From Hyphomonadaceae bacterium (lineage in GTDB: Bacteria; Pseudomonadota; Alphaproteobacteria; Caulobacterales; Hyphomonadaceae), in the NCBI GenBank assembly GCA_947474455.1, contig CANJIL010000005.1, positions 1 to 64,000 of the forward strand: a stretch of 64,000 bases of DNA, read 5' to 3'. The notes beneath the pieces were generated by a model. The model did no database searches, was not told the origin of the DNA, and was given only the letters and a program-made list of their open reading frames with translations. Shown here in pieces: positions 1 to 64,000 of the stretch. A program made the translations under genes and the position numbers. Positions within the stretch are counted from its first letter, which is position 1, and the number at the start of each line of letters is the position of its first letter.

Positions 1-508
1 ATGACGATGTGGCGGGCCAGTTCACCTACCTGATCAACGACACCAATTTCGACGACCTCGCGGTCTCGACCGACGGCGTGGACGCCTCGAACCTGGGCGC
101 GGGGGTCGCCACCGCAACGGTCTCGAGCTCCGGCTCGAACACGATGGTAGTGCAGGGCGCGGATCTGACGCTCGCCAGCGCCATGTTCTCGACCTTCGCC
201 ACGATCGAATCTCGACCTCCTCCGCCGCCGCCACCACGGCCGCCAACGCGCTGGAGCAGGCGATCACCGACCTCAACGTGACGCTGGCCTCGCTCGGCTC
301 GCAGGCGACCGCCCTCGACGCCCAGCAGGACTTCCTCGCCAAGCTCTCGGACGAGATCGAGAACGGGATCGGCAACCTCGTCGATGCCGACCTTGCCAAG
401 GAATCCGCCAAGCTCCAGTCGCTGCAGATCAAGCAGCAACTCGGCGCCCAGGCCCTGTCGATCGCCAACCAGGCGCCGCAGGTCATCCTGTCGCTGTTCC
501 GCAACTAG
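1..508 (+). pseudogene. Flagellin, C-terminal part, frameshifted and cut by window edge
   Basis: Filament subunit fragment. The reading frame enters the window already open (frame of position 3) and continues to about position 209, then the flagellin homology resumes in another frame through to the stop at 506-508. A single missing base near 210 restores a smooth reading (…[14 protein letters not shown]…). The C-terminus has the classic flagellin D0 helix: repeated Gln/Leu heptads, the motif [20 protein letters not shown] and a final LSLFRN, which closely parallels the end of the second flagellin at 688-1524. The N-terminal half lies outside the window. Either a real frameshifted flagellin copy or a one-base sequencing error; the sequence alone cannot decide. 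Confidence 0.8.
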
Positions 509-535
509 GGGCCGCAAAGCCTTACTGACCCAACA

Positions 536-572
536 AAAGGGGCCGTCTCCGCCGCAGGGCGGGGCGGCCTTT
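536..572 (+). terminator. Probable Rho-independent terminator after flagellin 1
   Basis: An interrupted GC-rich hairpin follows the first flagellin stop by about 30 bases: AAAGGGGCCG-TCT-CCGCC, a short loop, then GGGCGG-GG-CGGCCTTT. Outer arms AAAGG..CCG pair with CGGCCTTT and inner CCGCC pairs with GGCGG, ending in a short T run. It separates the two flagellin genes. Confidence 0.55.
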
Positions 573-687
573 GCACATAAGACTGCGCGTAAGTCCGCGG
601 CGGAAACCATCCGTTAACGTCTACTAACGAAGACTGACCGCGAATTGACGATTCGTTCACCACGTTTCGTCCGCGGAGACGGCCAAA

Positions 688-1524
688 ATGGTCGAAAGAC
701 TGAACAACGCGACGGGCGTTCTTGGAGCCCTGAAATACCTCCAGGCGTCGACCCGCGATCTTTCTGGCGCGGAAACCCGCCTGTCGTCCGGCCTGAAGGT
801 CACGCGCGCCAGGGACGACGCAAATTCTTTCCATTCGGCCGCGATCATGCGCGGTCAGGGCAGCTCGCTCAACGCTGTGACGCTCAGCCTCGGCCGCGCC
901 GAATCGATCTCCGACACGGCGATCTCGGCAGCCGAGTCGATCTCCAAACTGCTGATCGAAATGAAATCGACAGCGGCGCAGGCGATGTCGGGAGGGCTTA
1001 GCGAGGATCAGCGTGAAGCGTTCTCGCAGCGCTATGCGAACCAGATGAACACGCTGCAGAGCTTCATCCGAAATGCGTCGTTCGACGATTCGAACATTCT
1101 CGACGGCTCCAGGCCCGCCGGCGTGTCCTTCATAGCGGACGCCGAGGCAAGCCAGTCCCTGACGCTCGAAGGCCGCAATTTCATGCCGGGCGGGCAGGTC
1201 ATCACTGCGCCAGCGTCCACGACGGCGCTCAACAATACGCAAGCCGCCGCCGACACGCACGCGATGCTTGAGCAGTCGATCGCCAATGTCGGCGACCAGT
1301 TGATCTCCATGTCGGCCGAGCGCAAGCGCATCGAGGCGCAGAAGGGGTTCGTTTCCCGGCTCGCCGATGCGTTGGCTGCCGGCGTTGGGCGCATGGTGGA
1401 CGCCGATCTTCCCGCTGAGAGCGCGCTAATCCAGGCGCTTCAGGTCAAGCAGGAGCTCAGCGCCTCCGCGATCGGCATCGCCAACTCGGCCCCGCAGGCG
1501 CTGTTGGCGCTCTTCCGCGTCTGA
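688..1524 (+). CDS. Flagellin
   Basis: Structural subunit of the flagellar filament, exported by the flagellar type III system. 278 residues, short for a flagellin, with conserved N-terminal D0/D1 (NNATGVLGALKYLQ, then LSSGLKVTRARDDAN) and C-terminal D0 (ALIQALQVKQELSASAIGIANSAPQALLALF is the helical tail region) and only a small variable centre around residues 130-190, as is usual in Caulobacterales flagellins. It follows another, frameshifted flagellin and so is the intact copy of a tandem pair. The gene ends four bases before the MarC-like gene. No good sigma-54 promoter could be fixed upstream; a TTAACGTCTACTAAC stretch near 613-627 is only a partial CtrA match. Confidence 0.9.
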   Translation: MVERLNNATGVLGALKYLQASTRDLSGAETRLSSGLKVTRARDDANSFHSAAIMRGQGSSLNAVTLSLGRAESISDTAISAAESISKLLIEMKSTAAQAMSGGLSEDQREAFSQRYANQMNTLQSFIRNASFDDSNILDGSRPAGVSFIADAEASQSLTLEGRNFMPGGQVITAPASTTALNNTQAAADTHAMLEQSIANVGDQLISMSAERKRIEAQKGFVSRLADALAAGVGRMVDADLPAESALIQALQVKQELSASAIGIANSAPQALLALFRV

Positions 1525-1527
1525 GCG

Positions 1528-2199
1528 GTGATGCTCAGCGAGATCCAGTTCGAACAGGCGGTCGCAGCCTTCGTGACGTTCTTCGTCTTGATCGATGCAC
1601 CCGGTGTTGCCCCGATCTTTGCCTCCCTGACAGCGCCGGGCGGCTCGGCCTATGCGCGCAGGATGGCGATCAGGTCTGTCTTCGTTGCGGCGCTGATCCT
1701 GTTCTTCTTCGCCTTCGCGGGCGTCTGGCTGCTCGAGCATCTCGGCATTTCGCTGGACGCCTTTCGCGTCGCAGGTGGCGTGCTGTTGTTCCTGATCGCG
1801 CTGGAGATGGTGTTCGAGAAGCGCCAGGCGCGGCAGAAGACCCGCGCAGATCAGGTTCTGGCTGATGAGGAGGCTTCTGGCCGCCTTGATGACGTCTCCG
1901 TCTTCCCGTTGGCCATCCCGATGATTGCGGGGCCGGGCTCAATTGCGACGGCCATGCTCTACATGCAGAATGCCGGGGGCGATCCGGTCGGCATCAGCAT
2001 TGTCTCCTTCGCCATTGGGGCGAATCTCGTTCTTGCTGGCCTGATCTTCCTTGTGGCCGTGCCGCTGCTGAAGGTCATGGGCGACCAGATTGCCGGCGCG
2101 ATCACGCGCATCTTTGGCGTGATCCTCTCCGCGCTTGCCGTGCAGATGATAATCGTCGGGACTATTGGCGCATTCGGTCTGCAGATTCCCGCAGCCTGA
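1528..2199 (+). CDS. MarC family integral membrane protein
   Basis: 223-residue polytopic inner-membrane protein of the MarC/NAAT family; several members were once linked to multidrug resistance but the family function is unproven. Six hydrophobic segments are visible (about residues 10-30, 48-70, 78-95, 125-145, 155-178, 190-215) and the family signature FPLAIPMIAGPGSIAT lies near residues 125-140. Start could be GTG 1528 or the ATG immediately after it at 1531. It begins four bases after the flagellin stop and ends two bases from the convergent gene at 2202, so packing is tight but there is no clear functional link with flagella. Confidence 0.88.
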   Translation: MMLSEIQFEQAVAAFVTFFVLIDAPGVAPIFASLTAPGGSAYARRMAIRSVFVAALILFFFAFAGVWLLEHLGISLDAFRVAGGVLLFLIALEMVFEKRQARQKTRADQVLADEEASGRLDDVSVFPLAIPMIAGPGSIATAMLYMQNAGGDPVGISIVSFAIGANLVLAGLIFLVAVPLLKVMGDQIAGAITRIFGVILSALAVQMIIVGTIGAFGLQIPAA

Positions 2200-2201
2200 A
2201 C

Positions 2202-3485
2202 TCAGCTCGCGGCCGAATAATCGTCCATGAGATAGACGGCGCTGACTTTCTTCGGCTTGTCGCGCGTGACCGATTTCCACAGCACAGAAACCGCCACAAT
2301 CGCCAGCAGGGCGAGGCAGGCGAGGAGGCCAGCCACCTGCATGCGCAGGGCGTTGGTCCACGTCACAGTGGTGCGGGCGGTTTCGAGCAGGTTCTCGCCG
2401 TCGTAGTCGGCCAGCGGCACGACCCGGTCTCCGCCCGCGCGTGCGACCAGCTGGGCGCGATTCACGTCCGCGCGGTCCTTGATGCGGCTGATGATGGCGA
2501 CGGCGGATTCATCCGAAGTGTCCTGCGCGATCTCGCGCAGGATGCGGAATTCGGCAAGCAGCGGCTCAAGCTTCGCCTTGTCGATCGTGGTTTTGAACAC
2601 GCGCGCCACGACTTCGGCATTCTTGGGGGTGAAGCCGACTTCGTTCTGTAATTCGGCGGCAAGCAGACGCTTCATTTCCGCGACCGGAACGACGTCCTCG
2701 ATCCGGTTCTGCAGATAGAGCTTGAAGGGAACGACGCCTTCCTTGCGGGTGAGGAAGGTCGAAATCGCAACCGACGCGCCGGCGCGGGCTTCCGGATCCG
2801 CCAGGATCAGGCCGATGCCGGAGAGAAGGAAGGAGGTGACGTCGGTATGGTCGTCATTGGCCCAGCCGACTGCGGTGCGGGTGTGCTGGGGCAGGTCGCC
2901 CAGCCGGTTCAGCTCGACACGGGAGTCACCCTCGCGCGCGACGGCCAGCGCAGCCGAGCCGGGGGTTGTCGCAACGGCAGGGACTGCGCCCGGAACGGCG
3001 GAAGCCGGTGCGGATGCCGTGAAAATGGACTGCAGCGCGGTCGTGCGGCGGTCGTATTCGTCCTGCAGGTCTTCCGGCAGATAGGCGACCGCAGCGTCAA
3101 TCAGGGCTTCCTCGCCCGCGCCATCGGCGACGGCGATGCGCGCGCGCAGGGCTTCGCCGTCCTTGCCATCGAGCATGGCTGGCGCGCCAAGCAGCAGGCC
3201 TCGCACCCGGCGCATTTCCTTTTCCTCGAGAGAGGTGCGGACCATCTCGGCCCACACTTCGCGCGAGGCCTTGTCTGGCCGCGTGGAAATCTCCAGGAAG
3301 CGCGTGTCCATCGCCTGCCGCGTGGCGGTTATGGCTTCGGGGGTCGCCTGATAGGCAGGACGCTTGTTGCCATAGGCCGTCGACATGACGTGCGAGGCCA
3401 GGAAGGGCGTTACACAGATGGCTGCGTTGAAGATGAGGGCGGCATAAGCCGCGAACGGCAACCGGCGCTTACGACGGCGATTCAT
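2202..3485 (-). CDS. Hypothetical protein with N- and C-terminal membrane helices
   Basis: 427 residues if it starts at the ATG at 3485 (MNRRRKRRLPFAAYAA), chosen because the basic start followed directly by a hydrophobic helix looks like a true N-terminus; an upstream in-frame extension of 19 codons has no such character. One helix lies near residues 10-30 and another near 380-403 (MQVAGLLACLALLAIVAVS), leaving a large, helical, mostly soluble domain of about 350 residues between them, presumably periplasmic, and a short basic cytoplasmic tail. I do not recognise the family. It lies 195 bases downstream of flbY on the same strand and might be cotranscribed with the flagellar genes, but no motif supports a flagellar role. 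Confidence 0.75.
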   Translation of the reverse strand: MNRRRKRRLPFAAYAALIFNAAICVTPFLASHVMSTAYGNKRPAYQATPEAITATRQAMDTRFLEISTRPDKASREVWAEMVRTSLEEKEMRRVRGLLLGAPAMLDGKDGEALRARIAVADGAGEEALIDAAVAYLPEDLQDEYDRRTTALQSIFTASAPASAVPGAVPAVATTPGSAALAVAREGDSRVELNRLGDLPQHTRTAVGWANDDHTDVTSFLLSGIGLILADPEARAGASVAISTFLTRKEGVVPFKLYLQNRIEDVVPVAEMKRLLAAELQNEVGFTPKNAEVVARVFKTTIDKAKLEPLLAEFRILREIAQDTSDESAVAIISRIKDRADVNRAQLVARAGGDRVVPLADYDGENLLETARTTVTWTNALRMQVAGLLACLALLAIVAVSVLWKSVTRDKPKKVSAVYLMDDYSAAS

Positions 3486-3679
3486 CGAGCCCGCTTCCGT
3501 ATCAATATGTGGCCGCACAGGGCGTACCGCCCATCCGTCCACTTACGCGCCCCAGCTTAGGCATCCTTTGTTTTCCGGGAGGCCCGATAGATCAAGTGGG
3601 CAAGGCGCCTCTTATCGAAAAAAACACATAACCGATTTGTCATGCGATGCTTTCGCGTAGATTACGAAACAAGCGCAAA

Positions 3680-4120
3680 TTACGCCTTGGCGTCCACGGC
3701 AATGCCGGAGGCTTCTCGCCGGACCGTCGCATTCACGGTCCCTGTGCGGCCATAACCGGCAGGGGCGCTGTGAGAGGAGGCAATCTCTGTGGCGATCGAA
3801 CGCACCAGACCTTCGGTCACCGTCTTTGTCGCCATCAGAGCCTGGGCGTGGGCTTCGAGATTCTGCTCCAGATCCGTGGCGGCCTGGCGCAGGCTTGCCT
3901 TGAGGTCCGGCGAAATGCCGTCCAGCAGGGCTGGTTCGTTCTTCACCTTGGAGACTTCGATTCGCCAGGTGTGGACCAGGCGCTCTTTCTCGTTCCAGTC
4001 GGCCGAAAGCGAGTTCAGCTTGCGTGCTTTCACGACCCCGATTTCCGTCGCCACCAAAGCGACGAGGCGCTGCGTCATGGCCAACAGGTGAGTGGCGCGC
4101 TCGGTGGAATCGGCAGTCAT
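3680..4120 (-). CDS. flbY: FlbY-like flagellar protein (FlgN-type helical)
   Basis: 146-residue, largely alpha-helical protein occupying the position of flbY in the Caulobacter flgI-cheL-flbY operon. The N-terminal two thirds (residues 1-115) look like a long amphipathic hairpin as in FlgN-type export chaperones, followed by a flexible Ala/Gly tail. Its ATG overlaps the stop of cheL (ATGA, 4117-4120), showing translational coupling. The identification rests on gene order, size and fold character rather than a diagnostic motif. The likely role is a cytoplasmic assembly factor or chaperone for hook/rod proteins. Confidence 0.65.
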   Translation of the reverse strand: MTADSTERATHLLAMTQRLVALVATEIGVVKARKLNSLSADWNEKERLVHTWRIEVSKVKNEPALLDGISPDLKASLRQAATDLEQNLEAHAQALMATKTVTEGLVRSIATEIASSHSAPAGYGRTGTVNATVRREASGIAVDAKA

Positions 4121-4440
4121 TCGAGCCCCTGGAGCCGGAGGATTTCCTTGAGAACGGTGTCGGAAATACCGATGCCGCCGCCCCGCGCGATGGCGTCGGC
4201 GTATTGGTCGACCAGCATCGGCCGGAAGGTGGCCTCGGCGTTGCCGCCGCCTGTGGGGCCATCTGTCTCGAGCCCCTGGAACATCGGAGCAAGCATTTCG
4301 GCGATGAACATGCGCTCGAATTGCTGCGCGACTTCCTTGGCCTGAGCGCGGGTCTTCACGCCCGACACATCGGTCGAAAGCCCGGCCTTCGTCCGTGACA
4401 AAACATCGACCGGTGGGGAGGCGAGGGCGATGTCCGGCAT
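4117..4440 (-). CDS. cheL: CheL / FlgJ N-terminal-type rod-binding protein
   Basis: 107 residues matching the rod-binding domain found at the N-terminus of FlgJ (the scaffold for rod assembly), without the C-terminal muramidase domain. The diagnostic run AQQFERMFIAEMLAPMFQGL lies near residues 37-56, followed by a Gly-rich stretch and the conserved tail in which ARGGGIGISD (about 84-93) precedes the final helix. In Caulobacter the corresponding short protein is CheL. It sits one base downstream of flgI and overlaps flbY by four bases, so flgI-cheL-flbY is one operon. Confidence 0.8.
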   Translation of the reverse strand: MPDIALASPPVDVLSRTKAGLSTDVSGVKTRAQAKEVAQQFERMFIAEMLAPMFQGLETDGPTGGGNAEATFRPMLVDQYADAIARGGGIGISDTVLKEILRLQGLE

Positions 4441-4441
4441 C

Positions 4442-5551
4442 TTACATCACCTCGATCTCGGCCTGCAGCGCGCCGGATGTCTTCAGCGCCTGCAGGATGA
4501 CGATGAGATCGCGTGGGGATACGCCGAGCGCATTGAGCCCGGTGACCAGCTCGCGCAGCGGCACGCCGTTGCCGCCGACCATGGCCAGCTTGGCCACGTC
4601 TTCGGCGACGGCGATGTTCGACTGCGGCACCAGGACGGGGGGAGCGTTGGTGAAGGAGTTGGGCATGGCGACGCCCGGCGTCTCCTGCACCTGGATCGTC
4701 AGGTTGCCCTGCGCAATGGCGACCTTGGATACGCGCACATTCTCGCCCATCACGATGACGCCCGTGGTCTCGTTGATGACGATGCGGGCGCGCTGCTCGG
4801 GCTCGATCTCAAGGCTCTCGATCTGCGCGATAAGAGCGGACATGTCGCGGAAGCCTGCGGGCCGGCGCAGGCGCACTGTAGCGAGATCCGAGGCGACGGC
4901 TGCATCGACGCCGAGGAAGGTGTTGATCGCCCCGGCAATGCGGGACGCCGTGGTGAAGTCGGGATTGCGCAGCGCCAGCCGCAACTCGGTCTGCGCCGAG
5001 ATGTCGAAGCGGAGTTCGCGTTCGATCGTGGCGCCGTTGGGCACGCGTCCATTGGTGGGGATGTTGCGCGTGAGCGACGATCCCGAATTGCCGCCGGCGG
5101 TGAAGGCGCCTACAGCCACAGAGCCTTGCGCCAGTGCATAGGCCTGGCTGTCGGCGCCAATCATCGGCGTCGCCAGCAGTGTGCCGCCTTCGAGGCTCTT
5201 CGCATCGCACATGGTCGACACCGTAACGTCGATGCGTGAGCCGTTGGTGGCGAAGGGGGGCAGGTTGGCGGTCACCATCACAGCGGCGACGTTCTTGGTG
5301 TTGACGGTCGAGTCGCGCGTATTGATGCCCAGCCGTTCCAGCATGGATTCGAGGCCCTGCTGAAGCATCGGGCAGTTGCGGATCGAATCGCCCGTGCCGT
5401 TCAGGCCGAACACGATGCCGTAGCCGGTAAGTTGGTTGTCCCGCACGCCTTCGATGTCGATGATGTCTTTCAGGCGCGTGCCGGCGGCCACAGGCGCGGC
5501 GAGCGCGAGGACGGCAAACAGACAGGACAGAGTGCGGGCGAGTACGCGCAT
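4442..5551 (-). CDS. flgI: Flagellar P-ring protein FlgI
   Basis: Periplasmic P-ring subunit that assembles around the rod in the peptidoglycan layer. 369 residues from the ATG at 5551, which starts a clean signal peptide (MRVLARTLSCLFAVLALAAP) with likely cleavage near residue 23; further upstream in-frame codons have no signal-peptide character. Family motifs are present: RLKDIIDIEGVRDNQLTGYG after the signal peptide, GLNGTGD, and the C-terminal ALGVSPRDLIVILQALK. The stop is one base from cheL. The divergent fliX and the CtrA box at 5674-5688 share the upstream region, so flgI is probably in the same cell-cycle-controlled circuit. Confidence 0.95.
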   Translation of the reverse strand: MRVLARTLSCLFAVLALAAPVAAGTRLKDIIDIEGVRDNQLTGYGIVFGLNGTGDSIRNCPMLQQGLESMLERLGINTRDSTVNTKNVAAVMVTANLPPFATNGSRIDVTVSTMCDAKSLEGGTLLATPMIGADSQAYALAQGSVAVGAFTAGGNSGSSLTRNIPTNGRVPNGATIERELRFDISAQTELRLALRNPDFTTASRIAGAINTFLGVDAAVASDLATVRLRRPAGFRDMSALIAQIESLEIEPEQRARIVINETTGVIVMGENVRVSKVAIAQGNLTIQVQETPGVAMPNSFTNAPPVLVPQSNIAVAEDVAKLAMVGGNGVPLRELVTGLNALGVSPRDLIVILQALKTSGALQAEIEVM

Positions 5552-5673
5552 GAAATCCCAGGAGACGGGTGACGGAGATATTCCGACCGTTCTGGCCGCA
5601 GCGTTCTTCAGTGCAGTTTCGCCCCGCAATCCGCAACAAAGCCTTAAGCGTGGTTTCCCGCGGAGAAACTTTC

Positions 5674-5688
5674 TTAAGCCGCTATTAA
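5674..5688. promoter_or_regulatory. Perfect CtrA-binding box (TTAA-N7-TTAA)
   Basis: The sequence TTAAGCCGCTATTAA matches the full CtrA consensus TTAA-N7-TTAA with no mismatch. It lies about 40 bases upstream of the fliX ATG and about 125 bases upstream of the divergent flgI ATG. In Caulobacter, early flagellar genes including fliX are activated by phosphorylated CtrA from such boxes, so the position fits a class II flagellar promoter. The half-sites form a palindrome-like arrangement that could serve either direction. Confidence 0.75.
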
Positions 5689-5727
5689 CCAACCCGGCCA
5701 AATCTGCCGGGCAGGAGACGTGCTGAG

Positions 5728-6162
5728 ATGAAGGTCAGTTCCACCTCGTCCACATCCGCGTCCGCTGGAAGCAGCGGAGCCAAACCCGCCGCTGACGGCT
5801 TCAGCCGTCTGCTGGCGGCCGATGGTGCAGCGCCTCGCGGGCCCGCAGCTACTGTCTCGGCGGCGGCTGGCGTAGCGGGAATTTCCGCGCTGATGGCGCT
5901 TCAGGGAGTGGGCGGTCCCGAGGCGCGCGCCCGTGCGCTGCGCAAGGGGCGTCGGCTGCTCGACGCGCTCGATCGGCTGCAGCTTGCCATGCTTGGCGAA
6001 GGTCCCTCGCAGCGTCACCTCGCCCTGCTCAAGGGCGCGCTCTCCGAAGAGCGCCAGGCCACGGGCGACATCGGCCTCGACGACACGCTCAACTGGGCGG
6101 AAGTGCGTGCAGCCGTGGAGGCGGCCAAGCTTGAACGCGGGTCCGAGCCCGGGCCGGTCTGA
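5728..6162 (+). CDS. fliX: Flagellar assembly regulator FliX
   Basis: FliX couples completion of the early flagellar basal body to the activity of the sigma-54 activator FlbD in Caulobacterales. The product is 144 residues, matching family length, with a disordered Ser/Gly/Ala-rich N-terminus (residues 1-45), then a conserved helical core with ALRKGRRLLDALDRLQLAML near 70-89, and a short acidic C-terminal helix. It is divergent from flgI, exactly as in Caulobacter, and preceded by a perfect CtrA box. The gene order plus core motif make this assignment strong. Confidence 0.88.
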   Translation: MKVSSTSSTSASAGSSGAKPAADGFSRLLAADGAAPRGPAATVSAAAGVAGISALMALQGVGGPEARARALRKGRRLLDALDRLQLAMLGEGPSQRHLALLKGALSEERQATGDIGLDDTLNWAEVRAAVEAAKLERGSEPGPV

Positions 6163-6390
6163 TCTCGGGCTGTCTAACCAATGCTGCGCCGCGGCATCGC
6201 TCTATTGCGTGAGCGAATGCTCACAGTTTAAGCCTGCTAAACGGGAAATGTCAGAAAAGTGTAATAAATACAACGCCTCATAGGCGATTCCGGTGTGATC
6301 TGAGCCGTTTACGGGCTACCGCGGCTCATATATACAGCCCGCCCAGCTAAGGCGGCCCTGAGGATGGGCCGGCCTAGGGAGCAGACAGCG

Positions 6391-6804
6391 ATGAGTTCCA
6401 AGACGGCCACCTACAAGCCGACCGAGAACGAGCCCTATATGAGCAAGAAGCAGCTCAAATACTTCAAGGAAAAGCTGACCGCCTGGAAGGAGGAGATCCT
6501 TCAGGGCAATCGCGAGACAATTTCCGGCATGCAGGAAAACGTGGCGCCAATTCCGGACCTCGTTGACCGTGCTTCCTCAGAAGCCGACCGCGCCTTGGAG
6601 CTCCGTACGCGCGACCGCGAGCGCAAGCTGATAAACAAGATCGACGCGGCGCTACGTCGGATCGAGATGGGCGAATACGGCTATTGCGAAGAGACCGGCG
6701 AGCCGATCGGCGTGAAGCGCCTCGACGCCCGCCCGATCGCCACGCTCTGCCTTGAGGCGCAGGAACGCCACGAGCGCAAGGAACGCACGATCCGGGACGA
6801 CTGA
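6391..6804 (+). CDS. dksA: RNA polymerase-binding transcription factor DksA
   Basis: Secondary-channel regulator of RNA polymerase that acts with ppGpp. 137 residues from ATG 6391, the first start with full homology; a further upstream in-frame ATG at 6364 adds nine unrelated residues. A coiled-coil hairpin occupies residues 20-100 (DRASSEADRALELRTRDRER), followed by the C-terminal zinc-finger-like region GYCEETGEPIGVKRLDARP and ATLCLEA. Only two of the four canonical zinc cysteines remain (CxxT…CxxA), the arrangement of zinc-independent DksA variants. It follows the flagellar genes but has its own 228-base upstream region. Confidence 0.93.
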   Translation: MSSKTATYKPTENEPYMSKKQLKYFKEKLTAWKEEILQGNRETISGMQENVAPIPDLVDRASSEADRALELRTRDRERKLINKIDAALRRIEMGEYGYCEETGEPIGVKRLDARPIATLCLEAQERHERKERTIRDD

Positions 6805-7002
6805 TCCTAGCTTTTCGCCGCCGCCAGCGCACAGCAGCCGGGCGGCATGCCGCCGGGCGCAATCTGCAACGTTTGGCGAATCCTATAGGTGTCCTGATTC
6901 CTCCGAGAGATCGAAGGAGCCGGTTTGCTGTCGGATTACATAGAGTGTGGACTCGACGGGCAAAGCCACAACAGCCAGGGCAAGGTGCACGCATCACGCC
7001 TA

Positions 7003-7544
7003 CTAGGCGCCCGCCGGGCAATGATAGTTGGCGCAGGCGATGAAGCCGAGCGCAACGGCGATGCCGCTCGCCGATATCCCGTCCATGCCAAGCGGGCGCA
7101 ACGCGACGAATACCGCCGCGCTGACGATTGCGGGCGTGATGTAGAGCTCTCGCCGCAGCAGGATCGATGGCGCGCCCGCGAGTACGACGCGGATGACGCC
7201 GCCGGCCCTGTCAGCGACAGCGCTGCAGCTGCACCTACGCAGGTGTAGATGCGCACTCCCGCCGCATCGAGCCACAGCAGCGTCTTTCGTGCACTTCGCG
7301 CCCCGCGCCAGGCGGATGGGCGCGGCCACGGCCGAACACTCGATCACCTAGCCGGGATCGAGCACGCAGAAGAATGGCGTATTGATCAGCAGGTCGCCCA
7401 GCGTGCCTCCGCCCACGCCCGTGACGGCCGCGAGCACGATGAACATCAAACGTCCTGGCGCTTCTGGGCGGCCATGCAGGCGCCGGACCCGGCGAATGTC
7501 CCAACGCGCGCACAATCGCGCTCAGAAAGAAGACTGATCTTCAT
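7003..7544 (-). pseudogene. Degraded TRIC/YicG-type cation channel gene
   Basis: On the minus strand, scattered segments in different frames together reconstruct a TRIC-family (UPF0126) membrane protein. From the N-terminus: VGTFAGSGACMAAQKRQDV in one frame, then after a shift at about 7447 FIVLAAVTGVGGGTLGDLL ending in an in-frame TAG at 7348-7350, then LWLDAAGVRIYTCVGAAAAL in a third frame (about 7250), then GGVIRVVLAGAPSILLRREL and the C-terminal helices up to the TAG at 7003. The paired Gly-rich motifs (GGGTLxD and GGVIRxVL) are characteristic. At least three frame changes and one stop mean the gene is dead. The central helix between 7255 and 7350 is also poorly preserved. Confidence 0.75.
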
Positions 7545-7649
7545 GCCCGACACACGGCGCAAATCGGCGGTCTGTGCAACGGCGGCCTGGCCGCAAAACC
7601 GCGGGTCTTGAACAAGCGCCGCGAGTCGTGATTCTGCGCGGGAGGCATC

Positions 7650-8162
7650 GTGGAGTTGCAGATGGAAATCATTTCGAACGGGGCGGATGCAGGGCTCTAT
7701 TGGTCCGAACTTGCGCGCAATTGGGCGTCGGCCTTCACCTTCGTCGCGGCTTTGCTCGCCGGCATTTTCGGTCTGTTCCGTTATCTGCGATCGGAGCGGA
7801 TGCGCCAGACGGAGCAGGTGCGCGAACTCTACCGCATGTTCTTCGAATCGGACCGCTATCGCCGTATCCGTTTCGTGCTCGCCAATCCGGGCTCGCCCGA
7901 GTTCGCCGCGCTGCGCACCGAGCTCTCGACGCCGGGCATGCCGCAGGCCCTCGAAGGCGAGCTCATCGACCTGCTCAACTTCTTCGAGTTTGTCTCCGGC
8001 CTTACCCGGCGCGGCCTTGTCGCCAAGCGCGATATCGACTGGATGTTCGCCAGCTTCATCAGCCGTGTCGTGGCGGTCGATTTCGTGCGTGCTTACGTCC
8101 TGCGCTCGGACTTCGAGGAGCTGCAGGATGCAGCGCGCGCTGCGGATAGAAGGAAGAAGTGA
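7650..8162 (+). CDS. Hypothetical membrane-anchored protein
   Basis: 170 residues from GTG 7650, chosen because GGGAGG lies six bases upstream; an ATG at 7662 is the alternative. One transmembrane helix near residues 25-47 (WASAFTFVAALLAGIFGLF) is followed by a helical cytoplasmic domain rich in aromatic and charged residues (RELYRMFFESDRYRRIRFVL). The layout resembles small DUF4760-like one-helix proteins, but no family can be asserted. It sits alone between a dead channel gene and recR. Confidence 0.7.
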   Translation: MELQMEIISNGADAGLYWSELARNWASAFTFVAALLAGIFGLFRYLRSERMRQTEQVRELYRMFFESDRYRRIRFVLANPGSPEFAALRTELSTPGMPQALEGELIDLLNFFEFVSGLTRRGLVAKRDIDWMFASFISRVVAVDFVRAYVLRSDFEELQDAARAADRRKK

Positions 8163-8552
8163 CTGCACGGATTTTCGTCAGCGGCTCGCAGCGTTCCGAC
8201 GCCCCGTCCGGCTTCGCGGGAAGCTGCGCACGTCAAAGCCATTCTTGAGACTGGCGCGGCGCGCAAGGCCGGACAAGTATTCAGGGGCGTCTTTATGCTC
8301 CGTCCAGGTATCGGGCCTTTGCGCCCGTGGGCGAGTAAGGGGTGAGATCTGGCGCATCCGGGACATGATGTTTCTCGTCCGGCTCGACCGCTGTCAGCGC
8401 GGGGCTTATATCCGTGAGCGGGGGCCGGTCTTGCGCGATGATGGCCGCCGGGTGACTTGCCGGGTGTATCGTTACGTGAGCGCGCTGCTGGGTGTACCTG
8501 TCACCGCCTCGGCCGACTATGTCCAGTGGATGAAAGTGAACAGACGCAACAC
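8163..8552. other. 390-base stretch upstream of recR, no assured gene
   Basis: No dnaX or ybaB, the usual upstream partners of recR, is present here, and the conserved loop of the SRP (4.5S) RNA was not found. The only coding candidate is the short ORF at 8365-8556, listed separately. The rest shows no recognisable protein or RNA. Confidence 0.4.
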
Positions 8553-8556
8553 ATGA
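8365..8556 (+). CDS. Possible small ORF translationally coupled to recR
   Basis: A 63-codon ORF ([20 protein letters not shown]…) whose stop overlaps the recR start in an ATGA arrangement at 8553-8556. The overlap is typical of coupled genes, and the CCGGGA before the ATG could act as a weak ribosome site. The product has no recognised family and high Arg content, so it could equally be a chance open frame in GC-rich DNA. Confidence 0.25.
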
Positions 8557-9152
8557 TCAATCGTTCGGCCGGTCCTGAAATCCTCCGCCTGATCGACTTG
8601 TTGTCGAAGCTGCCGGGCCTCGGGCCGCGTTCCGCCCGCCGCGCCGCGCTGCACCTGCTCAAGCGGCGCGACCAGCTTCTCAGCCCGCTGGCGGCGGCGC
8701 TGGCGGACGCTGCTGCAAAAGTCCAGATCTGCCGGCTCTGCGCGAACTTCGACACCGTGAACCCATGCTCGGTCTGCGCTGCACCAGGACGGGACAATTC
8801 GGTGATTTGCGCGGTCGAGGAGGTGGGGGATCTCTGGGCGATGGAGCGCTCCGGCGTCTTCCGGGGGCGCTATCACGTGGTCGGTGGAACCCTGTCCGCA
8901 CTCGACGGCATCCGGCCGGAGGATCTCAACATCGCCGGGCTGGTGGAGCGCGCCGGCGCCACAGATGTGCGCGAAGTAATCCTGGCGCTGAACGCCACCG
9001 TGGACGGACAGACGACCGCCCACTACATCACAGACAGGCTGGCGCATCTGCCCGTGAGGGTGACACGCCTTGCTCATGGTGTGCCTGTGGGTGGGGAGCT
9101 CGATCACCTCGACGATGGCACGATCGCCGCTGCGATGGCGTCGAGACGATAG
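8553..9152 (+). CDS. recR: Recombination mediator protein RecR
   Basis: RecR acts with RecO (and RecF) to load RecA onto SSB-coated DNA during gap repair. 199 residues from ATG 8553, the family length. In order: helix-hairpin-helix with [19 protein letters not shown] (about 17-35), the C4 zinc motif [16 protein letters not shown] (about 57-72), and the Toprim domain with [18 protein letters not shown] (84-101) and [15 protein letters not shown]. Upstream in-frame codons to 8457 lack homology. ybaB and dnaX are not adjacent, unlike in many proteobacteria. Confidence 0.95.
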
Positions 9153-9173
9153 AAACGACGGCTGGAAGGTCCA

Positions 9174-9422
9174 ATGGTGAAACGCAAACAGGCGCCAATA
9201 GTGCTTACGGTGGCCGCCGTGGGTCTGGGCGTGGGTATCGGCATGTGGCTGATGCGCGAGCACATCAGGTCAATCGCAGGCAGCGTGCGCGACAACGCCC
9301 ACCGCGCGAACAACCCGCTGGACGTGTTCGGAACCGATGTTCCCGACAACGCCTTTGAGGGCGTCGCCAACTATCCGCATGTGCCGGAAGGCTGGCGTCC
9401 CAGGCGCGGCGCGCGGGACTGA
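9174..9422 (+). CDS. Small single-helix membrane protein
   Basis: 82 residues with a hydrophobic helix at about 8-27 (PIVLTVAAVGLGVGIGMWLM) and a hydrophilic remainder ending in HVPEGWRPRRGARD. It starts 21 bases after recR, preceded by GGAAGG, which supports real translation. No family recognised; function unknown. Confidence 0.6.
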   Translation: MVKRKQAPIVLTVAAVGLGVGIGMWLMREHIRSIAGSVRDNAHRANNPLDVFGTDVPDNAFEGVANYPHVPEGWRPRRGARD

Positions 9423-9491
9423 TTTTCTCTTATCGCTAGAATCGCGCGACCGTCCGACGCCTGCAGGTTGATCGGAACAAATAATGAACCT

Positions 9492-10901
9492 ATGGTCGCA
9501 AGCATGACACTTGATACGCTGCACATCGTCCTTCTGGTCATCGCGCTGGCTGCCGCCGCGGCAGCGCTTGTGTTCTCGCAGCGCAAGCCGCCAGACACGG
9601 CGCACCTGTCTGCAGAGCTTGCGGAGCGTGGGCGGGAAGTCGCGGCGCTGAAGAGCGAGCGCGACAGCCTGCGCCAGCGCGCCGAGGCGGCTGAAAGGGC
9701 GCATGCAGCAGACGGCGCCAAGATGGCTGAGCGTGACGCCAGCATGGTGCGCGAACGCGAGCAGCTCGCGAAGATGCAGGCCGAGAGCGAAGCCCGCTTC
9801 AAGTCGCTGGCCGACGCCGCCTTGCTGAAGTCGCAGCAGCAGTTCGTGCAGATCGCCGACGAAACGCTGAAGAAGCACAAGGAAGGCGCCGAGGGCGAAC
9901 TCGGAAAGATGCTGAAGCCGATCTCGGAAACGTTCGGCCAGTTCCAGAAGAAGGTCGATGAGATCCAGAAGATCAGCGCGGAAGACCGCGCCAAGCTGGA
10001 AGAACAAATCCGCGGCGTCAGCGAGAGCGTGCGCAAGACGGAAAGCGCGGCCGGCAAGCTCGCCAGCGCGCTGTCCACCACACGGCATGGCGGCCGATGG
10101 GGGGAGGAGACGCTTCGCAACGTACTGGAGATGTCAGGCCTGTCGCCTTACGCCGACTTCACCGAGCAGAATTCGTCCGAGACTGACAAGGGCCGTATCC
10201 GGCCTGATGTGATTGTGCGCATGCCGGGTGGGCGCGAACTGGTGATTGATTCCAAGGTCTCGCTGGATGACTATCTGGCAGCCTCGAACGAGATCGATCC
10301 GGCGAAGCGTCAGGCTTTCCTCGCCGCTCACGCCGCCAAGGTCCGCGCCCATGTCACAAGCCTTGCCCGCAAGGACTACTGGAAGGGCTTTTCGGACCGC
10401 GTCGATTTCGTCGCCATGTTCATGCCCGGCGAGAATTTCTACGCCGCCGTGCTCGAGCATGACCGGGAGATTTTCGACTTCGCGGCCAAGAACAGCGTAA
10501 TCATCGTGACGCCCTCGACGCTGATCGCCCTCGCCAAGGCGGTCGCCTATGGCTGGCGCCAGGAACAGGCTGCACACAACGCCGAGCAGGCGGTGGAACT
10601 TGGGCGGGAGCTTTACCAGCGCCTGTCTGTGATGACCGAGCACATGTCCAAGGTCGGCTCCAACCTCGACAAGGCGGTCGACAGCTACAACTCGCTGGTC
10701 GGCTCCTATGAACGTAAAGTGATGCCGCAGGTCCGCCGCTTCGAGGACTTGCAGATCCCCACAGAAGACAGGGCCGTCGAAGCTCCGGCCGAACTGGGGG
10801 TGAAGGCGCGGACGCCGCAGCCCCAGATAGCGGAGGTGAAGTCCGAAACGCCGTTGCTGGACGCCTTGCAGCCGCAGGCCGCCGGGGGTAAGCGCAAATA
10901 G
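9492..10901 (+). CDS. rmuC: DNA recombination protein RmuC
   Basis: RmuC family protein, a nuclease-like factor that limits recombination at inverted repeats. About 469 residues. Architecture: N-terminal membrane helix (residues 8-28), a long coiled coil (about 35-205) with many Glu/Lys/Gln, then the RmuC domain with STTRHGGRWGEETLRNVLEM (about 196-215), RPDVIVRMPGGRELVIDSKV (about 235-254) and YWKGFSDRVDFVAMFMPGE. The true start is uncertain: ATG 9492 or ATG 9504 both fit, and neither has a strong ribosome site; a TTG at 9468 seems too far upstream. Confidence 0.9.
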   Translation: MVASMTLDTLHIVLLVIALAAAAAALVFSQRKPPDTAHLSAELAERGREVAALKSERDSLRQRAEAAERAHAADGAKMAERDASMVREREQLAKMQAESEARFKSLADAALLKSQQQFVQIADETLKKHKEGAEGELGKMLKPISETFGQFQKKVDEIQKISAEDRAKLEEQIRGVSESVRKTESAAGKLASALSTTRHGGRWGEETLRNVLEMSGLSPYADFTEQNSSETDKGRIRPDVIVRMPGGRELVIDSKVSLDDYLAASNEIDPAKRQAFLAAHAAKVRAHVTSLARKDYWKGFSDRVDFVAMFMPGENFYAAVLEHDREIFDFAAKNSVIIVTPSTLIALAKAVAYGWRQEQAAHNAEQAVELGRELYQRLSVMTEHMSKVGSNLDKAVDSYNSLVGSYERKVMPQVRRFEDLQIPTEDRAVEAPAELGVKARTPQPQIAEVKSETPLLDALQPQAAGGKRK

Positions 10902-10992
10902 CCTTTCCCGTCAGGGGCGTTTGCCTCATGTTGAGCAGGTCTCACGGGGTCGTTCACTTGACGAAAAGCGGCCTCATCCATAGCTAGCCGTT

Positions 10993-11508
10993 ATGGCTAT
11001 CCGTCCCATCCTCACTGTTCCCGATCCTGTCCTGAAGCAGGTGTCCAAACGCGTCGATGTCGTCACCGACGAAACGCGTGCGTTGATGGATGACATGCTC
11101 GAGACAATGTATGCGGCCCCCGGCGTAGGCCTTGCCGCCGTGCAGGTCGGCGTGCCGCAGCGCGTGATCGTAATGGACCTCGCCAAGGAAGGCGAGAAGC
11201 CGGAACCCCGCTACTTCGTGAATCCGGAAATCCTGGAGACAATCGACGAGACGCAGACCTATGAGGAGGGCTGCCTTTCGGTGCCGGACTTCTATGATGA
11301 GGTCGAGCGTCCCAAGCGCGTGAAGCTGCGCTACCAGAATTACCAGGGCGAGAAGATCGAGGAATGGGCCGAGGGCATGTATGCGGTCTGCATCCAGCAC
11401 GAGATGGACCACCTGCAAGGCACACTGTTCATTGACCACCTTTCCCGGTTGAAGCGCTCCTACGCCATCAACAAGGTCAAGAAGGCGAAGAAGAAGGACG
11501 CAGCCTAA
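10993..11508 (+). CDS. def: Peptide deformylase
   Basis: Metallo-hydrolase that removes the N-formyl group from nascent proteins. 171 residues, with all three family motifs: [10 protein letters not shown] (motif 1, about 41-50), [10 protein letters not shown] (motif 2, Cys metal ligand, about 94-103) and QHEMDHLQG (motif 3, HExxH-type ligands and catalytic Glu, about 135-143). The C-terminus is Lys-rich. It is not adjacent to fmt in this window, since the next gene is a PepSY protein. Essential enzyme, intact. Confidence 0.96.
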
Positions 11509-11604
11509 GCCGTCCGGTCTTCCAGAAATCATTTCCGCTCCCGCGCGCGGTTTGTATACAGCCTAGGCGCTCTCGCATCTGGGCGGCAGGCGTCCGGGGC
11601 GGAC

Positions 11605-13110
11605 ATGATCAAGGCCAGGCTCATCCGCTACGTCTTTGCGCTGCATCGCTGGATGGGCGTCACACTCGGCCTGCTGATGCTGCTGTGGTGCGTCACCGGC
11701 GTGGTGATGATCTGGAACCCCTATCCGGCCGTGACGCTGGGCGATCGCGACTATCGACTCGAGGGTCTCGCGCCGATCGTGGCGCCGGACCGCATGACGC
11801 TACCCGCCATTCCCGACACGGCGACGTTGTCATCCGCCCGCATTGAGATGCTTGCCAACCGGTCGGTGATTGTCATGGCGTGGCGCGACGGCGAGGAAAG
11901 CGGCCGCGGCGTGTTTGACCTGACCACCGGCGCGAAGATCGACGAGGTTAGCGAAGCCGACGCTCTGGTCGTTGCCAGCACCTATGTCGAGCGTCACAAA
12001 CTCGCTGGTCAGCCGACCGTCACCCGGCTCATGGAGCGCGACGAGTTTGTCGTCGCGGGCTATTTCAACGCGCAACGTCCGTTCTACGAAATCGCGCTCA
12101 ACGATCCCGAACAGACTGTTCTCTACGTCTCGTCCAAGACAGGGCAAATCGCCCAGCGCACCACCGCCTCGCTTCGCTTCTGGTCATGGTTCGGCGCGAT
12201 CCCGCACTGGCTCTATTTCACCGAACTGCGCCGCGATACGCCGCTGTGGACTCAGGTGATCATCTGGACGTCGCTTGCTGGCTGCTTCCTGACTGTGATC
12301 GGGATGTTTGCCGGTCTCCGTCAGCTTCGCCGCCGCAAATCGACCGGCAAACTCGCCTCGCCCTATCGCGGCGCCAAGTTCTGGCATCACATGATCGGGC
12401 TCGCCTTTGGCGTGCTGGTGCTGACGTTTTCCTTTTCGGGTTTCACGTCGATGCAGCCCTGGGGCTGGCTGGAATCCGGCCCCGCAGCGGGCAAGGCGGC
12501 GGATCGTTATATTGGCAAGCCGGTAACCTGGGCTGTGGCGAAGCCTGCGCTGGAAGCGCAGGCAGTCGCGCTGCGGACCATTTCGCGCGAGCGCAGTCTC
12601 GTGACCTTCACCGGGACTGAAGGCCGCCCCTGGTTCATCTGGCAATCTGTTGACGGCGCCCGCCGGCGTCTCGACGCCAACGGCCAGCCGGCGCCGTTCG
12701 ATGACGCGAGCCGCGAGCGTGCGGCAGATCTACTCGCCGGTCAGAAGAACGCCGCCCGGTTCGAGCTGATGTCCGCGGCGGACGAGTACTACTATCCCGG
12801 CGCATCCTCATCCGATCTGCCGGTTGTGCGGATTTCCGCGCCGGCTATGAACGATACGCGTTTCTATCTCGATCCCGATACCGGCGGGCTGCGGTTCATC
12901 GCCGACGACGGCGCCAAGGGTTTCCGCATCTGGCATATGGCCCTGCACACCTTCGATTTCATGGGATCGCCAATCCGCGAAATTCTGCTGGTGCTGGTGA
13001 TGCTTGGCGTCACCGCCGTGTGCGGCCTTGGCGCCTGGATGGGCGTTAAGAAACTCGCTCGCGGGGGCAAGCTCGACAACACGCCCAAAACCGAAAGGCC
13101 CGTGTCCTAG
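11605..13110 (+). CDS. PepSY-associated membrane protein
   Basis: 501-residue inner-membrane protein of the PepSY-TM type, often found with iron uptake or as a ferric-siderophore reductase-like partner. Helix 1 near residues 11-36 (LHRWMGVTLGLLMLLWCVTG) carries the family His. A periplasmic PepSY-like region follows, then helices near 207-235 and 258-285 (HHMIGLAFGVLVLTFSFSG with the second His pair), a second periplasmic domain (about 290-440) and a last helix near 455-480, preceded by IWHMALHTFDFMG. The periodic His residues in helices suggest haem or quinone electron transfer. No TonB receptor is adjacent. It overlaps the end of flgH by four bases, convergently. Confidence 0.82.
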   Translation: MIKARLIRYVFALHRWMGVTLGLLMLLWCVTGVVMIWNPYPAVTLGDRDYRLEGLAPIVAPDRMTLPAIPDTATLSSARIEMLANRSVIVMAWRDGEESGRGVFDLTTGAKIDEVSEADALVVASTYVERHKLAGQPTVTRLMERDEFVVAGYFNAQRPFYEIALNDPEQTVLYVSSKTGQIAQRTTASLRFWSWFGAIPHWLYFTELRRDTPLWTQVIIWTSLAGCFLTVIGMFAGLRQLRRRKSTGKLASPYRGAKFWHHMIGLAFGVLVLTFSFSGFTSMQPWGWLESGPAAGKAADRYIGKPVTWAVAKPALEAQAVALRTISRERSLVTFTGTEGRPWFIWQSVDGARRRLDANGQPAPFDDASRERAADLLAGQKNAARFELMSAADEYYYPGASSSDLPVVRISAPAMNDTRFYLDPDTGGLRFIADDGAKGFRIWHMALHTFDFMGSPIREILLVLVMLGVTAVCGLGAWMGVKKLARGGKLDNTPKTERPVS

Positions 13111-13841
13111 AACGGCGTGATCTGGTCGTAGATCAGCTTGCCGTACTTGTCGCGCTGCACAGCGCTGATGTCGCCGCGCCCGCCATAGGAGATACGCGCT
13201 TCGGCGATCTTGGTGTGGGCGATGGTGTTGTCGGACGCCACGTCTTCCGGCCGGATCACGCCGGAGATCAGCAGTTCGCGCAGCTCGTTGTTGATGCGCA
13301 CTTCCTGGCTGCCGCCGATCACGAGATTGCCGTTGGGCAGGCGGTCCGTGATCACAGCAGCGATGGTCAGGTTAACGGTCTCCTGCCGGTTCACAGAGCC
13401 TGTGCCGTTGGAGGACGAGGTCGAGTCAAAGCCCACGGCGGGGTCCAGCGAGGGCGTGCCGGGCAGAACTTTCTGCATTGTGTCTTCAAGGCCTAGCAGA
13501 GCCTGCACGCCCGTTTCCGTCGCGCTGGTGCGGCTGCGCGCTGTGGTGTTGTTTACCTGCGCAGAGTCCGAGATCTCGATGTTCACGGTCAAGATATCGC
13601 CGATCTTGCTGGCGCGCTGGTCGTTGAAGAACGACCTGGCGCCTGCGCGCCAGAGCGAATTCGGGGCCTGCACCTCGGTCATTGGGGTGGGCAGCGGCAT
13701 GGAGACGCGTTGCGAGCCGGCGATCGTCGCCGGGTTGGCGATCGGCGTCAGTTGTGGCGGCCCGATCGCGTCGTTCAGTCCTGCACATCCGCCCAGCATC
13801 AGCGCGGCAAGGCCAGCTCCGGTGGTGATGACGTGTTTCAT
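13107..13841 (-). CDS. flgH: Flagellar L-ring protein FlgH
   Basis: Outer-membrane lipoprotein forming the L-ring bushing around the flagellar rod. 244 residues; lipobox LMLGGCAG places the lipid-modified Cys at residue 19. Family motifs: SLWRAGARSFFNDQRASKIGDILTV (around 62-86, given here by its key WR..FFND residues), the NGNLVIGGSQEVRINNELR-type stretch and the C-terminal SYGGRGDISAVQRDKYG. Last gene of the flgF-flgG-flgA-flgH operon. Confidence 0.95.
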   Translation of the reverse strand: MKHVITTGAGLAALMLGGCAGLNDAIGPPQLTPIANPATIAGSQRVSMPLPTPMTEVQAPNSLWRAGARSFFNDQRASKIGDILTVNIEISDSAQVNNTTARSRTSATETGVQALLGLEDTMQKVLPGTPSLDPAVGFDSTSSSNGTGSVNRQETVNLTIAAVITDRLPNGNLVIGGSQEVRINNELRELLISGVIRPEDVASDNTIAHTKIAEARISYGGRGDISAVQRDKYGKLIYDQITPF

Positions 13842-13847
13842 CTTGCT

Positions 13848-14576
13848 CTACCTGACATTGACGCGGGCCTCGCCGCTCGCCTCGGCCACGGCGTCGATGG
13901 TCCGTTTGGAATAGCTGTTGAGCACGCGGACAGCCTCACCCTTGGCGGCTTCGTTCTGCGCGATGCCGTCGACGCTGAGGCGGACGCCAGGTGAAACGTA
14001 GACGATCTTCACCGGCTCGCCCTTGCGAATGATGGTCGGCTGTTTGAGGTCTGCTGTCAGCAAGGCCTGGCCGGCCTTCAGGGCGCGGCGGACTTCAAGG
14101 CCCACCGCCAACTGCGCATCGGCGCCATTGCGAATGGGACGCGAGGGGTTGGCGACTTCCCAGTTTACGTCGTCCGAGGAGAGCACATGGCCACGCGGAA
14201 CATCGCGGGCCACCACCAGAACCTGCATGGCCTGTTGCGCGCCGGCGATCCGCGCGGCGGGTGTCGCCGCGCGCGCTGCGGGCGCGGGGGTCGCATTGCC
14301 GGTTGTGCGCGTCACCATGATCGGCTGATCTAGCGGAATGGCCAGAATGACGCCGGCGTTCCTTGCTGTGGCGATGAGGAAGGCGGGGTCGATCGCCAAT
14401 GTCTGTCCGGGCGGCGGCGCAGGCCCGAGAAGAATGCCGGCGTGTTCGCCCGTGACCGGCGTTACGTCGCCCAGAGTGATCCAGTCGCCGCCGATTACTG
14501 TCGCGCCCGCGCGCTGGGCGGCCGCGTAGGGCGCGAGGAGCGACAGGCAAAGAATGGCAGCGGCGAGGCGGATCAT
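13848..14576 (-). CDS. flgA: Flagellar P-ring assembly chaperone FlgA
   Basis: Periplasmic chaperone for FlgI polymerisation. 242 residues with a signal peptide (residues 1-20, LAAAILCLSLLAPYAAAQ), an N-terminal variable region, and the C-terminal SAF/FlgA domain: VVARDVPRGHVLSSDDVNWE (about 124-143), VGLEVRRALKAGQALLTADL, then VKIVYVSPGVRLSVDGIAQN near the end. It lies six bases upstream of flgH and five bases downstream of flgG, all on the minus strand. Confidence 0.93.
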   Translation of the reverse strand: MIRLAAAILCLSLLAPYAAAQRAGATVIGGDWITLGDVTPVTGEHAGILLGPAPPPGQTLAIDPAFLIATARNAGVILAIPLDQPIMVTRTTGNATPAPAARAATPAARIAGAQQAMQVLVVARDVPRGHVLSSDDVNWEVANPSRPIRNGADAQLAVGLEVRRALKAGQALLTADLKQPTIIRKGEPVKIVYVSPGVRLSVDGIAQNEAAKGEAVRVLNSYSKRTIDAVAEASGEARVNVR

Positions 14577-14581
14577 GCGGC

Positions 14582-15367
14582 TTACCGCAGGTTGCTGGCG
14601 GAGCGCAGCATCTCGTCGGTCGTAGTGATGACTTTCGAGTTCATCTCGTAAGCGCGCTGGGCTGTGATCAGCGACGAAATTTCCGTCACCGCATTGACGT
14701 TGGACGTTTCCAGAAAGCCCTGCTGCAGATAGCCATAGCCAACGCTGGCGGGCTGCCCGCGATTAGCCGTGCCGGAGGCAGGCGTTTCCACGAAGGAGTT
14801 GTCGCCGATCGCCTCGAGACCCGCCGGGTTCACGAAACGCGCGAGTTCAAGGGCGCCGACATCCTGCGGCGCGCTGCCATCAGCCATGATCGCCTGGACG
14901 ACGCCCTGGCGGTTGATCGAAACGCCGACCGCGTCCTGCGGCACGGTGATCCCCGGGGCGACGACGAAGCCGTCCTCCGTCACCAGCTGACCATCCGGCG
15001 ACAGCGCAAAGTTGCCGGCGCGCGTATAGGCATCGCGGCCGTCCGGAAGTTGGATGATGAAATAGCCTTCGCCGGAAATGCCGATGTCATAAGGGTTGGT
15101 GGTCTGCGTCATGCCGCCTTGTTCGGTGACGCGGTAGACCGAGCCGGCTTTCACGCCCACGCCGACCTGCACGCCCGTCGGCACGATAGTGCCCTGATCG
15201 GACGATGTGACGCCCATGCGTTCGACATTCTGGTAGAGCAGATCCTGGAATTCAGCGCGCTGGCGCTTGAAGCCAGTCGTGTTCATGTTCGCGATGTTGT
15301 TCGCGATGACCTCGACGTTGAGCTGCTGGGCCTGCATGCCCGTCGCTGCGGTGTTGAGAGCGCGCAT
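14582..15367 (-). CDS. flgG: Flagellar distal rod protein FlgG
   Basis: 261 residues, standard FlgG length. The N-terminal rod motif ALNTAATGMQAQQLNVEVIA followed by NNIANMNTTGFKRQRAEFQD is diagnostic, and the C-terminal YLQQGFLETSNVNAVTEISS and helix with AQRAYEMNSKVI complete the D0 domain. Second gene of the operon, 34 bases downstream of flgF. Confidence 0.96.
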   Translation of the reverse strand: MRALNTAATGMQAQQLNVEVIANNIANMNTTGFKRQRAEFQDLLYQNVERMGVTSSDQGTIVPTGVQVGVGVKAGSVYRVTEQGGMTQTTNPYDIGISGEGYFIIQLPDGRDAYTRAGNFALSPDGQLVTEDGFVVAPGITVPQDAVGVSINRQGVVQAIMADGSAPQDVGALELARFVNPAGLEAIGDNSFVETPASGTANRGQPASVGYGYLQQGFLETSNVNAVTEISSLITAQRAYEMNSKVITTTDEMLRSASNLR

Positions 15368-15401
15368 GTGAGTCTTGCCTCCTCAGGCGGTCGTCCGGCC
15401 G

Positions 15402-16133
15402 TTATCCGACTTTCGACAGCTTCTCGATCGAGGCGCTGCGAAGATCATCCGATTGTGCGAGCATCTTGGCGACTGACGTATAGGCGCGGCTGATCTCGAT
15501 CATTTCTGTAAGTTCCTGCACGGCGTTCACGTTCGAGCCTTCGACCGCGCCGGGCGCGATGCGTGGTTTCGTGACGTCCGTCGGCGGCTCGTCTGTCGCC
15601 CGCCAGAGATTGGACCCGACCTTTTCGAGCGCGGCGGGCGTCTGGAAATTGGCGACGCGCAGTGTTCCGACGATCTGGCCGTCCTGGCTGATGGCGCCGT
15701 CGCGCGAGACGGAAATCGGCCCACCCGTCGGGTTCAGCGTGATCGGGCCGCCCTGGCCCTGCACGGCCTCGCCATTGCGGGTCACGATCTCGCCCTGGTC
15801 GTTCAGGTTGAAGCGGCCGTCCCGCGTGAATGCCTCTCCGGCGGTCGTCTGCACCACGAAGAAGCCTTCATTCTCGATGGCGAAATCCAACGGGTTGCCG
15901 GTCTGCTCAATCGGCCCGGTCGAAAAATCGCGCTGGAGCATCCATGCATCAGCGAACGCGATTTCATTCGGGCTGTCGGAAGCCGAAGCAGGCTTTTCGG
16001 TCAGGTCGCGTGTCACGACATGCTCGACCTTGAAGCCGGCAGTGGTCATGTTCGCGAGGTTGTTCGCGGTCGCATCCATCCGTTTTTGCAGCACCTGCTG
16101 CGCGGACAGACCGACCATGAAGGAATTGTCCAT
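15402..16133 (-). CDS. flgF: Flagellar proximal rod protein FlgF
   Basis: 243 residues from ATG 16133, where the rod-protein homology starts (MDNSFMVGLSAQQVLQKRMD, then TANNLANMTTAGFK); 34 upstream in-frame codons do not resemble the family. The central region has NPLDFAIENEGFFVVQTTAG and the C-terminal GSNVNAVQELTEMIEISRAY. It is the first gene of flgF-flgG-flgA-flgH and is divergent from fliL over a 262-base spacer. No convincing sigma-54 promoter could be read in that spacer. Confidence 0.94.
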   Translation of the reverse strand: MDNSFMVGLSAQQVLQKRMDATANNLANMTTAGFKVEHVVTRDLTEKPASASDSPNEIAFADAWMLQRDFSTGPIEQTGNPLDFAIENEGFFVVQTTAGEAFTRDGRFNLNDQGEIVTRNGEAVQGQGGPITLNPTGGPISVSRDGAISQDGQIVGTLRVANFQTPAALEKVGSNLWRATDEPPTDVTKPRIAPGAVEGSNVNAVQELTEMIEISRAYTSVAKMLAQSDDLRSASIEKLSKVG

Positions 16134-16395
16134 GGGCCGCCGTTTGTCTCCACGCTGCACTTTGGCGGCGACGGAGCCAGGCTGGGCTTGGTCCGCGTTT
16201 TCTGCAGCGGACACGGGAATTAACTGGTCCAACATGAGGCCGGGCGGTTAACGGGGTGTTGCTTTTCAGGCCTTCCCGGCTGCGCTTCACCCGGCAGCTT
16301 TTGCCCATCTGCACCAATCCTTAACCATCGGGGGACGAATTTGCCGGGTGCCCCGGACTGTCCGGGGCCCAGTGATTCCATGAGGGCCGCCTTCG

Positions 16396-17070
16396 ATGGC
16401 CAAGAAGGAAAAGGCAAAGAAGCCTGACGCGCCCGAGGCTGAAAAGCCCGCGGCCGAAGGCGAGGATGGCGCCGGCGCCAAGAAGAAGATGGCCGGCAAG
16501 ACGTTGGTTCTCTTCATCATCCTCCCCGCCGTTCTCGTGCTTGGCGGGGGCGGAGCTGCCGCAATGATGCTGATGGGCGGCGGAGCCCCGCCGGCGGCTA
16601 CGGCCGATGCGCACGGCGCGGAAGAGGAAAGCCACGGCGAGGCCAAGGCCGACGATCATGGCGGCGGCGCGGCCGCTGCTGGCGAGCATGGCGCGGCTGA
16701 AGGCGCCGTTGCAGCTGGCGAGCCAGGCGATGTCGGTCACCCGCTCGAATGCCAGGCGGACGATCCCTGTTATTACGCGATGCCCAAGCTGATCGTGAAC
16801 CTCGCCGGCGCTGAAGGCCAGCGCACGGCTTACATGGAGCTTGAGCTCACGCTGGAATCGAGCACCTCTGCGACCTTCAAGAGCGTGCCCGAGCTGATGC
16901 CGCGCCTGAAGGACCAGCTGAATTCATTCCTGCGCGAGCTGCGCGTGGAAGACCTCAACGGCTCGACGGGCACCTATCGCCTGCGCCGCGAGCTGCTCAA
17001 TCGCTTCAACACGGTGATGGACCCGAAGAAGGTCGACGCCGTGCTGATCGAAAGCATGCTGATCCAGTAG
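16396..17070 (+). CDS. fliL: Flagellar basal body-associated protein FliL
   Basis: Single-pass inner-membrane protein that supports stator function at the motor. 224 residues: a Lys/Glu/Ala-rich cytoplasmic N-terminus (1-33), a helix at about 35-60 (TLVLFIILPAVLVLGGGGAA), a long His/Ala/Glu-rich low-complexity periplasmic linker (about 68-115), then the FliL domain with YAMPKLIVNLAGAEGQRTAY, LELTLE and the C-terminal RRELLNRFNTVMDPKKVDAV. The linker makes it longer than typical FliL. It starts an operon with fliM and at least three further genes. A TTAACCAT at 16321-16328 upstream is half of a CtrA box. Confidence 0.92.
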   Translation: MAKKEKAKKPDAPEAEKPAAEGEDGAGAKKKMAGKTLVLFIILPAVLVLGGGGAAAMMLMGGGAPPAATADAHGAEEESHGEAKADDHGGGAAAAGEHGAAEGAVAAGEPGDVGHPLECQADDPCYYAMPKLIVNLAGAEGQRTAYMELELTLESSTSATFKSVPELMPRLKDQLNSFLRELRVEDLNGSTGTYRLRRELLNRFNTVMDPKKVDAVLIESMLIQ

Positions 17071-17076
17071 ACAACG

Positions 17077-18213
17077 ATGGCGCAGGACACCACCGACGAG
17101 GAACTCGCAGCCGGCTGGGAAGCCAGCCTTGCCTCCGGCAAGGCCGGCGACGACGATGCGTGGAGCGCCGATACGCCGCAAGGCGGCGCGGATGCGGCGC
17201 CTCAGTCGCTTGCCCAGCAAGCCGTCGGCTCCGAACGCATTCTCAACCAGGACGAGATCGACAGCCTTCTCGGCTTCTCGATGGAGGAGGAGAACGGCGC
17301 CAAGAAGAATGGCATCCGCGCGCTCATAAACTCTGAGCTCGTCTCCTATGAACGCCTGCCCATGCTCGAGGTGGTCTTCGATCGTCTTGTGCGCCTGATG
17401 ACCACCAGCCTGCGCAACTTTACCTCCGACAACGTGGAAGTGTCGCTGGATGCGATCCAGTCCATGCGCTTCGGCGATTATCTCAATTCTATCCCGTTGC
17501 CGGCCATCCTCGCGGTCTTCAAGGCCAAGCAACTGGACAATTTCGGCCTGCTGACTGTCGACTCCAACCTGATATATTCAATCGTTGACGTGCTGCTCGG
17601 CGGCCGTCGCGGCACCATCGCCATGCGCGTCGAGGGCCGCCCCTACACCACGATCGAGCGCGTGCTCGTGACGCGCCTTGTCGAAGTCATTTTGAACGAC
17701 GCCCGCAAAGCGTTCGACCCGCTCACCGCCGTCGATTTCGAACTCGATCGCATCGAGACCAATCCGCGCTTCGCAGCTATCGCCCAGCCGGCCAACGCCG
17801 CGATTCTCGTGAAGCTGCGCATTGACATGGAAGATCGCGGCGGGCGCTGCGAGCTGCTGCTGCCTTACGCGACCCTCGAACCGATCCGGAAGATGCTGCT
17901 GCAGAATTTCATGGGCGAGAAATTTGGCCGCGACAACATCTGGGAAGGTCACCTGGCCACGGAATTGTGGTCCGCTCCAACGACTCTTCGCGTCGTGCTC
18001 GACGAGTTCACCCAACCGCTTGGCAAGATGATGAATCTCCAGGTCGGCGATACGCTGATTATGAACGCCACGCCGGAATCCAAAGCGCACCTGATGTGCG
18101 GCGACATCCATCTCACGCACGGCCAGGTCGGCCGCATAGGCCAGAACGTGGCGATGCGGGTCGAGGCGCCGATCACCAACGCGGCCAAGAAGAGGGTATT
18201 GGAAGCCAGATGA
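17077..18213 (+). CDS. fliM: Flagellar motor switch protein FliM
   Basis: C-ring switch protein that binds CheY-P and controls rotation direction. 378 residues with an acidic N-terminus, a EDEIDSLL-type CheY-binding motif (NQDEIDSLLGFSMEE, about residues 65-79), the CheC-like middle domain (about 90-270; LEVVFDRLVRLMTTSLRNFT) and the C-terminal SpoA domain (about 295-370; LQVGDTLIMNATPESKAHLM). It starts six bases after fliL, and its stop overlaps the next gene (ATGA). Confidence 0.95.
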   Translation: MAQDTTDEELAAGWEASLASGKAGDDDAWSADTPQGGADAAPQSLAQQAVGSERILNQDEIDSLLGFSMEEENGAKKNGIRALINSELVSYERLPMLEVVFDRLVRLMTTSLRNFTSDNVEVSLDAIQSMRFGDYLNSIPLPAILAVFKAKQLDNFGLLTVDSNLIYSIVDVLLGGRRGTIAMRVEGRPYTTIERVLVTRLVEVILNDARKAFDPLTAVDFELDRIETNPRFAAIAQPANAAILVKLRIDMEDRGGRCELLLPYATLEPIRKMLLQNFMGEKFGRDNIWEGHLATELWSAPTTLRVVLDEFTQPLGKMMNLQVGDTLIMNATPESKAHLMCGDIHLTHGQVGRIGQNVAMRVEAPITNAAKKRVLEAR

Positions 18214-18596
18214 TGATGTCGGGAATCTACTCGATCGTGCTCGAAGGCTTTCTCGCCTTGTTGCTGCTTATCGCCATCGCCTACTGCATGCGCCTTGACG
18301 GCAAGCTGAAAGCGCTGCGCAACGGCAACACGCAGATGCTGGAAGCGGCGAAGGAGCTTCAGTCTTCCGTCATTCACGCGCAGAACGCTGTCACCGCGTT
18401 GCGTCGCTCGGCCGACGCTGCGGGCCGAGAGCTTCAGCAAAAGATCGATGAAGCCAGGGCCGTAGCTGCAATCCCGATGGTTCGCGACGCCCGCGACATG
18501 CCACGTGAATCTTATCGCGAAACGCCGCGCGAGAGCGCCCTCGCGACCGAGCGCGCCAACGTCGACTTCACGCTGCGTCGCCGCAGTGTGCTTTAG
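18210..18596 (+). CDS. DUF6468 protein, positional match to flagellar-positioning PflI
   Basis: 128 residues starting at the ATG that overlaps the fliM stop (18210-18213). One N-terminal membrane helix (residues 5-27, IYSIVLEGFLALLLLIAIAY) is followed by an amphipathic, probably coiled-coil region and a basic tail with several Pro and Arg-Glu repeats. In Caulobacter the short membrane protein after fliM has been linked to polar flagellum placement (PflI); the match here is by position, topology and size only. Role in flagellar placement or assembly is therefore inference. Confidence 0.7.
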   Translation: MMMSGIYSIVLEGFLALLLLIAIAYCMRLDGKLKALRNGNTQMLEAAKELQSSVIHAQNAVTALRRSADAAGRELQQKIDEARAVAAIPMVRDARDMPRESYRETPRESALATERANVDFTLRRRSVL

Positions 18597-18608
18597 GAGG
18601 TCAGCCAA

Positions 18609-19322
18609 ATGACTCCCAAGGTCGGTGTTCTGTCCGCCGTTTGCGCTGTCGCAATCGGCGCGCTGGCTTTCAAGGGCCTGGATATCGCGCAGGCGGTCGC
18701 GGCCGAGACAGCACAGAACGCCGCCCCGCCTGCCGGCGAGACCGCGCTCACGGCCGGCGTCAGTGGCCCTGCCGAAGGCGAGAAGGCAACAGCCGCCGAT
18801 GAGGGCAAGTCCGCCGCTGCGGACGCGCCGCCAAGCGCAGATCAATGTCTCTCCACGCTTGATCCCGCCGCCGAGGAGATGGGGCTCTCGTCGCAGGAGA
18901 TTCTCGTTCTCCGCAGCCTTCAGAAGCGTCGCGAGGAACTCGACGGCCGCGAAACCGGTCTGGAGACGCGCGAACAGGCTGCCGCTGCTGCTGAGTCCCG
19001 CCTGCAGGAACAGATCGCCGAACTCAAATCGGTCGAAACCGAAATACAGGCCTTGCTGACGTCGATGGACGCCAAACGCGACGAGCGCATGACCGCTCTC
19101 GTCAAGACGTATGAGGCGATGAAGCCGAAGGACGCCGCAAACATCTTCAACGGGATGGAAGACGGCATCCTGCTCGACATTGCCAAGTCGATGAAATCCG
19201 CCACCCTGGCGGCCGTGATGTCCGCCATGACGCCGAAGCGCGCCGAAGCGCTCACCCGCATGCTCGCCAGCCTCGCCAAGCCGCCGGCAAGCATCGAAGC
19301 TCTGAAGAAAACGCCGACGTGA
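18609..19322 (+). CDS. MotE-like periplasmic flagellar protein (MgtE N-like domain)
   Basis: 237 residues with an N-terminal signal or anchor helix (4-24), an Ala/Glu-rich disordered stretch to about 75, a long coiled coil (about 95-160; RREELDGRETGLETREQAA) and a C-terminal MgtE-N-like helical domain with TYEAMKPKDAANIFNGMED (about 170-188) and VMSAMTPKRAEALTRMLASL. This is the architecture of MotE, a chaperone for the periplasmic motility protein MotC in rhizobia. A ribosome site AGGAGG lies at 18596-18601. It overlaps the next gene by four bases (GTGA). Confidence 0.82.
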   Translation: MTPKVGVLSAVCAVAIGALAFKGLDIAQAVAAETAQNAAPPAGETALTAGVSGPAEGEKATAADEGKSAAADAPPSADQCLSTLDPAAEEMGLSSQEILVLRSLQKRREELDGRETGLETREQAAAAAESRLQEQIAELKSVETEIQALLTSMDAKRDERMTALVKTYEAMKPKDAANIFNGMEDGILLDIAKSMKSATLAAVMSAMTPKRAEALTRMLASLAKPPASIEALKKTPT

Positions 19323-22300
19323 GTCTCCTGCGCCCTCCCTCGGGTTGGGCGATCCGCCTCTCCATGGCTGGAGTGGCGGTTGTGGGCATTGCCATGCCTG
19401 CCTTTGCCGATCGACCCGTGCAGATGTCCTTCAACGAGACGTCCGGCTATGCCCGCATCACCGCCAAATGGGGCGATGGCGACGAGGCCGCGCCGAAGAT
19501 CAGCGTGAAGATCGTCAATCAGGTGCTCGTCCTAACCTTTCCCGAGAAAGTGACGCTCAATCTCGACAAGCTGAGAGAGGCTCTGCCCAACTGGGCCGCC
19601 GTCACCTTCATGGATCCCGACGGCATGACGGCCCGCATCGGTCTCAAGCAGACGCCACGTCTCGCTCTCTCCACGTCTGTTGACCTCACCGCGATCGATC
19701 TGATTTCCGAAACCGCCAACGGCCCCGCACCTCCGAAACTCGTGTCGCCGCTCGTCGCCAGGAATAGCGCCGAGGTCGAAGCGAGGCGCATCGCCGCTAT
19801 CCCGCCGCCGCCCGCGATCGAACCGCTTGAGGTTCGCGGCAGCCAATCCGGTGATTCCTCGCGCGTCGCCTTCTATTGGCCCGCCAAGGTCGGCTACAAG
19901 GTCGTCAGCCAGAGCGAAGGCGCGCTAAAATTGCTGTTCGCCCGCCGCGCCAAGCCGGACCTTGCTTATCTGCGCATCACGCCGCCGCCCAATCTTGCCG
20001 ACTTCCAGGGCGAGAACACGGACAAGGGCTATCTCGTCGCCATCACGTCGAAAGACAAGCTGCCGATCAAGCATTTTCTCGAGGGCGATGTTCTCGTTGT
20101 CGACATTTCGAAGCCGCTGCCGCCAGAAGCCGCAGCGCCTCCGAAGCCCGCGCCGCCGAAGGCCGGGCCTGTCGCTGAAAAGTCGGGCGCCATTCTGCTT
20201 GCCCCTCCCAAGCAACAGCTTCCGAGTGAGGAAGCGGCCCATCCCGCCGCCAGTGCAGCGGGTCCAGCCGCGGCCACGCTGGGCGGTCCAGAGCGCGTCA
20301 CCGCCATGTCCAGCAACTGGCATGACCCCGCTCCGCGCAACGGCGTGATCAACATCAAGGTTGCGCCGCTGGCGAACGGTCTCGAACTGCAGGCGCCGTT
20401 CGCTGCGCCGACTCCAGCCGCGGTGTTCGCGCGGGGATCTGCTATCTGGGCTGTATTCGCCGCAAACGCTGACCTCAAGATTGATCCGACCCAGCTTCCC
20501 GCGGGCTATCGCATCCGAACGATGCGCGTGAAGGACGCCACGCTGCTGCGGATCGAAATCCCGAAGGGTCTCACCGTCTCCGCCGAAATGGACGAAGCCT
20601 CCTGGTTCCTCCGCTTCGCGCCGAGCGCTTCTAGGCCCCAGCGCTTCCTCACGCCGACCCGGAGGGCGGGCGACAGCGGCCGCGCCCGCATTGAAACAAT
20701 GCTGATCGGCGCGACCGGCCTTGTCTGGTTCGAAGACCCGGTCATTGGCGATCAGGTCGCTGTGGCTGTGTCTTACGGTCCTTCGTCTGCCTCGCCGACG
20801 CCGCGTGACTTCGTCGAGGCGTCTCTGCCGGCGACCGCCCACGGCCTCGCCATCGCCCCAAAGTCCGACAATGTGGTCGTGACCATCGAAGGCGAGCGCG
20901 TTGTCGTTTCGATGTCGTCCAATGCACAGTCATCGCCGGAAGTCGTGGCGGACAGCGGCCTCGCCAAGGTCGCCGCGGATCCCGCCTATATCGATTTCGC
21001 GGGTTGGGGCGCTGCGCGTGGAAATGCCTATTTCGGGCAGTTGTCCAGCCTTGAATCCGCCGCCGCGGCGCTTGACCCTTCGACGCCGCCCGGCGCAAGC
21101 GCGGCGCTCGATCTCGTTCGTTTCTATCTTGGGCACGACCAAAGTCATGAAGCGCTGGGTGTCCTGAAAGTCGCAGCGCAGGACCGCCCCGAACTCGAAC
21201 AGGACTCAACCTTTGTCGGAATGCGCGGCGTCGCCAACTACATGGCCGGCCGCTTCAGAACCGCCGACGATGATCTTGCGCGCGGCGTGCTGCGTGGCGA
21301 TCCCTCGGCGGCGTTGTGGCGTGCGATGATTGCGGTCGAGCGCGGCGAGTGGGAGCGGGCGCTCGAATTCTTCCGCGCATCTGACAAGCAGATCTACGCC
21401 TATCCATCTGTCCGCGCCGCGCAATTCGCGGCTGCATGGGCTGACGCTGCGCTTCACACCAACGACTATGATGCGGCCCGCCGCCAGGCCAGCACAGCTG
21501 TCGCCAATGGCGATCGCGAAACAAAGGAACGCGGCCAGCTGGTGCTCGCCACTCTGCGTTCCGTTATCGAAGGCCCAGCCGCAGCATATGAAGAGTTCGC
21601 CAGCCTTGCGAAGAAGGCGGTCGAGCCGATCGCGGTGCGGGCCGAGCTGAAGCGCCTGGAACTTGGCGTCGTCGCCGGCAAGATGAGCGCCAATGAGGCT
21701 GCAGGCGAACTCGAATCACTGCGCTATCGCTGGCGCGGCGACGAAGTCGAAATGGCGACCGTCGGCATTCTCGCGGATCAGTACATGCGGGTCGGGCGTT
21801 TCCGCGACGCGCTGCTGCTTGCTCAATCAACCGCCTTGCGCGACGCAACCGCTCCAGGTGCGCGCGAATTGCGCATCAAGCTGGCTGATTATTTTCGGCG
21901 ACTGTTCCTCAATGGCGAGGCCGACCGGCTCGATCCGATCCAGGCCGTGGCGCTGTTCTACGAGTTCGACGACAATCTCATGCCGGTGGGTCCCGACGGC
22001 GACCAGATGGTGCGCAAGCTCGCCCAGCGTCTCGTTGCATTCGACCTGCTCGAACCGGCGAGTGTTCTCCTGCAATACCAGATCGACAACCGCATCCGGG
22101 GCGTTGGCAAGGCGGCCGTCGCGGTCGATCTTGCCACAATCTATCTTTGGGACAAGCGGCCGGACAAGGCGCTTTCCGCCATCAACACGACGCGCCAGCC
22201 GCAGCTTCCAAAGGAGCTCGCCCTCGAGCGCCGCCTGCTCGAGGCCGCCGCCTATCGCGATCTCGGACGCTATGACCATGTCATCGAACTTGTCGAACCG

Positions 22301-22723
22301 CTCGATGGCGTGGAAGCAAAATCGCTTCTTGCTGATGCGCATTGGCGTGACCGCAAATGGCCGGAGGCTTCGAAGGCGCTGATGTCCATGCTGCCGCCGG
22401 CGGGGCAGGCGCAGAAGAAAGATGGCGATACGATCTACAAGACCGCCATCGCCGCTCGCATGGCGAAGGACCCGGGCATGCTCGCCCAGCTGCGTCTCTA
22501 CGCAGCGGCGATGACTGGCGATCCGAACAAGGCCAGTTTCGATCTCATCACCTCGCAATCCGACGTCGCTGGCGCGGCGCTATCAGAGGCTGTCCGCCGC
22601 CTCGCCGACGCTCCGAAAGTCGATGCATTCGCCGCCGCGATGAAGCAGCGGTTTGACGCGCCCAAGGTGGTCCCTGGCGCGACCGCTGCAGCTGCTGCGC
22701 CCGCCTCAGGCGGCTCCCCCTAG
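19319..22723 (+). CDS. Large periplasmic TPR protein of the flagellar operon
   Basis: 1134 residues starting at the GTG that overlaps the motE-like stop. A signal peptide ends near residue 30 (MAGVAVVGIAMPAFADRP). The first half (about 30-560) is beta-rich with Pro/Ala linkers, including a low-complexity PPKPAPPKA stretch near 275; the second half (about 560-1110) consists of helical TPR-like repeats (for example VLKVAAQDRPELEQDSTFVG and DLATIYLWDKRPDKALSAIN). Caulobacterales carry a large uncharacterised protein at this point after fliM. Its place in the operon suggests a role in motor or stator assembly or peptidoglycan passage, but this is inference. No enzymatic motif seen. Confidence 0.85.
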   Translation: MSLLRPPSGWAIRLSMAGVAVVGIAMPAFADRPVQMSFNETSGYARITAKWGDGDEAAPKISVKIVNQVLVLTFPEKVTLNLDKLREALPNWAAVTFMDPDGMTARIGLKQTPRLALSTSVDLTAIDLISETANGPAPPKLVSPLVARNSAEVEARRIAAIPPPPAIEPLEVRGSQSGDSSRVAFYWPAKVGYKVVSQSEGALKLLFARRAKPDLAYLRITPPPNLADFQGENTDKGYLVAITSKDKLPIKHFLEGDVLVVDISKPLPPEAAAPPKPAPPKAGPVAEKSGAILLAPPKQQLPSEEAAHPAASAAGPAAATLGGPERVTAMSSNWHDPAPRNGVINIKVAPLANGLELQAPFAAPTPAAVFARGSAIWAVFAANADLKIDPTQLPAGYRIRTMRVKDATLLRIEIPKGLTVSAEMDEASWFLRFAPSASRPQRFLTPTRRAGDSGRARIETMLIGATGLVWFEDPVIGDQVAVAVSYGPSSASPTPRDFVEASLPATAHGLAIAPKSDNVVVTIEGERVVVSMSSNAQSSPEVVADSGLAKVAADPAYIDFAGWGAARGNAYFGQLSSLESAAAALDPSTPPGASAALDLVRFYLGHDQSHEALGVLKVAAQDRPELEQDSTFVGMRGVANYMAGRFRTADDDLARGVLRGDPSAALWRAMIAVERGEWERALEFFRASDKQIYAYPSVRAAQFAAAWADAALHTNDYDAARRQASTAVANGDRETKERGQLVLATLRSVIEGPAAAYEEFASLAKKAVEPIAVRAELKRLELGVVAGKMSANEAAGELESLRYRWRGDEVEMATVGILADQYMRVGRFRDALLLAQSTALRDATAPGARELRIKLADYFRRLFLNGEADRLDPIQAVALFYEFDDNLMPVGPDGDQMVRKLAQRLVAFDLLEPASVLLQYQIDNRIRGVGKAAVAVDLATIYLWDKRPDKALSAINTTRQPQLPKELALERRLLEAAAYRDLGRYDHVIELVEPLDGVEAKSLLADAHWRDRKWPEASKALMSMLPPAGQAQKKDGDTIYKTAIAARMAKDPGMLAQLRLYAAAMTGDPNKASFDLITSQSDVAGAALSEAVRRLADAPKVDAFAAAMKQRFDAPKVVPGATAAAAAPASGGSP

Positions 22724-22730
22724 GTTTGGT

Positions 22731-23642
22731 TTAAAGACCATCATCTTTTGTGCCCGGCGCGCCCAGCTCGAGCCCCGCAAAGTCGAACAGCTCGCCATCG
22801 ACGAGGTGCGAGGGCCGCACATGGCTCAGCGCCCGCGCCATCACCTGCCGTTTGCCCGGATTGCGCATTTCCCACTCGTTGAGCATAGACTTGATCTGCA
22901 TGCGTTGCAGGCCTTCCTGCGATCCGCAAAGATTGCAGGGGATGATGGGAAACTGCATCTGCGCTGCGAATCTGCGGATGTCTTCTTCGGCGCATCCGAT
23001 TAAGGGTCTCAGCACGAAGAGATCGCCTGTGTCGTTCACAAGCTTGGGCGGCATCGCCGCCAATCGCCCGCCATGCAGGAAGTTGAGCATGAAGGTCTCG
23101 AGCGAATCGTCGCGATGATGCCCCAGGACCACGGCCTCGCAGCCTTCCTCGCGTGCGACCCGATAGAGAATTCCGCGGCGAAGCCTTGAGCACAGCGAAC
23201 AATAGGTGTTCGTCGCCGGCACCTTGTCCGTCACGATCGAATAGGTGTTCTCGGTGATGATCCGGAAGGGCACACCCAAGCGCGCCAGGTATTGCGGCAG
23301 GATGTGCTTGGGAAAGTCGGGCTGCCCTTGATCCAGGTTACACGCCAGCAGGTCTACTGGCAGCGCGCCTTGCCAGCTCAAGTCCAGCAGGACCGAGAGC
23401 AGGGTATAGCTGTCCTTTCCGCCTGACAGGCAGACCAGCCAGCGTGGCCGCTTTCCTTTGCCTGCCTTGTCAGGGCTGACCATCCCGAACGCGCGGATAG
23501 CCTCCTGTGTCTGCCGCACCAGCCGCTTGCGCAGCTTGCGGAACGTCACGCTGTCGGGCGCATCCGCAAACACGGAATGAAGCGGAGAAAACAGCGCCTC
23601 TGGCCCTGAATCTTTCTCTGCGTGTGACAGATCGTCAGGCAT
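22731..23642 (-). CDS. ttcA: tRNA 2-thiocytidine biosynthesis protein TtcA
   Basis: Iron-sulfur, ATP-dependent enzyme that thiolates C32 of certain tRNAs. 303 residues from ATG 23642, preceded by GGTGG. The PP-loop [10 protein letters not shown] is at about residues 71-80; the cluster ligands are in CSLC (about 147-150) and CNLC (about 237-240), and [19 protein letters not shown] is the family signature around 172-190. Upstream in-frame codons to 23738 have no homology. The stop is seven bases from the convergent TPR gene. Confidence 0.93.
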
Positions 23643-23867
23643 GACCACCCTACCATTTTCGCAGCGTTGATAGGCTCTTTTGGCGCCAACGCGAACCCCA
23701 CCGCAGAGGTTGGGGGTGATATCAAGTGTTAGTAGCACCTAATAGTTTGGACTGTTTGGTTAGCCCTCGAGGCGAACGGCGTGGGCGAGATGTCTCAGAT
23801 TGCGAAAGACCTTGAGAGCCGCCTCGGGTGGGAGCTCCGGCCACACAGTCCCGACTAAGGGGTAGCA

Positions 23868-24197
23868 TTATGCCGGCTGCAGAACGCCCTTGTCGACGAG
23901 CAGGGATTTCAACTCGCCCGACTGGAACATCTCCTTGGTGATGTCGCAGCCACCGATGAATTCACCCTTCACGTAAAGCTGGGGAATGGTCGGCCAGTTC
24001 GAGAAATCCTTGACGCCCTGACGCAGCTCATCATCCTCGAGGATGTTCGCGCTGTCGTATTGCACCCCCATGTGATCCAGGATCGAGATCACGGTCGCCG
24101 AGAAACCGCACTGCGGGAAGGTCGGCGTGCCCTTCATGAAAAGGAACACGGGGCTGGCGTCGATCAGGCCCTGGATGCGTGCGTTTACGTCGCTCAT
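23868..24197 (-). CDS. grxD: Monothiol glutaredoxin, Grx4/GrxD family
   Basis: 109 residues, the normal size. The CGFS active site (FPQCGFSATVISIL) is near residues 27-40 and binds a [2Fe-2S] cluster together with glutathione; WPTIPQLYVKGEFIGGCDI (about 67-85) forms the conserved glutathione site. It delivers clusters and works with BolA partners. A BolA gene lies 0.9 kb upstream on the same strand, separated only by an aldo-keto reductase gene. Confidence 0.95.
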   Translation of the reverse strand: MSDVNARIQGLIDASPVFLFMKGTPTFPQCGFSATVISILDHMGVQYDSANILEDDELRQGVKDFSNWPTIPQLYVKGEFIGGCDITKEMFQSGELKSLLVDKGVLQPA

Positions 24198-24246
24198 GGC
24201 GATTTTCCCAAGGAGAGAAGCGGTCTGTCCCTCAGCTAAGGCCGGA

Positions 24247-25095
24247 TCACGCCGTAATCAAGCGTCCGGTGCTGGGACTAGTGACAGCGTAGACATTGAA
24301 TTCGAGGTGATCCAGCCTCGTCGTCGTGGTAATCACCCTGTTCGCGCCGCCCTTGTGAAGGGCCCAGTTCAGGGCTTCCTCGACCGTCATCGGCGTCGGC
24401 GGGACGGGGCCTGCCCGGCCGAGAAGCGAGCGCGCCAGCTGCCATGTCGCCCCTGCACTGACCGGGGCCGGAAACCGCCGCTTAGCCGGGGCCAGCGTTT
24501 CGATAGCGATCAGTTCGCCCGCCGCCTTCAGCCGCTCCAGCCGCGCCAGATGGTTCGGCGGCAGGCCGATGTGCACCGGCGCCATGAACAGCGTGAACTG
24601 TCCGGTCGCGAGCGCGGCATCAAGCGCATGGTCGCGCGAGCAGATGCCGATCTCGCCGATATCGCCCTTGAATTTCAGATCCACCAGCGTTTTCAGAAGC
24701 GCATCGGTGAGCGCCGACGTCGGTGGCCCATGCAGGAATAGCCAGTCCACCCGCGAACGCCGCAGCCGCCGAAGCGATCCCTCAATCGACCTGCGCACAT
24801 TCTCCGGTTCGAACTCGTGAGTGCGCTTCATCAGGCCCGAGGATTTAAGGCCGACCTTGGTCGATACGATCGGCTCATAGGTCGGCAGCCGGGCCAGCGC
24901 CTCGCCCAGCCGCCGCTCCGCCTCGCCGGCGCCATAGGCCGGGGCAGTATCGAACACGCGCACGCCCATCGCGAAGGCGTTCATGATCATCGCCACCGTG
25001 GCTTCAGGCCGAACCAGCGGCGTTCCATGCGGCCCGCTCACCCCGAAGCCGAGGCGACGCACGCCGACCGCATTGTCGTGGAGAGGCTGACTCAC
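24247..25095 (-). CDS. Aldo/keto reductase family protein
   Basis: 282-residue NADPH-dependent (beta/alpha)8 oxidoreductase. Catalytic tetrad positions are visible: Asp/Tyr in VFDTAPAYGAGEAERRLG (about 48-65), Lys in VSTKVGLKSSG (about 77-87) and His in VDWLFLHGP (about 117-125). Start is GTG 25095, 17 bases downstream of bolA. The substrate is unknown; the layout resembles the D-threo-aldose dehydrogenase branch. It lies between bolA and grxD in a likely operon. Confidence 0.85.
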   Translation of the reverse strand: MSQPLHDNAVGVRRLGFGVSGPHGTPLVRPEATVAMIMNAFAMGVRVFDTAPAYGAGEAERRLGEALARLPTYEPIVSTKVGLKSSGLMKRTHEFEPENVRRSIEGSLRRLRRSRVDWLFLHGPPTSALTDALLKTLVDLKFKGDIGEIGICSRDHALDAALATGQFTLFMAPVHIGLPPNHLARLERLKAAGELIAIETLAPAKRRFPAPVSAGATWQLARSLLGRAGPVPPTPMTVEEALNWALHKGGANRVITTTTRLDHLEFNVYAVTSPSTGRLITA

Positions 25096-25111
25096 GTCGG
25101 CTTACCGCCCC

Positions 25112-25345
25112 TCAGTCCGGCGCGCGTGTGGTGAGGGCAAGCGCGTGCAGCGCGCCGCCCATGCGGCCTTTCAGGGCGGCGTAGACCAACTGATGCTGCG
25201 CAACGCGCGACTTGCCCCGGAACTGTTCCGAGACGATGTCCGCGCTCCAGTGATCGTTGTCTCCCGCAAGGTCCCTGAGGGCGAGGACCGCGTCCGGGAA
25301 AGCCTCGCGCAAATATCCCTCGAGCGTCGCTCGATCCATCGCCAT
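25112..25345 (-). CDS. bolA: BolA family transcriptional regulator / Fe-S partner
   Basis: 77 residues from ATG 25345, which has a strong ribosome site (GGGAGGG, seven bases spaced). Family features: short N-terminal helix, NDHWSADIVSEQFRGKSR (about 30-47), then HQLVYAALKGRMGG with the helix that carries the cluster-facing residue, and HALALTT near the end. BolA proteins pair with monothiol glutaredoxins to bind a shared [2Fe-2S] cluster, and such a glutaredoxin lies two genes downstream. Confidence 0.88.
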   Translation of the reverse strand: MAMDRATLEGYLREAFPDAVLALRDLAGDNDHWSADIVSEQFRGKSRVAQHQLVYAALKGRMGGALHALALTTRAPD

Positions 25346-25508
25346 CTGTCGTCCCTCCCAGGGTCGCCGCATGGTTCACGCCTGCGGTCGGACCCGGTTC
25401 ACAGTCCCGGATCCTGTATCTAGTTCCGGTTTCGGCACGCACAATAGCAGAACGCAGCCGCCCCTTATCAAGGCCGCTGCGTCCACTGATTAGCGTGCGA
25501 TAAATGGC

Positions 25509-26117
25509 CTACGTGGCCGATTTGTCGCTCTTCGTCGCGACGTCGCGGATTTTCTCCGCTTGCGCCTTGTGGGTGTGCAGCGTCGGCAGGGTCTCCTCCG
25601 CGAACGCTTTCAGCCGGGCTGTTGCATCCGGGTCCCCGGAATAGTCCTCGAACAGCCTGATCGCGTCGTTATGCGCATCGATCTGCAACGCGGCGTAGTC
25701 CGCATCGAAGTCGGCGTCGCCATCTGTTTCAACCAGGTCGTTGATGCGCCGCATGTGGAAGTCATCCAGCATCTCCGTTGGCGGCGCCAGGGCTGTGGCC
25801 GAAGCGGCTGCTTTCAGCCTGTCGGTGGCGGCCTTGTGGTTGTCGATCATCATCTGCGCGAACGCCTTCACGTCCGCGCTGGAAGATTTTTCCAGCGCCA
25901 GCTCGCTGGTGCGGATCTCGACGAGGCTCGCCTGACCGGCCGCGTTGACGAAGTCCTGCGCTTCACGCGTGGTGTTTTCGGCTGAGGCCGTAGCAACCGA
26001 AGCGGTCTCAACTGTGGGCTGGGTCATCAGCGCGTTGTCGCCGCTCATGTTGTCGCCACATGCGGCGAGCGAGAGTGCGGCAAGGCTTGCAGCGGTCATG
26101 AAAAGAATACGGGGCAT
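25509..26117 (-). CDS. DUF4142 lipoprotein
   Basis: 202 residues. Signal peptide with lipobox LSLAACGDN, lipid Cys at about residue 20, then a Thr/Ala-rich linker and the four-helix ferritin-like DUF4142 domain (about 50-195) with VKAFAQMMIDNHKAATDRLK, a stretch with paired acidic/His residues (DAHNDAIRLFEDYS) typical of the family. Probable periplasmic/outer-membrane location; function unknown, some relatives are stress-related. It is flanked by purL and bolA on the same strand but has its own 5' region. Confidence 0.85.
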   Translation of the reverse strand: MPRILFMTAASLAALSLAACGDNMSGDNALMTQPTVETASVATASAENTTREAQDFVNAAGQASLVEIRTSELALEKSSSADVKAFAQMMIDNHKAATDRLKAAASATALAPPTEMLDDFHMRRINDLVETDGDADFDADYAALQIDAHNDAIRLFEDYSGDPDATARLKAFAEETLPTLHTHKAQAEKIRDVATKSDKSAT

Positions 26118-26261
26118 CAGGTTCCTCCAAGTGACGGCGCCCCAACCCCATCACTCACTAACGCCAGGGATACGCATCACGTTCCGGGTTCCACCATGTC
26201 GAATGCGTCAGGTTCCCGCATGACGGGATCTTCACGTCGCAGACTGTATGCAGGCGCCTGC

Positions 26262-28517
<2,256 letters not shown>

Positions 28518-28664
28518 CATATCCTCAGTCGCCATCACAACGCCGTCGCAGGGCTGCCAGCGTCTGGCGGTCATTTACGCGAGGCGGGCGATTCTGCAAT
28601 GTGGTCGCTCAAACAAGCTGGGAATGGCTGTTTTTCAGCGAGTTATGCGCCGGCCTCCAGCATC

Positions 28665-29180
28665 ATGCCCCACATCACAGCAGAGCAGGGCGACATCAAC
28701 CGCACGAAGGTCGAGGCCATCGTAAACGCCGCCAATTCCCCCTGCTGGGCGGCGGCGGGGTCGATGGCGCAATCCATCGCGCGGCCGGCCCCGGCCTCCT
28801 GGCCGAATGCCGCGCGCTTGGCGGCTGTCCCACCGGCGAGGCGCGCATCACCGGCGCCTACAATCTCCCGCATCGCCACGTGATCCACACGGTCGGCCCC
28901 ATCTGGCGCGGTGGAAGCGAGGGCGAGGGGGGCGTGCTGGCGAACTGTTACCGAAATTCATTGCAACTGGGGGTCGAGCATGCCTGCCGCTCGGTTGCCT
29001 TTCCCTCCATCTCCACCGGCGCCTATGGCTACCCGCTTCCCGCAGCCGCCGAGATTGCCGTGCGGTCCGCTCGCGAATTTCTCGCGGGCGAAGACTTCGC
29101 GCCTGACGTGCTGTTCTGTTGCTTCAGCGCGGATGCGCTCGCAATCTGCCGCGCCGTGCTCGGCAAGCAACGCCAGTCAA
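28665..29180 (+). pseudogene. Broken macrodomain (ADP-ribose deacetylase-type) gene
   Basis: Divergent from purL. The 5' part from ATG 28665 reads [20 protein letters not shown] in one frame; after a one-base loss at about 28737-28742 the macrodomain continues in another frame with [28 protein letters not shown], and [13 protein letters not shown], all diagnostic of O-acetyl-ADP-ribose deacetylases. The catalytic Asn-Ala-Asn and the GGGG-V-D loop are split by the shift. No stop occurs at the normal end near 29180: the frame runs on to 29941, antisense to the pseudouridine synthase. Dead gene, or one-base sequencing error with a lost stop. Confidence 0.75.
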
Positions 29181-29950
29181 ATCCCGCCGCCAGCGGCCGC
29201 CACCAATGCCGCACGCTCTGCATCCGTCAGATGGCGCCATTTGCCTTCGGGCAGCTCGCCGAGCAGCAGCGGGCCAATACGCACACGGACAAGATCCGCA
29301 ACGTCGAGATCGACCAGCTCGCACATCCTGCGGATCTGCCGGTTGCGCCCTTCCGTCAGCACGAAGCGCAGCACCTGCATGTCTTCCAGCGTCACCTTCG
29401 CAGGCTTCAGCTGCCGCCCATCAAGCTCCAGGCCATGACGAAGCTTCTGGATCTTCGCGCGATCCACCTTGCCCTTCACCGTGACGATGTACTCCTTGTC
29501 GATCGGCGATTCAGGGCCGATCAGCGCCTTCGCCAGAACGCCGTCTTCCGACAGCAACAGCAGCCCCCGACTGTCCTGGTCCAGTCGCCCCAATGGGGGG
29601 AGGCTCGCGCGCGAACTTGGCGCAATGCCCAGGCCGACCTGGTTCTCCGCTGTCAGCAGCCGCGCGGCGGGAATCTGCCCCGGATCAGGCTGGGCCGACA
29701 CAATCCCCGCCGGCTTGTTGATCATGACCGAGATCTGCGCCGCGAGCCCCAGTTCGGCGCGGTCGTTCAGCACCAGCGTCTGCCCCGCCGCGATCTTGCG
29801 GCCGACATCGGTCACGCGTTCGCCATCTATCAACACCGCGCCGGCGGCAATCAGCTCCTCCGCCTCTCGCCGCGAACACACGCCCGATTGCGCCAGCCAT
29901 TTGTTGACGCGCTGGGGCTCCTCGCCATCGTATGTGCGTGACCAGCTCAA
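29177..29950 (-). CDS. 23S rRNA pseudouridine synthase, RluB/RluF family
   Basis: 257 residues with N-terminal S4 RNA-binding domain (about 12-60; [20 protein letters not shown]) and RsuA-type synthase domain (about 75-240). The catalytic Asp is in [14 protein letters not shown] (about 120-133), with [12 protein letters not shown] before it and [14 protein letters not shown] after. No ATG is present in frame at the front; TTG 29950 is the likely start, 11 bases after the cinA-like stop. The 3' end overlaps the decayed macrodomain gene. The target uridine cannot be fixed by eye. Confidence 0.88.
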
Positions 29951-29960
29951 CTGTTCGTTC

Positions 29961-30734
29961 TCAATCCTTTGGATCGATCTCGGGCTTTACGCCCTGGGCC
30001 TTCACGAGTTCGATCAGCGCTTCCAGGCTTGCCGCAATAAGATCCGGATCGCGGCATCGCGCCACCAGGTTGACGCCGTACTCCATCGTCTTGCCATTAA
30101 GGCGCATGAACGGATAGGAGCCGAAGCTCACCTCCGGGCGGGCCTTAGCCAGCGCCCCAAGCGCATCGGCGATATCGCCTTCGCGCATTCCAACGCCACG
30201 CACCGTGTGCGCATAGACCACCGCCCCGCCGCGTATGCGATGCCCGACATCCTGCAGCATGCCCCGCATCACAGAGGGAATTCCCGCCATCACGAACACA
30301 TTGCCGATCAAGAACCCCGGCGCCGCCGACACGGGATTCTGGATCAGCTCCGCTCCCGCCGGGATGCGCGCCATCCGCATCCGCCCTTCGGTAAGGTCCT
30401 GGCCCCGCGCCTCATACCAGGGCTTCAGGATCGCCACGGCATCGGCCCGGACATCAATGGGTCGCCCGAACGCCGCCGCCACCGCATCGGCCGTAATGTC
30501 GTCGTGCGTCGGCCCGATGCCGCCGGTCGTAAACACATAATCGTGCCGGGTGCGTAGCACATCGACCGTCCGGACGATCGTATCGTGCACATCCGGGATC
30601 ACGCGCGCCTCGCGGACATCGACGCCCAACGGATGAAGAAACTCCGCGATCGTCTTCAGGTTTGAATCCTGCGTTCGTCCGGAGAGAAGCTCGTCTCCGA
30701 TGAGGATCACTGCAGCGGTTACTGTTCGGGCCAT
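29961..30734 (-). CDS. CinA-like molybdopterin-binding domain protein
   Basis: 257 residues consisting only of the N-terminal CinA/MoCF domain (COG1058); the C-terminal nicotinamide-nucleotide deamidase part is absent. Motifs: AVILIGDELLSGRTQDSN (about 8-25), FTTGGIGPTHDDITADAV (about 68-85) and an Ile/Gly-rich PVSAAPGFLIGNVFVMAG stretch. Similar stand-alone proteins may act as pyrophosphatases on nucleotide sugars or dinucleotides; here the substrate is unknown. It is cotranscribed with the pseudouridine synthase. Confidence 0.87.
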   Translation of the reverse strand: MARTVTAAVILIGDELLSGRTQDSNLKTIAEFLHPLGVDVREARVIPDVHDTIVRTVDVLRTRHDYVFTTGGIGPTHDDITADAVAAAFGRPIDVRADAVAILKPWYEARGQDLTEGRMRMARIPAGAELIQNPVSAAPGFLIGNVFVMAGIPSVMRGMLQDVGHRIRGGAVVYAHTVRGVGMREGDIADALGALAKARPEVSFGSYPFMRLNGKTMEYGVNLVARCRDPDLIAASLEALIELVKAQGVKPEIDPKD

Positions 30735-30742
30735 GCGTTCAG

Positions 30743-30757
30743 TTAACGCCGTGTTGA
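30743..30757. promoter_or_regulatory. Near-consensus CtrA box upstream of the Tad trio
   Basis: TTAACGCCGTGTTGA matches TTAA-N7-TTAA with one mismatch. It lies between the cinA-like gene and the TadE-like gene, about 130 bases upstream of the latter. Pilus genes in Caulobacter are CtrA-controlled, so the site is plausible but short enough to occur by chance. Confidence 0.3.
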
Positions 30758-30884
30758 AACGGCGTCCAGCGGTGAAGGCCGTGTAAACGCGGCGCGCGAG
30801 TTTCTTTGCAAACTGCCGGTCCCCTTCAGCGGATAATTAAACCTGAAGGCGCATAATCGTCATGCGGTAAAAGGCGGGATACCC

Positions 30885-31403
30885 ATGAGGACGCACAAGC
30901 GCCTCTCCGGAGCGGAGGGCGGCAACGTGATGATCGAGTTCGCGCTTCTCGCGCCGGTGTTCTTCATGCTGGTGATGGGGCTGATCGAGTTCGTTCTCTA
31001 CCAGTACAAGACCTACGCGCTGAACCACATCGTCTATGAAGCGACGCGCAATCTCCAGACCGGGGAAGTCTGGAGCGCAGGAGACGCGGAAGCCAGGCGC
31101 GCCAAGTTCGACGAGATGTGCGCGGAATCGGCTGGCGCGCTGATGAACTGCGAAGAGGTCCAGTGGGACGTGCGCGCCTATGACGCGCTCAACGAGATCG
31201 AATACCCTCCTGTTGAGTACGACGAAGACGGTCTGCCGACCAACTTCGTGTTCGAGCCGGGAGACGCCAACCAGTATTCGGTCGTGCGCGCTTCCATCCA
31301 CCACGAGTTCATCACGCCATTCATGGCTGAGCTGTTCCGGATGGGACCAGATCAACCCGCGATCGTGAACAGCTTCTGCATCGTCAGAAACGAGCCGTGG
31401 TGA
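30885..31403 (+). CDS. TadE-like pseudopilin
   Basis: 172 residues; the N-terminal TadE signature GGNVMIEFALLAPVFFMLVM (about 11-30) has the Gly-x-x-x-x-Glu pattern of pseudopilin processing followed by the hydrophobic helix, and the rest is a small periplasmic domain with paired Cys. Processed by a prepilin peptidase (not in this window) and thought to aid assembly of Tad/Flp pili. First gene of a three-gene operon; the stop overlaps the next start region by seven bases (31397-31403). Confidence 0.85.
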   Translation: MRTHKRLSGAEGGNVMIEFALLAPVFFMLVMGLIEFVLYQYKTYALNHIVYEATRNLQTGEVWSAGDAEARRAKFDEMCAESAGALMNCEEVQWDVRAYDALNEIEYPPVEYDEDGLPTNFVFEPGDANQYSVVRASIHHEFITPFMAELFRMGPDQPAIVNSFCIVRNEPW

Positions 31404-31987
31404 ACATGCGCATCTCCTCCTTCATGCCGCGCGTGTTTCGCGACGTTCGCGGCGTCGCCGCCGCCGAATTCGCGCTGATCGCGCCCGCTCTTATCTTTTT
31501 GGTTATGGGCGTGCTCGAAATGTCGTTCCGCTTCAGGGCCGCGGAAGAGGCGACGCGCTACGTTCACCAGATCGCCGACCTCGTCTCGCGCGACGCCAGC
31601 CTTACGACTGAATCGCTGGAGGAGATGCGCCATGCGGCGACCTTCATGATGGCGCCGGTCGACACGAGCGACAGTATCGACCTCGACGTTTCCTCGATCG
31701 GCTTCACGGGCGTCGATGCAACGCCCGCATTCCTGTGGCGCCGCGTTGCTGGAACCCCGGTTGCGTTCAACGTCGAAGACGCCGAAGGCATGGGCCTTGA
31801 AGACGAGTCGGTTATTCGCGTCGGCGTTCGTTACAATTACCAGTCCACCCTGTCAGACCTGTTTGGCGGCGGCTTCATGGCGATCGAACGGTCCGCCTAT
31901 GCCCGCCCGCGCGTCGAGCGGCTTGTTGAGCTTGACGGCGTAACCGACGACGGCGGGGCAGTCGCATATTTCGATACTGCAGAGTGA
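31397..31987 (+). CDS. TadE/TadF-like pseudopilin
   Basis: 196 residues with a second TadE-type signature, RGVAAAEFALIAPALIFLVM (about 15-34), in which Glu is at position +5 of the mature protein, and a beta-rich periplasmic domain. The pair TadE plus TadF followed by TadG is the usual arrangement for Flp pilus minor components. Overlap with both neighbours indicates translational coupling. Start GTG 31397 or ATG 31403 is possible. Confidence 0.83.
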   Translation: MVNMRISSFMPRVFRDVRGVAAAEFALIAPALIFLVMGVLEMSFRFRAAEEATRYVHQIADLVSRDASLTTESLEEMRHAATFMMAPVDTSDSIDLDVSSIGFTGVDATPAFLWRRVAGTPVAFNVEDAEGMGLEDESVIRVGVRYNYQSTLSDLFGGGFMAIERSAYARPRVERLVELDGVTDDGGAVAYFDTAE

Positions 31988-32040
31988 TTTCTAGCGGGCA
32001 GGGCGCGCAGAATCGCGCCGTACGAAAAATGGGAACGGCC

Positions 32041-34533
32041 ATGTTCAGGTCAATCGGCAAATTCGCTGCGAATACCAGAGGCGCCTTCGCCATGCAGTTT
32101 GCGCTGCTGGCGATCCCGCTGACGGTCTGCACGGGCCTCGCCATCGACGGCGGCCGCGCCTTCCTCGCACGCTTCGAACTCGCTTCGGCGCTGGACGCCG
32201 CGGCTTTGGCTGTTGGCTCGACCCTGCAGAATGACGCTGACCTCGACGCCATCGCGGCGAAGTTCGTCAACAGCAACTTCCGGACAGAGCACGCCACGCC
32301 GATCGAACTCGAACTCGTCCCCGGGGCGGAGGACTCGCTGACCCTCAAGGGGAATGTGACGATCAGCACGTTCTTCATGCCGATCATCGGGCAGCCTTAC
32401 GTAACCGTGGCGGCCGAAAGCGAAGTGCGGCACGGCGGCAGCAACGTTGAGGTCGCGCTTGTGCTCGACATCACGGGCTCGATGAACGCGACACGCATGG
32501 CTGGGCTCACCAGCGCCGCCAAGATCCTGATTGATAAGGTCGTGAACACCGTCCAGACGCCGTTCTTCTCCAAGATCGCCATCACGCCCTGGTCGCAGAG
32601 CGTTTATCTGGGCTCGACGCACGTGAATGCAGGCGTTGTCGAGGAGCTGCGCGGCACGCTGACAGGCTCTACCTCGATCTCCGCCGCCGGGTGGCGCAAT
32701 GGCTCGACAACCACCAAGACGATCAGCGAGGCGGGCTGGCGCACGACCGCCGGAGCCAAGACCATCGCCAACGCGGGCGCAAACGGCGCCGGCGGGATCG
32801 ACTGGCGGTGGGGCCCTTCCCGTAACATTACGGGCTTCGCCAAGGTCACCAGCAGCACGAGGATCCAGGTAACCACGAGCGCCAACCACGGCTATTCGAA
32901 CGGCGAGTTCGTCCGCTTCACCGGCATCACGACGGGCAGCTACACGGCTCTGAACAACAACATCTATCGGGTCGCGGACAAGACCAACACCACCTTCAAC
33001 CTCAGAAATATCGCGGATACGGCCTACATCACGCCGCCCGCGGGTAGCACGTCCTCGACCGGCGCCTCGCAGCGCTGCCATGACAGCGCCTGCAATGTCG
33101 GCATTACCACGACCTCGGCCTTCACGGGGCTCGCCGCGGGCGACTTCGTGAACATCACTGGCACGAGCGGCTTCCCGGGAACTCAAACGCCGAACGCTAT
33201 CAACAACTCGGCGACAACCACCTGGGTGGTGGCCAACGTGCCGTCGACCACGCGCTTCACGCTGGCGAACTGGAACGGCCCCAACTTCGGCGCGACGATG
33301 AACTCGGGCGGCGGAACCGTTTCCGAATGCCTTGTTTCCGATTGCCGCTATCGCGTCACGACCTCGGCCGCCCACAGCTTCGCCGCCACGGACTACGTCT
33401 ACATTTGGGGCATGACCGAAACCGGCAGCGGCACGAACGGCAACAGCGACGCAAACACGACATGGAGCGTTTCCAGCCCGTCCGGATCGGTTTTCTACCT
33501 GCCTGGCAACGGTAAAAACTACAAGGACTGGTCCTCGGGCGGTTCGGCCGCGGAATGCGCGCTGGCGACTTGCAATGTGCAGATCACGTCGGCGTCTCAT
33601 GGCCTCGCGGTGGATGCGCGCGTCGAGATCAAGGGCGCCACGGGACTGACCGGCATCAATACCTGCGCGCTGTCGAGTTCGGGTCAGTGCAGTTCGGGCA
33701 GCAATCTCGTGTGGCGTATTTCGGCGGTGGCCGGCAACGTCCTCACGCTTGCCGACACCAGCCCCGCCCTGTCCAACATGTCGGGCGCATACGGCTCCGG
33801 CGGCACGCTTCAATGCACCACCTACGGCTGCAATCGCCTCTGGTTCACCAACGGGAGCGGCAGCGAGCGTGTCTACCGGCCGAGCGAGTGCCTGGTCGAG
33901 CGCTATGGCGAGAACGCTTACACGGATGTCGATCCGGCTGACGCGCCGCTTGGCATTCTGTACACGGGCGATGGAACTTGCATAACGGACAACTACGCAA
34001 CGCCGCTCACCGCCGACAAGGCGCGCCTCAACACCGCGATCGACGATCTGCAAACCGGCGGCTCCACGGCGGGGCAGCTTGGCATGGCATGGGGATGGTA
34101 CATGCTGTCGCCCAACTTCGCGAGCATCTGGGACAAGGAAGCGGTCAACCAGCCGATGCCCTATGCGACGCCCCTACTGGCCAAGGTTGTCGTTCTGATG
34201 ACCGATGGTGAGTTCAACTTCGCCACTTGCAGCGGCGTTTCCTCGGGTACGATAAACTCAAGCATCTGCGTCCCTGACGACGCCGGGGATACCACGGCTT
34301 CCAAGCATGCCGCATTCAAGCAGGCCGAAGCGTTTTGCACCGCGATGAAGGAGCAGAACATCATCATCTACACGGTCGGCCTCGAACTCAACACCGCGCT
34401 CTACAGCGACGACTTCCTGCTGGGGTGCGCCTCCAGCCCGGAGCACGCCTTCCTGGCGGACGACAACGCCGAACTCGAGGATGCCTTCAAGGACATCGCC
34501 ACATCGATCTCACGCCTGCGTATTTCCAAATAG
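32041..34533 (+). CDS. TadG-like von Willebrand A protein with four tandem modules
   Basis: 830 residues from ATG 32041, chosen because GGGAAC lies five bases upstream. N-terminal pseudopilin-like helix (about 12-36; GAFAMQFALLAIPLTVCTGL). A vWA domain starts near 138 with the MIDAS-type DITGSM (143-148), is interrupted by about 520 residues, and resumes with LLAKVVVLMTDGEFN (TDGE at about 721-724) and a C-terminal domain to 830. The insert holds four repeats of 76-86 residues (268-598), each ending in C-x4-C. Family role: secreted or envelope component of Tad/Flp pili or surface adhesion. The insert is unusual for TadG. Confidence 0.85.
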   Translation: MFRSIGKFAANTRGAFAMQFALLAIPLTVCTGLAIDGGRAFLARFELASALDAAALAVGSTLQNDADLDAIAAKFVNSNFRTEHATPIELELVPGAEDSLTLKGNVTISTFFMPIIGQPYVTVAAESEVRHGGSNVEVALVLDITGSMNATRMAGLTSAAKILIDKVVNTVQTPFFSKIAITPWSQSVYLGSTHVNAGVVEELRGTLTGSTSISAAGWRNGSTTTKTISEAGWRTTAGAKTIANAGANGAGGIDWRWGPSRNITGFAKVTSSTRIQVTTSANHGYSNGEFVRFTGITTGSYTALNNNIYRVADKTNTTFNLRNIADTAYITPPAGSTSSTGASQRCHDSACNVGITTTSAFTGLAAGDFVNITGTSGFPGTQTPNAINNSATTTWVVANVPSTTRFTLANWNGPNFGATMNSGGGTVSECLVSDCRYRVTTSAAHSFAATDYVYIWGMTETGSGTNGNSDANTTWSVSSPSGSVFYLPGNGKNYKDWSSGGSAAECALATCNVQITSASHGLAVDARVEIKGATGLTGINTCALSSSGQCSSGSNLVWRISAVAGNVLTLADTSPALSNMSGAYGSGGTLQCTTYGCNRLWFTNGSGSERVYRPSECLVERYGENAYTDVDPADAPLGILYTGDGTCITDNYATPLTADKARLNTAIDDLQTGGSTAGQLGMAWGWYMLSPNFASIWDKEAVNQPMPYATPLLAKVVVLMTDGEFNFATCSGVSSGTINSSICVPDDAGDTTASKHAAFKQAEAFCTAMKEQNIIIYTVGLELNTALYSDDFLLGCASSPEHAFLADDNAELEDAFKDIATSISRLRISK
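32842..33834 (+). repeat. Four tandem 76-86 aa beta-rich modules with C-x4-C ends
   Basis: Protein-level repeats in the TadG-like gene: units at 32842-33096, 33097-33348, 33349-33576 and 33577-33834 (85, 84, 76 and 86 codons). Each has an opening strand with TTSA or ITSA and, in most, a His-Gly or His-Ser (SANHGYS, SAAHSFA, SASHGLA), then a V-x-I/F-x-G turn, an Asn-rich loop before WxV or YRV, a F-x-L strand, a Gly-Gly stretch, and a Cys-x4-Cys-Asn/Arg end (RCHDSACN, ECLVSDCR, ECALATCN, QCTTYGCN). The pattern resembles FCCH-like beta modules found in phage structural proteins, by eye only. Confidence 0.7.
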
Positions 34534-34554
34534 CACTCCCGCGTGATCGGATCC

Positions 34555-34583
34555 GGCCGGGCTGGAGACAGCCCGGCCTGTTT
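34555..34583. terminator. Rho-independent terminator between convergent genes
   Basis: A perfect nine-base stem GGCCGGGCT / AGCCCGGCC with a six-base loop, followed by TGTTTC. It lies 22 bases after the TadG-like stop and directly before the end of the convergent gene at 34584, so it ends the Tad-like operon. Confidence 0.8.
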
Positions 34584-35516
34584 CTAGCCCGCCACCCTCA
34601 GGCTTTCCGCAACTGTCTTCGCCGCCGGCGTGTCCATCGCATTCAATTCGCCGAAGCGTTTCAGCGCCAGCCGCCACAACCATTTCGCGTTGCTGGCGCG
34701 CCCTACTGCGGCGGCGTGATCCCCGGCCAGCCCGGTGAGTTCTGCAAGCGCCAGCCCCTGCGCTGTCTCGCGCGCAGCGTTCAGCAGTTTCTCGGCCTCG
34801 TCGTTCTGACCGGCTGCGAGTGCCGCCTTGATCGGGGCGAACGGGTCAGCGTGGGCGGTGGCGGGCGGGGTGGCGCTGGGCGAGGGTGTGACGGCTGGAA
34901 GGGTGGCGGCCGGGGGTGCGGCCGCGCTTGGCTTTGCCGGGGCTGGTATAGATGTGGATGCGGCAGGTATCGGCGCCAGAGTGGCGGTTGAAGGAAAAAG
35001 AGGAGGGAGCGCCGCTGCTGGCGGCGCGGGCGTCAACAATGGCGGCGCGGCGGCCGTCGCCGGCGGCGCCGATGTCGCAACGGGTTTCGCCGCCACAGGC
35101 GCCGGAGGCGGCGGCTCGGCCATGCGCGCTGCAACAACGGACGCCGCTACGACTGGCGCCATGACGACCTGTTCGGCGGCAGGAGCAGGCGTCGGCGCAG
35201 CGGGTGGAGCAATCTCGCCTGATCGCCAGTCGCGGTCAGCGGCACGCTGGGAATAGTAGGATTCAGCAGCGCCCAGAGTCGCATCCCGCTCGGCTTTCTC
35301 CGCCGCCAATTGCGCCTGGTCGGGGCCCATGAGCGCTGCTTTGCCCAGCAGCGCGACGCCGGCGGCAAGGCCCAGCACGCCGGCAATCGCCAGCCATGGC
35401 ATGTCCGGGGCAGGCGGAAAGATATTCGCGCCGGCGGACCAGCTGGTCCATCCCAGATAGCCTCCACCTCCGGCCAGAACAACGCCGAGCAGGCAGTAAA
35501 CAATGCGTACCAACAT
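34584..35516 (-). CDS. Hypothetical Pro/Ala-rich membrane protein
   Basis: 310 residues. Two N-terminal helices (about 5-25 and 40-62; LVRIVYCLLGVVLAGGGGYL, WLAIAGVLGLAAGVALLG), a short charged segment, a very long Pro/Ala-rich linker (about 100-225) and a small helical C-terminal domain (about 228-305; PIKAALAAGQNDEAEKLLNA, a TPR-like helix pair). The linker could span the periplasm. No family recognised. Convergent with the TadG-like gene across a terminator. Confidence 0.7.
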   Translation of the reverse strand: MLVRIVYCLLGVVLAGGGGYLGWTSWSAGANIFPPAPDMPWLAIAGVLGLAAGVALLGKAALMGPDQAQLAAEKAERDATLGAAESYYSQRAADRDWRSGEIAPPAAPTPAPAAEQVVMAPVVAASVVAARMAEPPPPAPVAAKPVATSAPPATAAAPPLLTPAPPAAALPPLFPSTATLAPIPAASTSIPAPAKPSAAAPPAATLPAVTPSPSATPPATAHADPFAPIKAALAAGQNDEAEKLLNAARETAQGLALAELTGLAGDHAAAVGRASNAKWLWRLALKRFGELNAMDTPAAKTVAESLRVAG

Positions 35517-35958
35517 CTCGCCACCCCAAGCGGTCCACGTCGTCGTCGCGCGGTCCCGATCCGGCCGGGCTGCGGACCCCCGGCGTGGAGAAGGCTTAGC
35601 TGCTTCCCTGTCAGCCCGAAACCCAAAACACGCAGCGCGCGCCGTGCGGCGTTTTCATCACGCGACCCCAGGGTTAAGGACGGCCTGATATCTCTGGCGA
35701 CGCGTCCCCATCGCGCCATTCCGCAGAGCCAGGCGCCAGCTGCGCCATAGGTACAGTCAGCCCGCGAAACCTGTGCAAACTTGCAGAACCGGACGCGCGG
35801 CTTGCACCCAACACCCTGAATTCTCGCCCGAAACAAAAGCTGCAGCGACTGCACCGCGTGTCTTCTATCGAAGCCCGGTCACTCGCTTTACATCGTTCAT
35901 ACCGGTGCATGAGCTGTCAGGCACAGAGGACCGATAACAAAAAAGATCCGAGCTTCCC
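35517..35958. other. 442-base intergenic stretch
   Basis: No coding potential with homology was found. The 5' region of the 310-residue membrane protein (minus) and of the small ORF at 35959 (plus) must lie here. A 15-base stretch at 35558-35572 repeats the sequence at 34550-34564. No RNA gene recognised. Confidence 0.4.
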
Positions 35959-36072
35959 ATGCAAAAGCACTTCGCAACTGTCCCGCGCCTTGTCGAACTT
36001 TCGACGCTCGGCGCGGTCTTCACTTTCCTGATTACAGCCACGCTTGGATCTTATGCGGTCGATGGCGCCTGA
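35959..36072 (+). CDS. Possible 37-residue membrane peptide
   Basis: Short ORF MQKHFATVPRLVELSTLGAV… with a hydrophobic stretch near residues 14-30 and a stop at 36070-36072. No strong ribosome site and no known family; it could be a chance ORF or a small membrane protein. Confidence 0.3.
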   Translation: MQKHFATVPRLVELSTLGAVFTFLITATLGSYAVDGA

Positions 36073-36170
36073 CCGGCCGTGACTGATCGGACACGGTGCG
36101 GCGCATGCCTGCTTTCAGGTAGGCCTGCGTTGCCCGTAGCCGGCGTCACACCTCCGCAAGGACCAGGACA

Positions 36171-36425
36171 ATGCTCAACGACATCTACGCCAACGCCCTT
36201 TCCACCCGCTCGCGCGAGGCGCAGGCTGCCTTCGACACGGCCCTTCGCCGGATCCGCAACTATCATGGCGACCCCATCGCCTCGCCTGACGTCATCCGCG
36301 GCGGCATGAGTTCGCGCTTGCCTCCGCCTGCGGTCGTGAACACGCCCACGTGGATCGACGGGCGCCGCTGCACGCCCGACGAACCACGTTCGGCGGACGC
36401 TCTGCACCCAGAAACGCTCCGGTAA
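36171..36425 (+). CDS. Hypothetical small protein
   Basis: 84 residues, helical N-terminal part (MLNDIYANALSTRSREAQAA, then FDTALRRIRNYHG) and a Pro-rich remainder. The start has AGGACCAGG about six bases upstream, which favours translation. No family recognised. It ends about 70 bases before the CHAP-domain gene. Confidence 0.5.
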   Translation: MLNDIYANALSTRSREAQAAFDTALRRIRNYHGDPIASPDVIRGGMSSRLPPPAVVNTPTWIDGRRCTPDEPRSADALHPETLR

Positions 36426-36493
36426 CTTTTCAACTGCGATCCGTCTGCGCCGTTCATCTGGCGCTCACCAAATCGCGCACATTCTCCACGCCC

Positions 36494-37114
36494 ATGACGC
36501 GCAGAGGACGGATTTTAGGGGCAAGGGCGCCGGTCTTCGGGCTGGTCGCGATTCTCGCATCCGCCTGCGCCAGTTCACGTCCTGCGCAGATCGTCTATGG
36601 ACGCGCCCCGCCGCCAGCAACGCCATCCGCCGTTCCGCCCTCGGTCAGGCTCGATCTCACAAGCGTTCCGTTCGACGCTTCTTTTGCTCCTGCTATCGTC
36701 GCTGAGGCGCCGCCGTCCGAATGCGTGCCTTTTGCTCGCTCCGTCTCGGGCGTGCAGATCTGGGGCGACGCCGTCACGTGGTGGGCGCAGGCGGAGAACA
36801 AGTATGCTCGCTCAGGGCGCCCTGCCGAGGGTTCGGTGCTCGTGCTGCGCGGCTGGAATGACGAGAAGCGCGGTCACGTCGCTGTGGTGAAGGCGATCGT
36901 GTCGGAGCGCATGATCCGCGTCGATCACGCCAACTGGATGCACAATGGCGAGGTCAGCATCAACGTGCCGGTGATCGATGTTTCGGCGGCCAATGACTGG
37001 TCGCAGGTGCGCGTCTGGCATGTGCCGGGCGGATACTGGGGCGGGCGCATCTATGACGCGCAGGGCTTCATCCATCCTTATCGGCTCAACGGCGGGGCGG
37101 GCCTCAGCGGTTGA
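36494..37114 (+). CDS. CHAP-domain lipoprotein (putative peptidoglycan amidase)
   Basis: 206 residues from ATG 36494. Signal sequence with lipobox LASACASS (Cys at about residue 22), a Pro-rich linker, then a CHAP domain (about 75-200). The catalytic Cys is in ECVPFARSVSGVQIWGDA (about 78-95) and the His in KRGHVAVVKAIVS (about 131-143). CHAP proteins cleave peptidoglycan stem peptides or glutathionylspermidine; this one probably acts in the periplasm. The 3' end overlaps the convergent GNAT gene by 11 bases. Confidence 0.8.
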   Translation: MTRRGRILGARAPVFGLVAILASACASSRPAQIVYGRAPPPATPSAVPPSVRLDLTSVPFDASFAPAIVAEAPPSECVPFARSVSGVQIWGDAVTWWAQAENKYARSGRPAEGSVLVLRGWNDEKRGHVAVVKAIVSERMIRVDHANWMHNGEVSINVPVIDVSAANDWSQVRVWHVPGGYWGGRIYDAQGFIHPYRLNGGAGLSG

Positions 37115-37679
37115 GGCGTTTCCAGATTTCGGCGCGCTGCGCTTTCCACTGATCCGCCGTCTGGCCCCACAGGTCGACAGGATCGTTGTGATAGGGCGGC
37201 GGCATTGTTCCGGGGCCGCGATTGGTAGAGCCCAGCCGCATCGCCAGATTCTGCGAGGGCGTGTTGTCGGGGTGGATGGAGTGGATGATGTCGGTCCAGC
37301 CCAGCACATTGACCGCGAAGTCCATCGAGGCGGCGGCAGCTTCCAGCGCATACCCCTTGCCCCATACGTCGCGACTTACGCCCCAGCCGACTTCGAGGCC
37401 GGGCCATTGGTGCGGCGACCATGGGCCTACGCGCCCGACCCAGCGGCCGGTCGCCTTCTCGAACACTGAGAACATGGCGAAGCCTTCGGCGTACCACGCG
37501 CCGATCATGGTGCAGATGCCCCGCCAGACGACCGATGGCGGCTGGGCCTTGCCGATGTATTTGGCGGCGTCCTCGTCAGCCATGAAGGCGCACCAGGGGT
37601 CGAATTCATTGAGGCTGGGGACGCGCAGAGTGAGGCGCGGCGTTTCAATCACGGTGTCCATGCGGGAGGCCATGTGCAT
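37104..37679 (-). CDS. GNAT family N-acetyltransferase (RimJ/RimL-like)
   Basis: About 191 residues. N-terminal TPRLTLRVPSLNEFDPWCAF is the typical RimJ-type beginning, GWGVSRDVWGKGYALEAAAA (about 98-117) is the acetyl-CoA loop and IHPDNTPSQNLAMRLGSTN (about 133-151) is the conserved Asn-x-x-Ser/Asn region. Start is taken at ATG 37679, whose first base lies just beyond the stop of the RmlD-like gene; ATG 37673 is also possible. Substrate unknown. Confidence 0.85.
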   Translation of the reverse strand: MHMASRMDTVIETPRLTLRVPSLNEFDPWCAFMADEDAAKYIGKAQPPSVVWRGICTMIGAWYAEGFAMFSVFEKATGRWVGRVGPWSPHQWPGLEVGWGVSRDVWGKGYALEAAAASMDFAVNVLGWTDIIHSIHPDNTPSQNLAMRLGSTNRGPGTMPPPYHNDPVDLWGQTADQWKAQRAEIWKRLNR

Positions 37680-37680
37680 G

Positions 37681-38577
37681 TCACCATCCACCACGGGCCA
37701 GTACGCCGGCAACTGACCGCTCCAGCGCTGTCTGCCACGGCGTCCATGTGATGCCCAGACGCTCGCTGGCGCGGGCCCCGGAAAGCCGGGCGTTCAGGGG
37801 CCGCCTGGCGGGGGCGTTGAACGCCGCTGTTGTCACCGGCTCGATCTCCGCGAACGGTCCGCCTTGTCTGCGCGACTCGGCCATGATGGCGCGCGCCATG
37901 TCCAATCGAGTCATAACTTCGGGCGAGGCGAGGTGGAGCAGGCCGTGGAGGTCGTGTGCGCCGTCCACCTTCACTCGCGCGATGCGGAGAAGGGCGAGGG
38001 CGATGTCGGGCGCGTAGGTAGGCGTGCCGATCTGGTCTGACACGATGCGCAGGCTCGCTTGGGTTCGCGCCCAGCCGATTGCCTTGGAAATGAAGCTGTC
38101 GGCGAACTCGGAAAAGACCCAGCAGACGCGTGTCGTGATCGCTTCGGGATGTTCCTGCGCGACGGCGATTTCGCCTGCCCGCTTGGAGCGGCCATAGGCG
38201 GAGAGGGGGCCGGGGTCGTCTTCCTCGGTGTAGGGCGAGGGCTTTGCGCCGTCGAACACGCAGTCGGTCGACATGTGGATCAGCTCGACGCCGTGGCGGC
38301 GGCAGAGGCGGGCGAGGGTGCGCGGGCCTTCGGCATTCACGGCGAAGGCTGTCGCTTCGTCGGTTTCGGCGCGGTCGAGGAAATTGTAGGAGCCGGCGTT
38401 GATGATCACGTGCGGCTTGCTCTGCAGGAGGAAAGCTTCGAGCGCTTCGGGATCGGTCAGGTCTGCGCCGTCGCGGCCGGCCTGGCGGAGTTCGATCGAG
38501 GCATAGCCGGCGGCGGCGTGGAGGGCCTGCGCCGTCTGTCCGTGCTTGCCGATGCAGGCGATGCGCAGCGGGGTCAT
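37681..38577 (-). CDS. dTDP-4-dehydrorhamnose reductase-like (RmlD family)
   Basis: 298-residue extended SDR enzyme from ATG 38577. The nucleotide-binding start RIACIGKHGQTAQAL has a slightly changed Gly-x-x-Gly-x-x-Gly; the signature STDCVFDGAKPSPYTEEDDP (about 103-122) and catalytic YGRSK (about 129-133) are present, followed by SDQIGTPTYAPDIA. In the family it reduces dTDP-6-deoxy-L-lyxo-4-hexulose to dTDP-rhamnose. No rmlA/B/C lies nearby, so the substrate may differ. Confidence 0.85.
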   Translation of the reverse strand: MTPLRIACIGKHGQTAQALHAAAGYASIELRQAGRDGADLTDPEALEAFLLQSKPHVIINAGSYNFLDRAETDEATAFAVNAEGPRTLARLCRRHGVELIHMSTDCVFDGAKPSPYTEEDDPGPLSAYGRSKRAGEIAVAQEHPEAITTRVCWVFSEFADSFISKAIGWARTQASLRIVSDQIGTPTYAPDIALALLRIARVKVDGAHDLHGLLHLASPEVMTRLDMARAIMAESRRQGGPFAEIEPVTTAAFNAPARRPLNARLSGARASERLGITWTPWQTALERSVAGVLARGGW

Positions 38578-38673
38578 GCCCTCCGTCTCGCATAACGGAT
38601 GCGCGCGGCCAAGCGTCATCGACGCGCGCACAAAACGCACCTATGGGTCGCGGTCACAGAACAGGAAGCTTTC

Positions 38674-39588
38674 ATGCTCAGGTCCTTGGTCGTAGCGGCC
38701 GCTCTCCTATCCCTGTCGGGATGCTCCATCTGGGAGGGCGTCACGGGCTGGTTCGGACCGCCGCCGAAGGCCGTCGCAGACGCGGTCGATGCCGAAGCGT
38801 GGGCGCGCTACATTCCGTGGAACAGCGCTGCCAAGAATGTCGTGAAGACGGGCAGCGGCGTCGAATACATCGTGCTTGCCAGCGGCCCGGCCGATGGCCT
38901 GCTGCCGGGCCCGAAGGCACGCGCCGCCATCCGCTATGAAGGCCGCCTCAACGTCGCCGGCACAAAGAATTTCGATTCATCCTTCGAGCGGAACGAGGTG
39001 GAAGAGTTTCCGATTGTGGTTGTGATCCCCGGTTTAGCGGAGGCGCTGAACAGGATGCGGCCCGGCGATTCCTGGCTGGTGTTCATCCCCTCCAAGCTGG
39101 GTTATGGCGAGGAAGGTCAGGGTCCCGGCCTCCCGCCCAATTCCGACCTTGTGTTCGAAATCGAAATGAAGAGCTCCATGACGCCTCCTCCTTCAAACTC
39201 CGCCGCGTGGGCGAAATACGCTCCGTGGAACAGCAGCAGTCCCGATGTGAAGAAGACAGGTTCGGGTCTCGAATACGTAGTGCTGGCCAGCGGCCCGGCC
39301 GGCGGCGCGCCGCCAACGCGCGATCAGGATGCGGAAGTGTTCTATGAAGGCCGTCTCAACTCAGGCGGCGGCGCATTCGACAGCGCCTTCGAGCGCGGCG
39401 ACACTGAAACCTTCCCCGTGTCGGCCGTCGTCCCCGGCTTCTCCGAGGCGCTCACCCTGATGAAGCCCAGCGATCACTGGCTGGTGTTCATCCCCTCCGC
39501 GCTCGGCTATGGCGCCCGCGGCTCTGCGGGCGCGATACCTCCCAATGCAGATCTCATTTTCGAAATCCTGTTGGTGGGCGCGGAGTAG
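38674..39588 (+). CDS. Lipoprotein with two tandem FKBP-type peptidyl-prolyl isomerase domains
   Basis: 304 residues from ATG 38674 with GGAAG six bases upstream. Lipobox LLSLSGCS (Cys at about residue 17). Two FKBP domains, about 45-170 and 185-304, each introduced by a similar AWARYIPWNS or AWAKYAPWNS stretch. Domain 1 has YEGRLNVAGTKNFDSSFERN and VFIPSKLGYG; domain 2 has YEGRLNSGGGAFDSAFERGD and VFIPSALGYG. The Trp usual in the active-site V-I-P-G-W is Leu or Phe here. Periplasmic or outer-membrane folding role is inferred. Ends at a strong terminator. Confidence 0.88.
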   Translation: MLRSLVVAAALLSLSGCSIWEGVTGWFGPPPKAVADAVDAEAWARYIPWNSAAKNVVKTGSGVEYIVLASGPADGLLPGPKARAAIRYEGRLNVAGTKNFDSSFERNEVEEFPIVVVIPGLAEALNRMRPGDSWLVFIPSKLGYGEEGQGPGLPPNSDLVFEIEMKSSMTPPPSNSAAWAKYAPWNSSSPDVKKTGSGLEYVVLASGPAGGAPPTRDQDAEVFYEGRLNSGGGAFDSAFERGDTETFPVSAVVPGFSEALTLMKPSDHWLVFIPSALGYGARGSAGAIPPNADLIFEILLVGAE

Positions 39589-39600
39589 CGGACAAATAAA

Positions 39601-39628
39601 AACGCCTCCCTTGCGGGAGGCGTTTGTG
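39601..39628. terminator. Strong bidirectional Rho-independent terminator
   Basis: A ten-base perfect stem AACGCCTCCC / GGGAGGCGTT with a four-base TTGC loop, flanked by A-rich (AATAAA) and T-rich (TTTGTG) sequence. It lies between the convergent FKBP gene and mdh and serves both. Confidence 0.9.
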
Positions 39629-39648
39629 TATTTGACCTGCGTGCCGGC

Positions 39649-40812
<1,164 letters not shown>

Positions 40813-40855
40813 TTAGCGCAAGCAGGACGCCGGGGCAATGCGGTTTGGAGGCAGC

Positions 40856-41338
40856 CTACTCCGAAGCGCTGACGCGCAGGCCGTACCCGCAGGTTTCGGC
40901 CTTGCAGGACTTCATACGGATTTCGATGGTCATGGGCCGGAGAATGCCCTTGGGCTTGTCTGACGCCGAGCGGTATTCTGACTCGTGGACATTGAGCACC
41001 GGGGCGTTGTCGTCTGCGTCATCCACGTCGATTTCCGAGCCGTCGGCTTCCTGGGCCGCGAGATCAACATTTTCGCAGTCATCGTCGCAGATCACGTTGA
41101 AATGGTATTCGACCGTCGCATCGGCGTCGAACGGGATCGAAATGACATCGCCGGTCGCCATTTCGCCGAACCGGGTCTCGCCGACTTCTTTGCCGCAGAT
41201 GTCGCCAAGCATGTTGAGCAGCTTGCGGATCTCGGCGGTGGAATCCGGCGACAGCTTGGCTGCGCCTGCGACAGGAATGGCGGCGAACAGCGTAATGGAG
41301 GCAATGGCCGCCAGGTTCAGGCAGGTTCTCGGATTCAT
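40856..41338 (-). CDS. Hypothetical secreted protein
   Basis: 160 residues from ATG 41338 with signal peptide (about 1-26, IASITLFAAIPVAGAA). The mature part is acidic, contains about five Cys (for example DICGKEV, VICDDDCEN, KSCKAETC) likely forming disulphides, and ends with LRVSASE. No family recognised. It lies between mdh and a decayed NTF2-like gene. Confidence 0.65.
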   Translation of the reverse strand: MNPRTCLNLAAIASITLFAAIPVAGAAKLSPDSTAEIRKLLNMLGDICGKEVGETRFGEMATGDVISIPFDADATVEYHFNVICDDDCENVDLAAQEADGSEIDVDDADDNAPVLNVHESEYRSASDKPKGILRPMTIEIRMKSCKAETCGYGLRVSASE

Positions 41339-41391
41339 GCAAGCGATCAAGTTCGTTCCCGGGCCACGGTTCCGCATTCTGGGCGATCGAG

Positions 41392-41915
41392 TCAATGCAG
41401 GCGCTGTCTTTCGCCCTCAGGTTCGCGGCGCGGGCGGGTCTTGCTGCCGACTTGTGTTTCTCCGCCTCTCCTGCGCTCGGGGACGAGCCCGTGCTGGCGA
41501 TCGAGCGCGATTTCATCGCCCGCGAGGAACCCGAAGATCTTCGGGTTCGTTGTCGAGTCATCCAGGAAGCAGGTGATGTCGGAATCCAGCCGGACGTCCG
41601 ATCCGTCCGGCTTCAGGAAATCCGCGCAAGAGAACACCCTCGTCATCACGTGGACGGCGTCGATGGGCGTCGTCTCGACGCGCCTGGCCGTCATCTTGCG
41701 CGTACCGATGGCGCGGTAGAATTCAGGTCCCTTGGACAGCGCGCCGCGGAATGCGGCGTCCTCTTGCCTGTGGAAATTCCTTCCGGTCCCGCAGTTATGA
41801 AGCGCAGCGAGAAGTGGTCCATGATCTCGCCGAACACATTATCTCCGGCAGGCGCGCGGTTGCAGAGGTTGGCGTAGGATTCGAAAAAGGCGGCGAGATC
41901 GTGCGGCGCAACCAG
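41392..41915 (-). pseudogene. Frameshifted NTF2/SnoaL-like protein gene
   Basis: Minus strand. The first part reads VAPHDLAAFFESYANLCNRA and MDHFSLRFITAGPEGIST from about 41912 to 41785; after a one-base loss at about 41782 the homologous sequence continues as EDAAFRGALSKGPEFYRAIG, MTARRVETTPIDAVHVMTRV, and SDITCFLDDSTTNPKIFGFL to the stop at 41392. The pattern is that of a small NTF2-like fold protein with unknown ligand. There is no ATG at the front; the frame begins after a TAG at 41916-41918 with CTG. Non-functional or a sequencing error. Confidence 0.65.
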
Positions 41916-42005
41916 CTAACGCGCCGGTGTAACGACGGGTGCGGCCTATCTGTCACGCCGGTGACGAGAAAGCTGCGTCCAGGCAGCGACCTGGCTTACT
42001 CCGGA

Positions 42006-42452
42006 TCAGGCGGCCGAAAGGCGTGCAGCCAGACGCTCGATTGCGCTCCGTAGCATCTGGCCATAGCCGTCGTCGGCAAGGGCGTCGCTGGTCTGCTGTG
42101 CAAGATGAAGGTGGTAGCGCGCGCCGTTGATGTCGCCCATGCGATGGAGGACATCTGCAAGGTTGAGATGCAGCGAGGGATAGAGGCTGAGCACGCTGAG
42201 GCTCGCTGTGTCGGGCCGCTCGCGGCCAATGCGATCGGCGGCGCCGAGCGCGCGGCGATCCCACATCAGTTCGACGGCGGGATCGTCCTGCGTGTCGGCC
42301 ATGTAGTGCGCCAGCACGCACTGGTGAAACGGATCGCGGTCGTATTCGATCTCTGCCCAGATCGCGGCGAAGGCTTCGCGTCCTGCATTCTTGAGTCCGG
42401 CGTTGCACAGGGCGAGCGCTTCGCCGATCCGGTCGAGGACGGGGTCGCTCAC
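42006..42452 (-). CDS. Hypothetical TPR-like helical protein
   Basis: 148 residues, all-helical, with a TPR-like pair (LYPSLHLNLADVLHRMGDIN, then ARYHLHLAQQTSDALADDGY at about 91-131). Start GTG 42452 overlaps the zapE stop (GTGA), so the two are coupled. No family assignment; a role alongside ZapE is only suggested by the overlap. Confidence 0.7.
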   Translation of the reverse strand: MSDPVLDRIGEALALCNAGLKNAGREAFAAIWAEIEYDRDPFHQCVLAHYMADTQDDPAVELMWDRRALGAADRIGRERPDTASLSVLSLYPSLHLNLADVLHRMGDINGARYHLHLAQQTSDALADDGYGQMLRSAIERLAARLSAA

Positions 42453-43576
42453 TTTGCGGGTTCTGGCGCATGCTCGCGCTCGGCGGCGAGATAGGCGGCC
42501 GAGCGCATCTCGTGCAGGCGGCTAGCGGTGCGCTGGAATTCGAAGGCGCCGTCGCCCGAAACATAGAGATCATCGGGCTGGGCGTCGGCGGACATCACGA
42601 GCTTGGTCTTTGATTCATAGAGCGCATCGACCAGCGTCACGAAACGGGCCGCCCAGTTTCGTTCGTCGAGACCCATTCTGGGCACGCGATCCAAGAGGAG
42701 GGTGGGATAGCGACGCGCGAGGGTGAGATAGTCTGCAGCGCCGAGCGGCTTCTTGCACAGCTCGTCGAACTCGAAGCGGGCGACGCCCATGGCTTGGTTC
42801 AACACGTGCAGGGTGCGGCCTTGCACTTCGAGTTTTTCGGGCGAGGGAGCAACGCCCGCCGTCAGGCGCGCAAAGGCGGCGTTCATGGCGGCGTCGGCTT
42901 CCGGGCCTAGCGGGGAATAGTACACCGGTGCGGCGGCGAGGCGGTCGAGACGGTAGTCGCGTGCGGACTTCAGCTCGATCACGTCGAGTTCTTGTTCCAG
43001 CCGCTTGATGAAGGGCAGGAAGAGCTGGCGGTTGATGCCGTTGGCGTAGAGGTCGGACGGTTTTCGGTTGGATGTCGCAACGATGGTGACGCCACGGTCG
43101 AAAAGCTGTTCGAACAGGCGGCCGAGGATCATTGCATCGGCGATCTGCGTGACATGGAACTCGTCGAAGCAGAGCAGGCTGGCCTGATCCGCGATGCGGC
43201 GGGCTGCAGGCGCGATCGGATCATCGCCGGCTTCGCGGACATGGGCGGGATGCCTGCGCTTCTCGGCGGAGGACAGTTTCCGCCATTCGAAGATAAAGGC
43301 ATGGGTCTCCAGCATGAAGTCGTGGAAGTGGACGCGTCTTTTGTTCTTCAGCGAAACCGCCTCGAAGAACATGTCCATCAGCATGGATTTGCCGCGCCCG
43401 ACGGCGCCCCAGATGTAGAGGCCGCGCGTCCTGGCGGCGCCGCCGAACCAGCCGCGCGCTGTCGACGGCTGCCTGGCCAGCGCGTCCAGCCGCGCAGCCG
43501 CTTCGGCCTGCGCCGGATCGGGCAGGAGCTGGCCGGCAGCCAGCCGCGCTGCGTAGAGCTGTTTGACCCTGGTCAT
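42449..43576 (-). CDS. zapE: Cell division ATPase ZapE (AFG1 family)
   Basis: 375 residues from ATG 43576, where family homology starts; an upstream in-frame stretch to 43810 does not resemble the family. Walker A GAVGRGKSMLMD (about 55-66), Walker B LLCFDEFHVTQIADAM (about 134-149) and the ATSNRKPSDLYANGI sensor region (about 167-181) mark the AFG1-type P-loop ATPase, which is linked to Z-ring disassembly and mitochondrial proteostasis in relatives. zapE next to mdh is common in alphaproteobacteria; here they are separated by 1.8 kb. Confidence 0.92.
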   Translation of the reverse strand: MTRVKQLYAARLAAGQLLPDPAQAEAAARLDALARQPSTARGWFGGAARTRGLYIWGAVGRGKSMLMDMFFEAVSLKNKRRVHFHDFMLETHAFIFEWRKLSSAEKRRHPAHVREAGDDPIAPAARRIADQASLLCFDEFHVTQIADAMILGRLFEQLFDRGVTIVATSNRKPSDLYANGINRQLFLPFIKRLEQELDVIELKSARDYRLDRLAAAPVYYSPLGPEADAAMNAAFARLTAGVAPSPEKLEVQGRTLHVLNQAMGVARFEFDELCKKPLGAADYLTLARRYPTLLLDRVPRMGLDERNWAARFVTLVDALYESKTKLVMSADAQPDDLYVSGDGAFEFQRTASRLHEMRSAAYLAAEREHAPEPAK

Positions 43577-43739
43577 GCCCGCCCGCGATAGCGGGATTTT
43601 GACGCGACGGGAAAGCGGTTTCGCGTCGCGGGGCAGGGTTGGGCCGGATTTTTTGGCGAATGCCGTCGGATGGCGCACCCGCCCTACCTCCCATGCCTGT
43701 AGGCGGCTGCTACCGCGCAGCAAGGCGGGGAGACCAGCG

Positions 43740-43913
43740 ATGACGACACTTGCACGTAACGGAATTTCCCGGCTGGCCTTGCGGGTTGTGACAATCACGC
43801 TCGCAGCCATTGTGGTCGGCTGTGCGCCGAAGGCTGCAGCGGGACAGGCTCACCACTCGGCCGCCTTACTGGCGTCCGCCACAGGATCGCAGGCCGAGCC
43901 GAACCGGCTTTAG
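43740..43913 (+). CDS. Small lipoprotein-like peptide
   Basis: 57 residues, ATG 43740 with GGGGAG eight bases upstream. A hydrophobic signal (RLALRVVTITLAAIVVGC) ends in a lipobox-like VVGC-AP, and the short remainder is Ala/Gly/Ser-rich. Convergent and overlapping by four bases with the gene at 43910. No family recognised. Confidence 0.45.
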   Translation: MTTLARNGISRLALRVVTITLAAIVVGCAPKAAAGQAHHSAALLASATGSQAEPNRL

Positions 43914-44428
43914 TATTCGTCGCGCGGGTCGGGCATCCGATTGGTGATCTTGTTCGGCGGGATGCCCTCCAAGGTGGCTTTGTGGGCGAGGATATTCCAT
44001 TGGCCCGTGTCCATCTTCTGCAGCACGAACACCACATCGACGCCGCGCTCGTAAGTCTTCTGCGCAGCGGCCGCGAAGAAATAGCCCCGCTCCCAGACAT
44101 CGACCTTGGCGAGGTCCGCATTCAGGATAAGGCGTCTATGTCGTAGTCGAGCTTCATCGCCTGCGAGGCCAACTCGGTGTTGATGTGCGGCCCGGAATAG
44201 GCGGCGGCGCTGCGCAGCTACTGGGGAATCTAGGGGGCCTCGGCATAGCCCGGTCCGGCGTCGCCGCCGCCGGGGGCCATAAGCGCCCAGGGCGCGCGCT
44301 TCAAAATGGCTGATGCGCTCATACCATTCCGCGATCAGTGCAAAGACCCTGGCCCTCTCGTCAGTCGTCTGTGCAAATGCGGGTGCGCTTGCTGATAGCG
44401 CCAGCAGGCTCAGGGCGATGAAACGCAT
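43910..44428 (-). pseudogene. Secreted protein gene with compensated frameshifts
   Basis: The frame from ATG 44428 is open for 172 codons. The ends make sense (signal peptide MRFIALSLLALSASAPAFAQ and C-terminus VDVVFVLQKMDTGQWNILAH), but the middle, about 44130-44285, is Arg-rich nonsense. In the adjacent frame this middle reads APGGGDAGPGYAEAP, LRSAAAYSGPHINTELASQA and MKLDYDIDAL, with TAG stops at 44230-44232 and 44218-44220. So one shift at about 44285 and a compensating one at about 44130 skirt two nonsense codons. A decayed gene; the scrambled product is unlikely to fold normally. Family unknown. Confidence 0.6.
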
Positions 44429-44491
44429 GAAAAATCCCCCGCTTGCATGCGCAAAGGCATGCGGCGAATCCGGGCGGAAGTGGGGGGAACG

Positions 44492-44929
44492 CTAGCGGCT
44501 GGCGGCTTTCTGCGGTGCGCCCTTGTCGGGCATCAGCGAATAGACGAAGTCGCGGAAGAGCTCCGGGCGGCGCACAAAGTCGGCCAGCGGCAGGTTTTCC
44601 TTGCCGACCGCCGCGGGCGAACAGTTTACCCCCGCGCGGACCAAGCTCTTCACCACCTCGTCGCGCTTGTCGCTGCCGGAAACTACAGCCACCCGGAATT
44701 TTCCCATGCTGGCGATACGCGTGACGGTTGCGTCCTCGTCGGTTGAATCGGGAAGCATCAGGTCGATGACGACAAGTTCGAACCGCTCGAGCCTGAGCTT
44801 GCGTTCGGCATCGATCAGCGATTTCGCGACGACAAGGTCGATGCCAAAGCGCTTGCGCGAGGCCGCGGCGGCGGCAGCCGTCAGAAGCTCCCCGGCGCGG
44901 GCGTGATCCTCCACCCACAAGACCTTCAT
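44492..44929 (-). CDS. Single-domain response regulator (CheY-like)
   Basis: 145 residues from ATG 44929, preceded by AGGGGA. Receiver fold with the acidic pair in VLWVEDHARAGELL, phospho-acceptor Asp in VVIDLMLPDSTDED (about residue 55), Ser in AVVSGSDK and Lys in VGKENLPLADF. There is no output domain. Divergent from the acyltransferase at 45083, so the two may share a regulatory region. Partner kinase unknown. Confidence 0.8.
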   Translation of the reverse strand: MKVLWVEDHARAGELLTAAAAAASRKRFGIDLVVAKSLIDAERKLRLERFELVVIDLMLPDSTDEDATVTRIASMGKFRVAVVSGSDKRDEVVKSLVRAGVNCSPAAVGKENLPLADFVRRPELFRDFVYSLMPDKGAPQKAASR

Positions 44930-45082
44930 GCAATCCCCTGAGTTCTGAACGCGCGGTCTGCTTTCCGACGGGTACGATTCGCAACCGCGAGAAATCTTCA
45001 AGGCGGTTTTCACTCTCTACCCGTTACGAATGGTTAACAAGTCACGCCAAGCTGCTAAGTAGACGGCCGAACGGGAATATGA

Positions 45083-45991
45083 ATGGCGGAAAAGGCGGAA
45101 GTTGCGGACCGAGGCCTCAACGCCTTCATCGATCCGGAAACCCGGCACGATCACATCGTCGATATCATGATCGAAGAGCGGTGCCCCAGCTGGGTGAAGC
45201 ACTGGTCCTGGCCTGTCGTCCGTCCGGTGCTGTTTTCCATGCTGGGCTACCGCAAGGCGATTCGCTGGGCGGACGAGATCAGGAAGCTTCCCTCCGGCAA
45301 GGACTGTTTCGCTTATCTCGACAAGGCGCTCGCCCTCAACGTCACATCGACGGGCCTCGGGCGCGTGCCGCGCGCGGGACGCACCGTCATCGTCGCCAAT
45401 CATCCTACGGGGCTGGCCGATGGATCGATCGTACTCGCAGCGCTCAACTCCGTCCGCACGGACATCGAGATTATGGCGAACGCCGACGCCTGCCGCATCA
45501 ATCCGAGCTTCGCTGAGGTGATCATCCCGGTCGAATGGGTGCAGGACAAGCGCACCATCGCCAAGACGAAGGAAACCTTGCGCCGCGCCGCCGCCGCCTT
45601 CGCCGCCGAGCGCCTGCTGATGATCTTTCCGTCAGGCGCGCTGGCGCAGATGCGAGATGGCATGCTCATCGACGAGCCGTGGCTGCCAACCGCGGTGACG
45701 CTCGCCCGCAAGAACAAGGCGCCGCTGACGCCGCTCCACATCAAGGGCCGCAACTCTGCTCTCTACTACCGCTTCTGCAACCTCAATCGCGAACTGCGCG
45801 ATATCACGCTGTTCCACGAACTGCTCAACAAGCAGGGCGACAAGTTCCATCTTACTTTCGGCAGGCAGATCCCGTGGGAGCATCTCGCAGGCGATCCGCA
45901 GGCGGTGACCGACCACGTCCGCAACTATGTGGAGAACATCCTGCCGGACGATCCGGAACGGCCGTTCGAGGCGCCGAAGGCGGCGGACTAG
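45083..45991 (+). CDS. Lysophospholipid acyltransferase-type protein (PlsC-like)
   Basis: 302 residues with the acyltransferase motif TVIVANHPTGLADGSIVLAA (His/Asp motif, about 109-128), the FPSGALAQMRDG block (about 189-200) and APLTPLHIKGRNSALYYRF. No N-terminal transmembrane helix is obvious. These features fit hemolysin-like/OlsA-type acyl-CoA or ACP-dependent acyltransferases that make phospholipid or ornithine lipid. Substrate not determinable. Confidence 0.82.
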   Translation: MAEKAEVADRGLNAFIDPETRHDHIVDIMIEERCPSWVKHWSWPVVRPVLFSMLGYRKAIRWADEIRKLPSGKDCFAYLDKALALNVTSTGLGRVPRAGRTVIVANHPTGLADGSIVLAALNSVRTDIEIMANADACRINPSFAEVIIPVEWVQDKRTIAKTKETLRRAAAAFAAERLLMIFPSGALAQMRDGMLIDEPWLPTAVTLARKNKAPLTPLHIKGRNSALYYRFCNLNRELRDITLFHELLNKQGDKFHLTFGRQIPWEHLAGDPQAVTDHVRNYVENILPDDPERPFEAPKAAD

Positions 45992-46072
45992 CGACTATCT
46001 GCCGTGCGCCCTTCACGGCGCGAATTCCCGTGCCTAGTGTGCAGCGCCTACGCCGGGGACAGGTCAGCCGCG

Positions 46073-47365
46073 ATGAAACAGTTTCTCCGCTTCTATGGCC
46101 CGCCGATCGTGATCGTGCTGCTAGGGCTGATCGTGGCCTTCATGTTCATGGCGCCTGCGCCGCCGAAGAAGGTCGTCATTGCGGGCGGGGCGGCCGGGGG
46201 CGCCTATGCGGCTACGGTCGAAAGTTACGCGAAAGCGCTGCGCGAGCAGAACATTGAGGTCGAGCTTCTATCGACTGCCGGATCGGTCGACAATCTTGCG
46301 AAGATCAAGGCGAAACAGGCCGATATCGGAATCGTGCAGACTGGCCTCGCCGCCGATTTTGGAAGCGAGGGCGTGCGATCGCTCGGGGCGGTGTTCTACG
46401 AGCCGCTCTGGGTCTTCCATCGCGCGGCTGCGCCGATGGACGAGTTGCAGGACATAGCCGGCCGCCGCGTCGCCATCGGCCCGGAAGGGTCTGGCGTGCG
46501 TGCGCTTGCGACGCTACTGCTGCGCGAAGCTGGCGTGACGCCCGACAAGTACACCGCCAGTCCGCTTGCAGGGCAGGAAGCGGCCATCGCCCTGAAGGCT
46601 GGCGAGATCGACGTGGCGCTGGTTGTGTCGGGGCCGACAACCGGCTGGATCACTGATCTGGTTGGCGACGGCAATATTGCGCTGCTGTCGATGCGCGAGG
46701 CGCACGCGCTGGCGCGGCGTCATGGCTATCTGGATGAGGTCGCGCTCTATCGTGGCGTCATGGATCTCGCGGCGGTCCTACCGAAGGAAGATATCACACT
46801 GATCGCGCCTGCGGCGCAGATCGCGGTGCGCGCGGATCTGCATCCGGCGATCCAGTCGCTGCTGATCGAGGCCGCCTTCCGTGAACATGCTGGGGGCTCG
46901 CTGCTGGCCGACGCGGGGCGTTTCCCTACACCCGAGCTGTCCGACATCGCGATCTCGGACGAGGCCGAGCGCTATTACAAAAACGGGCCCAGCTTTCTGC
47001 GCCGCATCTTTCCCTACAGCGTCGCCAACTTCCTGGAACGCGCCTGGGTTCTGGTGATCCCGCTAGTGACGCTTATCATCCCGCTGGTTCGCGCAGCGCC
47101 CCCGCTCTATCGATGGCGCATCCGCCGCAAGATCTATGTCTGGTACAATGATCTACGCGAGCTGGAGGCGGCGGGTAGGGCGGCCGAGACGCCGGAGGAT
47201 CGCACCGAAGTCCGCGCCAAGCTGGCCGATCTTCAGGCGGAGACCGGCAAGGTCGAGGTGCCAGTCAGCTATACCGACGATCTCTATCGCCTGCGCGCCC
47301 ATATCCGCTTCGTGGCGGAGCTGGTGGACAAGTTGGCGGCGCAGGAAAGACACGCCCGGATCTAA
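46073..47365 (+). CDS. TAXI-family TRAP solute-binding-like protein, membrane-anchored
   Basis: 430 residues from ATG 46073. N-terminal anchor (about 8-28), periplasmic solute-binding fold with VVIAGGAAGGAYAATVESYA (about 34-53), GSVDNLAKIKAKQADIGIVQ (about 70-89) and GRRVAIGPEGSGVRALA. Unlike usual TRAP-binding proteins it has a second membrane helix (about 322-343, WVLVIPLVTLIIPLV) and an 85-residue charged cytoplasmic tail with a coiled coil (about 360-425). No TRAP permease genes are adjacent. It may be a receptor rather than a transporter part. Confidence 0.82.
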   Translation: MKQFLRFYGPPIVIVLLGLIVAFMFMAPAPPKKVVIAGGAAGGAYAATVESYAKALREQNIEVELLSTAGSVDNLAKIKAKQADIGIVQTGLAADFGSEGVRSLGAVFYEPLWVFHRAAAPMDELQDIAGRRVAIGPEGSGVRALATLLLREAGVTPDKYTASPLAGQEAAIALKAGEIDVALVVSGPTTGWITDLVGDGNIALLSMREAHALARRHGYLDEVALYRGVMDLAAVLPKEDITLIAPAAQIAVRADLHPAIQSLLIEAAFREHAGGSLLADAGRFPTPELSDIAISDEAERYYKNGPSFLRRIFPYSVANFLERAWVLVIPLVTLIIPLVRAAPPLYRWRIRRKIYVWYNDLRELEAAGRAAETPEDRTEVRAKLADLQAETGKVEVPVSYTDDLYRLRAHIRFVAELVDKLAAQERHARI

Positions 47366-47900
47366 TGCCGCTGCGCTTCTTTCTCGATGCCGGGGCCTCT
47401 GGGCCTGCGACGCCGAGGCGAAGGCGCGCTTCGGGTATCGGCGTTGAGTCGGGAAAGCTGGAAATTCCAGAAGCACTGCGCGCGGCGGATCATCGCCAGT
47501 TCGGTCGCGCGCTCGACAACGCTGTCGCGGCCGATGCGGTCTTCCAGTCAGGCGGCGCCTTCGTCGGAGACATGGCCCATGGGTTCTTCGGCGAAGAGAA
47601 GATGGTCGGCGATCGCCTCGATGAAGCAGGCGCCCCACGCCGCATCATCGCCGCCAACGCGTTCGTTGAGGGCGAAAAGGGCTTGGGCCTCGCCAAGGCT
47701 TACGGCGCCGTGGGGAAGATGGCGCGGCGGACATCGAGCGTTTCGCGGTCGTTGATCCGACCATCGCTGGCCAGCTTCTCGATCAGAAGCATCATGGCGT
47801 TCGGTATCGTCGGGCATTCCTCCCCGACCGGAAGCTGCCCTAGAACGCTGAATATTCGTTGAATCGCGCGGTCGCGCTTTGCGGCGATTCGTAACAACAT
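47363..47900 (-). pseudogene. Degraded alphaproteobacterial hypothetical gene
   Basis: Minus strand. NAMMLLIEKLASDGRINDRE (from ATG 47900) continues in another frame after about 47735 as GAVSLGEAQALFALNERVGG, ACFIEAIADHLLFAEEPMGH and then an in-frame TGA at about 47548-47550 where a Trp (TGG) would be expected, followed by LEDRIGRDSVVERATELAMI. The FIEAIADHL…MGHVSDE core is typical of a small uncharacterised alphaproteobacterial family. One frameshift and one nonsense codon make it a pseudogene. Confidence 0.6.
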
Positions 47901-47968
47901 TTAAAAGGCGCATGTGGCCGAAGCGGAGTAGATACAACCTCTAACAAACGTCGACGCCCGCTGTCCCC

Positions 47969-49219
47969 ATGACTGTCTATCGCAACGTCGCGTCCCTGAT
48001 CCTGGCGGTCATGCTGCTGCAGGCCGCCTCTGGCATTCTTGCCGTTTCGACCCCGCTGGCGCTCAGTTATATGGGCGCCTCGGCGCTGGGGGTGGGGATG
48101 GTTGCGGCCGTGTTCTCGGCCGGCTTCATGCTGGGCGCCTGGTTCGCTCCGGACATCGTGCGGCAGATCGGGCATATCCGGGCCTATTCCGCAGCCGCGG
48201 CGATCTATTCCGCCGGCATCCTGTCGATGGGGCTGGCGTTCGATCCAGTCGCGTGGGGGTTGCTGCGCCTGTTCCAGGGCGTGGCGTCCGCCGTCATGTT
48301 CACCGCTGCCGAAAGCTGGATCGCCGACTCGACGCCGCGGTCCAAGCGCGGCGGGGTGATGGGTCTCTACCAGTTGCTGCTGAAGGTCGCGATCTGCTGC
48401 GGCCCGCTCCTTATCGTCGAGCATGCAGCCGACGACATTCGTCCGTTCATCTGGGCGGGGCTCCTCATGACGCTGGCCGTCATCCCGCTCTGCGCCACCC
48501 GCCGCGCCCAGCCCGTGCTGCCGGACCGCAAGGCGCTCAGCCTATCCGGGATTTTCCGCGTACCTCCGGCCGCCCTCGTTGGTTCGATTGTCGCCGGCGT
48601 CTGCAATACCGGCGTCACCGCCTAGTTGCCGCTCTATGCCAAGGACCTGCAGCCCGGCGCTGCGGGCGCATCCGCGGCGACGCTCTACATCGCAGCCATG
48701 GTGGGCGGCACGATCACCCAATGGCCGGCTGGTCTGGTATCAGACCGGATCGACCGCCGCTTCGTTGTTGCAACGCTCGCCGCCATTGCCCTGGGCGCCT
48801 GCGTCGCGCTCTATCTGACCGCCGGGAAGGTGTCGTTCTCGGTCACGGTTCTGCTGTGCGCCGTGTGGGGCGCTGGGGCATTGTCGTTCTATGCCGTGTC
48901 TGCCTCGCATGCGACCGACCGCACGGAGCCCGGGCAGATTGCGCAGGCCATGTCCGGCATGCTGTTCATCTGGGCGGGCGGCTCGGTTCTGGGGCCGCTG
49001 CTGACCGGGGTCGTCGCGGATACACAGGCGGGCCAGCCAGGCGTGTTTGCAGCGGTCGGGGTCGGCTATTTCGTGCTCATGGCGGCTAACCTGTGGAGAC
49101 TTTTTGCGAGGGAGCGTCCATCGGCGGCACAGCGCTCCCCGTTCGTGCCGTTAGGGTCAACCAGCGTCGTCCAGGGCAAGGTCGCCGACGAGGCGGAGCG
49201 CCCGGCGACCGTCGACTGA
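47969..49219 (+). pseudogene. MFS transporter gene with internal TAG
   Basis: The frame starting at ATG 47969 encodes an MFS transporter (12 helices; motifs such as AESWIADSTPRSKRGGVMGL at about 114-133), interrupted by TAG at 48623-48625 after GVCNTGVTA. The same frame resumes at once as LPLYAKDLQPGAAGASAATL and runs to 49219, giving a full-length 416-residue protein apart from that codon, presumably Trp (TGG) originally. The second half retains the TM pattern (LVSDRIDRRFVVATLAAIAL). Nonsense mutation, suppression or base error cannot be told apart by sequence. Confidence 0.8.
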
Positions 49220-49352
49220 GGCCGGGGAACACACCCTCGAAACCTGTCGCCAGGACCGCTACTCAAGCACGTTGCCTAAGAGCCACCCATGCGCTAAGCG
49301 CCACCCCACCACGCGGAGCCGGCGGCGGCTCTCCCTTGAGGGGCGATTTTCC

Positions 49353-50549
49353 ATGAACATCCACGAGCATCAAGCGAAGGAAGTCCTGAAATCTTTCGGG
49401 GCGCCGGTCGCTCTGGGTGTGGCGATAACGTCGGTCGATCAGGCGCAGGCCGCGATCGACGCCCTGCCGGGCCCGCTCTGGGTGGTGAAGTCGCAGATCC
49501 ACGCCGGCGGTCGCGGCAAGGGCAAATTCCTCGAAAAAGAAGCTGGCGAAAAAGGCGGCGTCCGCCTCGGCTTCTCGAAGGAGCAGGCTCTCGAGCACGT
49601 CAAGTCGATGCTTGGCAAGACGCTGGTCACGGCCCAGACGGGCGCTGGCGGCAAGCAGGTCAACCGCATCTACATCGAAGACGGCGCGGACATTGAAAAG
49701 GAATTGTACCTGTCGCTGCTAGTCGACCGCGGCACGGGAAAGATCGCCTTCGTTGTGTCGACTGAAGGCGGCATGGATATCGAAGCTGTGGCGCACGACA
49801 CGCCCGACCGCATCATGACCCTTCCGATCGAGCCCTCGGCCGGCGTGACCGACGCTGACGCCAACAAAATTGCCGATGCGCTGAAGCTTTCGGGCGAAGC
49901 GCGCTCCGACATGGTCAGCCTGTCGCGTATCCTCTACAAAGCCTTCCTTGAGAAGGACATGTCGATGCTGGAGATCAACCCGCTGATCGTCATGAAGAAC
50001 GGCCGCGTCCGGGTGCTTGACGCGAAGGTTTCTTTCGACGGCAACGCGCTGTTCCGCCACCCCGACATCGTCGCGCTGCGCGACAAGACCGAGGAAGATG
50101 AGAAAGAGATCGAGGCCTCCGCCTGGGATCTCGCCTACATCGCCCTCGACGGCACGATAGGCTGCATGGTCAATGGCGCTGGCCTCGCCATGGCGACCAT
50201 GGACATCATCAAGCTTTATGGCGAAGAGCCTGCGAACTTCTGCGACGTCGGCGGCGGCGCCGGCAAGGAGAAGGTGGCGGCTGCCTTCAAGATCATCATG
50301 AAGGATCCCAAGGTGAAGGGCATCCTCGTGAACATCTTCGGCGGCATCATGAAATGTGATGTCATCGCCGAGGGCGTGCTGGCTGCGGTGCGCGAAACCA
50401 ACCTCTCGGTCCCGCTGGTCGTGCGACTTGAAGGCACCAATGCCGAGCTCGGCAAGAAGATAATCAAGGACTCGGGCCTCAACGTGGTCCCCGCCAACGA
50501 TCTCGACGACGCTGCGCAGAAGATCGTCGCCGCCATCAAGGGCAGATAA
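49353..50549 (+). CDS. sucC: Succinate-CoA ligase, ADP-forming, beta subunit
   Basis: 398 residues, ATP-grasp enzyme of the TCA cycle; forms an alpha/beta complex with SucD. Starts at ATG 49353 ([19 protein letters not shown]). ATP-grasp motifs: [20 protein letters not shown] (about 45-64), [20 protein letters not shown] (about 210-229), and the CoA/succinate loop [17 protein letters not shown] (about 327-343). First of sucC-sucD-sucA on this strand. Intact. Confidence 0.97.
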
Positions 50550-50610
50550 GCTTCGGGCGCGCCATCAGGTCCGCCCGCTTTCATTTCCGACCAGCTTCTA
50601 GGGTTCCGCG

Positions 50611-51522
50611 ATGTCCATCCTGATCGACAAGAACACCAAGGTCCTGACCCAGGGCATGACCGGCAAGACCGGCACGTTCCACACAGAACAGGGCATCGCC
50701 TACGGCACGCAGATGGTCGGCGGCGTAACGCCCGGCAAGGGCGGCCAGAAGTGGACCGGCAAGCTGCCTGACGGCTCCACCGCAGAGCGACCGCTGTTCA
50801 ACTCCGTCGCCGAGGCTAAGGAAGCCACCGGCGCCAACGCCACCGTCGTCTACGTGCCGCCGGCGGGCTGCGCCGCCGCCATCATCGAAGCCATCGATGC
50901 CGAGATCCCACTGATCGTCGCGATCACCGAAGGCGTGCCGGTGATCGACATGGTCAAGGTGAAGGACAGGCTGGCCAAGTCGAAGTCGCGCCTGATCGGG
51001 CCGAACTGCCCGGGCGTGCTTACGCCGAACCAGTGCAAGATCGGCATCATGCCGGGTTCGATCTTCTCCAAGGGCAATATCGGCGTCCTCTCGCGTTCGG
51101 GCACGCTGACCTACGAAGCCGTCTTTCAGACAACGAATGAAGGCCTCGGCCAGACCACGGCGGTCGGCATCGGCGGCGACCCGGTGAAGGGTACGGACTT
51201 CATCGACGTGCTCGAGCTGTTCCTGGCCGATGAGGAGACCAAGGCGATCATCATGATCGGTGAGATCGGCGGATCGGGCGAAGAAGACGCCGCCCAGTTC
51301 CTCAAGGACGAAGCCAGGCGCGGCCGCAAGAAGCCCATGGTGGGCTTTATCGCAGGACGCACGGCGCCCAAGGGTCGGACGATGGGCCATGCGGGCGCCA
51401 TCGTTTCAGGCGGCAAAGGCGATGCTGAATCAAAGATCGCCGCCATGGAATCAGCCGGAATCGTCGTTTCCCCGAGCCCGGCGCGCCTCGGCCAAACCAT
51501 GGTGGAGGTCCTGAAACGGTAG
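50611..51522 (+). CDS. sucD: Succinate-CoA ligase, ADP-forming, alpha subunit
   Basis: 303 residues. CoA-binding [20 protein letters not shown] (about 15-34), the phospho-His loop [20 protein letters not shown] (about 251-270; active-site His) and [20 protein letters not shown] are all present. Follows sucC by 61 bases with no terminator seen between, so it is in the same operon. Confidence 0.97.
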
Positions 51523-51691
51523 GTCTTTTGGCGCCCGTTGTGCGGTCGCAACGAAGCGCTAATCGGTCCCGGTCTTATGTGCAGTTGTATCGCCCCTAAG
51601 GGTTGAGTCTGGCCGCAAAAAGCGACATCTGAGTGCCACCGAAACGCGCGCAGGGCAGGGGGTCCTGATTCCCGCGCAAAAGGACGCAAAA

Positions 51692-54691
51692 ATGAACATC
51701 GAGGCGAAGCCTGGCGAAGTCCGAGGCATGGACAACGAAGCCATGCTGGATACAGCCTTCCTCTATGGCGCCAACGCCGCCTATATCGAGCAGCTCTATG
51801 CGCAGTACGCCGAGGACCCCTCGTCTGTACCCGAGAGCTGGCAGCGCTTCTTCCTCGGCGTCGCGGACACCGCCGAACAGGCGACCAAGGCCGCCAAGGG
51901 CCCGGAGTGGAAAGAGCCGCTCAAGCACAGCAATGGCGACCTCATCTCCGCCCTCGACGGCAACTGGGGGCCGGATGTCAAGAAGGAGCCCAAGAAGGCC
52001 CCGCAGGTCGGCCCCACTATCCCCCCGGCCGATCTCTCCCAGCAGGTCCAGGATTCCATTCGCGCGATCATGATGATCCGCGCTTTCCGCGCCCGGGGCC
52101 ACCTCGCCGCCCATCTTGACCCGCTCGCGATGCTTAAGCGCGAGGAGCAGCCCGAACTAGATCCGAAGACCTACGGCTTTGGTCCCAAGGACATGGACCG
52201 CCGCATCTACATCGACAACGTGCTCGGGCTCGACTACGCGACGCCGCGCCAGATGCTCGACATCCTGAAGCGCACCTATTGCGGCCCGTTCGCGGTCGAG
52301 TTCATGCACATCTCCGACCCGGACGAGAAGTCCTGGCTGCAGCACCGCATCGAGGGCAAGGACAAGGAAATATCGTTCACGCCCCAAGGCAAGCGCGCCA
52401 TCCTCAAGAAGCTGGTCGAGGCTGAAGCCTTCGAACGCTTCCTGCATAAGCGCTATCCCGGCACCAAGCGCTTCGGCCTCGACGGCGGTGAAGCCGCAGT
52501 GCCGGCGCTCGAGCAGATCATCAAGCGTGGGGGCGCGCTCGGCGTTGACGAGATAATTCTTGGCATGCCGCACCGCGGCCGGCTCAACGTCCTCGCGGCG
52601 GTGATGGGCAAGCCCTATCACAAGATTTTCTTCGAATTCCAGGGCGGCAACACGCAGGGCGGCGACGACTATGGCTCGGGCGACGTGAAATACCACCTCG
52701 GCGCCTCGTCGGACCGCGAGTTCGACGGCCACAGCGTCCACCTGTCGCTCACCGCGAACCCCAGCCACCTCGAGATCGTGAACCCGGTCGTGCTAGGGAA
52801 GGCGCGCGCCAAACAGTTCTTCGACGAGGTTGAGGCGGGCGCCACGCGTGCGACCGATCCGAAAGAGCGCGACCAGCGGCGTACTAAAGTGATGCCGCTG
52901 CTTCTGCATGGCGACGCCGCCTTCGCGGGCCAGGGCGTCGTGCCGGAATGCTTCGCGCTGTCAGGTCTCGCCGGCTACCGCACCGGCGGCGCCATCCACT
53001 TCATCGTCAACAACCAGATCGGCTTCACGACTGCGCCGAGCTTCTCGCGCTCCTCGCCCTATCCGTCGGACGTGGCGAAGATGGTCGATGCGCCGATCTT
53101 CCACATCAACGGCGATGATCCGGAAGCTGTTGTCTACGCCGCGAAGGTCGCGACGGAATATCGCCAGACGTTCGGCAAGGACGTCGTCATCGACATGTTC
53201 TGCTATCGCCGCTTCGGCCACAACGAGGGCGACGATCCGACGATGACGCAGCCGATCATGTACGCCAAGATCCGCGACCAGTCGTCGACGCGCGAACTCT
53301 ACTCGCGCCGCCTGGTTGATGAAGGCGTCATGTCCGAAGAAGCGGTCAACAACATGATCGCCGAGATGGAAGCGCATCTCGATTCGGAATTCGAGAAGGC
53401 CAAGACCTTCAAGCCGGGCGCCGCCGACTGGCTCGATGGCAAATGGGCCGGCCTTGGTCTGCCCAAGGATGATGAAGGCCGCGGCAAGACCGGCGTCGCC
53501 GCCGCCAAGCTGAAAGAGATCGGCAAGAAGATCACGACCGTCCCGCCCGGCTTCAACATCCACAAGACAGTCGCCCGCACGGTCGATGCGCGCCGCAAGA
53601 TGGCGGAGACCGGCGAGCATCTCGACTGGGGCATGGCCGAGCACATGGCCTTTGCAACGCTGCTCGATGAAGGGTTCCCTGTCCGCCTCTCGGGCCAGGA
53701 TTCCTGCCGCGGAACGTTCACCCAGCGGCACTCGCACTTCGTGGATCAGGTGACCGAAGAGCGTTACACGCCGCTCAACCACGTCTCCGACAATCAGGCC
53801 AACTACGAAGTCATCGACTCGCTGCTCTCGGAAGAAGCGGTGCTTGGCTACGAGTATGGCTATGCACTCACCGCGCCGAACACGCTCACGCTTTGGGAAG
53901 CCCAGTTCGGCGACTTCGCCAACGGCGCCCAGGTGCTGTTCGACCAGTTCATCTCGTCGGGCGAGCGCAAGTGGCTGCGCATGTGCGGCCTCGTCTGCCT
54001 GCTGCCGCATGGTTATGAAGGCCAGGGCCCGGAACATTCCTCCGCCCGTCTCGAACGCTTCCTTCAGATGTGCGCGCAGGACAACATGCAGGTCGTCAAC
54101 TGCACGACGCCGGCGAACTATTTCCACGTCCTGCGTCGCCAGATGCATCGCGACTTCCGCAAGCCGCTGATCGTGATGACGCCGAAATCCCTGCTGCGTC
54201 ACAAGCGCGCCGTGTCCTTCTACAAGGACATGGGGCCGAACACGTCCTTCCACCGCATCCTGCAGGACGGCGCCGAGGTGCCGGAATGCAAGGCCGAGGT
54301 CACACTCAAGGCCGACAAGGAGATTCGCCGCGTCGTGATGTGCTCGGGCAAGGTCTATTTTGACCTCTTCGAGGAGCGCGAGAAGCGCAAGATCGACAAC
54401 GTCTATCTTCTGCGCGTCGAGCAGCTCTATCCGTTCCCGGTGGCGCCGCTGATGAAGGAACTCGCCCGGTTCAACCAGGCCGACATGGTCTGGTGCCAGG
54501 AAGAGCCTCGCAACATGGGTGCGTGGAACTTCGTTGACTGGAACATCGAGAAGACGCTGGAGAAGCTCGACACCAAGCACAAGCGCGCCCGCTATGTCGG
54601 CCGCCCCGCTTCAGCGTCGACCGCCGCCGGCACGATGGCGCTCCACAACAAGGAATTGCAGTCCTTCCTCGACGCTGCCTTCGAGAAGTAG
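51692..54691 (+). CDS. sucA: 2-oxoglutarate dehydrogenase E1 component
   Basis: 999 residues, thiamine-diphosphate-dependent decarboxylase of the 2-oxoglutarate dehydrogenase complex. N-terminal NAAYIEQLYAQYAEDPSSVP, GMPHRGRLNVLAAVMGKPYH (about 290-309), the ThDP/Mg site HGDAAFAGQGVV … FIVNNQIGFTT, and LSGQDSCRGTFTQRHSHFVD (about 667-686). Preceded by AAAGGACG. Normally followed directly by sucB; here a minus-strand kinase/regulator pair (54709-56509) intervenes. Intact. Confidence 0.97.
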   Translation: MNIEAKPGEVRGMDNEAMLDTAFLYGANAAYIEQLYAQYAEDPSSVPESWQRFFLGVADTAEQATKAAKGPEWKEPLKHSNGDLISALDGNWGPDVKKEPKKAPQVGPTIPPADLSQQVQDSIRAIMMIRAFRARGHLAAHLDPLAMLKREEQPELDPKTYGFGPKDMDRRIYIDNVLGLDYATPRQMLDILKRTYCGPFAVEFMHISDPDEKSWLQHRIEGKDKEISFTPQGKRAILKKLVEAEAFERFLHKRYPGTKRFGLDGGEAAVPALEQIIKRGGALGVDEIILGMPHRGRLNVLAAVMGKPYHKIFFEFQGGNTQGGDDYGSGDVKYHLGASSDREFDGHSVHLSLTANPSHLEIVNPVVLGKARAKQFFDEVEAGATRATDPKERDQRRTKVMPLLLHGDAAFAGQGVVPECFALSGLAGYRTGGAIHFIVNNQIGFTTAPSFSRSSPYPSDVAKMVDAPIFHINGDDPEAVVYAAKVATEYRQTFGKDVVIDMFCYRRFGHNEGDDPTMTQPIMYAKIRDQSSTRELYSRRLVDEGVMSEEAVNNMIAEMEAHLDSEFEKAKTFKPGAADWLDGKWAGLGLPKDDEGRGKTGVAAAKLKEIGKKITTVPPGFNIHKTVARTVDARRKMAETGEHLDWGMAEHMAFATLLDEGFPVRLSGQDSCRGTFTQRHSHFVDQVTEERYTPLNHVSDNQANYEVIDSLLSEEAVLGYEYGYALTAPNTLTLWEAQFGDFANGAQVLFDQFISSGERKWLRMCGLVCLLPHGYEGQGPEHSSARLERFLQMCAQDNMQVVNCTTPANYFHVLRRQMHRDFRKPLIVMTPKSLLRHKRAVSFYKDMGPNTSFHRILQDGAEVPECKAEVTLKADKEIRRVVMCSGKVYFDLFEEREKRKIDNVYLLRVEQLYPFPVAPLMKELARFNQADMVWCQEEPRNMGAWNFVDWNIEKTLEKLDTKHKRARYVGRPASASTAAGTMALHNKELQSFLDAAFEK

Positions 54692-54708
54692 CTCGGGGAA
54701 TCGACCGA

Positions 54709-56109
54709 CTACGCCGCCAGCCCGCCGACGCTTGTCGGCGGCGCCACGTGCAGCGGGAACCGGATCGTGACGCTCGTGCCCGCGCCGGCAGCCTCGGCGG
54801 GTACTATCAGTCCGCCAAGCTGGCGCACGAAGATCGCGACATAGTCTCCGCCGCGTTTTTCGGTCGGCGTCGCCACTTCAACCTTCGAAACCCCAACGCC
54901 GTCATCGGCGATCGTCAGCTCCACGTCGGCGCCATGAGTCCTGGCGTTCAGCAGGACGCGCCCCGTTCCGCCCGGAAAGGCGTGCTTGATGGCGTTCGTC
55001 GCAAGCTCATTGACCAGCAGGCCGAAAGGCACGGCTCTTTCGGGGTCGATCTCGATCGGCTCTGCTTCAACGTCGATCTTTATCCGCGTGGCGTTCGCCA
55101 GAAGGCTCGCCGAAATCGATGCGGCGATTTCCCTGAGATAGCCCTCCAGCGCAACAGCTCCGCCGCGGCTGGAGTGTGAGATCAGGTCGTAAAGCTGGGC
55201 GATCGCGCCAATGCGCGTCTGCATCGACCGGTAGCCCTGCACACACGGCTTAGGCGTCGAGCGGACCTCATAGGCGATCAGCCCGACAATGATCTGCAGG
55301 TTGTTCTTGATCCGGTGGGATATTTCGTTGGTCAGCATGAGGGCGTCGCGCTCGCGCTGCTTTCGGTCCGTGATGTCGTCGAAGACCAGCAGCATGCGAT
55401 GCGCGTGGTTTCCCGGTTGCGAGATCTTCCGTGCATTGAGATTGAACACGCGCCGGCCGAGGCCCGGGAACGTATCCTCGATCTCGAAATTCTCGAACGG
55501 CTTGTTCTCCGGCAACACCTTGTCCATCAGGTGACGTAGCGCCGGCACGTCCCACTGATGCTGGCCAAGCTCGGATACGCGCCGGCCGCGCGCCTCAGCC
55601 TGTGTGATGCCGAACATCGTCAGGAAGGCCCTGCTGGCGGTCACCACCGTCATGTCGGTTTCGAGCACGACGAGGGGGTCGCGGATCGTGTCGACGATGC
55701 TTTGCGTCAGCTGCCAGCTGCGCTTGCTCTCCTTGCGCGCAAGGCGCTCCTCGCTGACATCCTCGATCGCAAGCAGGATGGAGCCGTCGTTATTGTCGCC
55801 GGGGTGGAAGATCTTACGCGCGTTGACCAGCATGGTGCGCTGGCCAATCGTCGGGAAGTCGTGCTCGACCTCGAACCCCTCGACGGATGCACGGTGCGGA
55901 ATCACGCTTTCAAGCAGGATGCGAAGAGCCGGAATATCCCACTGCCGGTTGCCGAGGTCGTAGATCATGCAACCTTCGGTTTCATAGCGGCTGGTCCTGA
56001 AGGTCTGGTAGAAAGCCCGGTTGGCTGATGTGATGATCAGGTGTTTGTTGAGTACGATAAGCGCGCTTGGCACGGTATCGACGATTTCGCTGGCGGCAAT
56101 TTCGGACAA
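54709..56109 (-). CDS. Sensor histidine kinase, PAS-PAS-HisKA_2
   Basis: 466 residues, no transmembrane helix, so cytoplasmic sensing. Two PAS-like domains (about 5-120 and 132-245) that share a QWDIPALRILL or QWDVPALRHLM motif and the NARKI stretch; the second ends in DDITDRKQRER. The HisKA_2 dimerisation helix has TNEISHRIKNNLQIIVGLIA (His at about 261), and the ATPase domain has PFGLLVNELATNAIKHAFPG and IADDGVGVS. The two similar PAS units suggest duplication. Located antisense between sucA and sucB, 34 bases downstream of a response regulator gene. Confidence 0.9.
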   Translation of the reverse strand: MSEIAASEIVDTVPSALIVLNKHLIITSANRAFYQTFRTSRYETEGCMIYDLGNRQWDIPALRILLESVIPHRASVEGFEVEHDFPTIGQRTMLVNARKIFHPGDNNDGSILLAIEDVSEERLARKESKRSWQLTQSIVDTIRDPLVVLETDMTVVTASRAFLTMFGITQAEARGRRVSELGQHQWDVPALRHLMDKVLPENKPFENFEIEDTFPGLGRRVFNLNARKISQPGNHAHRMLLVFDDITDRKQRERDALMLTNEISHRIKNNLQIIVGLIAYEVRSTPKPCVQGYRSMQTRIGAIAQLYDLISHSSRGGAVALEGYLREIAASISASLLANATRIKIDVEAEPIEIDPERAVPFGLLVNELATNAIKHAFPGGTGRVLLNARTHGADVELTIADDGVGVSKVEVATPTEKRGGDYVAIFVRQLGGLIVPAEAAGAGTSVTIRFPLHVAPPTSVGGLAA

Positions 56110-56143
56110 GCTCTTGCGCTCCTCTGAACGTTCAGGAAATCGA

Positions 56144-56509
56144 TCAGGCCTCGAGCATGTCGTGGACAGACGCGTGCAGTTGCTGGGGCGTGTATGGCTT
56201 CCCGAGGAAGTGCGAGCCCGTAACGAAGAGCGATTTCAGGTCGGCGTTAGCGGAGTTTCCGGTGGTATAAAGCACGCGCAGTCCCGGCCGGAGCACCATC
56301 GCCTGTTGCGCCAGGTCGCATCCGCCGAACACGGCCGCCTTCAGATAGATATCGGTGAAGAGCGCGTCGATTGGCGTGTCGGACTTAAGCAGGTTCAGTC
56401 CCTCTTCGACGCTGCCTGCGAAAAGCACGGCATGCCCCCATTCGCCGATGCAGATGCCTGCCAATTCGCGGGTGAACAACTCGTCCTCGACGATCAGGAT
56501 CACGGCCAT
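56144..56509 (-). CDS. Single-domain response regulator
   Basis: 121 residues from ATG 56509. Receiver fold: VILIVEDELFTRELAGICIG at the start, phospho-acceptor Asp in IDALFTDIYLK (about 52), Thr in VLYTTGNSA (about 82) and Lys in HFLGKPYTPQQLHASV (about 104). It lacks an output domain. The likely cognate kinase is the following gene on the same strand, giving a complete two-component pair. Confidence 0.88.
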   Translation of the reverse strand: MAVILIVEDELFTRELAGICIGEWGHAVLFAGSVEEGLNLLKSDTPIDALFTDIYLKAAVFGGCDLAQQAMVLRPGLRVLYTTGNSANADLKSLFVTGSHFLGKPYTPQQLHASVHDMLEA

Positions 56510-56927
56510 CTGACACTCTGCTCCCGTGACGCCCGCATCCAGCGCAAACTCCCCTTCAAGCGCGCCATGCGTCTGCCGGGGGGGCATTCCTGTTTATGAG
56601 GAGGGCGCACACACAACTCCGCGCGAACGTCTCTGTTCCGGGCGCGCCAGCGTTTATCTGTTGATCGGGTCCGCCGCGGTCAGAAAGCAGCCTCTGGCTT
56701 CCTTGGCCTTTCCCTGTCCTGGCCCCGGCGCCGTCAACAACTCGCTGAAAACACTGGTTAAAGACGAAGTTGGGGTCGCGCTGGCGACCGGGCGACCCCA
56801 AATGCTTCAAATCGCGGCAATTACCCGCCGAAACCCCAATTTCACCCTCCCCAAGCGGGCCGCGCGAGGCTAAACCCTCCCGCAACTCGCTCGCGCGAAG
56901 GGCGACTCGAAACCGGTTGGAGACGTC
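56510..56927. other. 418-base spacer before sucB
   Basis: No coding region with homology was recognised. The promoters of the response regulator (minus) and of sucB (plus) must lie in it. No RNA gene or repeat was seen. Confidence 0.45.
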
Positions 56928-58145
<1,218 letters not shown>

Positions 58146-58151
58146 TCACTG

Positions 58152-58721
58152 ATGACGCCGGAGGCCTTTTCCGACGGCCTCCTCGGATGGATCATCCGGT
58201 TCGCCGGCCTGTTCTGGCTGTTCGGCGCATTCATGCTGTTCCGCCAGATCCGGATGGAAATGGCGCTGGACCGCATGTCGTTGCAGCTTGAGACGATGGC
58301 GCGCGAGATTGAGGCCGACGCAGCCGAGCAGGGCATCACCGCCGAGAACGACGTCGATGAAGGCTTTGCCGACCGTCCCGCATCGCGCACTCCGGCCGAC
58401 CCGCAGGGGAAAGCGCTCGAAGCCTGGATGGACCGAGATGATGCCGCCCGCCGCGGCTGGATCGCCGCGCAGGCCATCGTGCTCACGGCCACAGCGCTCG
58501 CCATGATCCTGCTGCATCCGTTCGCCGCCGGGATGGTTGCGCTGCTGGTGCTGGGGCAGGGCGCCTATTTCATCTGGCGCGAGTATACCGCCCGCCACGC
58601 TCCGTCTGCCGAAGCGGCCGCTCACGCCCGGCCCAGCGCTGCGACCGTCAATGCAGGCTGGCTCTCCCTCGCGGTCGCCATCCTGGTCTGGCTGGGGGCT
58701 TTCCGGGGAATTCTGGCCTAG
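58152..58721 (+). CDS. Hypothetical membrane protein between sucB and lpd
   Basis: 189 residues with three hydrophobic segments (about 12-32, 104-140 and 170-188): GWIIRFAGLFWLFGAFMLF, AQAIVLTATALAMILLHPFA, SLAVAILVWLGAFRGILA. The middle region is acidic. Six bases after the sucB stop, so cotranscribed. A small uncharacterised membrane protein at this position occurs in alphaproteobacteria; function unknown. Confidence 0.75.
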   Translation: MTPEAFSDGLLGWIIRFAGLFWLFGAFMLFRQIRMEMALDRMSLQLETMAREIEADAAEQGITAENDVDEGFADRPASRTPADPQGKALEAWMDRDDAARRGWIAAQAIVLTATALAMILLHPFAAGMVALLVLGQGAYFIWREYTARHAPSAEAAAHARPSAATVNAGWLSLAVAILVWLGAFRGILA

Positions 58722-58917
58722 GGCGTCTGCCGACCGTTTATTGTCTACATCGCCGATTGCAATGACCGGCCTTGCCCCTGTCATGGCGCTGCGACTGAAG
58801 GTCTCCACCAGTTTTCGGCTAAAACCCACCCAGAATCACGTGCCATATTCCCTTTGTTGACCCCTCGCGCGAGGCGCGTATAGCTCGCGCCAGATCGATC
58901 TGAGGCGGACATTTCCA

Positions 58918-60306
58918 ATGAGCGAGAGCTACGACGTCGTCATCATCGGCGCCGGTCCCGGCGGCTACAATTGCGCGATCCGCTGCGGCCAGCTTGGCCT
59001 GAAGACCGCCATCATCGAGAAGCGCGACAAGCTCGGCGGCACCTGCCTCAATGTCGGCTGCATTCCGTCGAAGGCGATGCTCCACGCTTCCGAACTCTAC
59101 GAGACCGCCTCGAAGGATTTCGCGGGCCTCGGCATCGAGGTCACCGGCCTCAAGCTCAACCTCGACAACATGCTTAAGCAGAAGTCGGACGCCGTGTCCG
59201 GTCTCACCAGCGGCATCGCCTTTCTGATGAAGAAGCACAAGATAACTGTCATCACCGGCCAAGGCCGTATCGACGGCCCCGGCCGCGTTGTGGTCGGCGA
59301 TCAGGTTCTTGAGGCGAAGAACATCGTCATCGCCACCGGCTCCGAGCCGAGCCCTCTGCCGGGCGTCGAGATCGATGAGGAGCGCGTTGTCTCGTCCACG
59401 GGCGCGCTGTCGCTCAAAGCCGTGCCGAAGAAAATGATCGTCATCGGCGCCGGCATCATCGGCCTCGAACTCGGCTCGGTCTGGCGCCGTCTTGGCGCTG
59501 AAGTCACGGTGGTCGAATATCTCGACCGCATCCTGCCTGGCGCGGATGGCGAAGTGGCCAAGCAGGCCCAGCGCATCTTCACCAAGCAGGGCGTCGACTT
59601 CAAACTCGGCATGAAGGTCACCGGCGTCGAGAAGCTGAAATCGAAACTCAAGCTCTCCATGCAGCCCGCCTCTGGCGGAGATGCCGAAGCACTCGAAGCT
59701 GACATCGTCCTGCTCGCCATCGGTCGCCGTCCCTACACGCATGGTCTCGGCCTTGAGACGGTTGGCGTGGTCCCCGACAAGCGCGGCTCAATCGCCAACG
59801 ATCACTATCGCACGTCCGCCCCGGGCGTCTGGGTCATCGGCGATGTCACCACCGGCCCGATGCTGGCCCATAAGGCCGAGGACGAAGCCGTCGCCTGCGC
59901 CGAAATCATCGCGGGCAAGGCCGGTCACGTCGACTACGGAATTATTCCGGGCGTCGTCTACACCAAGCCGGAAATCGCCTGGGTGGGGAAAACCGAGGAG
60001 GAACTCAAGGCTGAAGGCGTTTCCTACAAGTCCGGCAAATTCCCATTCTCGGCCAACTCGCGCGCCAAGACGAACCATGAGACCGAAGGCTTCGTCAAAA
60101 TCCTGGCCGACGCCACGACAGACCGTGTCCTGGGCGCCCACCTCATCGGCGTCGGCGTTGGCGAAATGGTGGCCGAAGTCTGTATCGCCATGGAATTCGG
60201 CGCAGCGTCCGAAGACATCGCCCGCACTTGCCACGCCCACCCCACGCTCACTGAGGCTGTCCGTCAGGCCTCGATGGCGGTCGAGGGTTGGCCCATGCAG
60301 ATGTAG
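58918..60306 (+). CDS. lpdA: Dihydrolipoyl dehydrogenase (E3)
   Basis: 462 residues, FAD- and NAD-linked disulphide oxidoreductase that reoxidises lipoamide. FAD-binding [20 protein letters not shown] (about 6-25), redox CysxxxxCys in [18 protein letters not shown] (about 38-55), NAD-binding [20 protein letters not shown] (about 178-197) and the C-terminal His-x-His-Pro ([10 protein letters not shown]). Last of the suc-lpd cluster. Intact. Confidence 0.96.
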
Positions 60307-60426
60307 GTTCCGCCCGGCGGGACAGCGAAGCCGCCAAACCGCAGTTAACGCGGCCAAAACGGCATGGCATTTGCGATGCGCTTATGCTTGGCTTCGCCCC
60401 GGGGCCAGGCTGCGTGGAGAGACGCG

Positions 60427-61341
60427 TTGAGCACCGTTTCCGCTCATACAGGTGAACTGACTGGCGAACTCGCGCAGGTGCGCGAATCACTCTCGCGACG
60501 CCTGCAAGGCATTGATCCAGGCGATATGGCCGCGCTGCGCCGCGCCTACGACGCCTATGCCGAAAACGATCCGATGCCGGAAATGTCGACGCTCGCCGAA
60601 ATCGACCTTGGCGGCGTCTCCTCGCTTGGCCTCCTGCCCAAGGGCTGCAGCGGCGATCATGTCATCGTCTGGCTGCATGGCGGCGGCTTCACCATGGGTT
60701 CGTCCCGCTCGCACAAGGGCCTTGCCTCGCAGGTTGCAGCCAGCGCGAAGATCGCGGCCATCGTGCCCGACTATCGTCTGGCGCCGGAACATCGCCATCC
60801 CGCTGCGCTTGAGGATTGCGTGCGCACCTATCAGGCCGTGCTCGGCGAAGGCGTGCAGGCCAGCCGCATCATCCTCGCTGGCGACTCGGCGGGCGGCGGC
60901 CTTGCTGTGGCGTGCGCGATGAAGCTGAAGGAGCTGGGCGTCGCCATGCCAGCCGGCATGATTCTACTGAGCCCCTGGATTGATCTCGCCAATCGCGGCT
61001 GGAGCCATGGCGCCAAAGCGCAGCGTGATCCCTTCCTCACCACCCCCGTGCTCAACACGCGCGCGAAACAGTATGGCGGCGAAGCTTCCGCCAACCTCGC
61101 CATTCTCGATGCAGACCTGCGCGGGTTGCCGCCCACCTTCATCCAGACCGGTGAAGCCGAAATCCTGATGTCGGATTCAACCGCGCTGGCCGAGCGCCTC
61201 GGCGCCGCTGGCGTGCCGCTGACGCTGGAGATCTGGCCGGATATGTTCCACGTCTTCCAGGCCCGATATCCGATGCTCACGCAAGCCCGCCAGGCTATTC
61301 AGCGCCTCGGCGCATGGTCTGCTGCACATATAGCCAAATAG
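60427..61341 (+). CDS. Alpha/beta hydrolase, hormone-sensitive-lipase family
   Basis: About 304 residues from TTG 60427, chosen because GGAGAG lies six bases upstream; an in-frame ATG at 60364 would add 21 residues. The HGGGF oxyanion motif follows VIVWLHGGGFTMGSS, the nucleophile Ser is in GDSAGGGLAV, Asp in ILMSDS and His in MFHVFQ. The family hydrolyses esters or acylglycerols. Substrate unknown. Confidence 0.85.
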   Translation: MSTVSAHTGELTGELAQVRESLSRRLQGIDPGDMAALRRAYDAYAENDPMPEMSTLAEIDLGGVSSLGLLPKGCSGDHVIVWLHGGGFTMGSSRSHKGLASQVAASAKIAAIVPDYRLAPEHRHPAALEDCVRTYQAVLGEGVQASRIILAGDSAGGGLAVACAMKLKELGVAMPAGMILLSPWIDLANRGWSHGAKAQRDPFLTTPVLNTRAKQYGGEASANLAILDADLRGLPPTFIQTGEAEILMSDSTALAERLGAAGVPLTLEIWPDMFHVFQARYPMLTQARQAIQRLGAWSAAHIAK

Positions 61342-61569
61342 CATGTGCCTGGAGGGCGCGGCGGTCACGCTGTTGCGTCTCTGGAAAAACAGACCTAACA
61401 ATCAGCCATGATCACCCGCGCCCAAACCCTTCCACTTCAGCGAGCTATACTTTCGCTTGCGCCGGCGCGTCGCGACTAGAGCGACAGGGCCGAAGGCAGA
61501 AGCGCCGGCGACCCTCGTCCCGATCAGCACTCTCCGTAACACACTGAAGGGGCGGCCGGAGAGACCAGG

Positions 61570-62517
61570 ATGACGACGCAGGCCCTGCCAGCCCAATCGG
61601 AAGCCCGCAACCGCATGACCGGGGTGGCGCTCGCCGCCAGCGGCGCTGCGCTCTTTTCGCTCAAGGGCGTGGTCATCAAGCTGGCGTTTGCCGAAGGCAT
61701 CGGCGTCTCCCAGCTTCTGACGCTGCGCATGGCCTTCTCGCTGCCGGTCTATCTCGTGATTGGCGTTTTCGCGTGGATGCGCCTGAAACAGCAGCCATCG
61801 CTACGCACATACGCCGCCGCCGCAGGACTCGGCATCATGAGCTATTGCCTGTCATCATGGCTCAATTTCGAAGGGCTGCGAAGTGTCTCGGCCCAGCTCG
61901 AACGTCTGATCCTCTACATCTATCCGACCATGGTCGCGGCGATGTCGTGGTTCTTCCTGAAAGACAAGCTGACCAGCCGCCATGTTGTAGCGCTGTTGCT
62001 CGCCTATGCAGGCGTCGCGATACTGTTCGGCGCCGAGATCGACCGTCAGGGACCGAATGCCTGGCTTGGCGGGGGACTGATCTTCGCGGGCGCACTGATC
62101 TATGCGGTCTATGTCACGGCCTCGAAGCCCGTCATCACGCGCATGGGATCGACGCTGTTCACTGCATTCGGCATGTCGGCCGCCGCGATCGTCTTTCTGA
62201 CGCAGAGCGGCGTCGAGATGGCGTTCCACTCCCCGCCGCCGGTCACGGCCAATGGCTATTGGCTCGCCCTCGTGCTTGCGATGATCTGCACGGTGATCCC
62301 GAGCTTCATGATCGCCGAAGCGATCAGCCGCATCGGTCCCGGCCTGATGAGCGCTGTCGGAGGCGTCGGTCCGGTCGTGGCGGCCTGGGCCGCGGTCATG
62401 ATCCTGCGTGAGCCGTTTGGCTGGCCGCATGTCGCTTCGATGGCGCTGACCATTCTCGGCGTCTGGCTGCTCGCCAAACCGAAGATCACTCAGACCGCAG
62501 GCGCGCGGACCTGGTGA
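61570..62517 (+). CDS. EamA/DMT superfamily transporter
   Basis: 315 residues with ten hydrophobic helices and the duplicated EamA architecture (two five-helix halves, split around residue 150). Typical motifs: VALAASGAALFSLKGVVIKL in helix 1, WLNFEGLRSVSAQLERLILY in helix 3-4, and VGGVGPVVAAWAAVMILREP in the second half. RBS GGAGAG precedes the ATG. A metabolite exporter is likely; substrate unknown. Its stop touches the end of the convergent amidase gene. Confidence 0.88.
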   Translation: MTTQALPAQSEARNRMTGVALAASGAALFSLKGVVIKLAFAEGIGVSQLLTLRMAFSLPVYLVIGVFAWMRLKQQPSLRTYAAAAGLGIMSYCLSSWLNFEGLRSVSAQLERLILYIYPTMVAAMSWFFLKDKLTSRHVVALLLAYAGVAILFGAEIDRQGPNAWLGGGLIFAGALIYAVYVTASKPVITRMGSTLFTAFGMSAAAIVFLTQSGVEMAFHSPPPVTANGYWLALVLAMICTVIPSFMIAEAISRIGPGLMSAVGGVGPVVAAWAAVMILREPFGWPHVASMALTILGVWLLAKPKITQTAGARTW

Positions 62518-63870
62518 TCAAAGCGCAAGGGCAGGCGGTTCGATCTCGCGCCCGACCATGCCAGCAAAGGCGATCGTGGTCTTGTCTTCGAGGAAGGACC
62601 CGATCGCCTGAACGCCAATCGGCAGGTCTGTCTTGTCGAGCCCGCACGGAATCGCGGTCGCGGGAAGGTTCGCAACCGTCGCAATCCCGGCCCATCCCAG
62701 CTGCGCGCCGAATTCCGCGGGCTCGCCATCGATGCCGAGCGAACGCTTGCGCCAGTCCGGTTCGTCATAATGCGGGAAGGCCGTCGTGCCGAAGGCCGGG
62801 CACAGCACGATGTCGAAATGCCGGAAGAAATACGCCCACTGCCGGCGGAACTGCGCTTGCAAGTCGAGCTGCGCCAGCCAGTCATGGGCGGAGATGGGCG
62901 CGCGGGCGTTCGCCGGATCGCGCCTGCTGATGATCGTGTGCAGAAGGGTCTGGTACGTCTTCCATTGCGCCGTGAGGTCGGGGAGCAGACCCGACTGACG
63001 CGCCACCGTCGCGCTTTCCTGCGTGAGGTGATCAGCCAGCATGTCCAGCGCGCCGAGAATGCTGCTGTCGGCTCGCGCTGCGGGATGATGGTCGAGCACG
63101 AACACACGGAAGCTTCTCAGTTGCCCGTGTCGAGGCGGAGACAGGTTCAGCTTGTTTGCCGTAGAATCTGTATCCGGTCCGGCCACCACATCCGGCGCCA
63201 TCGCCAGATCTTCAGCCGAACGGGCCAGCGGTCCGATCACGCGCAACGCCTGCGGCGCAATCTGTGCGCCGCCTTCAGCATGGCCGCCCGTGGGTACAAG
63301 TCTGTGGCTGGGTTTGTGTCCGTATATGCCCCAGAACGCCGCCGGAACGCGGATCGATCCGCCGGTGTCCGATCCGAGTTCCAGCGCCGAGAACTCCATC
63401 GCGATAGCGGCCGCGCTTCCGCCGGAAGATCCGCCCGGCGAACGCGTGACGTCGTGGGGGGTATTGGTGCGGTCGTAGATCGGGTTGGCCGGCTGCCAGT
63501 GGCCTAGCACTTGCGGCACGTTCGTCTTGCCGAGAACCACCGCTCCCGCCAGCTTCAGCCGCTGCACCGCAAGCGCATCCTGGCGCGCCACATGCTCGCT
63601 ATGCGCAGGAAGTCCCCAGGTCGTCCCATGGCCTCGAAGATCGAAGCTCTCCTTCACCGTGACCGGAATGCCGGTGAGCGCCCTCTGCTGGCCCTTCGCC
63701 ATCGCTTCGTCAGCCATCCGCGCCTCGGACTGCGCGCGTTCGAAGTCGCGAACCACGATTGCGTTGATCTGCGGGTCGAGCGCCTCGATCCGGCTGATCG
63801 AAGCCCGGCAAAGTTCCTGTGCTCTGAAAGCCTTTATCCGCAGCCCGGCGGCGAGCTGTGCAGCGGTCAT
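62518..63870 (-). CDS. Amidase family (amidase signature) enzyme
   Basis: 450 residues. The catalytic Lys is in IPVTVKESFDLRG (about 69-81), the cis-Ser in PGGSSGGSAAAIAM (about 146-159) and the nucleophilic Ser in GSDTGGSIRVPAAF (about 167-180), giving the full Ser-cisSer-Lys triad. Typical substrates are amides and nitriles; specificity unknown, not the GatA type as there are no gatB/gatC. Start ATG 63870 near the end of the window. Confidence 0.88.
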   Translation of the reverse strand: MTAAQLAAGLRIKAFRAQELCRASISRIEALDPQINAIVVRDFERAQSEARMADEAMAKGQQRALTGIPVTVKESFDLRGHGTTWGLPAHSEHVARQDALAVQRLKLAGAVVLGKTNVPQVLGHWQPANPIYDRTNTPHDVTRSPGGSSGGSAAAIAMEFSALELGSDTGGSIRVPAAFWGIYGHKPSHRLVPTGGHAEGGAQIAPQALRVIGPLARSAEDLAMAPDVVAGPDTDSTANKLNLSPPRHGQLRSFRVFVLDHHPAARADSSILGALDMLADHLTQESATVARQSGLLPDLTAQWKTYQTLLHTIISRRDPANARAPISAHDWLAQLDLQAQFRRQWAYFFRHFDIVLCPAFGTTAFPHYDEPDWRKRSLGIDGEPAEFGAQLGWAGIATVANLPATAIPCGLDKTDLPIGVQAIGSFLEDKTTIAFAGMVGREIEPPALAL

Positions 63871-64000
63871 CCGGTAGATGACTGGCGCCCAGACTCACGA
63901 GTCTGCAGTTTAGCGCGCAAGGCTGCCGGCGTCACCCGAAAAGCGGCCATTCCGGACTTTGAGTTTCGGTCTTTGGACTTGGCCTGCGTCGCGCTAATCA

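Follow-up and report, generated by a model that had tools for sequence, protein, structure and literature searches.

Positions 1 to 64,000 of a Hyphomonadaceae contig (the window) encode a TadG-like protein with four cysteine-paired beta modules in the middle of its vWA domain. A preliminary description of this DNA regarded the arrangement as its strongest candidate for an undescribed system, which raises the question of what kind of protein this is and what its insert might do. We found that it is a minor pilin of the CpaL type and that its insert is a lengthened CpaL-type arm, a known part in a longer form and not a new system. The features on which this reading is based are collected in Table 1.

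Table 1 Features of the TadE-TadE-TadG locus (positions in the window; residues of the TadG protein)
Feature	Position	Strand	Evidence
TadE-like minor pilin 1	30885..31403	+	Pfam TadE 42.2 bits
TadE-like minor pilin 2	31406..31987	+	Pfam TadE 28.8 bits; overlaps upstream end of TadG open frame
TadG/CpaL-type minor pilin, 830 aa	32041..34533	+	Pfam Tad E 5e-8; orthology; AF2 model
Prepilin cleavage-type motif RG|AFAMQF and hydrophobic pilin helix, residues 13-60	32077..32220	+	Model helix 12-60; Pfam Tad 16-59
MIDAS motif 1, DITGSM (D143, T145, S147; residues 143-148)	32467..32484	+	>=90% conserved in 20 homologues
Strand-repeat segment, residues 206-261 (W1 212-224, W2 227-239, W3 240-258)	32656..32823	+	
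FCCH-like module U1, residues 262-351, with own first strand A	32824..33093	+	E1_FCCH 28.7 bits, phrog_584; model strands 261-346
C-x4-C pair 1, residues 346/351	33076-33093	+	
FCCH-like module U2, residues 351-435	33091..33345	+	Unit-profile match 64.8 bits
C-x4-C pair 2, residues 430/435	33328-33345	+	
FCCH-like module U3, residues 435-511	33343..33573	+	Unit-profile match 83.8 bits
C-x4-C pair 3, residues 506/511	33556-33573	+	
FCCH-like module U4, residues 511-597	33571..33831	+	Unit-profile match 59.5 bits
C-x4-C pair 4, residues 592/597	33814-33831	+	
vWA C-terminal half with MIDAS T676 (34066-34068) and D722 (34204-34206)	33832..34530	+	Homologues, Foldseek, profiles

Gene order and Tad machinery

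A search of the whole genome with the TadE profile gave matches only at three adjacent genes, the two TadE-like minor pilins and TadG, the latter being the only minor pilin of the TadG/CpaL type in this genome. The order TadE1-TadE2-TadG was constant in the genus and was also found in relatives with zero or two modules; the first TadE-like gene kept its position in all ten genus relatives whose locus reached that far. The TadG reading frame is open across 31984-34533 and offers alternative starts at GTG 31984 and ATG 32029, with conserved orthology starting at ATG 32041 when compared with homologues. The nearest named relative of the protein, 67% identical over its length, came from a MAG labelled 'Hyphomonadaceae bacterium'. 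On the opposite strand, two genes at 29177-29950 and 29961-30734 presumably encode, as read from their sequence, an RNA pseudouridine synthase-like protein and a CinA/molybdopterin-binding-type protein.

The pilus machinery is encoded on another contig (C4) of the same genome, where a near-complete cpa/tad cluster (L075, about 475-9570) groups CpaA, B, C, D, E and F next to a Flp pilin. It comprises a prepilin peptidase, RcpC/CpaB, a secretin with a CpaC N-domain, CpaD, a CpaE-like AAA protein, a T2SSE ATPase (CpaF) and a T2SSF platform protein. The TadG gene is thus accompanied in its genome by the Tad machinery and by small minor pilins, as expected for a TadG/CpaL-type protein. A second, short protein with only the CpaC N-terminal domain is encoded at 9130-9570 (+) of contig C4. 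Caulobacter vibrioides served as control genome and gave matches with E1_FCCH, TadE, Flp and CpaC alike.

A CpaL-type minor pilin with a split vWA domain

The TadG-like identity proposed in the preliminary description was borne out by the pilin-type N-terminus, which matched Pfam Tad with 33.5 bits (cut-off 22.3). Pfam VWA scored 16.2 bits, under its 23.8-bit cut-off; the vWA identity is supported by Foldseek matches to vWA proteins and by profile matches to Mfa5. All five MIDAS residues (D143, T145, S147, T676 and D722) are present and conserved, T676 and D722 being invariant among 20 homologues. The full-length protein was modelled with AF2 (mean pLDDT 82.4, pTM 0.62), and a Foldseek search of the PDB with this model retrieved E1 enzymes as well as vWA proteins, Mfa5 and SpaC of pilus tips among them. 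In this model, the DITGSM strand (135-143), a helix (150-167) and a strand (177-184) precede the insert, and the other helices and strands of the vWA domain resume from about residue 654 after it. The units are accordingly placed by the model where they had been described, inside the vWA fold between DITGSM (143-148) and TDGE (721-724). The start then given to the insert lies too late, as the strand-repeat segment before the first unit (206-261) also belongs to it.

CpaL of Caulobacter crescentus consists of a pilin and a vWA domain in two parts, residues 148-203 and 384-626, which are separated by two beta-rich six-stranded barrels in tandem (PMC12607857, 2025). Because its insert occupies this very place, the TadG protein of the window is a CpaL-type minor pilin with a vWA domain split by four modules. 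Two earlier claims have therefore to be abandoned. The vWA domain was said to be normally continuous and the placement uncommon, yet the split is the rule in the CpaL-type subfamily and the published CpaL has two barrels there. The locus was also proposed to be an undescribed system, but CpaL shows the same placement and relatives with two modules are common in the order; for this two-module form, frequent homologues with the same insert, which the description itself had named as speaking against its proposal, do exist.

Tandem modules related to FCCH and phage tail domains

The four repeated units, each ending in C-x4-C followed by N or R, were readily confirmed, with four such motifs spaced by 84, 76 and 86 residues. 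Their internal similarity, on which the earlier proposal depended, is also real: each of the six comparisons between units outscored all 500 shuffles (z 5.0 to 11.9), and a profile derived from 57 units, taken from its relatives and from this protein itself, recovered four domains in it at 59-84 bits each.

The proposed relationship of these modules with FCCH and phage tail domains was supported by several kinds of comparison. Pfam E1_FCCH (PF16190) matched 36 of the 57 single units (best 3e-12); in the TadG protein of the window it found U1, at 28.7 bits just below the cut-off of 29.5, in the orthologue L010 four stretches covering all four units (118.7 bits), and in the two-module relative L018 it reached 75.3 bits. 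Likewise, phrog_584, a family of phage major tail proteins, matched 19 of the 57 units. Searched against the PDB, the unit profile found the isolated FCCH domain of mouse Uba1 (2lzj/2v31, E 1.8e-4), other E1 enzymes and the phage tail protein gp15, and hhalign aligned the TadG modules with those of tail-type proteins of the same class (99.5% probability, E 7e-23); the Foldseek matches to E1 enzymes agree. Profile matches to BurrH were dismissed, as they reflected a short repeat and included no significant single stretch. The name FCCH refers to a resemblance of fold: the TadG protein is no E1 enzyme, and neither Pfam nor NCBIfam gave a match in it for the E1 adenylation (ThiF) or catalytic cysteine domains.

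As its modules are clearly homologous to tail-type proteins of the class, the insert might be a recent phage-derived insertion devoid of function, namely a fragment of a tail-module gene caught in the vWA domain and drifting. We consider this highly improbable. Four modules, four cysteine pairs and an open frame are retained in almost every carrier within the genus and two modules occur in about one-fifth of the order, a conservation that contradicts a functionless insertion. A direct phage origin of this insert was also rejected: when 50,697 phage records were searched with it by tblastn, nothing matched at E 0.01, so the phage link is remote. No phage tail family matched the TadG protein over its whole length; a single module matches phrog_584 and the rest is pilin and vWA.

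Cysteine pairs at the module junctions

The number of C-x4-C motifs equalled the number of modules in 42 of 42 module-bearing TadG entries (the window protein being counted twice). In a wider list, the exceptions were L071, with two modules and one pair, and the incomplete L012 and L015. The motif is absent from the phage-type relatives, and this combination of matching in TadG proteins and absence in phage-type ones appears to be undescribed. Only the two cysteines and one asparagine were near-invariant (>90%) in the 57 units; as these had been cut at the C-x4-C motifs, the invariance of the cysteines among them is no evidence, whereas the profile-based counts are.

In the AF2 model, the final strand of each module stops at the first cysteine, and the next module begins its first own strand at the second. 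Since the protein is exported and the organism encodes DsbB, a disulfide staple at each module junction is likely. The preliminary description had also suggested metal binding by the modules, for which we found no support: no conserved set of metal ligands was seen, and the known metal site is the MIDAS of the vWA domain. A zinc-type reading of C-x4-C is less likely than disulfides, given the ~80 residues between pairs, the periplasmic export and the presence of DsbB. A loop of U4 contains an additional pair (C-x7-C, residues 542 and 550; 33664-33690), shared only by L004 among the relatives looked at.

Distribution and history of the modules

Modules were present in 67 of 299 genomes and 11 of 54 genera of the order. 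Over these 299 genomes, with places read per open frame, no protein with more than two modules was found outside the genus of the window. Within the genus, 12 of 15 genomes have the four-module gene (one copy split over two contigs), and G009 also possesses a three-module paralogue with two strand repeats (L074; G009:C54, 1749-3959). The other carriers in the family have two modules per protein, and some TadG relatives (L019, L020, L024) have none. TadG proteins thus exist with 0, 2, 3 and 4 modules, and module number does not define the TadG/CpaL type. Outside the order we found mostly single modules for which the match ended short of the C-x4-C part of the profile; the proteins examined there were mostly of tail type and without the motif.

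In a tree of 112 modules (80 columns, many forks unresolved), U2, U3 and U4 of the four-module proteins grouped with the second module of two-module proteins (support 90), separately from U1, which fell with or beside the first modules. The simplest reading of this tree is that growth from two to four modules would have proceeded by copying the second one.

Several genomes of the order carry at least two two-module TadG genes close together, as if tips had been duplicated (L013 in G049, L016 in G041, G308:C2 and G484:C59). Interrupted frames were seen in L004 (G012), with one TAG stop, and in L015 (G023), with pieces in different frames; they may be pseudogenes or assembly errors.

Strand repeats and module number

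The first vWA part ends with a conserved RG, and the segment from there to module 1 contains strand repeats of 13 residues, of the type SISGATWRNGxxK, whose number equals the number of modules minus one across the relatives. In the two-module proteins (n=30) this segment measures 21-23 residues (22 in 26 of the 30) and contains one repeat, its tryptophan being absent in 3 of 30. The three-module protein has 35 residues and two repeats, and the four-module L010 and L011 have 48 residues and three repeats with tryptophans 13 residues apart. The other four-module proteins show short additions that bring the measured segment to 53-62 residues, lengths partly due to a later beginning of the profile match. 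No strand repeat is found in the protein without modules. In the TadG protein of the window W3 is degenerate, and the AF2 model places strands at 215-217, 226-232 and 240-242.

This coupling has a counterpart in the modules themselves. U2 to U4 start straight at C-x-V-x-V-T-S-x-x-H-G and lack the first strand that U1 possesses (SISGITKANPAVV) and that phage modules have too, and the strand repeats resemble precisely this strand of U1. Both observations would be explained by strand donation, and we infer that each later module gets its first strand from the rising chain, the fold and the assignment of strands being those predicted by the model. Such donation fits the 'six-stranded' description of both CpaL barrels, as the second would own only five strands. 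Because the two expansions flank U1 on opposite sides, one simple tandem duplication could not have produced the lengthening. The window protein and L002, the two proteins with a degenerate third repeat, share a small unique insertion in U2, which would agree with a pairing of W3 and U2, although it represents one event only.

Generalizing, the CpaL-type arm may be a length-adjustable two-way beta ladder with one 13-residue rising strand per added module; its length would shift in register only, through paired duplications flanking module 1, and lineages would set in this way the reach or the force response of the tip. We give this extension about even odds.

A proposed arm at the pilus tip

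We propose, with a probability of roughly 60%, that TadG and the two adjacent TadE-like minor pilins form the tip complex of the Tad pilus built by the distant cpa cluster, with the vWA head, its MIDAS intact, contacting the surface and the insert forming a rigid arm. The chain would leave the vWA domain after its second strand, rise through the three 13-residue strand repeats, turn at the distal U1 and come back through U2, U3 and U4 into the vWA domain. Each later module, devoid of the first FCCH strand, would be completed by one rising strand, and a C-x4-C disulfide would staple each junction, so that the arm would keep its shape under retraction force. With four modules instead of two, its length would be roughly doubled. 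The tip location, adhesion and mechanical role are taken over, by analogy, from CpaL, the Kil tip complexes and PilB. This arm is preferred because of the register rule between repeats and modules, which derives from few independent events (one three-module paralogue and one four-module genus) and includes a degenerate third repeat in the window protein itself; in addition, the cysteine pairs could be structural and carry no load.

The modules might instead be the adhesive surface. Tandem FCCH-like domains would then bind a substrate, a higher copy number raising avidity or widening specificity, with the vWA domain as a mechanical hub. Within the genus, the modules are less conserved (45-52% identity) than the pilin part (69%) and the C-terminal half of the vWA domain (57%), as expected for a ligand-facing surface, and homologous modules occur in phage tail proteins. 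However, the lower conservation fits an adhesive face or a relaxed spacer alike, the strict coupling of strand repeats and modules points to a structural arm, and in Streptococcus sanguinis PilB the binding activity resides in the vWA domain (PMC8179133). We therefore regard adhesive modules as a rather unlikely explanation.

Still less probable, in our opinion, is that the insert acts as a plug or gauge, an enlarged head that would be blocked at the CpaC secretin, halt full retraction and set the surface-sensing signal, with module number tuning the stop. CpaL has been proposed to act via the secretin, and cells lacking cpaL resemble those in which retraction is blocked (PMC12607857). In keeping with this, the gene is missing in the two genomes without the CpaC N-domain (G002 and G014) and present in 12 of the 13 that have it, G001 (78% complete) having the domain and lacking the gene; the overlap in G002 and G014 would arise by chance with a probability of ~0.03 in a hypergeometric calculation that takes no account of relatedness. 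Nevertheless, co-occurrence with CpaC is expected for any Tad component and an elongated chain of modules is not obvious as a plug.

The structural arm remains our preferred reading, and its meaning goes beyond this locus, CpaL being a leading candidate for the surface sensor that Caulobacter uses via its pili. The CpaL-type insert gains a family (the FCCH/phage tail module), a length series of 0, 2, 3 and 4, and a disulfide-like pair per module. The counting rule predicts the folding topology of the insert, and the natural insert series makes the part of the arm in reach or force response testable. If the beta ladder is true, lineages would set the reach or force response of their Tad pilus tips by arm length. 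The FCCH/phage tail link, the length series and the register rule appear to be undescribed within the literature searched, as we found no paper joining 'FCCH' and 'pilus' and the beta-rich region of CpaL had no strong Dali match (PMC12607857), although such proteins may well carry a label from their Pfam match in automatic annotation already.

Comparison with known systems

The closest described system is CpaL (CCNA_0199), which shares with the TadG protein of the window a pilin-like N-terminus, a five-residue MIDAS, a vWA domain split after its first part by tandem beta-barrels, a gene located outside the main pilus cluster and a proposed association with two small minor pilins in a tip complex. 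CpaL affects piliation and surface sensing: its deletion lowers piliation and sensitivity to phage phiCbK and increases holdfast production. Its tip position in Caulobacter is itself a prediction (PMC12607857). The two proteins are split at an equivalent place, by two modules in CpaL and by four in the window protein, which differs also in having its TadE-like partners adjacent to the gene and an insert that is FCCH/phage-tail-like by sequence.

E1_FCCH of ubiquitin-activating enzymes resembles the modules in sequence profile and Foldseek comparisons, but the modules belong to an exported protein, end in C-x4-C and are not accompanied by E1 adenylation or catalytic domains. The phage tail families phrog_584 and phrog_376 contain the same module by profile comparison, without C-x4-C and as single or spaced copies, in contrast with the uninterrupted tandem in TadG. 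RrgA, GBS104, SpaC, Mfa5 and PilB are likewise pilus-associated vWA proteins, several of them with segments inserted in the vWA domain; they belong mostly to unrelated pilus systems, the arms described for them are built from something other than FCCH repeats, and ARM2 is located elsewhere in the fold. Finally, the Kil Tad pili of Myxococcus, with exchangeable tips, resemble the complex proposed here in having a tip of three TadE/F/G-like minor pilins, one of them large and modular, but KilN has another extra domain and a single genome encodes four alternative tips (PMC12075869).
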